From the IMG/VR virus record IMGVR_UViG_3300009686_000008, positions 1 to 38,562 of that record: DNA of 38,562 nt; one strand, 5' to 3'. How positions within the stretch are numbered: position 1 is the first letter of the stretch; each line of letters starts with the position of its first letter. Positions 1-38,562 of the stretch are shown piece after piece. The DNA is from a virus. Under the pieces are notes generated by a model. It ran no database searches and was not told the DNA's origin. It saw only the letters and a list, made by a program, of their open reading frames with translations. A program made the translations under genes and the position numbers.

Positions 1-128
1 ATAAGCCGCACCCTGCACTAGCTGTCATCAAATACTATATATATACACTTTTATCAAAATTATGGCAAATAAAGGGGAAGAACAGGGAACAATGGGGAAT
101 AACTATCCATTTATAGCAGTTTTCATCT

Positions 129-178
129 GTTTTCATCAATCTACTAGTAGTTTTGGGTAGTTTTCATCAATCTACTAG
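129..178. repeat. 19-bp direct repeat
   Basis: GTTTTCATCAATCTACTAG occurs exactly at 129-147 and 160-178, 31 bp apart (about three helical turns). Its first nine bases also occur at 119-127. No palindrome; it could be a pair of protein sites. Confidence 0.75.
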
Positions 179-636
179 CCCAAATCTACAAACAAATCAA
201 ATTTCAAAATAAAAAATTTTTTATTCCCTTCGTTCTCTTTTCTCTGCTTTCCCTCAACATATAATTTTCTTATAATATAGTAGATGTTGGAGCAATATCG
301 AGGACATAGAAACGGGATGGGATACGGCTACTTTAGTATAATTGCTAACGCATTAAACCACCCAATGACCGATTGTAAGTTGAAAACATTGCGGCAAAAC
401 GTGCGCTGGTATGGATTGATCCGTATATATATAATTAGGACAAACTTGACAAAACTTGCAGAGTGCGCGAAATTGGAATAGTGTGTCAAATTTTAAATAC
501 AAAATGTGGGGTTTTGTCTACGGTACGCACACATACAAATGGCATATACAAAATTGTCACTATTTCGGATTTTTAACAAACATAACAAATTTTGGAAAAT
601 TGCGACAATTGCAGGAAAGGGTGCGGTTTATCAAAC

Positions 637-671
637 TTATATCCTTGATAAATAACAAATCAAGGATATAA
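637..671. other. Inverted repeat / hairpin
   Basis: TTATATCCTTGA (637-648) is the exact reverse complement of 660-671, with an 11-nt loop. No T-run follows on either strand, so it is not a standard terminator. Confidence 0.6.
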
Positions 672-776
672 CGTGTATGAAAATGACGGAGGAGCTGGAT
701 CACCCTGCAATTGTCAGAATATTATAATAATTTGCCGACCTCCGAATTGTCGCAATATTCAGAAAATTGCGCAAAT

Positions 777-803
777 AAAAAAGGTAGGACAACGTCCTAC
801 CTT
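777..803 (-). terminator. Intrinsic terminator of the 873-1199 gene
   Basis: AAGGTAGGAC (781-790) pairs perfectly with 794-803 around a 3-nt loop. On the minus strand the stem is followed by a run of T (complement of the A-run at 775-780). It lies about 70 nt past the stop codon, unlike most other cassettes here. Confidence 0.85.
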
Positions 804-872
804 AATGATGTGTGGATGATATAGGTCCAGGGGGAGTTCCTATACCAATCCTATATAAGGAGGGAGAGGTGA

Positions 873-1199
873 CTACTCGCCGGCCTCTTCCTTTTCCTTA
901 GCTCTCTTAGCCTTGTCCTTCTCAGCCTTAGCCTTGGACTTAGCTTCCTTCTCAGCTGCCTTGACAGCCTTTTCAGCGTACTCTTCCATAGCGTCCTCAG
1001 CGTCGAACTCAAGAGCCTTGGCAACAGCCTTTACTACTACGTACAGGTCAGTGTTGACATCTCTCAGGATAAGACCCTCAGTGGCGCGTCCTACAACCTC
1101 GTAACCAACAGCTCCCAGGTTAGCTTCCAGAGAAGCACCTAGTACCTCGTATACAGTCTCCCTAGCCACGTTCATTTCCTTCACATTTCTCTTTTCCAT
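873..1199 (-). CDS. Lys/Glu/Ala-rich small protein, paralogue 1 of 3
   Basis: 108 residues, function unknown. Residues 1-75 form a compact domain starting MEKRNVKE and containing GRATEGLILRD and YVVVKAVAKALEFDAEDA. The last ~35 residues are almost only A, K and E, predicted helical, highly charged and soluble, superficially like histone-H1-type or coiled-coil tails. It has two paralogues in this window, at 4777-5067 and 6244-6552, sharing the MEKRNVKE start, the G(R)ATEGL core and VVxKxxTKxxxFD. The ATG is preceded by AAAGGCGG. Upstream sit three nearly identical consensus promoters about 100 bp apart, so it is expected to be among the most strongly transcribed genes of the region. The basic/acidic tail would suit binding to nucleic acid or to an abundant host protein, but this is inference. 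Confidence 0.8.
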   Translation of the reverse strand: MEKRNVKEMNVARETVYEVLGASLEANLGAVGYEVVGRATEGLILRDVNTDLYVVVKAVAKALEFDAEDAMEEYAEKAVKAAEKEAKSKAKAEKDKAKRAKEKEEAGE

Positions 1200-1233
1200 T
1201 TTATTACCGCCTTTTTAATTTATTTTGTTTTTT

Positions 1234-1275
1234 GTCTATAACTAATTATACCATGATTTTGGAAGTGTGTCAAGT
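1234..1275 (-). promoter_or_regulatory. Promoter P1 of the 873-1199 gene
   Basis: On the minus strand TTGACA (1268-1273), 17-bp spacer, TATAAT (1245-1250). The -10 lies in the palindrome TATAATTAGTTATA. First of three copies. Confidence 0.9.
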
Positions 1276-1333
1276 TTTTTCTGTCGGATTTTGAAAAGTT
1301 TTTCTGATAGGGAGCTTCACTTCATTTCCTTTT

Positions 1334-1375
1334 CCCTATAACTAATTATACCATGATTTTGGGAGTCTGTCAAGA
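1334..1375 (-). promoter_or_regulatory. Promoter P2 of the 873-1199 gene
   Basis: Second copy: TTGACA (1368-1373), 17 bp, TATAAT (1345-1350), with the same downstream half-spacer AAAATCATGG and the same TATAATTAGTTATA palindrome. Confidence 0.9.
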
Positions 1376-1431
1376 CTTGGTGCGGGAAATTTATTTTTCA
1401 AATTCCTCTGTCCACCGATTCCCTTATTTCT

Positions 1432-1473
1432 TTCTATAACTAATTATACCATGATTTTTGGTTCCTGTCAAGA
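1432..1473 (-). promoter_or_regulatory. Promoter P3 of the 873-1199 gene
   Basis: Third copy: TTGACA (1466-1471), 17 bp, TATAAT (1443-1448), again with AAAATCATGG in the spacer and the TATAATTAGTTATA palindrome over the -10. Confidence 0.9.
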
Positions 1474-1866
1474 TTTAAAATAAAAAATTTAGGCATAGTA
1501 AAGTGTGCGGTGCTTTGGATCCAGCTGTATATATATAATATGCCACAATTGTCTGAATATTCTGAAAATTGCGAAAATTGGATCTACGTGTCAAATTTGT
1601 TAAAAAAATAACACTGTCAGAATATTCTGAAAACTCAGCGGTGCTTTGATATCGGCTGTATATATATAATATAGAAAATTTCTATAATTGTCAGAATATT
1701 CTGAAAATTTGGAAAGTTCTGTCAAATTTGTGAACGAAGTTGGAATTATCTGAAAATTTGCAATATTCTGAAATTTGGCCGCGGCTAGTTGTCTGAATTG
1801 TCTGAAAATTCGCCGACCCAAATTCTGAGAAATAGATCGAATATTCTGACAATTATATCCAAAGGA
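1474..1866. other. Spacer rich in AATTGTC/GAATATTC repeats
   Basis: No supported gene. It contains two related elements, gcggtgctttggatccagct plus GTATATATATAATAT at 1507-1541 and a near copy at 1637-1672, many AATTGTCtGAATATTCtGA half-sites, and a 34-bp palindrome at 1782-1815. Confidence 0.6.
1782..1815. repeat. 34-bp class intergenic palindrome
   Basis: Begins CGGCTAGTTGTCTG and ends CTGAAAATTCGCCG. Same length and ends as the copies at 2834, 2870, 8051 and 8750. Confidence 0.75.
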
Positions 1867-1888
1867 ATAGGAGCTATTAAGCTCCTAT
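1867..1888 (-). terminator. Stop-codon-overlapping terminator
   Basis: ATAGGAGCT (1867-1875) pairs with 1880-1888; the 4-nt loop holds the TAA stop (1877-1879) of the exonuclease gene. The T-tract on the minus strand is interrupted (ATTCCTTT). Confidence 0.7.
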
Positions 1889-2617
1889 ATATTCCTTATA
1901 CAGTTTGGATACCTTTTGCCATGGATTGGATAGAATACCTTTAGTGAAAGCCTTTTTACTTTCTAGTGATTTGATAGCAATCATATATTCAATCTGTACA
2001 TCTTCTAATGCGGTGTGATGTTCCTCATATTCAGGGTTATCAGTTAGATATCTATATACTATCTCTGCGCTTGTTTTGGGATTACCGGACGGTGTCAGGA
2101 AGTTATGAAATTCTACAAATTCCAGATAATCCCATTTTTTCATTAAAAGCGTTTCAACTGCTAAACCCCAAATATCTTGAAATTGTAGCGTGTCGGGGAA
2201 AAATTGCTTAATGTCTTTGTTCTCCTTATCCCACATTTTCAAAAATACCATTGTGGAGCGGATAGCTCTTAAATCGAAATTCAAGTTATATGCCATGAGA
2301 GTGTTATGCTTTACAAGTGATATGTCATGAATCAGTAATTCTAAAATCTCCTTGAATGACCTAACTAGAATGTCAGCCTTGCAAATTCTTTCTTTATACG
2401 TTTCAATCTTAGAACCATAATAGGCGTTATTCATAATAGGATTATAGAAAATTTCTTGAACGATAAATTCTCTGTCTACAATGGTATTACCTTTTTTGTC
2501 AGCTAATTTCCAACCTATATCATAAATAAGGGGAAACGCTAAACCAGGGATATTATCAAGACCTGTTGTTTCAGTATCCAGGACGGTGAGATAATGCTTT
2601 CTGTTGTCAAGTTTCAT
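1877..2617 (-). CDS. DEDDh 3'-5' exonuclease (DnaQ/RNase T-like), copy 1
   Basis: 246 residues. Expected to remove nucleotides from 3' ends of single-stranded DNA or RNA using two metal ions. All DEDDh motifs are visible: Exo I VLDTETTGLD (D14, E16), Exo II NLNFDLRAI (D115), and Exo III HHTALEDVQIE (H201, D206). It is a stand-alone nuclease with no polymerase domain. A paralogue lies at 9888-10619 with the same MKxDNRKxY start, the same motif spacing and a shared SKxxxxGIxxNPWxxxSKxYK C-terminus. The start ATG follows GAAAGGAATTGATAA, a leader found in several other cassettes. A role in phage DNA metabolism, host nucleic-acid turnover or defence against host RNA-based systems is possible; the sequence does not distinguish these. 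Confidence 0.9.
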   Translation of the reverse strand: MKLDNRKHYLTVLDTETTGLDNIPGLAFPLIYDIGWKLADKKGNTIVDREFIVQEIFYNPIMNNAYYGSKIETYKERICKADILVRSFKEILELLIHDISLVKHNTLMAYNLNFDLRAIRSTMVFLKMWDKENKDIKQFFPDTLQFQDIWGLAVETLLMKKWDYLEFVEFHNFLTPSGNPKTSAEIVYRYLTDNPEYEEHHTALEDVQIEYMIAIKSLESKKAFTKGILSNPWQKVSKLYKEYIGA

Positions 2618-2653
2618 AAAATTATCAATTCCTTTCGTGTGCCTTATGTATCT

Positions 2654-2682
2654 ATTATAGCATATATAGCCAATAAATAGTA
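2654..2682 (-). promoter_or_regulatory. Promoter of the 1877-2617 exonuclease
   Basis: Extended -10 TGCTATAAT (-10 at 2654-2659). The -35 position (2677-2682, TACTAT) is poor, suggesting dependence on the extended -10 or on an activator, perhaps through the box at 2688-2708. Confidence 0.65.
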
Positions 2683-2687
2683 GTGCT

Positions 2688-2708
2688 AAACTGGTAATGT
2701 TTCAGCCT
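2688..2708. promoter_or_regulatory. 21-bp box shared with 11,602-11,622
   Basis: CTGGTAATGTTTCAGCC here and CTTGTAATGTTTTAGCC at 11,605, with matching AAA before and T after: 19 of 21 bases agree. Both lie upstream of leftward promoters with weak -35 boxes, 22 bp (two helical turns) apart in register. Confidence 0.55.
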
Positions 2709-2833
2709 ATTTTTTGCCAAACTCGTAGTCAGAATTGTCACACAATTCGCCGTCCCTTTGGAATCTGCCGTATATATATAATATATATGTTTGAATTGTC
2801 AGAATATTCTGAAAATTTGGATCAAGAGGAAGG

Positions 2834-2903
2834 CGGCTAATTATCTGAATATTCTGACAATTCGCCGACCGGCCAGATGTTTAAATTGTCTGATAATTCG
2901 CCG
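2834..2903. repeat. Two 34-bp palindromes in tandem
   Basis: 2834-2867 (CGGCTAATTATCTG...CTGACAATTCGCCG) and 2870-2903 (CGGCCAGATG...CTGATAATTCGCCG), separated by AC. The first also contains the inner palindrome GAATATTC. Confidence 0.8.
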
Positions 2904-2911
2904 CATGAAAA

Positions 2912-2930
2912 AAAGTGCTTAAAGCACTTT
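2912..2930 (-). terminator. Stop-codon-overlapping terminator
   Basis: AAAGTGC (2912-2918) pairs with 2924-2930; the loop contains the TAA stop (2919-2921). The minus strand continues into CTTTTTTTC. Confidence 0.85.
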
Positions 2931-3197
2931 TAGTACTGACTTTTCAAATAGGGTAGAATTTTCAAGATATACGATTAAGTCTTTTAGGTCTTCTTTATAT
3001 ATATAGTCGGGCGCATCATCTTCACAAAGTTCATCTTTCCATTCATAAACTGTAATTTGAAAAGCATCTTCTAACAAAGCTATCTGCTCTAAGATTTCAA
3101 TAGGATATAGCCGGTGGCCTTGTAGCACCTGCACCTCGTCAACATAAAGCATTTCCCAATCTTCAAAACCTGTAACATAAACTATTTGGTGTCTCAT
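2919..3197 (-). CDS. Acidic small protein, translationally coupled
   Basis: 92 residues beginning MRHQIVYVTGFEDWEML, acidic (many D and E in the last 45 residues), no signal peptide or membrane segment, family not recognised. The ATG at 3197 overlaps by one base the TAA of the upstream gene (TAATG), and the Shine-Dalgarno GAGGAG lies inside the end of that gene, so the two are coupled and share one promoter. A longer frame to 3221 exists but would overlap the upstream gene and lacks a ribosome site. Confidence 0.8.
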   Translation of the reverse strand: MRHQIVYVTGFEDWEMLYVDEVQVLQGHRLYPIEILEQIALLEDAFQITVYEWKDELCEDDAPDYIYKEDLKDLIVYLENSTLFEKSVLKVL

Positions 3198-3373
3198 TAT
3201 TCTAGCTCCTCTACTTCCCAATATGAAATTGGTTCGGTATCATATCCATTTGTACGTACTTTCCCCTCGTCTACCATTTTATCAGCTTCATAACGGGCCT
3301 CGTCCATATTTTCAGCTTCAACTTCTACCGTCTCCAAACCAGTAATCGGAATCCATACTCGATATTTTTTCAT
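3197..3373 (-). CDS. Small DpnD/PcfM-like protein
   Basis: 58 residues. The pattern MKKYRVWIP...VEVEAENMDEARYEADKMV recalls small beta-alpha proteins of the DpnD/PcfM-like type (a beta hairpin, then VEAxxxxEAxxxA), common in phages and conjugative elements with no firmly known role; this match is from memory of the pattern. The start was placed at 3373 because AAGGAG stands 8 nt upstream, while the in-frame ATG at 3379 is only 2 nt from it. First gene of a two-gene cassette with 2919-3197. Confidence 0.75.
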   Translation of the reverse strand: MKKYRVWIPITGLETVEVEAENMDEARYEADKMVDEGKVRTNGYDTEPISYWEVEELE

Positions 3374-3401
3374 TTTCATCACTCCTTAATGTTTATACCT
3401 T

Positions 3402-3430
3402 ATTATAGCATACATCATATACTATGTCAA
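3402..3430 (-). promoter_or_regulatory. Promoter of the 3373-2919 cassette
   Basis: TTGACA (3425-3430), 17 bp, TATAAT (3402-3407), with extended -10 TGC. Confidence 0.9.
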
Positions 3431-3442
3431 ATATGTTTAAAA

Positions 3443-3460
3443 TGTTGTAATATTCTGACA
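3443..3460. promoter_or_regulatory. Type I upstream site
   Basis: TGTTGTAATATTCTGACA, imperfect palindrome centred at about -57 of the promoter at 3402-3430. Confidence 0.65.
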
Positions 3461-3466
3461 ATTCGC

Positions 3467-3491
3467 CGGCAAATAATCTGACAATTCGCCG
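3467..3491. repeat. 25-bp class intergenic palindrome
   Basis: CGGCAAATAATCTG...CAATTCGCCG, next to a type I upstream site. Confidence 0.75.
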
Positions 3492-3497
3492 CATGAG

Positions 3498-3525
3498 AAA
3501 AGAGATATATTTCTATATCTCTTTT
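3498..3525 (-). terminator. Terminator of the lipoprotein gene
   Basis: Perfect 12-bp stem AAAAGAGATATA (3498-3509) with 3514-3525, loop 4 nt, 5 nt past the TAG at 3531; the stem itself ends in TTTT on the minus strand. Confidence 0.8.
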
Positions 3526-3530
3526 ATATA

Positions 3531-3980
3531 CTAAGGTTGAATTACACTATCAGGGATAGTATTCATTGGCTCCTCACCAGTTTTTATTTCAATTTCAATT
3601 GGAAGAATGGCTTCAGGTTTGAATATTAGTTCATATCTATAAGGGTTAACATCAGCCGTTCCGATTTGTTCAACAGTATAAGTAACATTATCGCTTAAAC
3701 CTAGAAAGTGTTTTTGATACTTATCAGGTCCGATTTTAGCCGTAACTTCTAACTGATTGTCAGCACTGTCTATATTGATTGAGATATTACCAACCATTTC
3801 TAAGATATAAGTATCTGTGATTGAGTTATAAAAGATAACTCTTCTTATAATTCTAAATTCATCGGCTTCTTTACTAAGGTTATATGAAACCGTCTCGGCC
3901 TCTCTTGAACAACCGTTTAGTATAGGAAGAAAAGTAAACAATACTAGCATAAGAACCACCATTTTTTTAATCTGTTTCAT
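3531..3980 (-). CDS. Phage beta-sandwich lipoprotein
   Basis: 149 residues. An N-terminal lipoprotein signal (K-rich start, hydrophobic residues 8-20, lipobox ILNGC with C24) predicts lipid anchoring on the outer face of the host membrane. The mature part carries SYNLSKEADEFRIIRRVIFYN, GPDKYQKHFLGLSDNVTY and YRYELIFKPEAILP, the pattern I know from phage and prophage lipoproteins of streptococci, enterococci and relatives described as beta-sandwich lipoproteins. Membrane-anchored phage lipoproteins can block DNA entry of related phages (superinfection exclusion, as for Ltp of TP-J34); applying that role here is inference. It has its own promoter, a leader hairpin and its own terminator. Confidence 0.85.
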   Translation of the reverse strand: MKQIKKMVVLMLVLFTFLPILNGCSREAETVSYNLSKEADEFRIIRRVIFYNSITDTYILEMVGNISINIDSADNQLEVTAKIGPDKYQKHFLGLSDNVTYTVEQIGTADVNPYRYELIFKPEAILPIEIEIKTGEEPMNTIPDSVIQP

Positions 3981-4001
3981 TTTAATAATCCCCTTTCTTT
4001 C

Positions 4002-4018
4002 AGGTTATTTCCTAACCT
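4002..4018 (-). promoter_or_regulatory. Leader hairpin of the lipoprotein gene
   Basis: AGGTTA (4002-4007) pairs with TAACCT (4013-4018) just downstream of the transcription start and upstream of the GAAAGGGG ribosome site. Confidence 0.5.
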
Positions 4019-4026
4019 CTATATAT

Positions 4027-4055
4027 AGTATAACACACTTTGTTTTAGCTGTCAA
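4027..4055 (-). promoter_or_regulatory. Promoter of the lipoprotein gene
   Basis: TTGACA (4050-4055), 17 bp, TATACT (4027-4032). Confidence 0.88.
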
Positions 4056-4067
4056 ATTTATTTTGAA

Positions 4068-4085
4068 TGTTGTAATATTCTGACA
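4068..4085. promoter_or_regulatory. Type I upstream site
   Basis: TGTTGTAATATTCTGACA, centred at about -57 of the lipoprotein promoter. Confidence 0.65.
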
Positions 4086-4103
4086 ATTTACCGGTCAAAA
4101 GTG

Positions 4104-4128
4104 CGGCAAATAGTCTGACAATTCGCCG
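4104..4128. repeat. 25-bp class intergenic palindrome
   Basis: CGGCAAATAGTCTG...CAATTCGCCG. Confidence 0.75.
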
Positions 4129-4136
4129 TACAAAGA

Positions 4137-4155
4137 AAAGGTCAAAAAGACCTTT
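4137..4155 (-). terminator. Stop-codon-overlapping terminator
   Basis: AAAGGTC (4137-4143) pairs with 4149-4155; the TGA stop (4142-4144) sits at the loop edge. The minus strand continues CCTTTTCTTTG. Confidence 0.75.
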
Positions 4156-4576
4156 CTTCTCTTTTGATTAAGGTTGAGTAAACTACTGCTTTTTCAATAT
4201 TACTCCAGTCTACTTCTTCCCAAATAGGAGCTTTCAAACACATTAAATCAACTTCTTCTGAATAGTATCCGTTTGATTCTCCGTACCACCTTAAAGTAAT
4301 ACAGGCTTTTTCTGTAGCAATTTTGTAAAAAGATAATGTTTCTTCATCTTTCTTTTCTATGGATTCTTCAGCGAAAAGAATTTTAGAATTTAAAATACTA
4401 TTTAAATCTCCTTCAATCTCCTCAAGATAAACGCTTTCGCAACAATCCTGGAGATGAGTCATTTGAATAACCATACCATTCTTACAATAGAAATAAATAG
4501 AAGTAGAATCTTCATCTTTCTCTATTTTTACAATTGTTTCTCCTTTAAAAATATCAAAATCAACTCTTTGAAACAT
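4142..4576 (-). CDS. DUF7448-like phage protein
   Basis: 144 residues. The pattern GETIVKIEKDEDSTSIYFYC, then MTHLQDCCESVYLEEIEGDLNSI, ILFAEES, TLSFYKIATEKACITLRWYG and SNGYYSEEVDL matches what I remember of the phage family named DUF7448, whose function is unknown; the conserved QDCCE and SNGYYSE boxes are its signature. The start is placed at 4576 (MFQRVDFD) because the GGGG ribosome site is 8 nt upstream; the in-frame ATG at 4582 is too close to it. Separate promoter and terminator. No membrane segment. Confidence 0.82.
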   Translation of the reverse strand: MFQRVDFDIFKGETIVKIEKDEDSTSIYFYCKNGMVIQMTHLQDCCESVYLEEIEGDLNSILNSKILFAEESIEKKDEETLSFYKIATEKACITLRWYGESNGYYSEEVDLMCLKAPIWEEVDWSNIEKAVVYSTLIKREERSF

Positions 4577-4604
4577 TTTCATCACCCCTTTTTCTTTATA
4601 CTTT

Positions 4605-4633
4605 ATTATAACACGTTTTTAATACCTTGTCAA
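4605..4633 (-). promoter_or_regulatory. Promoter of the DUF7448-like gene
   Basis: TTGACA (4628-4633), 17 bp, TATAAT (4605-4610). Confidence 0.9.
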
Positions 4634-4645
4634 ATGTGTTTAAAA

Positions 4646-4663
4646 TGTTGTAATATTCTGACA
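4646..4663. promoter_or_regulatory. Type I upstream site
   Basis: TGTTGTAATATTCTGACA, centred at about -57 of the promoter at 4605-4633. Confidence 0.65.
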
Positions 4664-4751
4664 ATTTACCGGTAAAATCGGCCAAAAGTGTGAATTTTCT
4701 GACAATTATGATCGAAAACGCGGCAAATTGTCAGATAATTCAAAACATTAA

Positions 4752-4773
4752 AAAAGAGCTTTTCAGCTCTTTT
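4752..4773 (-). terminator. Terminator of paralogue 2
   Basis: AAAAGAGCT (4752-4760) pairs with 4765-4773, loop 4 nt; the minus strand ends in CTTTTTTAATG. It lies 3 nt past the TAG stop at 4777-4779. Confidence 0.88.
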
Positions 4774-4776
4774 CTA

Positions 4777-5067
4777 CTAGTCAGCCTTTTTGACGGTTTT
4801 AACTTTGCCGTTCTTCTTGGCTTCCTTGGCTCTCTTTTCGGCTTCCTTCTCCTCAAACTCTTGAACAACCTCACCACCGTCAAAGTCGATAGCCTTAGTG
4901 ATGACCTTTACAACCACGCTCAAACCGTCAGCGTTCTCAAACACCAAACCCTCGGTAGCTCGTCCGATGAACTTATGACCGGAGAATCCGTTATCAACAG
5001 TAGCAACCAAATCAGTGTAAAAATTTTCCCTAGTAGTAGCAGATTCCTTAACATTTCTCTTTTCCAT
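4777..5067 (-). CDS. Charged-tail small protein, paralogue 2 of 3
   Basis: 96 residues, function unknown. Starts MEKRNVKESATTRENFY like paralogue 1, with core GHKFIGRATEGLVFEN and LSVVVKVITKAIDF, then a K/E/A-rich tail shorter and more basic at the end (KNGKVKTVKKAD) than in the other copies. The ATG follows AGGTGATT. Its promoter has a weaker -35 (TTGTAA) than paralogue 1 and carries a type I upstream site at -67, one helical turn further out than usual. Divergence among the three copies is large outside the core, so the duplications are not recent. Confidence 0.82.
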   Translation of the reverse strand: MEKRNVKESATTRENFYTDLVATVDNGFSGHKFIGRATEGLVFENADGLSVVVKVITKAIDFDGGEVVQEFEEKEAEKRAKEAKKNGKVKTVKKAD

Positions 5068-5117
5068 GTGTAATCACCTCGTATTTTATTTAGCTCGGTT
5101 TCCCTTGCTATGAATAT

Positions 5118-5146
5118 AGTATACCATACATCAAAAAATCTTACAA
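5118..5146 (-). promoter_or_regulatory. Promoter of paralogue 2
   Basis: TTGTAA (5141-5146), 17 bp, TATACT (5118-5123). Confidence 0.8.
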
Positions 5147-5168
5147 CCCCTTTTTGAAAAATAATTAA

Positions 5169-5186
5169 TGTTGTAATATTCTGACA
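5169..5186. promoter_or_regulatory. Type I upstream site
   Basis: TGTTGTAATATTCTGACA, centred at about -67 of the paralogue 2 promoter, 10 bp farther than the other type I sites. Confidence 0.6.
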
Positions 5187-5246
5187 ATTCGCCATGAGGA
5201 GCTGGATTTTGAATTGTCTGAATATTCTGAAAACTTGCCGACCAAC

Positions 5247-5271
5247 CGGCTAATTGTGTGAAAATTTGCCG
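5247..5271. repeat. 25-bp class intergenic palindrome
   Basis: CGGCTAATTGTGTG...AAATTTGCCG. Confidence 0.7.
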
Positions 5272-5280
5272 CACAAAAGA

Positions 5281-5302
5281 AATAGAGATTTTACTCTCTA
5301 TT
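5281..5302 (-). terminator. Stop-codon-overlapping terminator
   Basis: AATAGAGA (5281-5288) pairs with TCTCTATT (5295-5302); the TAG of the small membrane gene (5298-5300) is in the stem. The minus strand continues TTTCTTTTG. Confidence 0.75.
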
Positions 5303-5474
5303 CTAAAAAAGTTATTAAGTTTAAAGATATAAAGAAGACTATAAATAAAGCATTTCTAAAGAATTTTAATTCTATATCTTGTCTATCAGCGATACCTATC
5401 GGATACACACCTACGAAAGATATAAATAAAAATAGTAATTCTAAAGCTACGATTATCAAAATTGTTTCAATCAT
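5298..5474 (-). CDS. Small two-helix membrane protein
   Basis: 58 residues: MIETILIIVALELLFLFI at the N-terminus, a short polar stretch (GIADRQDIELKFF), then NALFIVFFISLNLITFLE, giving two predicted transmembrane helices. The ATG at 5474 follows the upstream stop as TAAAATG, so translation is coupled to the zinc-ribbon gene, and the stop lies inside a terminator hairpin, which marks it as the last gene of the cassette. Family not recognised. Membrane-acting phage small proteins include exclusion factors and holin-like proteins; nothing here selects between them. Confidence 0.75.
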   Translation of the reverse strand: MIETILIIVALELLFLFISFVGVYPIGIADRQDIELKFFRNALFIVFFISLNLITFLE

Positions 5475-5475
5475 T

Positions 5476-5700
5476 TTACTCTCTACTTCCTTTCTCTAAA
5501 CTCTTTCCACAAATAGGACAAAAGTTAATTTCAATTTCGATTGAGGCTCTTGTACCCTCATAGTTATAAGCATTATCAATTTCGATGGATATCACAGCAG
5601 AATCTTGTGAAGGGTCATTCTCAACTGATATTGACCATATATCACTATCGGTCATTTGCTCATTATTATAAGTTTTTTTACAGTATGTACATTCATCCAT
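5476..5700 (-). CDS. Small zinc-ribbon protein
   Basis: 74 residues starting MDECTYCKKTY. Two CxxC pairs, C4/C7 and C61/C64 (CPICGKSLEK), frame an acidic beta-strand-rich centre (SAVISIEIDNAYNYEG), the layout of a zinc ribbon with an inserted domain. The CPICG motif near the C-terminus is typical of small phage zinc-binding proteins. Start chosen at 5700, 8 nt after AAGGAG; a longer frame to 5757 runs through the promoter and is rejected. First gene of a cassette with the small membrane protein. Confidence 0.82.
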   Translation of the reverse strand: MDECTYCKKTYNNEQMTDSDIWSISVENDPSQDSAVISIEIDNAYNYEGTRASIEIEINFCPICGKSLEKGSRE

Positions 5701-5728
5701 GTCACTCACTCCTTTTTGTTTATACCTT

Positions 5729-5757
5729 ATTATAGCATACATTTTAATTCCTGTCAA
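5729..5757 (-). promoter_or_regulatory. Promoter of the zinc-ribbon cassette
   Basis: TTGACA (5752-5757), 17 bp, TATAAT (5729-5734), extended TGC. Leader similar to the 3402-3430 promoter (AAGGTATAAAC). Confidence 0.9.
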
Positions 5758-5815
5758 ATTATTTTTTTAAGATAATTTGTCGGCTAATTATCTGACAATT
5801 ATATCTAAAAGAAAA

Positions 5816-5831
5816 GGGACTATATAGTCCC
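5816..5831 (-). terminator. Stop-codon-overlapping hairpin
   Basis: GGGAC (5816-5820) pairs with GTCCC (5827-5831); the TAG stop (5820-5822) is at the loop. The minus strand continues CTTTTCTTTTAG. Confidence 0.7.
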
Positions 5832-6056
5832 AATAGGCTTTGTCTTTTGAGGTGGGGCAACTCTTACCTTGTAGGTATTGTAACCATATTTTAGCATATC
5901 GTTTCGATTCCAACTTCTTTTGTTACATATCTCGGAGATAGCTTTTTTAGTGTATTTGGTATCACCTGCGAAATCTAGCCTTGAATTTGCTTCGATTAGG
6001 CATGAAACCGGCTTATAGCCTTTGTCGGACCAGATAGTAAATTGATATAGTGTCAT
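5820..6056 (-). CDS. Small basic protein, unknown
   Basis: 78 residues, basic, starting MTLYQFTIWSDKGYKPVSCL, with no signal peptide, membrane helix or metal motif. The first ~25 residues could form beta strands and the middle (TKKAISEICNKRSWNRNDML) a helix. Family not recognised. The start is supported by AAGGAG 10 nt upstream; the ribosome site directly follows a TTAGGTATAACCTAA palindrome, so a protein bound there would cover both promoter and the leader's beginning. Confidence 0.78.
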   Translation of the reverse strand: MTLYQFTIWSDKGYKPVSCLIEANSRLDFAGDTKYTKKAISEICNKRSWNRNDMLKYGYNTYKVRVAPPQKTKPIGTI

Positions 6057-6073
6057 TTATACATCACTCCTTA

Positions 6074-6116
6074 TTAGGTTATACCTAATTATAGCACGTA
6101 TTCAAATCAATGTCAA
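6074..6116 (-). promoter_or_regulatory. Promoter with overlapping palindromic operator
   Basis: TTGACA (6111-6116), 17 bp, TATAAT (6088-6093). The perfect-arm palindrome TTAGGTATAACCTAA (6074-6088) touches the -10 and covers the expected start site. Confidence 0.9.
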
Positions 6117-6135
6117 ATATTTTTTACAAAATTGT

Positions 6136-6160
6136 CGGCTAATTATCACACAATTTGCCG
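6136..6160. repeat. 25-bp class intergenic palindrome
   Basis: CGGCTAATT, 7 bp, AATTTGCCG. A partial second copy follows at 6193 (CGGCTAATTTTCAG...). Confidence 0.78.
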
Positions 6161-6237
6161 CGGCAATTTACCTAAATATTCTGACAATTTGCTCGGCTAA
6201 TTTTCAGAATTGTCTGACAATTCCAAACAAAGGAAAG

Positions 6238-6256
6238 GGAAGGCTATTCGCCTTCC
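6238..6256 (-). terminator. Stop-codon-overlapping terminator
   Basis: GGAAGGC (6238-6244) pairs with GCCTTCC (6250-6256); the TAG (6244-6246) of paralogue 3 is at the loop. The minus strand continues CTTTCCTTTG. Confidence 0.78.
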
Positions 6257-6552
6257 TCTTCTTTCTTAGCTTTTTCTTTCTTTGCTTTGTCCTTTGCTCC
6301 CTTCGCTTTTCTTTCAGCTTCTTTCTTGACTTTTTCAGCCTGTTTCATTTCAAAATCTTCGACTTCGGCTTCGGCTTCAAACTCAGGAGATTTAGTGATA
6401 ACTTTGATAACTACTGCTAATCCTTCCTCATTCTCAAATACCATGCCTTCGGCAATTCTGCCTAAGAATTTGTGTCCTGTGATTTCAACCTCTTTCATGC
6501 AATTGTAAGCCATTTCTCTTGTGATGTTTGCCTCTTTTACTTCTCTTCTCAT
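6244..6552 (-). CDS. Charged-tail small protein, paralogue 3 of 3
   Basis: 102 residues, function unknown. Starts MRREVKEANITREMAY; core GHKFLGRIAEGMVFEN and LAVVIKVITKSPEF clearly match paralogue 2; the tail after residue ~65 is nearly all K, E and A with KAK repeats (KGAKDKAKKEKAKKEEEGE). Closest to paralogue 2 in the core and to paralogue 1 in the tail. Own consensus promoter, but a 35-residue membrane gene lies just upstream with no terminator between them, so read-through can add to its transcription. Confidence 0.82.
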   Translation of the reverse strand: MRREVKEANITREMAYNCMKEVEITGHKFLGRIAEGMVFENEEGLAVVIKVITKSPEFEAEAEVEDFEMKQAEKVKKEAERKAKGAKDKAKKEKAKKEEEGE

Positions 6553-6590
6553 TTTTATTACTTCCTTTCCTTTCTTATTGGGTATATCTT

Positions 6591-6619
6591 ATTATAACAT
6601 GGTTTGTTTTGGTTGTCAA
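6591..6619 (-). promoter_or_regulatory. Promoter of paralogue 3
   Basis: TTGACA (6614-6619), 17 bp, TATAAT (6591-6596). Confidence 0.9.
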
Positions 6620-6628
6620 CTGTTTTTT

Positions 6629-6736
6629 TTACCAGATTGGAAACTTTCTTGACCATTCAATCGCTACCATTGTAGCACCGACTAAAACGAAAGGGATAAA
6701 GATTAAAGTGATTGTACCAAGTACCTCTAGTATCAT
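6629..6736 (-). CDS. 35-residue single-span membrane peptide
   Basis: Starts MILEVLGTITLIFIPFVLVG, ending VAIEWSRKFPIW: one predicted transmembrane helix and a short basic C-terminal tail. A very strong ribosome site (GAGGAGG) stands upstream, and the leader follows a complete promoter with the TTAGGTATAACCTAA palindrome, which is why I accept a frame this short. It ends 10 bp before the -35 of paralogue 3 and has no terminator of its own. Function unknown. Confidence 0.75.
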   Translation of the reverse strand: MILEVLGTITLIFIPFVLVGATMVAIEWSRKFPIW

Positions 6737-6753
6737 GTTCTTTTTCCTCCTCT

Positions 6754-6796
6754 TTAGGTTATACCTAATTATAGCACACGTTCCGACCTATTGCAA
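6754..6796 (-). promoter_or_regulatory. Promoter with palindromic operator
   Basis: TTGCAA (6791-6796), 17 bp, TATAAT (6768-6773); TTAGGTATAACCTAA palindrome at 6754-6768. Confidence 0.85.
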
Positions 6797-6808
6797 CACT
6801 TTCTTAAA

Positions 6809-6826
6809 TGTTGTAATATTCTGACA
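6809..6826. promoter_or_regulatory. Type I upstream site
   Basis: TGTTGTAATATTCTGACA, centred at about -57 of the promoter at 6768-6796. Confidence 0.65.
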
Positions 6827-6894
6827 ATTCGCCGCAGGAGCTGGATCAATTGTGTGAATAGTTCAAACAATTCTGACAATTTGCCGCATGGGAA

Positions 6895-6918
6895 AAGAGA
6901 TGATTATTATCATCTCTT
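6895..6918 (-). terminator. Stop-codon-overlapping terminator
   Basis: AAGAGATGAT (6895-6904) pairs with 6909-6918, 10 bp, loop 4 nt; the TGA stop (6910-6912) lies in the stem. The minus strand continues CTTTTCCC. Confidence 0.8.
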
Positions 6919-7248
6919 ATATTTTTCTCTAAGTATTTCAAATTCTTTTTCTCGGTCTTCTTCGATTTCTTTATTCACTATAAAAATACTTCCGTTTTCA
7001 AAACAAGTTTTAAAATCTGGGAAACTTTCTTTGCAAGAAGTAATAAAAGCTGTAACAGTTTCTGAAACAATATATATTGGAATCATAGCAATCGTTATGA
7101 ATACTGTTATTAGTCTATTCCCAACAATATAGGTTGTACCATTTTCTTCGGGTATTGCTTTCTTTAGGTAATGGAATTTTGAATTAAATCTTGACCTCTT
7201 TTTTAATTCTCTCTGGGTTCTTTCGTCTAGGTTTTTTACTTTTATCAT
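6910..7248 (-). CDS. Single-span membrane protein with charged ends
   Basis: 112 residues beginning MIKVKNLDERTQRELKKRS. A basic N-terminal half (~40 residues) precedes one hydrophobic segment (LITVFITIAMIPIYIVSETV), followed by an acidic, helical C-terminus (NKEIEEDREKEFEILREKYKR). Two cysteines flank PDFKT after the membrane segment. Family not recognised. Start at 7248 chosen after the GAAAGGAATTGATAAAA leader; the longer frame to 7350 covers the promoter. Confidence 0.78.
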   Translation of the reverse strand: MIKVKNLDERTQRELKKRSRFNSKFHYLKKAIPEENGTTYIVGNRLITVFITIAMIPIYIVSETVTAFITSCKESFPDFKTCFENGSIFIVNKEIEEDREKEFEILREKYKR

Positions 7249-7281
7249 TTTTATCAATTCCTTTCTTATTTGGTATACCTT

Positions 7282-7310
7282 ATTATAGCATATATCCAAA
7301 ATAATGTCAA
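7282..7310 (-). promoter_or_regulatory. Promoter of the 6910-7248 gene
   Basis: TTGACA (7305-7310), 17 bp, TATAAT (7282-7287), extended TGC; followed by AAGGTATACC. Confidence 0.9.
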
Positions 7311-7332
7311 ATATATTTTTTAATAAATCTAC

Positions 7333-7384
7333 CGGCAAATTTTCACACAATTAGCCGACCGGCAAGTTGTCGCACAATTCGCCG
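7333..7384. repeat. Two 25-bp palindromes in tandem
   Basis: 7333-7357 (CGGCAAATT, 7 bp, AATTAGCCG) and 7360-7384 (CGGCAAGTT, 7 bp, AATTCGCCG), separated by AC. Confidence 0.82.
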
Positions 7385-7394
7385 CATGAGGAAA

Positions 7395-7422
7395 GATATA
7401 GAAGCTATATAGCTTCTATATC
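7395..7422 (-). terminator. Stop-codon-overlapping terminator
   Basis: GATATAGAAGC (7395-7405) pairs perfectly with 7412-7422; the TAG (7405-7407) is at the loop. The minus strand continues TTTCCTC. Confidence 0.75.
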
Positions 7423-7914
7423 ACTTAGGAGATTTTTGAGATTTCCTATATCTAATACTATTTGATGATACTTTCTAGTAGCTTTATACTTGTTACCAAA
7501 TTTAACAGCTATACCACCTTTATTCGTCCAATCGTTTAAATTACCTTTATAATCATCTAGCAAAACGCTATCTTTAATATCACTTCTTAGATACTTTGTC
7601 TTCTCTTTGTCGATAGGGACTATGATAACTTCATCTTTAGATATGCAAGGGATATGTCTTGATACCCAATCATATTTATTGATAGCTCTTTCAGGTCCGT
7701 CTGATATATCTACTTTAGTTAAGATATATACTTTATATCCTAGTTGCTGAAGTTCTTCTATCCTTGCGTTAGGGTTTCCGATTGGTTCAAGGTTCAAAAA
7801 GAAATTTGGGATATCTAACCAAGGTTGTTCGTATATATGCTGCATAGCTTTTACTGCTTTGTCGAAATTTGCGACTACTCCGTCCATGTCGATATAAATT
7901 GTTAAGTTTTTCAT
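7405..7914 (-). CDS. HAD-superfamily 5'(3')-nucleotidase-like phosphatase
   Basis: 169 residues. Motif I is TIYIDMDGVVANFD (D9 nucleophile, D11 acid/base), motif II YILTKVD, and motif IV VLLDDYKGNLNDW, the order and spacing of small NT5C-type (deoxy)ribonucleotidases, which hydrolyse nucleoside monophosphates; the DMDGVxAxF form is typical of that group. In phages such enzymes may adjust nucleotide pools or supply modified-nucleotide pathways. The start was set at 7914, after GAAAGGAATTGATAA; the longer frame to 7989 would encode the promoter. Weak -35 with a type II upstream palindrome suggests activation. Confidence 0.88.
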   Translation of the reverse strand: MKNLTIYIDMDGVVANFDKAVKAMQHIYEQPWLDIPNFFLNLEPIGNPNARIEELQQLGYKVYILTKVDISDGPERAINKYDWVSRHIPCISKDEVIIVPIDKEKTKYLRSDIKDSVLLDDYKGNLNDWTNKGGIAVKFGNKYKATRKYHQIVLDIGNLKNLLSDIEAI

Positions 7915-7934
7915 ATTTATCAATTCCTTTCTAT

Positions 7935-7977
7935 TTAGGTTATACCTAATTATAGCACACAATACACGCCAATTCAA
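7935..7977 (-). promoter_or_regulatory. Promoter with palindromic operator (nucleotidase)
   Basis: TTGAAT (7972-7977), 17 bp, TATAAT (7949-7954), TTAGGTATAACCTAA palindrome at 7935-7949. Confidence 0.82.
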
Positions 7978-7987
7978 TAGATATTTC

Positions 7988-8010
7988 AATGTTCACAAAT
8001 TGTTAACATT
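7988..8010. promoter_or_regulatory. Type II upstream site
   Basis: TGTTCACAAATTGTTAACA core with AA/TT flanks; imperfect 23-bp palindrome centred at -57. Identical 23 bp occur at 8687-8709 in the same position of the next promoter. Confidence 0.75.
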
Positions 8011-8023
8011 TGGCATAAATTGC

Positions 8024-8084
8024 CGGCAAGTTATCTGACAATTTGCCGACCGGTTAGTTTTTCAAATAGTATGACAATTCGCCG
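8024..8084. repeat. 25-bp plus 34-bp palindromes in tandem
   Basis: 8024-8048 (CGGCAAGTTATCTG...CAATTTGCCG) and 8051-8084 (CGGTTAGTTT...ATGACAATTCGCCG), separated by AC. Confidence 0.8.
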
Positions 8085-8091
8085 CACAAAA

Positions 8092-8116
8092 GAGAATAGG
8101 GCGAACCCTAGTTCTC
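8092..8116 (-). terminator. Stop-codon-overlapping hairpin
   Basis: GAGAATAGGG (8092-8101) pairs with 8106-8116 with one bulged base; TAG stop at 8108-8110. The minus strand continues TTTTGTGC. Confidence 0.68.
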
Positions 8117-8287
8117 AATTACTAATCCAGTTCCAACAGTTCCTTGCCTGAAATCGTCTATGATAATAGTTAGGATAGAAACTCTTTTAACAGTTTCTCC
8201 TTGTCCTACTATATAGTAGGTAGTACGTATAAGAGGTATAGATAAGAGGATAAGGAGTAGACCGAGATAGACTATTTTTTTTAGCAT
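8108..8287 (-). CDS. Small signal-anchored protein
   Basis: 59 residues starting MLKKIVYLGLLLILLSIPLI, a signal-anchor or uncleaved signal, followed by an exposed tail with GQGETVKRVSILTIIIDDF and a Gly-rich end (RQGTVGTGLVIEN). No lipobox or clear cleavage site. ATG follows the upstream stop as TAAAATG, with the ribosome site AAGGAG inside the upstream gene, so translation is coupled, exactly as in the cassette at 5298-5700. Stop codon inside the terminator. Function unknown. Confidence 0.75.
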   Translation of the reverse strand: MLKKIVYLGLLLILLSIPLIRTTYYIVGQGETVKRVSILTIIIDDFRQGTVGTGLVIEN

Positions 8288-8288
8288 T

Positions 8289-8612
8289 TTATTTCATCTC
8301 CTTCATTTTTAGTTTTAGTCTTTTTAGTTCCTGTTTTCTCTCTACATTACACTGGATATTTGATAAGAAATCTAAAGCGTTCTTTTGGGTAGTCCAGTTT
8401 TTATAGTTCTCAAAAGTATCTTCTAGCTCTAGCAATTTGCAATAAAGTTTTAGTCTTTCAGCTTCTTTATTAAGTTGGCGAAACTCTAATATAATTTTCG
8501 GATAAGTATTACTTAAACTTCTTTTATTTGCCTCAAGGTAGGAAGCCTTAGAGTGCATCTCCCAAAAATGACTTCTTACTGTAAAATTTTTCATTAATTC
8601 TTTTTCTTTCAT
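8289..8612 (-). CDS. Basic coiled-coil-like protein, unknown
   Basis: 107 residues starting MKEKELMKNFTVRSHFW; mostly helical, rich in L, K and E, ending in a basic run RKQELKRLKLKMKEMK. Heptad-like LxxLEDxFENYKNW and LNKEAERLKLYCKLLEL patterns suggest a coiled coil. Family not recognised. Start at 8612 follows GAAAGGAATTGATAATA, as for the second exonuclease. First gene of a cassette with the signal-anchored protein; weak -35 plus type II site upstream. Confidence 0.78.
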   Translation of the reverse strand: MKEKELMKNFTVRSHFWEMHSKASYLEANKRSLSNTYPKIILEFRQLNKEAERLKLYCKLLELEDTFENYKNWTTQKNALDFLSNIQCNVERKQELKRLKLKMKEMK

Positions 8613-8633
8613 TATTATCAATTCCTTTCCTAT

Positions 8634-8676
8634 TTAGGTTATACCTAATTATAGCATACAATTCTAGTATTATCAA
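8634..8676 (-). promoter_or_regulatory. Promoter with palindromic operator
   Basis: TTGATA (8671-8676), 17 bp, TATAAT (8648-8653), TTAGGTATAACCTAA at 8634-8648. Confidence 0.85.
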
Positions 8677-8686
8677 GAGATACTTT

Positions 8687-8709
8687 AATGTTCACAAATT
8701 GTTAACATT
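8687..8709. promoter_or_regulatory. Type II upstream site
   Basis: Exact copy of the 23 bp at 7988-8010, again centred at -57. Confidence 0.75.
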
Positions 8710-8710
8710 T

Positions 8711-8722
8711 GGAGGAGCTGGA
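8711..8722 (+). repeat. GGAGGAGCTGGA repeat (representative copy)
   Basis: One of eight copies, all on the plus strand and all in spacers: 688, 5196, 6836, 8711, 9830, 10749, 11701 and 12014. The element opposes the direction of transcription and is not followed by a start codon. Confidence 0.75.
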
Positions 8723-8783
8723 CGGCAAATTATCACACAATTTGCCGACCGGCGAGTTGATTGAATTATCTGACAATTCGCCG
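8723..8783. repeat. 25-bp plus 34-bp palindromes in tandem
   Basis: 8723-8747 is the cleanest copy (CGGCAAATT, 7 bp, AATTTGCCG, perfect 9-bp arms); 8750-8783 is a 34-bp copy; AC between them. Confidence 0.85.
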
Positions 8784-8797
8784 CACGAACAAAAGAA

Positions 8798-8817
8798 AAG
8801 AGAACAGATGTTCTCTT
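8798..8817 (-). terminator. Stop-codon-overlapping terminator
   Basis: AAGAGAAC (8798-8805) pairs with 8810-8817, loop AGAT; the TAA stop (8816-8818) overlaps the stem. The minus strand continues TTTCTTTTG. Confidence 0.78.
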
Positions 8818-9328
8818 ATTTCTCATTTAGAGCCGCATAGTCTACGATATATTGATTAACTATATTTCCACTATGAATATCTTCTACTTCATAAGGTAAA
8901 TCATTCAAGTCAGACCAATGGCTATAAGTTCCTTTTTTCATCTCGTTAGCATCTTCATAGAATCCTTTAATATCAATAGCATTTTCATTTCTCTTCTTTC
9001 TGACTTTAATTTCGATACACTTTGCAAAATACTTTGCTTCGGGTAAATCTTTAATTTTCAGTGAGAATAAATATTCTGTTAAAGTTCCCTTACAAGGAGC
9101 AGGAAGTTCAAAACCTTTAGCTTTAAGTTTATTAATTTTTACAACGGCTTCATCATCTTGAAACTCTCTAAGTAAGTCCATAACTACTACTCCGTCGGGT
9201 CTTCCTAAGTGATTCCAGGAACTTTTGTACCTAGGAAGTTTACAAACCAGACCATTATCTAGAAGAACCGCTTTTCTTGAGCAACCATGCCCCAATTTGC
9301 TTGTTACGATATGCTTTCCAACTTTCAT
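8816..9328 (-). CDS. Miniature protein-kinase-like protein
   Basis: 170 residues. Kinase-fold landmarks appear in order: a Gly-rich loop SKLGHGCSRKAVLLDNG (residues 10-26), an invariant-Lys-like VCKLPR (K30), a helical middle region, a catalytic-loop-like EDIHSGNIV (D150, N155), and a DFG-like metal site YIVDYA (D163) near the end. The DxHxGN...VDY form resembles atypical kinases and phosphotransferases (ABC1/KdoK/APH types). It is far shorter than a normal kinase (250 or more) and stops right after the metal-binding Asp, so the usual C-lobe helices are missing. It could be an active minimal kinase, a pseudo-kinase, or an inhibitor mimic. Start follows AAGGAGTTGGATAAAA. Confidence 0.65.
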   Translation of the reverse strand: MKVGKHIVTSKLGHGCSRKAVLLDNGLVCKLPRYKSSWNHLGRPDGVVVMDLLREFQDDEAVVKINKLKAKGFELPAPCKGTLTEYLFSLKIKDLPEAKYFAKCIEIKVRKKRNENAIDIKGFYEDANEMKKGTYSHWSDLNDLPYEVEDIHSGNIVNQYIVDYAALNEK

Positions 9329-9349
9329 TTTTATCCAACTCCTTCTTAT

Positions 9350-9392
9350 TTAGGTTATACCTAATTATAGCATACTATGTTATCAGTTACAA
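9350..9392 (-). promoter_or_regulatory. Promoter with palindromic operator (kinase-like gene)
   Basis: TTGTAA (9387-9392), 17 bp, TATAAT (9364-9369), TTAGGTATAACCTAA at 9350-9364. Confidence 0.82.
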
Positions 9393-9404
9393 CCTTTTTA
9401 AAAA

Positions 9405-9422
9405 TGTTGTAATATTCTGACA
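9405..9422. promoter_or_regulatory. Type I upstream site
   Basis: TGTTGTAATATTCTGACA, centred at about -57 of the kinase-like gene promoter. Confidence 0.65.
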
Positions 9423-9436
9423 ATTTGCCGAGGGAA

Positions 9437-9458
9437 AAGGGTTTTAATAAAAACCCTT
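9437..9458 (-). terminator. Stop-codon-overlapping terminator
   Basis: AAGGGTTTT (9437-9445) pairs with 9450-9458, loop AATA; the TAA stop (9444-9446) lies across the loop edge. The minus strand continues TTCCC. Confidence 0.72.
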
Positions 9459-9656
9459 ATACTCTATTACTCTTTTCTTATATCCTTTTTCTAAAAACTC
9501 TTCTTTTGATAATCCTAATTGTTTTAAAACTCTATACAAACTCATATCTTTCAGAATTTGCATATCAGTAGGATAATACTTTGCTTTTGAAATATCTCTA
9601 ATTGTTTCACAACCTACGCCACCGTACCTAATTTCATAAACAAATTGCTTTTCCAT
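9444..9656 (-). CDS. Small basic protein, unknown
   Basis: 70 residues starting MEKQFVYEIRYGGVGCETI. A likely beta hairpin at the N-terminus is followed by helices (DMQILKDMSLYRVLKQLGLSKEEFL) with spacing reminiscent of a small helix-turn-helix, and a basic end (KKRVIEYKGFY). No firm family. Start chosen at 9656, after AAGGAGTGATTCAA. Single-gene cassette. Confidence 0.75.
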   Translation of the reverse strand: MEKQFVYEIRYGGVGCETIRDISKAKYYPTDMQILKDMSLYRVLKQLGLSKEEFLEKGYKKRVIEYKGFY

Positions 9657-9686
9657 TTGAATCACTCCTTTTTATTGGTATACCTA

Positions 9687-9715
9687 ATTATAGCATACAA
9701 TTTTAACAAAAACAA
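9687..9715 (-). promoter_or_regulatory. Promoter of the 9444-9656 gene
   Basis: TTGTTT (9710-9715), 17 bp, TATAAT (9687-9692), extended TGC. The downstream palindrome is a shortened form (TTAGGTATACCAAT). Confidence 0.72.
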
Positions 9716-9729
9716 CAAAAATGACAAAA

Positions 9730-9745
9730 TTAACAAAATGTTCAT
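9730..9745. promoter_or_regulatory. Possible type II upstream site
   Basis: TTAACAAAATGTTCAT, centred at -57, a diverged form of the sites at 7988 and 8687. Confidence 0.5.
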
Positions 9746-9756
9746 AATTAGAATAC

Positions 9757-9781
9757 CGGCAAGTTATCTGACAACTCGCCG
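9757..9781. repeat. 25-bp class intergenic palindrome
   Basis: CGGCAAGTTATCTG...CAACTCGCCG; a half-copy CGGCGAATTGTCAGAATTG follows at 9789. Confidence 0.72.
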
Positions 9782-9874
9782 AAAGGGACGGCGAATTGTC
9801 AGAATTGTTTGATCATCACACACAATTCTGGAGGAGCTGGACGCGGCTAATTGTCAGACAATTCAGACAAAGGG

Positions 9875-9901
9875 AAAAGGCTATATACTATATAGCCTTT
9901 T
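9875..9901 (-). terminator. Stop-codon-overlapping terminator
   Basis: AAAAGGCTATA (9875-9885) pairs perfectly with 9891-9901; the TAG (9888-9890) of the exonuclease is in the 5-nt loop. The minus strand ends CCTTTTCCC. Confidence 0.82.
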
Positions 9902-10619
9902 TATATTTGCTTAACAGTTTCCAAGGATTTTCAAATATCCCTTTACTATACTTTTTGTGTTGTCGGAGAGCATGAACCAGAATTTCCACTTCTATATATA
10001 CATCAGACAAAGCGGTATGGTCTTCTATGAACTCGCTATCGTTGTGCATATATCTATATCCAACTTCGGCTGATGACCTCGGATTGCCCTTTTCGGTATA
10101 CAAGTCATTCAAGTCGATAAACCTTTTATATCCTTTCTGTGGAAGATATATACTTTCAACAGCCATTGCCCATATGTCTTGTATCTCAAAATCTCTATCG
10201 AATAGGCTTCTGATATTACCTTTATATCTCTTTTGATTAGTGAGATTAGCGGTAGCTTCTAAGGCTCTAAGGTCAAAGGATAGGTTGTAAGCTGAAATTG
10301 TGATGTTTGGATACCTATTCATAACTTTATTTAGGTTAAAAAGAATTTGACCAAAACTTCTAACTTGAATTGAACCGTTTTTAATTTGCTCATCATACCA
10401 AGGACGTTTTGAGCCATAAAAAGCGTTATTCATAGCCGGTGAACCGTAGATATTTTCGACTATATAGTTATAGCTTTCGTATATCTTGCCGGTCTTGTCG
10501 CAAACAGCGAACCCAATGTCATAGATTAGAGGCTTACTGGAATTATTGTCTTTGTCTAAAGTAGTAGTTTCAGTATCAAAAACTAGGAAGTATTTTTTGC
10601 GATTATCAATTTTCATCAT
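9888..10619 (-). CDS. DEDDh 3'-5' exonuclease (DnaQ/RNase T-like), copy 2
   Basis: 243 residues. Same architecture as the 1877-2617 gene: Exo I LVFDTETTTLD (D15, E17), Exo II YNLSFDLRALE, Exo III EDHTALSDVYIE, and the shared C-terminal GIFENPWKLLSKYKK. Identity between the copies looks moderate and spread over the full length, so both are likely functional and diverged rather than a recent duplication. Two adjacent ATGs (10619 and 10616) follow GAAAGGAATTGATAATA; the first was taken. The promoter has a weak -35 and a type II palindrome, whereas copy 1 has a different upstream box, so the two are probably expressed under different conditions. Confidence 0.9.
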   Translation of the reverse strand: MMKIDNRKKYFLVFDTETTTLDKDNNSSKPLIYDIGFAVCDKTGKIYESYNYIVENIYGSPAMNNAFYGSKRPWYDEQIKNGSIQVRSFGQILFNLNKVMNRYPNITISAYNLSFDLRALEATANLTNQKRYKGNIRSLFDRDFEIQDIWAMAVESIYLPQKGYKRFIDLNDLYTEKGNPRSSAEVGYRYMHNDSEFIEDHTALSDVYIEVEILVHALRQHKKYSKGIFENPWKLLSKYKKAI

Positions 10620-10639
10620 TATTATCAATTCCTTTCTTA

Positions 10640-10683
10640 TTAAGGTTATACCTTATTATAGCATGGATATAGACCAACTACAA
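10640..10683 (-). promoter_or_regulatory. Promoter of exonuclease copy 2
   Basis: TTGTAG (10678-10683), 17 bp, TATAAT (10655-10660), extended TGC; downstream palindrome AAGGTATAACCTT variant. Confidence 0.78.
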
Positions 10684-10696
10684 GAGGTTTCAAAAC

Positions 10697-10715
10697 TGTT
10701 AACAAATTGTTTACA
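10697..10715. promoter_or_regulatory. Type II upstream site
   Basis: TGTTAACAAATTGTTTACA, centred at about -58 of the exonuclease copy 2 promoter. Confidence 0.65.
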
Positions 10716-10974
10716 AATAGAGTTGTCGCAATAGTCTGACAATTTGCCGAGGAGCTGGACCTTAAATAAAATATTCATGCGGCCTTTCAATATCTCCTGT
10801 ATATATATAAATAGCAAAGAACTATCTTGACAAACTTTTAACAAACTAATCCAAATGAGTTCACAGAATATTCACACAACTAGCCGTGTCTGAATATTCT
10901 GACAATTCGCCGCTTAATTGTCAGACTATTTTGAAAATTTGCCGTCCTAATGGGCGAATTATCAGATAAATAAG

Positions 10975-11000
10975 AAAAAAAGGGACAATTGCCCCTTTTT
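10975..11000 (-). terminator. Intrinsic terminator
   Basis: AAAAAGGG (10977-10984) pairs with CCCTTTTT (10993-11000); on the minus strand a run of seven T follows the stem. About 16 nt past the TAG at 11017. Confidence 0.9.
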
Positions 11001-11016
11001 GTAAACTTTTTACATT

Positions 11017-11484
11017 CTACATCTTTTTAGTTGCTTTTCTTAATCCCTGATGATTGAAGAAGAATTTTTTCTTTCCAATTCCTATTCTTAATCTCAATTG
11101 AGTTTCGCCGTTTCTCTTGTTATATCTGATTAAGTCTTCGGTATCCTTTTCAATATGATTGAACAAATCCCATTTTTCAATTAAGATGTATTCCTTAGCA
11201 TTGAACCAGATAACCCAGATTGGGGAAGCGTCTTCTTCAAAAGCATTTCTTAAGTCTTCAATGATATTTCCAGTTGTTTCGCCTGGGATAATTCCGTCAA
11301 AACTTTTTACTTGAATTTGTGTTCCATTTGCAATTTCGATATCTCCAATTAATGAACCAGGAGCAGTTGGGTTATAACCAGTTGCATACAATTCGGCTAG
11401 CGTTTGAGCTTCTCTTTTTTCGCCATTATTTTTAGCGTTTGCGTAAATTTTTCTTGCGATTGCGATTTTAATTTTTCTTGACAT
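11017..11484 (-). CDS. Possible PD-(D/E)XK-like protein, copy 1
   Basis: 155 residues, paralogue of the gene at 12757-13227. Both share a helix ARxxxANAKNNGExxEAxTxxELxxTxYNP, then GDI/GDV...IQVKSFDG, ETTGNIxxDLxxxFxxDAS, WxIWFxxxxYILxxKWxLxxxI, IRYNxRN and KKxFFN near the end. The glutamate in helix 1, an Asp about ten residues before a QVK strand, and the beta-strand pair WVIWF/YILIEKW are arranged as in PD-(D/E)XK nuclease cores with a Q variant (D...QxK). That assignment is my inference from motif order. Start at 11484 follows AAAGGTGG. The leader contains a hairpin like that of the paralogue. Confidence 0.72.
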   Translation of the reverse strand: MSRKIKIAIARKIYANAKNNGEKREAQTLAELYATGYNPTAPGSLIGDIEIANGTQIQVKSFDGIIPGETTGNIIEDLRNAFEEDASPIWVIWFNAKEYILIEKWDLFNHIEKDTEDLIRYNKRNGETQLRLRIGIGKKKFFFNHQGLRKATKKM

Positions 11485-11510
11485 TTTTATTACCACCTTT
11501 AAATTTTAGT

Positions 11511-11537
11511 ATTAAGGTTTGTAGCTTCGCCCTTAAT
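11511..11537 (-). promoter_or_regulatory. Structured leader of the 11017-11484 gene
   Basis: ATTAAGG (11511-11517) pairs with CCTTAAT (11531-11537) over a 13-nt loop with GCGAAGC. Comparable leader hairpin in the paralogue at 13255-13286. Confidence 0.6.
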
Positions 11538-11545
11538 CTACTTAT

Positions 11546-11574
11546 AGTATATCATACATAAACAGCAAATTCAA
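11546..11574 (-). promoter_or_regulatory. Promoter of the 11017-11484 gene
   Basis: TTGAAT (11569-11574), 17 bp, TATACT (11546-11551). The 21-bp box at 11602-11622 lies upstream. Confidence 0.75.
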
Positions 11575-11601
11575 CCTAAAATGACAAAATAATTAGGTAC
11601 G

Positions 11602-16371: not shown

Positions 16372-18165
16372 ATGTGGGCAGAAGCAACTACCTCCAAAAT
16401 GGATCTTGCGCAGCGAGAGTTTAAAGAAAGAATGAGTAAGGATACCGGATTGCTAAAGTTAAACCCTAACAGCAACTCCGGCTCCAAAGTCGTTACTGAA
16501 GCACGCTTGTTGAAGATACTTCCATATTTGGAACAATACTATGAACTTTGGTTGGCCTATCCAGACAAACTGGTGGAGCTATTGCTACCCGTAGATACAA
16601 ACTTCAAACTAATTCCCTTCCAGGTTATGGCTCTGCGCGTAAACGCTCGGCATAAACTGGTATTCCAGACAGCTACCCGTGGATACAGTAAATCTTTCAT
16701 AGCTATATTAAGTAAACTACTTCACGGTATCTTACTTCCAAAAGCCAAGATTTCTGTAGTGTCAGAGTTCAAACAACAGGCGACACAGATCGGAAAAGAA
16801 AAACTGGATGAGCTATCCTACCTAATGCCGCTGCTTAAACAAGAGTTTAACGAAGCGCACGGTGCGGGTAATGCCAACAGTAAAGATTTCCTACGTAAGA
16901 TGATTAAGAATGGCGCCCAATTGGACATTGTTTCAATTGAAGACTCTACTCGTGGAGGCCGTCGCCACTCGATTCTTTTTGAGGAAGCAAAAGACTTACC
17001 AGCTCAGCAAATCAATGCGGTTGTACTACCACTTCTAAATATCTCTCGAAGATCGGTTCTAGGAGAACTTAATCCTAGAGAACCTCATCAACAACAATTG
17101 TATGTTGGTAGTGCGGGCGTACGTAACAGCTTCGCCTATGAGAAGTGTATGGAAATACTAGTAACTACTGCCATTAATCCTGGCAAAGCCTTCTGTTGGG
17201 GCGGTAACTATCAAATACCTGTATATTACGGTCTTCTTGATAAAGACTTCGTTCTTGACCAAATGAACTCTAGTACTTATGACGAAGCTGACTTTGCTCG
17301 TGAGTATGGTTCTAAGTGGACAAGTTCAAGTATGGAAAGTTTGTTCGATTATGATCAGTTAACAAAAATTAGGAAGATAAAGAAAGCAGAGTGGAAAGCC
17401 GCTGACCAAGACGATATATTTTATGTCTTAGCAGTCGACGTTGCTCGTTCTGCGGCTAGAACCGTTTTAGAAGTGTTTAAAGTCCACATCGGAAAAGATC
17501 ATTTCACGAAGAAGCTTGTTAATATGCAAACCATTCAGGGAGGATCTTTCCTATACCAAACTTTAAAGATTAAGGAACTAGACAGCAGATTTAATTTTAA
17601 TCGAATTGTAATTGATGCTAACGGCCTAGGAGTAGGTTTAGTTGACTTCATGATGCAGGAGAACTATGACAAAGATACAGGAATAATGTACGGGCCTTAT
17701 AATGTAGATAATATCAAAGAGTATCCTATATACTCTTCTGAGCAAAAAATAGGCGCTCCGTCTAAGTTATACCTAATCAAAACCAACCAACACAATGCGG
17801 GTGGTATTCATACTAACGCATATACAGAACTTTTCTCTGGAAAGGTGGAGTTGTTGGTAGATCCTAAAGTAGCAAGGGAGAAATTACTATCCACTGTTAA
17901 GGGTGGCAATATGGGCATGATAGAGAGAGACAGATACCTAGCACCATATAAAAATACTTCTCTTCTTATAGATGAGACAGCTAACGTTAAGATCAAAAAA
18001 CATACTGTCGGGTTCTTAATTGAACTTATCGACAGTAGTAAGGAAAAAGATACTTTCTCCGCACTTGAGTATGGACTTCACTATATTAGTCAGGAAGAAA
18101 GAAAATATTACGAACACTTGCGCAAACCTAAAACGCGCTTCAGTCATGCAATGTTTATAGATTAG
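16372..18165 (+). CDS. terL: Terminase large subunit
   Basis: 597 residues. DNA-packaging motor: N-terminal ATPase and C-terminal RNase H-like nuclease. Seen: Walker A variant FQTATRGYSKSF (~residue 100), Walker B with catalytic Glu SILFEEA (~202), a coupling-like ILVTTA (~266), and nuclease acidic residues in LAVDVARSAA (~354), VIDANGLGVG (~413) and DTFSALEYG (~562). Length is normal for the family. The start ATG lies 2 nt after the previous stop, with GAGGAGG inside that gene, so the two subunits are probably made in coupled fashion. It acts at the portal vertex of the prohead. Confidence 0.95.
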   Translation: MWAEATTSKMDLAQREFKERMSKDTGLLKLNPNSNSGSKVVTEARLLKILPYLEQYYELWLAYPDKLVELLLPVDTNFKLIPFQVMALRVNARHKLVFQTATRGYSKSFIAILSKLLHGILLPKAKISVVSEFKQQATQIGKEKLDELSYLMPLLKQEFNEAHGAGNANSKDFLRKMIKNGAQLDIVSIEDSTRGGRRHSILFEEAKDLPAQQINAVVLPLLNISRRSVLGELNPREPHQQQLYVGSAGVRNSFAYEKCMEILVTTAINPGKAFCWGGNYQIPVYYGLLDKDFVLDQMNSSTYDEADFAREYGSKWTSSSMESLFDYDQLTKIRKIKKAEWKAADQDDIFYVLAVDVARSAARTVLEVFKVHIGKDHFTKKLVNMQTIQGGSFLYQTLKIKELDSRFNFNRIVIDANGLGVGLVDFMMQENYDKDTGIMYGPYNVDNIKEYPIYSSEQKIGAPSKLYLIKTNQHNAGGIHTNAYTELFSGKVELLVDPKVAREKLLSTVKGGNMGMIERDRYLAPYKNTSLLIDETANVKIKKHTVGFLIELIDSSKEKDTFSALEYGLHYISQEERKYYEHLRKPKTRFSHAMFID

Positions 18166-18177
18166 AGGAGGGATACT

Positions 18178-18633
18178 TTGGTAGGAGAATATTTTGAGTC
18201 AAAGAATTTTGGGAGGATGCTAGTAGTTGGGAAACTAACTACTAGTAGATATAGAGTTATCTTCCAAAACACAGGAACTGAAGCTGTTGCAACTGCGGCG
18301 AATATAAAAACTGGTTCTGTAAAAGATAGATACGCGCCTGTAGTTGCAGGGGTAGGGTTTCTTGCTGGCGCAGATACCACTACCAATCCCAAGCTCTATG
18401 CTAGGTGGAAAAGAATGCTCCAAGCTTGTTATGATCCATTCCATGTGGATTACCATGCGAACGGTGCGGCCGGAATAACTGTCGAAACCAGGTGGCATAG
18501 CTTTGAAAACTATGAAAAAGATATTCTAAAATGCTGGGAGGCAATGGGCTCTCCCGAAAGATATCGGATCTTCCGTAAAGGGGATGTGTATAATCTAAAT
18601 AATATTCTAATGGTTGAACAGAAGCAAATCTGA
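18178..18633 (+). CDS. AP2/HNH-type DNA-binding protein (homing-endonuclease relative)
   Basis: 151 residues from a TTG start (GAGGAGGG upstream). N-terminal part GEYFESKNFGRMLVVGKLTTSRYRVIFQNTG...VKDRYAPVVAGVGFLAG and middle part NPKLYARWKRMLQACYDPF...NGAAGITVETRWHSFENYEKDIL match a phage family that I know from free-standing AP2/HNH-like proteins (pattern LYxRWxxMxxRCY...GxGIxVxxxWxxFENF). The end VYNLNNILMVEQKQI resembles the YSPENCRWxxxxEQ tail of HNH relatives, but no HNH catalytic triad is visible, so cleavage is doubtful. Inserted between terminase and portal and followed by its own terminator-like hairpin, which suggests a mobile origin. Confidence 0.8.
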   Translation: MVGEYFESKNFGRMLVVGKLTTSRYRVIFQNTGTEAVATAANIKTGSVKDRYAPVVAGVGFLAGADTTTNPKLYARWKRMLQACYDPFHVDYHANGAAGITVETRWHSFENYEKDILKCWEAMGSPERYRIFRKGDVYNLNNILMVEQKQI

Positions 18634-18689
18634 TAAAAAGGAATGTTGGCCATAAGAAATCTAATAGCAAGAGAGTTCCTTAAAGGTAG

Positions 18690-18716
18690 AAGGGTCTATA
18701 TTATATAGGCCCTTTT
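18690..18716 (+). terminator. Terminator-like hairpin after the AP2/HNH gene
   Basis: AAGGGTCTATA (18690-18700) pairs with 18704-18714 with one G-T pair, loop 3 nt, followed by TTCGTATTT. It would reduce read-through into the head genes unless antitermination acts. Confidence 0.7.
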
Positions 18717-18750
18717 CGTATTTCCATTGAAAGGGCGGTGAATTAATAGG

Positions 18751-20232
18751 ATGACAGAAAACGTAGAAACAAAGAAAAATAGAATACCTTCTTTCTTTCA
18801 GGATTTGAACAATATTAAAGGTGTGCAAACAGCGATTGACAGAACTCATATCGCAAGGTTCACAGTTGATAAAGCGGCAATTCGAAGAGCAATCGAAGCT
18901 AAAAACGTTGCTCAGTTAAGAGGTTATTCTCAATACTTTTTTCACGCCAGTGGGGAATACCGTAGGCTAGTTGAGTATTTCGCTAAAATACTTACTTTTG
19001 ATTATGTAGTAGTACCTGTAACGGATGATAAGTCTGTAAAAACTCCTCGATACGAGAAAGCTTTTGCGACTATATTAAGTTATAGTAACTCTGCGCACAT
19101 TCAAGAGACTGGCCGTTTAATTGCTCATACCGTTATAAAAGACGGAGCATTTTATGGATATGAACGAGAACTTGATGGTAACTATATGCTGCAACAATTG
19201 CCAACCACTTACTGCCGTTCTAGATTTAGAATCGATGGAAATTACGCCGTTGAATTTGATTTTAGCTTTTTTGACTTATATAGAACGGAAGAGGAAAAGA
19301 CGCTAGCATTTAGTTCTTTCCCTCCAGAATTTGAGAAAATGTACAGTGCATATCTTAAAGATAGAACGCTGTATAGATGGCAGCTCCTTGATTCAAACTT
19401 TTCAAGAGCGCATATGATGACTGATGAAGTCCCAATGTTAAGTTCATTATTTCTTGACTTAATGGAATTAGAAGACTATAAACAAATCGAGAAGCAGAGA
19501 GCTGCGGGTGCGGTTGATCAGATAGTTGTTCAAGAGATTCCACTAGATGCAGAAGGCAACTTAACTATGGAACTTGATGAAATTAAGACTATCCATGATA
19601 ATGCAAAAGGAATGCTAGCAGGTACTACTAAAAGAGTATTAACTACACCGGCTAAGATGTCAACTTTAGATTTTAAAGATTCTAAAGCTGTTGTCCAGGA
19701 TGATGTAGAAAATGCGCTGAAAGTAGTTTATGCTTCAGCTGGAACACCTATGGTTCTTTTCTCCTCAGGAGCGAAGAGTGGTAGCGTTGGTTTAGAAAAA
19801 TCTATTGAAGTTGATGAAGCTTTTATGTTTGAACTTCTAGATCAGTTCCAAAGATGGTATGAAACTAGATTCCGTAGCTTGGTCTCAAATAATAAAAACT
19901 TTTCTTTTGATATTATTTTCCCACAGATTACAATATTTAATAGAAAGAAAATGTTTGAGTTGTATCAAGCAGGGGCAACTTTCGGTTTCCCAACAAAATT
20001 ATTGTCAATGGCGGCACTTGGAATTAACCAATCAGAAATGGAAGCTTTATTAAACTATGAAAATAATATTTTAAAACTACATGAGACGATGATTCCAGTA
20101 ACAAGCAGCCATACACAAACGGGAGAAGAAGACGAGGGCGGACGCCCAGAGTCTAAAGACCCATTATCTGACGAGGGTCAAAAGACCAAAGATCAAGATA
20201 AAAACAAAAATAGAGCCAAAGGAGGCGCGTAA
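18751..20232 (+). CDS. Portal protein
   Basis: 493 residues, the size of siphophage portals that form the dodecameric vertex for DNA passage. Seen: N-terminal helical region, wing-like segment YEKAFATILSYSNSAHIQETGRLIAHTVIKDGAFYGYERE, clip/stem-like MLSSLFLDLMELEDYKQIEKQRAAGAVDQ, then NALKVVYASAGTPMVLFSSGAKSGSVGLEKSIEVDEAF and FELLDQFQRWYETRFRS, characteristic of portals of this group, and a charged, disordered tail (GEEDEGGRPESKDPLSDEGQ). Position between terminase and the protease-scaffold supports the call. Ribosome site is weaker than in its neighbours (GGTGA). Confidence 0.9.
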   Translation: MTENVETKKNRIPSFFQDLNNIKGVQTAIDRTHIARFTVDKAAIRRAIEAKNVAQLRGYSQYFFHASGEYRRLVEYFAKILTFDYVVVPVTDDKSVKTPRYEKAFATILSYSNSAHIQETGRLIAHTVIKDGAFYGYERELDGNYMLQQLPTTYCRSRFRIDGNYAVEFDFSFFDLYRTEEEKTLAFSSFPPEFEKMYSAYLKDRTLYRWQLLDSNFSRAHMMTDEVPMLSSLFLDLMELEDYKQIEKQRAAGAVDQIVVQEIPLDAEGNLTMELDEIKTIHDNAKGMLAGTTKRVLTTPAKMSTLDFKDSKAVVQDDVENALKVVYASAGTPMVLFSSGAKSGSVGLEKSIEVDEAFMFELLDQFQRWYETRFRSLVSNNKNFSFDIIFPQITIFNRKKMFELYQAGATFGFPTKLLSMAALGINQSEMEALLNYENNILKLHETMIPVTSSHTQTGEEDEGGRPESKDPLSDEGQKTKDQDKNKNRAKGGA

Positions 20233-20233
20233 G

Positions 20234-20428
20234 ATGGATAAATTTTTGTATATCTTCGCTGCAGACCTGGCGAAGAGACTCCAACAAGAAGGGTTCAATT
20301 TACATAGTTCCAAAGAAGGCGAGAGACCTTATTGGTTATTTACAATAAATGACACGAAGACTCCAACATTCTTGTTTACCTTTACAGCAGGTAAGGACTA
20401 TGTATTTTCAAACAAACTATTCTTTTAA
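20234..20428 (+). CDS. Small conserved-position protein between portal and protease
   Basis: 64 residues: MDKFLYIFAADLAKRLQQEG, RPYWLFTINDTKTPTFLFTF, AGKDYVFSNKLFF. Aromatic, two or three strands plus one helix. The ATG is one base after the portal stop and its ribosome site AAAGGAGG is inside the portal gene, so it is coupled. Family not recognised; short proteins at this position occur in several Bacillota siphophages. Confidence 0.72.
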   Translation: MDKFLYIFAADLAKRLQQEGFNLHSSKEGERPYWLFTINDTKTPTFLFTFTAGKDYVFSNKLFF

Positions 20429-20446
20429 AGGAGGGAGGAAAGAGCA

Positions 20447-21685
20447 ATGAAAAAGAAATATTTACAACTACCTATTACGTATGAACAATCTAATTTTGAT
20501 AACGACGATCGTTTTGTTAAAGTTAGAATTAAAGTAATGCATAATGGATTGAACCTAAATAACTCAAACTTTTCAGACCCAGCGATTGAAAAGGCTGCAA
20601 GCAGCTTAAGCAATATTCCGCTTCTAGCTTTTACCAAAGTTAGGGATGGCGTAGACGAATCAGATTTTCTAGGACATGAAATGGAATTTAAAATCACTGA
20701 GGACGGAGTTAAGTATATTTATTTAGGAAGACCAATCGGAATGATTCCAGAGACTAATAATTATTCTTATCAGGAATCCGAAGACGGAAGAAAATTTGTA
20801 ACTGTAGATGGTTATATTTGGACTTCCTACGCCAATGAAGCCCTTGATATTATTCAAAGAGACGGTGGAAAAAACGTTTCAATGGAAATTAAGGTGAATT
20901 CATATGGCGAAAATGAATCTGTAATTGATATTACTGATTACAAATACACTGGTATCGCTTTCTTAGGAGAGGACGTACCACCAGCAATGATGGGTGCCCG
21001 TGCAGACCTTGCTGAATTTTCTTTTCAGGGAGTTCAAGAATTTGTTGCCAACTTTGCGGTTGAGCTACAGAATGCTTTAAATCTTTCAGAAGACAAAGAA
21101 CCAGAAGTGCCTGCAGACGAACCAGTGGTTGATCCTATTATTGAAGATCCAATCGTAGAAGATCCAATAGTAGAGGATCCTATCGTAGAAGATCCAATCG
21201 TAGAAGATCCAATTGAAGACCCTATAGTGGAAGATCCAATTGAAGACCCTATAGTTGACCCAATTGAGGATCCCGTAGAAGAGCCAGTAGTTCCTTTTGA
21301 AGAAGAGATTTCTGCAATAAAAGTAGAACTTGACGCATTAAGGAATGAATTAGAATCTGTGAGAAAAGAAAGAGACGAATTAATGTCTTACAAAACTGGA
21401 GTTGAGGAAGCTGAGTATTCAGCTAATCTTAAAACCTTACTTGAAAGCTTTTCAGACATAGAAGAAGACGAAATCAATAAGATTATCTCAAAAGAGACTG
21501 ATCTTGATGATATAGAGTTGAAACTATTTGCAGTAAGAGGTAAGAATAATACTAAGGCTCCTGCAGGTCATATTCAAACTTACTCAATATGGGATTCACT
21601 TATTAAAACTCCACATGACGAGGCACCTTCATGGGTCGAGCTAGTGGAAAAACATCATTCAAAAGACAATGAAGGAGGAAATTAA
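20447..21685 (+). CDS. Prohead protease fused to scaffold
   Basis: 412 residues. Residues 1-200 look like a herpes/HK97-type (S78) capsid maturation protease: FLGHEMEF with H77, GRPIGMIPE after it, and NVSMEIKV with S145 in the expected order. Residues ~221-283 are a low-complexity linker of repeated (I/V)EDP units (DPIVEDPIVEDP...), and residues ~285-320 a coiled coil (EEISAIKVELDALRNELESVRKERDEL) typical of scaffolds, followed by an acidic helical end. The scaffold part would nucleate capsid assembly and then be digested by the protease. The DNA under the linker is a 15-bp tandem repeat and likely to vary in copy number. Confidence 0.85.
   Translation: MKKKYLQLPITYEQSNFDNDDRFVKVRIKVMHNGLNLNNSNFSDPAIEKAASSLSNIPLLAFTKVRDGVDESDFLGHEMEFKITEDGVKYIYLGRPIGMIPETNNYSYQESEDGRKFVTVDGYIWTSYANEALDIIQRDGGKNVSMEIKVNSYGENESVIDITDYKYTGIAFLGEDVPPAMMGARADLAEFSFQGVQEFVANFAVELQNALNLSEDKEPEVPADEPVVDPIIEDPIVEDPIVEDPIVEDPIVEDPIEDPIVEDPIEDPIVDPIEDPVEEPVVPFEEEISAIKVELDALRNELESVRKERDELMSYKTGVEEAEYSANLKTLLESFSDIEEDEINKIISKETDLDDIELKLFAVRGKNNTKAPAGHIQTYSIWDSLIKTPHDEAPSWVELVEKHHSKDNEGGN
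21137..21282 (+). repeat. 15-bp coding tandem repeat (IVEDP units)
   Basis: Imperfect copies of gatccaatcgtagaa with 12-bp variants encode IVEDP/IEDP repeats, about ten units. Most copies differ only at third codon positions. Confidence 0.9.
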
Positions 21686-21687
21686 TT

Positions 21688-22164
21688 ATGGCATTCGCAA
21701 GAAAAAACAAAGCAGTCGTTGAAACTAATCATGTTTCAGCAGTAAGAACTGGTAATATAAAAGCCCAATATCCTATCGCAGTAGATGTAGAAAACGGAAT
21801 GGCTATGACAGTAAATGATGCTACTAAAACAATGGCATTAGCTGGAATCGCTGATGACGTTCTTTACCTACACGCAAGCGAGGAACAGGTTTATGAAGAG
21901 CATTTAGGAAGAAATTCTTTCTATATCAAAGCCGGTAACTATCCAAAAGCACTTAAATTAGAAGTTGGGGACATTTTTGAAACTAACGCACTAGCAGTTG
22001 GAGAGATTACATATGCAGCTGCAGATAAACTAGTACCTGTTGCAGGTGTATGGACTATCGCTACTACTGGACAGTCAGCTAAGGCTGTTATCGTAGAGCT
22101 AGTAACTTTACCTAACGGTGAAGCCGGAGCAAAAATCGCAATCATCAAGCCTGTAACTGTATAG
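21688..22164 (+). CDS. Head decoration-like protein
   Basis: 158 residues, beta-strand rich with many A, V, T and G: VSAVRTGNIKAQYPIAVDVENGMAMTV, LEVGDIFETNALAVGEITYAAADKLVPVAG. Small beta-rich proteins between scaffold and major capsid protein are usually capsid-stabilising decoration proteins or head fibre bases; the GDIFxTNALA...GExTYAAADKLVPVAGVW motif is reminiscent of these. Its codon use (high-expression type, few rare codons) equals that of the major capsid gene, which suits an abundant virion protein. Confidence 0.72.
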   Translation: MAFARKNKAVVETNHVSAVRTGNIKAQYPIAVDVENGMAMTVNDATKTMALAGIADDVLYLHASEEQVYEEHLGRNSFYIKAGNYPKALKLEVGDIFETNALAVGEITYAAADKLVPVAGVWTIATTGQSAKAVIVELVTLPNGEAGAKIAIIKPVTV

Positions 22165-22197
22165 TAGGCGTATTAAAAATTAAGGAGGAATAAAAAC

Positions 22198-23196
22198 ATG
22201 GCTAATAAAGCACTTATCGACCTTGGAAAGGCCGTTATATCAAATAAACCAGACGGAAAGTTCAGTATCTCCGAAATGGAAGACGCCTTCAGAAAAGAAG
22301 TTGCAGCACTAGTTTGCAATGAAGAAGGTCAAATCGACTATTACAAGTGGACAGATAATAAAAACGAATTATTCTCAATCATGTCTAAGGTTTTAGCAGA
22401 AGTTGAACCTAAGAAACTGATGAAGGTTTTCGAACAATTCGCAGAAGTTCAAAGAGTACCTCAAGGACAGAAAGCAAGATTCACAGTTAAGAGAGGTATC
22501 AGAAACGTTAAGAGATTCATCACAAGAGTTGCTCTTGCTGGTGTCTATGAGAGAGTTAGATTAGACAGAGACTACCTAGACGTTGAAACATACGCTCATG
22601 GTGGAGCAATCTATCAGACAATGGAAGGTTTCCTTTCAGGTTCAGAAAGTTTAACAGAACTTCTTTCAATCTTCATGACCGAACTAGAGAATGCAATCTA
22701 TGATGACATCATGACTGCACTTGAAGGATTGACTGCAGATCTTCCTGCAGCAAACAAAGCAGCTTCTGTAACCACTTTCAACGCTACGACTTTCAATGGA
22801 ATCCTAGCAGTAGTTTCTGCTTATGGTAATCCAGTGATCATGACTACAAGAGCTTTTGCTCAGACGAATCTTCTACCAATTGATGGTTGGATTTCAGATG
22901 TAGCTAGAGAAGAAATGAGACAGCAAGGCTACCTTGGAAAGTATTTGGGTTCTCCAGTAATCATCTTAGAGCAGAGCTTCGAAGATGCTACAAACAGTAC
23001 TCCAATTCTTGACGAGAATATTGCTTACATTATCCCAGCAGGATCAATGGAAAAACCAATCAAAGTAAGTATTGAGGGTGAAATCCTTATCAGAAACGTA
23101 GAAAGAGAAGATTGGTCTACAGAAATGCAGATTTATAGAAAACTAGGGGTTGCCGTTCTAAACGCTAACCATATCGGAATCTATCAAATCGCTTAG
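22198..23196 (+). CDS. Major capsid protein (HK97-like)
   Basis: 332 residues. Order after scaffold, length and features fit an HK97-fold capsid protein: helical N-arm (ISEMEDAFRKEVAALV), an E-loop/P-domain-like part (GQKARFTVKRGIRNVKRFITRVALAG, RDYLDVETYAHGGAIYQTMEGFLSG), a long spine helix (SLTELLSIFMTELENAIYDDIMTALEGL), and a late A-domain (GNPVIMTTRAFAQTNLLPIDG, GYLGKYLGSPVIILEQSFED, IAYIIPAG). Strong ribosome site AAGGAGGAATAAAAAC and high-expression codons. Followed by a terminator hairpin, which would make it the most abundant cistron of the head block. Confidence 0.88.
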   Translation: MANKALIDLGKAVISNKPDGKFSISEMEDAFRKEVAALVCNEEGQIDYYKWTDNKNELFSIMSKVLAEVEPKKLMKVFEQFAEVQRVPQGQKARFTVKRGIRNVKRFITRVALAGVYERVRLDRDYLDVETYAHGGAIYQTMEGFLSGSESLTELLSIFMTELENAIYDDIMTALEGLTADLPAANKAASVTTFNATTFNGILAVVSAYGNPVIMTTRAFAQTNLLPIDGWISDVAREEMRQQGYLGKYLGSPVIILEQSFEDATNSTPILDENIAYIIPAGSMEKPIKVSIEGEILIRNVEREDWSTEMQIYRKLGVAVLNANHIGIYQIA

Positions 23197-23215
23197 TAGT
23201 AGTAAATAAAATTGT

Positions 23216-23240
23216 AGGGTGGGAAACCACCCTTAATTTT
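23216..23240 (+). terminator. Terminator after the major capsid gene
   Basis: AGGGTGG, GAAA loop, CCACCCT, then TAATTTTTT. Probably partial, since connector genes follow without a visible promoter. Confidence 0.85.
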
Positions 23241-23265
23241 TTGAATTAAAAAGGAGAGAATAACC

Positions 23266-23826
23266 ATGGAAAATAAGAAACAAGAAATTACTGACTCTAC
23301 TATTGTCAGACTTTATAATGAGTATGGCGGAGTAGTAGATTATAGAACAGACAATGCTAGCAGAGTAATACCTGCTAATAGTTTTAGGGACGTTGAGTTA
23401 AGAGAACTTAAGGAACTTATTATTAGAGACAATAAGTCTGGAGCTTTTACCAAAGGTTTCTTAATGATCAAGGATGATAAAATTAGAGAAATTTTAGGTT
23501 TAGACCTGCTTAGTGAGAACAACCTAAGTGAAGATGGAATTAAGGAACTTTTTAAAGAAAGAGACTTAGCAAAATTAGAGTCTTTCCTACAATATGCTTC
23601 TAATGCTAACCTAGACAAACTTGTTAGAGTTGCTATAGAGATGCCTGTTAAGGATCTCGATACTGCGAATTTAATTCAAGCCTACTCTGGTAAAAACATA
23701 ATTGAGATAATTAGAGACAAAGCAGATGAACAAGTCCAAACAACTGGAGTCAGACAAAGAGTTGACGGTAAAGCGCCTGAAAACGCTACTACACCAGTAA
23801 GAGGAAGAATGGCTCCAAAAAACTAG
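23266..23826 (+). CDS. Head-region protein, unknown
   Basis: 186 residues: beta-rich start (STIVRLYNEYGGVVDYRTDNASRVIPANSFRDVEL), helical centre (GIKELFKERDLAKLESFLQYASNANLDKLVRVAIEM, KNIIEIIRDKADEQ) and a basic, disordered end (VRGRMAPKN). Own good ribosome site AAGGAGAG. The place directly after the major capsid gene is often taken by a head protein or by a connector partner, but no family was recognised. Confidence 0.68.
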   Translation: MENKKQEITDSTIVRLYNEYGGVVDYRTDNASRVIPANSFRDVELRELKELIIRDNKSGAFTKGFLMIKDDKIREILGLDLLSENNLSEDGIKELFKERDLAKLESFLQYASNANLDKLVRVAIEMPVKDLDTANLIQAYSGKNIIEIIRDKADEQVQTTGVRQRVDGKAPENATTPVRGRMAPKN

Positions 23827-23843
23827 CATGGGAGGGCTAAATT

Positions 23844-24281
23844 ATGACACCATACAGTGATGTTTATAAAGCTTTCTTAGGCGAAATTCAGGATGACTTT
23901 TACCTACATGCCGAAGGAGACATTATAGAAAATGACTTAAACCTTTTACTTAATAAGGCTATTGTTCATTTTTCTTATCCTAAAGTTGACGTCAGAAACA
24001 AAAATGATATGCTTCAACAATTTAATGTCGACTTAGATGTAGACGAAATAGAAATTTTGGCGACAGGCATGGTTTTAGCCTGGGTTGAGAGAGAGCTTCA
24101 TAGCGTTGATATGTTAAGACAGTCAATGACTACGAAAGATTTCAATACTTACTCGCAAGCGCCTCATATTAATGCTATAGCTAGAACTTCCGAAAGATCT
24201 GAAAAGAAACTTAAAAAAATGTTAATTAAGTATTCTATTAGAAATAAAGATGGCTCTGTTGGCTTTAAGGATTTGGGGTGA
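23844..24281 (+). CDS. Head-tail adaptor-like protein
   Basis: 145 residues, nearly all helical: YKAFLGEIQDDFYL, LNLLLNKAIVHFSYP, DEIEILATGMVLAWVERELHSVDMLRQSM, RTSERSEKKLKKMLIKYSI. The pattern of a short helical start, FSYPKVD loop and long central helix resembles the gp6/gp15-type adaptor (first head-completion) proteins that dock under the portal. Position as the second gene after the capsid protein agrees. Spacing to the next gene is 4 nt, so translation is coupled. Confidence 0.72.
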   Translation: MTPYSDVYKAFLGEIQDDFYLHAEGDIIENDLNLLLNKAIVHFSYPKVDVRNKNDMLQQFNVDLDVDEIEILATGMVLAWVERELHSVDMLRQSMTTKDFNTYSQAPHINAIARTSERSEKKLKKMLIKYSIRNKDGSVGFKDLG

Positions 24282-24285
24282 GTAA

Positions 24286-24573
24286 ATGAGTAAGATAGTA
24301 AAAACTAAATATCATGGCAGTATTGACCTTGATATGTATAAAGAGTATACCGTTAAAAATATCTTCAAGGCACTTCCACTTAAGGAAGAAGGAAAAGATT
24401 GGAAGAAATATTTAGATGGATTACTAATTGAACTAAATGGAATGGATATTCTAGTAAGCGAAATAAACCTTATGGCGGTAATCGGGAAACTAGAAGGATT
24501 GAAGAGCATAGACGAGCATGATATGTTCAGAAAAGTTATCTTTGATTGCATTGATTTGGTGAAGAAAATTTAA
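24286..24573 (+). CDS. Small head-tail joining region protein
   Basis: 95 residues: a beta-turn start (VKTKYHGSIDLDMYKEYTVKNIFKAL) then helices (DWKKYLDGLLIELNGMDILVSEINLMAVIGKLEGLKSI, DMFRKVIFDCIDLVKKI). No family recognised. Start codon a few nt after the adaptor stop with GGGGTGAG as ribosome site. Confidence 0.68.
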   Translation: MSKIVKTKYHGSIDLDMYKEYTVKNIFKALPLKEEGKDWKKYLDGLLIELNGMDILVSEINLMAVIGKLEGLKSIDEHDMFRKVIFDCIDLVKKI

Positions 24574-24591
24574 TAAAAAGTAGGTGAGAAT

Positions 24592-25512
24592 ATGGAATAT
24601 CTTGACGCCTACAGAGGGAGAATGAGTTCTACCGAAGATAATGTCCGAGGCCGAAAGGTTGCGGAAGCTCGCTCGAGGGCGATAAAGCACTTTGAACAAG
24701 ATCCATCATTCTTCGCTGTTAACGCTTTAGAACCGGATAGTTCAGAACCTATTCTAAAAAGAATAAGGATTATTAATGAATCGGTACTAAAACAGCTAAA
24801 CCCTGAAAGAACTTATAGTAAGTTCATTGTGCCGCATCCGGAAGAACCTATGATTTCTGGTACTATGCTTTTTGGACTTTATGATGTTGATTGGCTAGTA
24901 ACTGCGGTTACAGGTCTGGGTGACGTTCATCAGCAAGCTACTCTTCAAAAACTTAATGAAATGGTTAGCATAAAAATAGGAGACTCTATGCAGAGTTTTC
25001 CAGCTGTTGTTAACGGAGTTTCAAGGCTTGGAGACGGAGTTTTAGAAATGAATCTTTATACAATGCCGGATGAAATGATTAAAATCAGAGTTCAAAATAA
25101 TACTCTTACTAGAGGTATTTTGAGAAACGCTCGTATGAAGATAAGTAATAAGATGTATACATTGACGAAAGTTGATATATACACAGATGAGGGTGTATTA
25201 AATTGGATTGCAAAAGAAGATTTATTTGAATCGGGAGATTTAGAACCAGTAACACCACCTTCGGATACTTTGTATATCCAAGGGCCAGATACTATTACTA
25301 GAGCTAGAGATTATGTCTTTAGTATTCCTGGTGTAGAAGCAGCCACATGGATACTTACTGGAGCGACTACTGATGTAGTAAAAATTAAGAGTCAAGAAGG
25401 AAACCAAGTAGTTATTCGTGCAGAAAAAACTCAACTTGTGGAACTTACTTTAACAGCTACAGTTGGTACAGATACTTTAATTAAGACATTTAGATTAGTA
25501 TCATTACTATAG
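24592..25512 (+). CDS. Head-closure/stopper-like protein with C-terminal Ig-like domain
   Basis: 306 residues. Residues ~30-210 (FAVNALEPDSSEPILKRIRIINESVLKQLNPERTYSKFIVPHPEEPM, FGLYDVDWLVTAVTGLGD, GVLEMNLYTMPDEMIKIRVQNNT) read as a beta-barrel connector that seals the head after packaging. After a PVTPPSDT linker (~218-226), residues 226-306 (LYIQGPDTITRARDYVFSIPG...WILTGATTDVVKIKSQEGNQVVIRAEKTQLVELTLTATVG) have the strand pattern of an Ig-like (BIG/PKD-type) domain. Ig-like modules on phage virions often display outward and may bind surfaces. The fold calls are from pattern only. Confidence 0.65.
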   Translation: MEYLDAYRGRMSSTEDNVRGRKVAEARSRAIKHFEQDPSFFAVNALEPDSSEPILKRIRIINESVLKQLNPERTYSKFIVPHPEEPMISGTMLFGLYDVDWLVTAVTGLGDVHQQATLQKLNEMVSIKIGDSMQSFPAVVNGVSRLGDGVLEMNLYTMPDEMIKIRVQNNTLTRGILRNARMKISNKMYTLTKVDIYTDEGVLNWIAKEDLFESGDLEPVTPPSDTLYIQGPDTITRARDYVFSIPGVEAATWILTGATTDVVKIKSQEGNQVVIRAEKTQLVELTLTATVGTDTLIKTFRLVSLL

Positions 25513-25523
25513 GAGGTTAAAGG

Positions 25524-26027
25524 ATGGAAGACAATAATGGTTTAAAAAAACTAAGAGCTTATAAAGAAACTTTGCTAGAAGCAATTATTTCAGATGAGCA
25601 ACTAACAAAAGCTATTGCTAATAATACTACGAATTTTTTAGATGACGCAGTCACTGAACCTGGTCAACTTCTATATAAACAAATTTTTCCATATAAATGG
25701 ACTTTGCCGGAAATTCCGGATAGAAAAGAGGTTTATATCACAATGACGTTTGACATAGGTAGGCTTGAGGGTGGTATCTTTAATGATATTATTTTTAACA
25801 TATATGTTTTTGTGCATAAAGATATTATGAGAATTTACAATGGGACGCAGTATCTATTACGTTCAGATTTTATTATGGAGAAACTTGAAGATCTTTTCCA
25901 TAACAGTTCAGAATTTGGAGTAGGAAGACTAGAGTTACTAGGAATTGGAGAAGTTTTTGCTACTCCGGAAATGCCTGGTTTCTTTTTAACTTTTGCTACA
26001 GTGGATAGAGCTGGGAATAGAAAATGA
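25524..26027 (+). CDS. Tail completion/terminator-like protein
   Basis: 167 residues: helical start (GLKKLRAYKETLLEAIISDEQL), then ITMTFDIGRLEGGIFNDIIFNIYVFVHKDIMRIY and LRSDFIMEKLEDLFHNSSEFGVGRLELLGIGEVFATPEMPGFFLTFATVD. A ring-forming alpha-beta protein of this size, just before the tail tube gene block, fits a tail terminator (gpU/gp17-like). Its stop TGA overlaps the next ATG (ATGA). Confidence 0.7.
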   Translation: MEDNNGLKKLRAYKETLLEAIISDEQLTKAIANNTTNFLDDAVTEPGQLLYKQIFPYKWTLPEIPDRKEVYITMTFDIGRLEGGIFNDIIFNIYVFVHKDIMRIYNGTQYLLRSDFIMEKLEDLFHNSSEFGVGRLELLGIGEVFATPEMPGFFLTFATVDRAGNRK

Positions 26028-26779
26028 GAAAAATTCATGAAAAATTAATAAGAGCTAAACCAATAAAGGTTGAGAATATTTTAATTTCACTACCTACTTT
26101 GAATGAAATATTTGATTTAGGTTTAGATAAGTACCTTGAGTATCTTCAATCAATTATTATTGATATTAGCGATCTTAATTTAGATACTGAAATTTTCGCA
26201 GGAGAAGAATTTTCCGATTATCAAATTTTCATAATGTTACTTTTAACAAGTAAAGATTTTCAAAATACCTTTTTTGAAGCTATGCAACTTTTCACAAACG
26301 ATACTTTTGTTTTTGAACAGGAGCATATCGTAGGTTTAAGAAAGACAGTTACAGAAGAGGGAGAAGTTAGTTTTGAATTTAATCAAATATTAACCGAAGA
26401 ATTTTGGTTAGAAATGCGTAAAGTGCTTTCATTAGCACATATGCAAGAAGAACCAAAAAGATATGATTATGCCAATGCAAAAGCAAAGGCAATCATGGAA
26501 AAATTAAGAAAAAATAAAGAAGAAGTTCAAAGAATAAAAGCAAAAAGGGGACAATCTGAATCATTAGAGGTATATGAATTAATAGGAAGCGTTTGTACGC
26601 ATTCTAAAGCATATAATTTATTTAATGTTTGGAATTTAACCTATTATCAATTCTTTGATCATTATTATAGATTGAATATCAATGACAATTATCACTTTTC
26701 TTTGCAATCAATTCTTGCAGGAGCCGATCCAAAGAAAGTGAAAGTTGAACATTGGACTTCTTCAATTAAAACAAACTAA
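26024..26779 (+). CDS. Tail-region protein, possible assembly chaperone
   Basis: 251 residues, helical. First ~110 residues are acidic and hydrophobic (LNEIFDLGLDKYLEYLQSIIIDISDL, FMLLLTSKD type); the end has NVWNLTYYQFFDHYYRLNINDNYHFSLQSILAGADPKKVKVEHW, a pattern (aromatic YYQF, AGADxKKVxxxHW) that recalls tail proteins encoded near the tube in Bacillota phages, sometimes annotated as chaperones. Four-base overlap with the upstream gene. It precedes rather than follows the tube gene, unusual for a chaperone, hence low certainty. Confidence 0.62.
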   Translation: MRKIHEKLIRAKPIKVENILISLPTLNEIFDLGLDKYLEYLQSIIIDISDLNLDTEIFAGEEFSDYQIFIMLLLTSKDFQNTFFEAMQLFTNDTFVFEQEHIVGLRKTVTEEGEVSFEFNQILTEEFWLEMRKVLSLAHMQEEPKRYDYANAKAKAIMEKLRKNKEEVQRIKAKRGQSESLEVYELIGSVCTHSKAYNLFNVWNLTYYQFFDHYYRLNINDNYHFSLQSILAGADPKKVKVEHWTSSIKTN

Positions 26780-26791
26780 GGAGGAATTAAT

Positions 26792-27550
26792 ATGGCAGCA
26801 CCTAATAGATGGGCGGTAAGAGAAGCAGCAGAAGCTACTTTTTATGACCTGGAAAGTAAACTTCCAAGAGTCACTCTAAGAACGCTAAAAATGACAGAAG
26901 TACAGACAACTGGTGAAACAGTTTACGCAATGGGTGGTAGAGGTAATGCGAAGTTAGTTGGATTCTCTGGTAACAGAGAGGCTACTATGGCTTTACAGGA
27001 CGCTATCTTTGACAACGAAGCTTTAGCTATGCTTACTGGTAATGCAGTAACAACTGGCGAAAGAACATTACAGAAATTCCACGAAGCTACTCTTGGAGCA
27101 GATTTAACTATCAATCTTCCATTCACACCAAACGTAACAGCTCTTCAGGTACACCCTGTAATTGCTGGAGCTCTTGAAGAAGCACTAGTTTTAACTACTG
27201 GTTATACCGCAACAGGTAAAGTAGTTACGGTAGTGGCAGGAGCAGAAGCGGGAGATAAGGTAAGAGTTTATTATGAAACTACAATTGGTAGTGCTAAAAC
27301 TATTACAGTTACAGCATCCGATTTTGGTGGAACATTCAGACTTGTTGCTGACGTTCTTGTAAGAGATGCAGAGACTTCAAAGGTTTACTACGCTCAGTTC
27401 ATTGCACCAAAGGCGAAGATAGAAGATGATTTTACTTTCAGTTTTTCTCCAGACGGAGATCCTTCTGTATTGGATATTCCACTACAGTTACTGAAAGATT
27501 CTGCTTCTGATAATATGTGGGAACTTGTCATTTATGACGAGGAAGTTTAG
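26792..27550 (+). CDS. Major tail (tube) protein
   Basis: 252 residues, beta-rich: NRWAVREAAEATFYDLESKLPRVTLRTLKMTEVQTTGETVYAMGGRGNAKLVGFSGNREATMALQDAIFDNEALAML, then an inserted segment with VVTVVAGAEAGDKVRVYYETT and a last part VLVRDAETSKVYYAQFIAPKAKIEDDFTFSFSPDGDPSVLDIPLQLL. The last pattern (VxxAKIxxxFxFSFSPDGDPSVLDIPLxxL) is typical of tube proteins. High-expression codons, excellent ribosome site, and a strong terminator right after it fit the most abundant tail protein. Confidence 0.88.
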   Translation: MAAPNRWAVREAAEATFYDLESKLPRVTLRTLKMTEVQTTGETVYAMGGRGNAKLVGFSGNREATMALQDAIFDNEALAMLTGNAVTTGERTLQKFHEATLGADLTINLPFTPNVTALQVHPVIAGALEEALVLTTGYTATGKVVTVVAGAEAGDKVRVYYETTIGSAKTITVTASDFGGTFRLVADVLVRDAETSKVYYAQFIAPKAKIEDDFTFSFSPDGDPSVLDIPLQLLKDSASDNMWELVIYDEEV

Positions 27551-27577
27551 GCTTAGCATATTAAAGTAAACAATTTA

Positions 27578-27612
27578 GGGAGATTGCATTCTGATGCTTT
27601 CTCCCTTTTTTT
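27578..27612 (+). terminator. Terminator after the tube gene
   Basis: GGGAGA (27578-27583) and GCAT pair with ATGC and TCTCCC (27600-27605) with a TT/TT internal loop, followed by seven T. Strongest rightward terminator in the window. Confidence 0.92.
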
Positions 27613-27647
27613 GTTGCCCATTTTTAATAGAAAAGGAGAGAATATAA

Positions 27648-28088
27648 ATGAAAAAAATTACAGCTGATTTCCATAAAAAAATGGAGTCTAAAATACCTAA
27701 AACTAAAACTATTAATGTGGAGGTTGAGGGAGAGGATTATGAAATTCTTATAAAGAATTTTTTAAGTCTTGAAGAAAGAGTAAAGTTTATTACAGATGGC
27801 TTATCTTTAATGGAAGCCAATATTGAGTTAGACGAAAAGACTGGAAGTACATTACTTCTAATGATTATATATAAAAACGTTACTAATATTGAGTTTCCTG
27901 AAGACTTAAAAGAACAAGTTTCTCAATTCACATGGTTGCTTGAAACAGGTGTCCTAAAGAAAGTTTCTGAGAATATTAAACCTGGATTTATTGAAGAACT
28001 TGCAGACTTTCTAACAAGGTCATTCCTTGAAGCTGAGAAAGAAGCAAAAAGAATATTGGATGAAAAGTTGGCAGAAAAAGCTGACTAG
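27648..28088 (+). CDS. Tail assembly chaperone-like protein
   Basis: 146 residues: basic start (KKITADFHKKMESKIPKTKTINVEVEGEDYEILIKNFLSLEERVKF), then helices ending DFLTRSFLEAEKEAKRILDEKLAEKAD. A small acidic helical protein between tube and tape measure fits the gpG-type chaperone that coats the tape measure during tail assembly. No slippery sequence with an overlapping second frame was seen near its end, so the usual programmed frameshift to a longer form is absent. Confidence 0.7.
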   Translation: MKKITADFHKKMESKIPKTKTINVEVEGEDYEILIKNFLSLEERVKFITDGLSLMEANIELDEKTGSTLLLMIIYKNVTNIEFPEDLKEQVSQFTWLLETGVLKKVSENIKPGFIEELADFLTRSFLEAEKEAKRILDEKLAEKAD

Positions 28089-28089
28089 G

Positions 28090-28103
28090 ACTCCGAAAGG
28101 AGT
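28090..28103 (+). promoter_or_regulatory. Hairpin holding the ribosome site of the 28111 gene
   Basis: ACTCC, GAAA tetraloop, GGAGT: the Shine-Dalgarno GGAG is the right arm. ATG at 28111. Translation would need opening of this stem, for example by ribosomes ending the upstream gene (stop at 28086-28088). Confidence 0.65.
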
Positions 28104-28110
28104 ATAAACA

Positions 28111-29154
28111 ATGGCAAAATATACTAGTAAGGGTATTAAAGCTACTAAAGCTATGGCTAAAGCAGAGAAAAATAACTTCTATAGCAATTTAACTCAAAGA
28201 TTTGTTAAAGAAGCTATCTCTGAATTTGATGGCACCCAAAGACAAAAATCTTTAAAATTTCTTTTGAAGAGAATGCAAACGCAGGGAGATGACTTCCAAA
28301 GATTGCATGGAGTTGGAGAATGGGCTGAAGGTATTATAGGTATTTATGCAGGTGTCTATCGAACAAAAAAAGACATTATGAATTATAAAGTTTTTGATCA
28401 AATTCCTTTCTGGCAAGAAGGAGATATGGTTTTAAAAAAAGGTTTTAAAAACTCCAAAGGTAAATTTGAACCAGTGCACATCCAAGCCAAAGGTTTCGGA
28501 GGATCTGTAAAAATACTTCCAGAAGCACATTTGGTTTTAGATGAAAAAGGTAATGTAATCCGAGAAGAAAGCCTATATTCTGTTCTTTCAGAGTATGTGA
28601 AGAAGAGCCCTCCAAACTTGCGTATTGCCGCACCTATAGATCAAAATGCGACAGTTGGTTTTTTTGATTTGGGAGTTTTAACTTTCTTAGGATTGGCTAA
28701 AAGATATCCTAAATCTTTCTATTTTGATATTTCAAAAAAATCAGAGTTATTTTCGAAGACAACTGATGAGTTAATTGCTGATGCAAAATCCGGGACCACA
28801 GCTCATGCTATGGCACAGTTAGTTTTTATTGCCCAGAGTAACTTTGGTAAAGAACAAAAAGATTTAGATAAAATGCTAAGAGATAGTATTTATGAAATAA
28901 GAAAAGCCATGTGGATTGAAAGCGGTAGTTTAAGATTTAATTATTCACCAACTGTATTGGGTAAAAATATGAATCCTTTGATTAATACAGGTATCCGCAA
29001 GGGTGAGAATTTAAAACCATTTTATACTGTATTGAAAAGATTATATGGTGCTAAAAAAGGTGAATCTACCTATTTCAGTAACTCCTTCCCGACTAGAGGT
29101 AATAAAGATCCAGAATTTTATTACAGTAACACTTATGCTAATGTTGAATACTAA
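28111..29154 (+). CDS. Tail-region protein of unknown function
   Basis: 347 residues, basic, mixed alpha-beta: TQRFVKEAISEFDGTQRQKSLKFLLKRMQTQGDDF, IPFWQEGDMVLKKGFKNSKGKFEPVHIQAKGFGGSVKILPEAHLVLDEKGNVIREESLYSVLSEYV, RYPKSFYFDISKKSELFS, ending FSNSFPTRGNKDPEFYYSNTYANVEY. No family recognised. It stands where many siphophages have the second chaperone reading frame, between chaperone and tape measure, but it is a separate gene of much larger size with its own start. A minor tail or tape-measure-associated role is inferred from position. Confidence 0.65.
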   Translation: MAKYTSKGIKATKAMAKAEKNNFYSNLTQRFVKEAISEFDGTQRQKSLKFLLKRMQTQGDDFQRLHGVGEWAEGIIGIYAGVYRTKKDIMNYKVFDQIPFWQEGDMVLKKGFKNSKGKFEPVHIQAKGFGGSVKILPEAHLVLDEKGNVIREESLYSVLSEYVKKSPPNLRIAAPIDQNATVGFFDLGVLTFLGLAKRYPKSFYFDISKKSELFSKTTDELIADAKSGTTAHAMAQLVFIAQSNFGKEQKDLDKMLRDSIYEIRKAMWIESGSLRFNYSPTVLGKNMNPLINTGIRKGENLKPFYTVLKRLYGAKKGESTYFSNSFPTRGNKDPEFYYSNTYANVEY

Positions 29155-29173
29155 TAAAAAGGAGGTGGAGTAA

Positions 29174-32100
29174 ATGGAGAATGATACTTTATATGAACTG
29201 CTCGTTGGTATAGACGAGGATGCTTCCGCCTCTTTAATGAACCAACAACTACAAGGACTTGGTGCGGGACTTAAGGATTTACAAATAAAAATTAGGCTTG
29301 ATGACAGCTTCAAAGAAGAGTTTACTAATGTTGTAAACAGAATGAAAACCGACCTTGAAATGGGTGGATATACAGGACCGAATAAAGATATCTTTTTAAA
29401 TCATGAAAAAGGTATTAATAAAATCCTAGCTGCTTATGGTGAGTTTGGGGCGACTATTACAAATATATTTGCAAAATCAGATGGTAGTTTTAATGGATTG
29501 ACCATGCTTGCTAAAAATGCGGCAGGAGATATCGAGAAAATTAAATTTGATGAAAAATTTCAGAAAACATCTTCTCAAATTTTTGTAAATTTAGAAAAAG
29601 GGATCAACGATTTCAAAGCGGCTATTAATACTACTGAAAAAGCTTTAGCAAACTTACTTCAAAAGAAAGCTGCGGGGAAATCAACTCCTCTTATAGATAA
29701 GCAAGAAATTGAACTTACAGATAAGTTGAATCTACAATATGTAGAGCTTTTCCAAACAATCAATAAAAGCTCAACTATTGATGAAAGAAGACGAGAAGAA
29801 CTTTTAGGAGAACTTGTCTTATTAAAAGAAAAGAATGAGTTAGCTAGACAAAGTGCCCAAGAAAAAGGTAAAGACGCAGAGGGATATGAAAGAGCTAAAA
29901 AAGCTTTAAAAGATTACAAAGCTGAATTAGAACTTTTAACTAAAATTCAATTAGGTCAAAACGATTCTAAAACCGAAGCAGAGTCTAAAAGAAGAATCTC
30001 TGGACTAAAGGGTGTAGCCAAAGGTTACCAAGAAATTACTAAAGAGATGGAACAAGCTAGAGTAGCGGAGAAAGAAAATTTCAAAATCGCTCAAGTAAAA
30101 CAATGGGAGACTCAATACAATGCGGCTATAAATACTATTCAAACTAATGTAGCAAAATTACAAACAGCTTATGAAAAATTAAACTATAGTCAACAACATG
30201 GAGATACCTCAGGACAAGCTGTCCAACAAAGCAAAATAGATAAATTAGGTAAAGAAATTGAAGAAGTCTCTGTTTCTGCTTTAAAACTAGGCGGAAATTT
30301 AAACAAACTAGACTCTACCAAAGGCGTTTTATCAGGTTTTGAACAAGAGCTAAGTAAAGCTAAGAGTGTCATGATGGATACTGGCAGACAAGCAGAAGAA
30401 CTTGAAAAACGTTTTGGAAAATTAAAAACTGAAACAGCTTCAGGTGCAGGCATGGAGCAACTTATCAAGCAGTATAAAGAAGGAAGTATCTCAGCAGAGG
30501 ATTTTGCAAAAAATGTTTTTGGTGTAGGTGCGACTGTTAAAGATGCTGGTATAGATAATAGTAATTATGCTCAAATGACTAATACCTTAAAAATTGCTGT
30601 TAAAGATGCAAGCGGAGAAGTTAGAATATTCAAAACAACTTTTGACGAAGCGTCTAAAGGCCTTAGGGTTGCTGGCGGTGCATTAGACTCTGCCAAAGCG
30701 AGTGTAGTAGGTTTTAAAAATCAAATTATGGACGCAGCTAAGAAAATTGCTACTTGGGGACTTTCAACTAAGATCGTTTACGGTACTTGGAGAGCTTTTC
30801 AAGATGGAATAGAAGTTGTAAGACAATTAGATAAAGAACTTACTCAGATTGCAATTGTGCAAGGAACAACAAGGGCTTCAGCCAAAGAGCTTGGAGACCA
30901 ATATGCTAAAACAGCTGTTGATCTAGCACAAACAGTTCAAGACGTAGCTAAACTTAATACAGAGCTTGTTAGACAAGGTCTGACATTAGAAGAATCTGCG
31001 GCTAGAGCTGATACTATTATGAAACTAAGTTCAGCTGGTATGGTTTCTATGGAGCAATCTCTTCAAGTTATTACCACTGGTGTTAACGCACTTGGGGAAA
31101 CACATCAGAGAGTTGCGGATGTAATTCTTAAAGCTTCTATGCTTTCAGCGTCTGACGTTGAAGGATTAGGTGAAGCTTTTAGTAAAACTGCTTCTGGTGC
31201 TAAAGCAGCAGGACTTTCAATTGAAGAAACCTCTGCTTTACTAGCAACAATGAAAGAAATTACCCAAGAAGGTGACAGCCAACTAGGTACTTCTTTAAAG
31301 AGTATGTTAGCTAGATTTAGTAAAATAAATGAAGAAACCGGTGAAATGAACGAAGATCTAAACCAAGTTCAAACAGCCATTGAATCTGTAGGTATCGAAT
31401 TTACAGATGCTTCTGGTCAAATCAGAAGTTTCTATGATATTACTGAAGACCTATCTGTTATTTGGGATGACCTTGATAAAAACACTCAGGCTTATATTGC
31501 TACTCAAGCAGCCGGTGTAAGACAACAAAATAGATTCTTTGCAGTAATGGATAACTTTAATAAAGTTCAAGCGATTAATAATGACTTAACAAATGCGGCC
31601 GGAACATTACAAGAAAGTTACGCAACTTACTTACAAAGTTCAGAAGCAGCATCTAAGAAGCTTGAAGCCGCCATGCAACAATTATGGATTAACTTTATTG
31701 ATTCAGATGTTTTAATTCAACTAACAAACCTTGGAACTTCTATAGTGAAGGTTGTAGATAGTGTTGGATTATTAAATGTAGCTGTTATGATTCTAATTAC
31801 AAAATTTGGACTGTTAAATAAAGCTACTATGCTAATGTTTAAACAGGCTTTTGTTAATGGATTAACTGCAGCAGCAAGACAAATGGTTACTTTAGGGGCA
31901 GCCACTTCAGGTGCCGCAGTTAGTGGTAAAGTTTTTACCGCAGTAGCAACTGGACAAATTGGATTAATGAAAGGCCTTGGAGCTGCAGCTGTCGGACTTA
32001 AAGTTGCTTTAAGCACAATGTTCCCTGCCTTAATACTAACAGGTCTCGTAGCAGGAGCTTTTGCTTTAATAGGTAGTGAAATTAAAAGAGTTAAAGAAGA

Positions 32101-35100
32101 AGCAAGATTAGCTAGAGAAGAAATGGAAAAAATTGAAGCGACTGCTAAAAGTCACGTAGCTAGCGAAGCTGTTAATGCTTTAGAGATAGAAGAAACTTTT
32201 GCTAAGATTATAGAATATAGATCAAGATTAGGAGAACTAAACTCTGGAGAACTGAGAGAATTTTACGAACTAAATAACTTATTAATTTCAAAAATCCCTG
32301 AGATAGGAACTCAACTAGACAATTATGGTAACAAAATTGTAGGTGTTTCTTTAAGCTTAGAGGATGTTAATAAAGCTCAAGAAGCTTTGAAGCAAAGTGA
32401 TTTTAAAGCCTATTTAGAAAACGTAGATACTATCTTAGCAGAGAAAAGAGAATTCCTACTAGATACAGACGAAGCTACAGGAAAGATTAAAGCTTTATAC
32501 GATGAAATTAATCAAGCAGGAAAAGACTCTGGAAATTCTACTTACTCCCCTGAACAAAAACTAGCTAAGGCAATGGAAAGCAATGCTAAGATCATAGCCC
32601 TTCAAGAATCTGCTCTTCCAGAGTTCGAGCGTCTTGGTAACGAAGCTATGGATGCTATGATTACTACTTTAATCGCAAGAGGTCAAGAAGTTCCTATTGT
32701 AATGCAGCAAGCTTTAAGATCACCTGAGTTATTACAAGAACTTGGTAAAGCTTATTATGACGGAGCTAAAATCGATGAATTAATAAACTCTCCTGAAATG
32801 CAAGCTATGAGAACTCAATTCCAAAATATGAGAATAGAAATCCAAGGTGTTGATTATTCAATAAACCAACTTGGAACTGGTTTTGAATCTTTAAGATTAA
32901 GATATGAGAATGGTAGTATAACTCTCGAGCAGTATAAACAAGAATTAGCGGACGCTGCGAATCAAACGACAAAACTAGCTGGAGAAAACGAAGGCCTAGG
33001 TAATGCTATGAGGGCTCAAATTGCGGTTGAACAAGATTATATTGCTTCTTTAGAAGAACAAATAATGACAGAAGATCAACTTGCAGCTTCAAGAAGTGCA
33101 GCTAGAGAAAGTTTTGAAAGTGAGTATGCAACTCTTGGAGACCAACTTAACGAGTATGCAGCATTATACGACATAATCAATGATAAGAAAGTAACTAATG
33201 CAGAATTAGATAACTTGCTATTATCTACGTATCCTCAATGGATGCAATACACAGGAGACAGAATAGGCCTAGAAGAAGCGTTAGGTAACGCGTTTAATGA
33301 CACTGCGAATACTCAAGCAGAAGCTTATATCACAATGCTTGAGAATACTGGTCAATTCACAATGGGCTCTTTAGGTCTCTCAGCAGACATGTTTGATGGA
33401 TTAGCATCAAACTATAGTCAAGATATTATGAACTCTAAAACAAGGGCAGAAGCTAGAATCAAAGTAGAAAATGCACTTATTCAATCTTTAGGTAAAATGT
33501 GGTCTCAATTCTTTGCCGCTACAGGTAAGGGAATAGAAGTACAAATAGGCCAGATTGTAAAGTATGCTCAAGATAATAAACTGTCTGGACAAGCATATCA
33601 ATATCTAGTAGATTCTGCAACAAAGACTGCGAAAGCTATGAATACTTCTGCGGATGTTTATAAAAATACTATCAATAGTATTTCAGCAGATACTGCTAAG
33701 ATTAAGATGCAATCTTCTAGTATCGGTAATTACGCTGATAACATTAGAAAATCTTTAGACGGGGCTAAGAAGAGTGCCGGTGGAGCAGCCAAGTCTACTA
33801 AAGATATGGCAGATGCAGCAAAAGAAGCAGAAGAAGCTTTAAAAGCCTACAATGAAGCAATGAAAGCTACTCAAGACGCAACTAAAGAAGTTTTTGATTT
33901 TGCGTTAAAATATATCGAATGGATTGAAGAACAAAAACGCGAAGCAATGGAAAAGACTTTCGAAGATGCTGAGAAGGCGGCTGAAGATGCTTATGATACT
34001 ATTGAAGAAACTTTAGAAAAAGAAAAAGATGCACAGTTAGAAGTATTAGATATTAAAGAAAAGAGCATAAAAGCAGAAGATGAGTTACTAGAGTATCTTA
34101 AAAAAAGACAAGAACTCCAAGAGGGTATTGTTGACCTTGAGTATCAAATTGCGATTGCTAGTTTTGACTCTACTATTGGTGGAGTTAAACGAAGACGAGA
34201 ACTTGAGGAAGCTCTTGCCGAGGAAAGAAAACAACTTGCCGAAACAGAAGAAGAAAGACTTAAGCGCATGGAAGAGGAAGCTTATGCAAGAGAAAGGGCT
34301 TTCATTGAGAGCCAAGCAGAGTGGGAGAGAATTCAGGCAGAAGAAACAAAGAATTCTAGAATTGCAAACGCCCAGGCTGTTTTCGATGCAGAGAAAGCTT
34401 TCTTAGACCAAAAATATTCAGACGAAGAGAAATACCTACTAGCAAAACAAGCTACTCAATCTGGAATGATTGCGAATCTACAAGGTGAAATGATTCCTTT
34501 AGTCGCAGCTTTCAAAGAGTTAGCGATTGCTAATGGTGAGTTTTGGACTTTCTTTGGACAACAACAAGTAGCAGATTTTGGAACGAAGGTTACTGAGGTC
34601 TTAGCGGCAATTAAGAAACTTGGGTTTGAGACAATTCAAACATGGAAAGAAGTTGCAAGTGCAGCTAATAACGCTATGAGTGCTGCTAGCGCGGCTAGTT
34701 CGGCTAGCGGAGGTAGTGGCGGCGGAAGTGCCTCTAGTGGGGGCACACCTCCTAAACCTACGAGTTCACCTACCCCACCTACCCCTAAAATGAGCGCCGG
34801 AGAAGTAAGAGCTCTTCAGACCTTTATTAATAGGGCAGCAAGATATAGCGGTTCAGATAATGTGGGAACAGTCGCTGTAGACGGAGATTTCGGACCAGCT
34901 ACTCAGAGAGAGCTGAAAGATTTAGCTAACACTTATTTTGGTTATGGTAAGAAATACGGAAGTATGAATTTATATTCTAGCCTAATGTCTGGTGCAAGCG
35001 GTAAGTTTATAGATAGCGCTATATTGAAAAAAGTAAGTAACCTATTTAGTACTGGAGCTACTCCTAACTATAGCGTAGCTACAAGTTCAACTAAGGTAAA

Positions 35101-35407
35101 CCAGGCTTATGCTGAAGGCGGTAAGATAGATTATACTGGCCCTGCACAAGTCCATGGTTCGAAATCAAAACCTGAGTATGTCTTTAACTACGCACAGTTC
35201 AAAGACCTTGCGAAAATGATTGCAAAACATGAGTTAACAATACCAAATATCAAAAATGCAGTTACTACACAACCTATACTAGTTAAAATCGACAAATTTA
35301 TTGAGGTTAAAGGTTCAGTAGACAAGGATACTTTACCAGAACTTAAGAGAATGTCTGACGATGCTATTGCAAAACTAACCAATAAACTAAAAGGGATGGG
35401 CAAATAG
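29174..35407 (+). CDS. Tape measure protein with peptidoglycan-binding domain
   Basis: 2077 residues; sets tail length and is ejected ahead of the DNA. Seen in order: helical N-terminal region; TP901-type core about residues 520-860 (KELTQIAIVQGTTRASAKELGDQY, GLTLEESAARADTIMKLSSAG, EDVEGLGEAFSKTASGAKAAGLS-like stretch, WDDLDKNTQAYIATQAAGVRQQNRF); hydrophobic segments near 866-885 and 934-967; long coiled coil about 1530-1760; a Ser/Gly/Pro/Thr linker about 1830-1873; a PG_binding_1-like domain about 1876-1955 (EVRALQTFINRAARYSGSDN, VAVDGDFGPATQRELKDL); and the usual tape-measure end AEGGKIDYTGPAQVHGSKSKPEYVFNY. The wall-binding domain may help the tail tip pass the Gram-positive wall. Confidence 0.95.
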   Translation: MENDTLYELLVGIDEDASASLMNQQLQGLGAGLKDLQIKIRLDDSFKEEFTNVVNRMKTDLEMGGYTGPNKDIFLNHEKGINKILAAYGEFGATITNIFAKSDGSFNGLTMLAKNAAGDIEKIKFDEKFQKTSSQIFVNLEKGINDFKAAINTTEKALANLLQKKAAGKSTPLIDKQEIELTDKLNLQYVELFQTINKSSTIDERRREELLGELVLLKEKNELARQSAQEKGKDAEGYERAKKALKDYKAELELLTKIQLGQNDSKTEAESKRRISGLKGVAKGYQEITKEMEQARVAEKENFKIAQVKQWETQYNAAINTIQTNVAKLQTAYEKLNYSQQHGDTSGQAVQQSKIDKLGKEIEEVSVSALKLGGNLNKLDSTKGVLSGFEQELSKAKSVMMDTGRQAEELEKRFGKLKTETASGAGMEQLIKQYKEGSISAEDFAKNVFGVGATVKDAGIDNSNYAQMTNTLKIAVKDASGEVRIFKTTFDEASKGLRVAGGALDSAKASVVGFKNQIMDAAKKIATWGLSTKIVYGTWRAFQDGIEVVRQLDKELTQIAIVQGTTRASAKELGDQYAKTAVDLAQTVQDVAKLNTELVRQGLTLEESAARADTIMKLSSAGMVSMEQSLQVITTGVNALGETHQRVADVILKASMLSASDVEGLGEAFSKTASGAKAAGLSIEETSALLATMKEITQEGDSQLGTSLKSMLARFSKINEETGEMNEDLNQVQTAIESVGIEFTDASGQIRSFYDITEDLSVIWDDLDKNTQAYIATQAAGVRQQNRFFAVMDNFNKVQAINNDLTNAAGTLQESYATYLQSSEAASKKLEAAMQQLWINFIDSDVLIQLTNLGTSIVKVVDSVGLLNVAVMILITKFGLLNKATMLMFKQAFVNGLTAAARQMVTLGAATSGAAVSGKVFTAVATGQIGLMKGLGAAAVGLKVALSTMFPALILTGLVAGAFALIGSEIKRVKEEARLAREEMEKIEATAKSHVASEAVNALEIEETFAKIIEYRSRLGELNSGELREFYELNNLLISKIPEIGTQLDNYGNKIVGVSLSLEDVNKAQEALKQSDFKAYLENVDTILAEKREFLLDTDEATGKIKALYDEINQAGKDSGNSTYSPEQKLAKAMESNAKIIALQESALPEFERLGNEAMDAMITTLIARGQEVPIVMQQALRSPELLQELGKAYYDGAKIDELINSPEMQAMRTQFQNMRIEIQGVDYSINQLGTGFESLRLRYENGSITLEQYKQELADAANQTTKLAGENEGLGNAMRAQIAVEQDYIASLEEQIMTEDQLAASRSAARESFESEYATLGDQLNEYAALYDIINDKKVTNAELDNLLLSTYPQWMQYTGDRIGLEEALGNAFNDTANTQAEAYITMLENTGQFTMGSLGLSADMFDGLASNYSQDIMNSKTRAEARIKVENALIQSLGKMWSQFFAATGKGIEVQIGQIVKYAQDNKLSGQAYQYLVDSATKTAKAMNTSADVYKNTINSISADTAKIKMQSSSIGNYADNIRKSLDGAKKSAGGAAKSTKDMADAAKEAEEALKAYNEAMKATQDATKEVFDFALKYIEWIEEQKREAMEKTFEDAEKAAEDAYDTIEETLEKEKDAQLEVLDIKEKSIKAEDELLEYLKKRQELQEGIVDLEYQIAIASFDSTIGGVKRRRELEEALAEERKQLAETEEERLKRMEEEAYARERAFIESQAEWERIQAEETKNSRIANAQAVFDAEKAFLDQKYSDEEKYLLAKQATQSGMIANLQGEMIPLVAAFKELAIANGEFWTFFGQQQVADFGTKVTEVLAAIKKLGFETIQTWKEVASAANNAMSAASAASSASGGSGGGSASSGGTPPKPTSSPTPPTPKMSAGEVRALQTFINRAARYSGSDNVGTVAVDGDFGPATQRELKDLANTYFGYGKKYGSMNLYSSLMSGASGKFIDSAILKKVSNLFSTGATPNYSVATSSTKVNQAYAEGGKIDYTGPAQVHGSKSKPEYVFNYAQFKDLAKMIAKHELTIPNIKNAVTTQPILVKIDKFIEVKGSVDKDTLPELKRMSDDAIAKLTNKLKGMGK

Positions 35408-35418
35408 CCCTCCCTTTT
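35389..35418 (+). terminator. Hairpin over the tape measure stop codon
   Basis: AAAAGGGA and GGGC pair with GCCC and TCCCTTTT with one bulge; the TAG stop (35405-35407) lies in the loop. Same design as the leftward terminators but with no long T-run after it. Confidence 0.6.
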
Positions 35419-35444
35419 AAAAATAAATAGAAAGAGGTGAGGAT

Positions 35445-36260
35445 ATGCTAGGAGAAAATTTTACATTTGATGGAATACCTTCAAGTACATACAGTATGAA
35501 ATCAATCAGAACAAGTGGTGGTGGCTTTCTTACAGAGACTTTAATTGGTAGTGCGAACATAATGGAGGTTGAACATCCAAATGATTTTAAACCGCACCTT
35601 CAAAAGATAACAAGAACTCCAATAGAGTTTACCAAACAATTTGCTTTACTAGACGCATACGACAGACCGAAAGACTGGACAGAGGTTGATAGACAACTTA
35701 TAGCAAATTGGCTGTTTCATAATGAATATAAACCAATTACTTTTTCAGATAGGCCTAATATTGTTTACAATGTAATTGCTTCGGCAAATTTGAACTTGAA
35801 TACGATAAACAGTAAGGGATATATAGAAATTACTTTCCGTTCCAACTCTCCATATGCGTGGAAAGCGGTGCGAGAGATTATACTACCTGCGGGCACAACA
35901 ACTAGTAGTTCAATAGTTATTGCTATTGATAACTATATAGCAGTTGATAAAATATATCCAACAATACTCTTAGAAAGAGAAACCGGTATTACTTCAGCTA
36001 CAAATGTTCAGGGTTGGACAGCAACCCCAACAGTGGCAGAAGTTATCGGAGTGTCTAACGCGCTGATTCCTACCGTAAATAAAGTTTATATAAATTCTAA
36101 ATATAGAAGTATTACAAACTTTGATACTAGAGAATCACTGTATCGCTATAAAGGAACCACAGGTTTTGACTTCCCTTACTTGATAAAAGGTAATAATACA
36201 TTTTACGCTTCAAAGGGTTGGAAGGCCACAATTAAATTTCAAGAACCAATAATATACTAA
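35445..36260 (+). CDS. Distal tail protein (Dit)
   Basis: 271 residues. First gene after the tape measure, forming the hexameric hub at the tail end. Seen: FTFDGIPSSTYSMKSIRTSGGG start (N-terminal belt domain), LIGSANIMEVEHPNDFKPHLQKITRTPIEFTKQFALLD, IANWLFHNEYKPITFSDRPNIVYNVIASANLNLNTINSKGYIEITFRSNSPYAWKA, which is the typical core of siphophage Dit proteins, and a beta-sandwich C-terminal part. Length matches a minimal Dit with no large carbohydrate-binding insert. Confidence 0.88.
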   Translation: MLGENFTFDGIPSSTYSMKSIRTSGGGFLTETLIGSANIMEVEHPNDFKPHLQKITRTPIEFTKQFALLDAYDRPKDWTEVDRQLIANWLFHNEYKPITFSDRPNIVYNVIASANLNLNTINSKGYIEITFRSNSPYAWKAVREIILPAGTTTSSSIVIAIDNYIAVDKIYPTILLERETGITSATNVQGWTATPTVAEVIGVSNALIPTVNKVYINSKYRSITNFDTRESLYRYKGTTGFDFPYLIKGNNTFYASKGWKATIKFQEPIIY

Positions 36261-36273
36261 AGGAGGGGATTAG

Positions 36274-38562
<2,289 letters not shown>

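Follow-up and report, generated by a model that had tools for sequence, protein, structure and literature searches.

Three small genes lie scattered along the left arm of an uncultured phage genome, and they raise two questions: are they copies of one gene, and what might the phage do with them? The window, that is, the whole stretch of DNA that was analysed, is the IMG/VR virus record IMGVR_UViG_3300009686_000008 (38,562 bases). Gut and rumen data commonly contain uncultured SPbeta-like phages of Clostridia and their relatives, among them many of the genome bins and virus contigs that this analysis found. The early arms of these phages are almost without annotation. Judged from their sequences, the three genes (here called A, B, and C) encode diverged members of an uncharacterised family of small proteins of SPbeta-like phages.

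The record is a fragment of the genome of an uncultured SPbeta-like siphophage, and its host type is Firmicutes-type bacteria. The terminase search located a large subunit of the YonF type (16372..18165, plus strand), which places the record among the SPbeta-like siphophages. In the 40 best-ranked records, the identity is 29.6-38.7% over 88-99% of the length, and the matches are SPbeta-like phages of Bacillus, Geobacillus, Enterococcus, and Lactococcus. The portal protein matches phrog_2739 (E 6.5e-94) and is 24-32% identical to the portals of isolates; thus, both a YonF-type terminase and a matching portal were found. A gene in the left arm matches phrog_478, an SPbeta-type accessory recombination profile (E 2.8e-42). 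As SPbeta-like phages mostly have genomes of 115-165 kb, a record of this length covers only part of one. Its left 13 kb contains small genes directed leftward, and the right 25 kb contains the packaging, head, and tail genes directed rightward. The left (minus) arm is presumed, from the orientation of the arms and the host-type promoters only, to be the early arm.

All three genes are on the minus strand: A at 873..1199 (108 amino acid residues; core 1-66, tail 67-108), B at 4777..5067 (96 residues), and C at 6244..6552 (102 residues). On the contig, A closes the left arm as its last gene. When the core of B, without its tail, was used in a tblastn search of the record, it matched A (E 2e-14) and C (E 1e-16); neither this search nor its repeat with a profile gave a fourth copy in the record. 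The cores are 44% (A-B), 50% (B-C), and 34% (A-C) identical. Smith-Waterman comparison of the cores alone gave Z scores of 24, 30, and 15, respectively, and none of 1000 shuffles reached any of these scores. The motifs common to the three proteins are M(E)xRxVKExxxxRExxY, GRxxEG(L/M)(V/I)(F/L), and VV(V/I)KxxxKxxxF.

The first-pass annotation had proposed a true paralogue family of these three genes, and both the coordinates and the relationship are borne out (cores 34-50% identical, Z 15-30). It had named similarity by composition only as the finding that would overturn the proposal; with composition controlled and the tails removed, no shuffle among 1000 reached the score of any pair. A conserved core followed by a variable helical tail rich in K, E, and A, in copies scattered among unrelated genes, is likewise supported, and the family, which had not been recognised, is indeed absent from Pfam and PHROGs. 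The core motifs it listed are real, but slightly overstated: C lacks the 'RAT' (GRIAEG instead), and A lacks the 'TK' (AVAK instead).

A second genome, IMGVR_UViG_3300034683_000164 (G002), was reached through the terminase relatives. Its early arm likewise encodes three members of the family (D, E, and F; profile E-values of 1.9e-16 to 1.2e-14), and it also has the exonuclease and HAD-type nucleotidase genes of the record. With the tails removed, all 15 pairs among the cores of A-F gave Z scores of 8.7 to 32, and no score was reached in 1000 shuffles. On this sequence comparison, A-F are one family, and the similarity of their cores is independent of the composition of the tails. Thirteen residues are invariant (B numbering): K7, E8, R13, E14, G30, G35, E39, G40, V52, K54, K58, F62, and K74. 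None of the six copies has a broken reading frame. That the genes spread by dispersed duplication is certain. In G002, a gene for 60 residues (MxKKVYGQKNV...) precedes each of D and E, which indicates that a two-gene cassette was duplicated there. Duplication of cassettes, as claimed earlier for the present record, is thus real in G002, where two members were duplicated with their neighbour; A, B, and C are dispersed. The tree of the cores gives support to the B-C pair alone (93/96); A may have split from B/C before or after the separation of the G002 lineage.

More distant relatives were found through G012, a phage contig from the genome bin of an uncultured Clostridium. It gave one weak match, K (E 0.003), and it encodes three further proteins of the same build (H, I, and J). 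A profile made from the G012 proteins found two to four copies in each of six SPbeta-like contigs (G012, G026, G048, G053, G055, and G059), with E-values reaching 1e-32 for members that became rows of the profile. These proteins occupy the same arm of their contigs. Alignment of the tail-masked profiles of A-F and the wider set by hhalign gave a probability of 50% and an E-value of 1.6e-4 over 59 collinear columns. The score was 25.6 versus a maximum of 15.1 in 200 column-shuffled controls (0/200); it was 22.6 once K was removed, and it dropped to 15.8, level with the null maximum, when a further bridging row was left out along with K. We regard common descent of A-F and the wider set as likely from these profiles, although the link depends on two bridging sequences. 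Should the wider family prove to be one superfamily, solving a single structure would give an annotation to many hypothetical proteins. The wider profile did not find the family in 15 large isolate records of SPbeta-like phages; thus, the family is not essential to such phages generally.

Pfam and PHROG scans of the full and tail-less proteins gave sub-threshold matches only, mostly on the charged tail. In tblastn searches with A, B, C, F, I, J, and M against 50,697 phage records, the matches were none, or chance matches at E 10. Degenerate-pattern scans of IMG/VR (with B, and with the A2 and A5 profiles) gave no relative beyond G002. The protein family is new in that no public model holds it; the kind of gene is already known, and no new type of system is involved.

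The regulatory signals around the genes are conspicuous. Between positions 600 and 7500, there are nine promoters that fit the consensus at 12 of 12 positions, all on the minus strand and all with an extended -10. Upstream of A, the repeat and promoter scan found three tandem 58-nt repeats (1221..1476, minus strand; spacing 98-100 bp), and each repeat carries one perfect TTGACA-17-(TGn)TATAAT promoter directed into A (1245-1273, 1345-1373, and 1443-1471, minus strand). C has one perfect TTGACA-17-TATAAT promoter with an extended -10 (6591..6619, minus strand). In the case of B, there is a weak promoter-like site (5118..5146, minus strand; TTGTAA-17-TATACT, 9/12, with TG before the -10). Thus, to judge from these sites, strong expression is not common to all copies, and the marked differences among the three genes, which all lie in the same presumed early arm, suggest at least different dosage. 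Of the separate targets or timing that the first-pass annotation had proposed for the diverged copies, different targets are possible. The consensus promoters with an extended -10 may serve as strong host-type promoters. On the same strand, terminator-like hairpins lie downstream of A (781..803; a 10-pair stem, then a T run), directly 3' of B (4749..4776), and across the stop codon of C (6238..6256), so the genes look monocistronic. The family genes have Shine-Dalgarno sequences. Three tandem promoters, with 1-2 mismatches, likewise precede F, the copy at the arm end of G002. In the wider set, 15 of 17 genes have a promoter with up to two mismatches within 200 bp upstream, versus 1 of 22 genes in the right arm of the record. 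GC3 is 0.53 in A and 0.49 in B, and 0.20-0.39 in the other left-arm genes, including C (0.36). The GC content of A is 0.50, and all 15 of its lysine codons are AAG. This codon use of A and B is what would be expected for highly expressed genes, although it is not proof of it.

The structure of B was predicted with AlphaFold from six sequences (pLDDT 81, pTM 0.56). The model has a helix (3-25), three strands (32-37, 40-44, and 50-53), and a second helix (64-95), in the order alpha-beta-beta-beta-alpha. The predicted globular part thus consists of a first helix and a sheet of three strands, followed by another helix continuing as the highly charged K/E/A helix. Foldseek and VIA-align found no convincing structural neighbour of the model (best Z 5.2), a result that is no proof of a new fold. 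The best Foldseek match was A0A8S5NIV7 (Siphoviridae sp. cttFh17, BFVD), with a probability of 0.99 over 63 columns, but with an E-value of 0.06, a TM of 0.45, and 14% identity; as this protein is unannotated, it adds no function for B. A sequence-profile search of the PDB gave chance matches only; one of these was to ribosomal protein L13, in its charged tail. A second model (of M, from three sequences) was of low confidence (pTM 0.35), and its matches were disregarded.

The tails of A-F are rich in K, E, and A, and their net charge is -3 to +2. This composition may also be a partial source of the codon bias of A and B. The pI of the whole proteins is 4.9-6.6. Basic tails (+2 to +9) occur only in the distant G012/L069 relatives, where those of H, I, K, and M carry +6 to +9. 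Pairs of opposite charges at i+3/i+4 are not more frequent in the tails than in shuffled sequences, and thus give no evidence for a single-alpha-helix tail. The conserved part of the last helix is its hydrophobic start, and most lysines of the tail are not conserved in position.

From the small size of the genes, their place in the presumed early arm, their several diverged copies, and their promoters, we tentatively favour a reading, possible though short of probable, in which A, B, and C work in the way of the host-takeover proteins of phage SPO1: early, highly expressed, and by docking to other proteins. Each protein would have a gene unit to itself in the presumed early arm (left, minus strand), and A, with its three tandem near-ideal promoters, would be expressed most strongly. 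The core would dock on a host (or phage) protein, with the charged helix as a soluble extension. As no convincing structural neighbour was found, docking is a guess. Early in infection, the proteins would modify a host process, as SPO1 host-takeover proteins do. Copies added through dispersed duplication would raise the dosage, and diverged copies may possibly reach different partners. The analysis shows the homology of A-F, the spread of the family, the promoters, the codon bias, and the predicted fold; early timing, high abundance, docking between proteins, and a host target are what we infer. A bolder version, which we regard as doubtful, is that uncultured SPbeta-like phages regularly use, as an expanded early tool, an undescribed protein family with a small alpha-beta-beta-beta-alpha fold of its own, with 2-4 diverged copies per phage acting on distinct host proteins. 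A family that is present in several copies, one of them behind three perfect promoters, is a reasonable starting point for studying how these phages take over their hosts.

The strongest competitor, although rather improbable, is that the proteins are nucleoid-like, with the sheet and/or the lysine-rich helix coating phage or host DNA or RNA, hence the high expression. The first-pass annotation had suggested that the tails could bind DNA, RNA, or nucleoid proteins, and this suggestion is weakened: with near-neutral tails and a pI of 4.9-6.6 in A-F, plain electrostatic binding of nucleic acids is not indicated, and the unfixed positions of most tail lysines argue against it as well. In favour of the nucleoid-like reading are the lysine-rich helices and the basic tails of the distant relatives H, I, K, and M. 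Double-stranded-RNA-binding domains have the element order alpha-beta-beta-beta-alpha, the same as in the model of B, but no such domain was among the structural matches listed, and A, B, and C had no match to HU, H-NS, or double-stranded-RNA-binding domains in Pfam, PHROGs, or the PDB profile search. For HU/IHF or another nucleoid protein, A, B, and C gave no Pfam or PHROG match and are not basic. A protein of G053 that joins a family-like core to another C-terminal domain, and that weakly matches an Lsr2-like nucleoid profile (E 0.028), also speaks for this reading. A winged-helix fusion in G053 (L163) was not used as evidence, since its C-terminal domain had no significant match to standalone winged-helix-like genes.

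Small, diversified paralogues might instead be counter-defence decoys that block different anti-phage systems and are kept in several copies because hosts vary. Their divergence, their strong host-type promoters, and a copy number that varies between relatives would fit such decoys. This is unlikely, as the general libraries (Pfam, PHROGs) gave no known anti-defence family, the proteins are not strongly acidic, unlike DNA mimics, and the retention of GRxxEG and K..K...F across paralogues suggests one shared partner rather than many. Less likely still is that the copies are selfish or neutral small genes with no separate functions, which persist as intergenic repeats duplicate and recombine them. 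A, B, and C are flanked by a palindromic intergenic element in many copies, which could drive recombination, and the two-gene cassette of G002 was duplicated; on the other hand, two divergent phages share conserved core residues, all six frames are intact, and A keeps its three perfect promoters. We give very little weight to a structural, assembly, or membrane role, such as that of a scaffold or holin. Weak matches to phrog_608 (E 0.029), phrog_14882 (E 0.041), and Pfam Holin_LLH (E 0.47) point to it, the PHROG matches being a holin and a virion protein. However, these matches lie mainly on the charged tail and are gone with the core alone, the translations of A, B, and C have no long hydrophobic segment of the kind found in a holin, and the genes belong to the left arm and not to the region of the head and tail genes.

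The reading that A, B, and C act like host-takeover proteins can be compared with known systems in the way of working alone, and membership of a host-takeover module is not claimed. SPO1 host-takeover proteins are small and early and have strong promoters and ribosome binding sites (PMC6873191); they include a ClpC adaptor (PMC6873191) and an RNA-binding protein (PMC10531801). The present proteins are also small (96-108 residues) and presumed early, with host-type promoters typical of high expression (weak in the case of B). Further likenesses are that the ribosome binding sites are good, that several small genes are neighbours, and that A is close to one contig end; A and F are 872 bp and 677 bp from the contig end, respectively, where both contigs are fragments, and the relatives in G048 and G053 lie inside their contigs. 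In SPO1, a myophage, the host-takeover genes are in operons in the terminal redundancy, whereas here they are single genes in a siphophage; the comparison showed no relation in sequence or fold. SPbeta has repeated intergenic elements, SPBRE, which are bound by MrpR (PMC10516654). The record also has repeated intergenic elements, palindromic here and likened to SPBRE by their repetition only. While all 15 large isolate SPbeta-like records differ from the present record in lacking the family, the record resembles SPbeta and its early arm in its terminase (30-39% identical), its portal, and its phrog_478 profile match.

In relatives of the window phage, the small-protein paralogues are accompanied by other genes. 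In the virus contig IMGVR_UViG_3300034683_000164 (G002), the locus L028 carries a duplicated gene of 60 amino acid residues with the motif MxKKVYGQKNV (L028:8455-8637 and 9188-9370) upstream of the family genes D and E; the -35 box of the promoter that follows falls inside the 3' end of this gene. In the arm of the SPbeta-like phage contig G012, 13 tRNA genes (L059:15441-17379) lie directly ahead of the family genes J and K. A small winged-helix-like gene with a lysine-rich linker is a widespread companion of the family in SPbeta-like contigs (L140:180-521, L147:2767-3126, L168:12406-12750, and many other relatives). In several family genes, the stop codon is overlapped by a terminator-like hairpin (L028:8900-8965, L028:11430-11470, and window 6238-6256), and this overlap may be the cause of the recurrent C-terminal Gly-Glu in the family proteins.

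Two paralogous DnaQ-like exonuclease genes (window 1877-2617 and 9888-10628) are located, as are the family genes, in the presumed early arm. A second paralogous pair (window 11017-11496 and 12757-13239) is kept in relatives (L028:2289-2780, L028:3541-4005, and L168:13189-13611). The pair has a GDI...QVKS pattern that, by eye, looks similar to the core of a PD-(D/E)XK nuclease, and a PHROG search gave no match for it.

The terminase gene of the window is uninterrupted, unlike those of its nearest relatives (L005, L006, and L007), which are broken up by ORFs of GIY-YIG-like and HNH-like type. These ORFs probably encode homing endonucleases carried by introns. A possible HNH/AP2-like ORF (window 18178-18633) lies 3' of the window gene.

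Window positions 1-870 and the final 677 bp of G002 contain no convincing genes, and both adjoin a triple-promoter family gene (A and F, respectively). Such a contig end could be the true end of the genome or a repeat at which the assembly broke.

When the window was scanned for the palindromic element TTGTCNGAATATTCTGACAA and its variants, 47 matches were found at up to three mismatches, both strands counted, versus 0.01 expected. The matches are confined to the left arm (window 711-12185), mostly in intergenic positions, and similar elements are also present in G002. The element could constitute a set of repressor or recombination sites, as does SPBRE in SPbeta.
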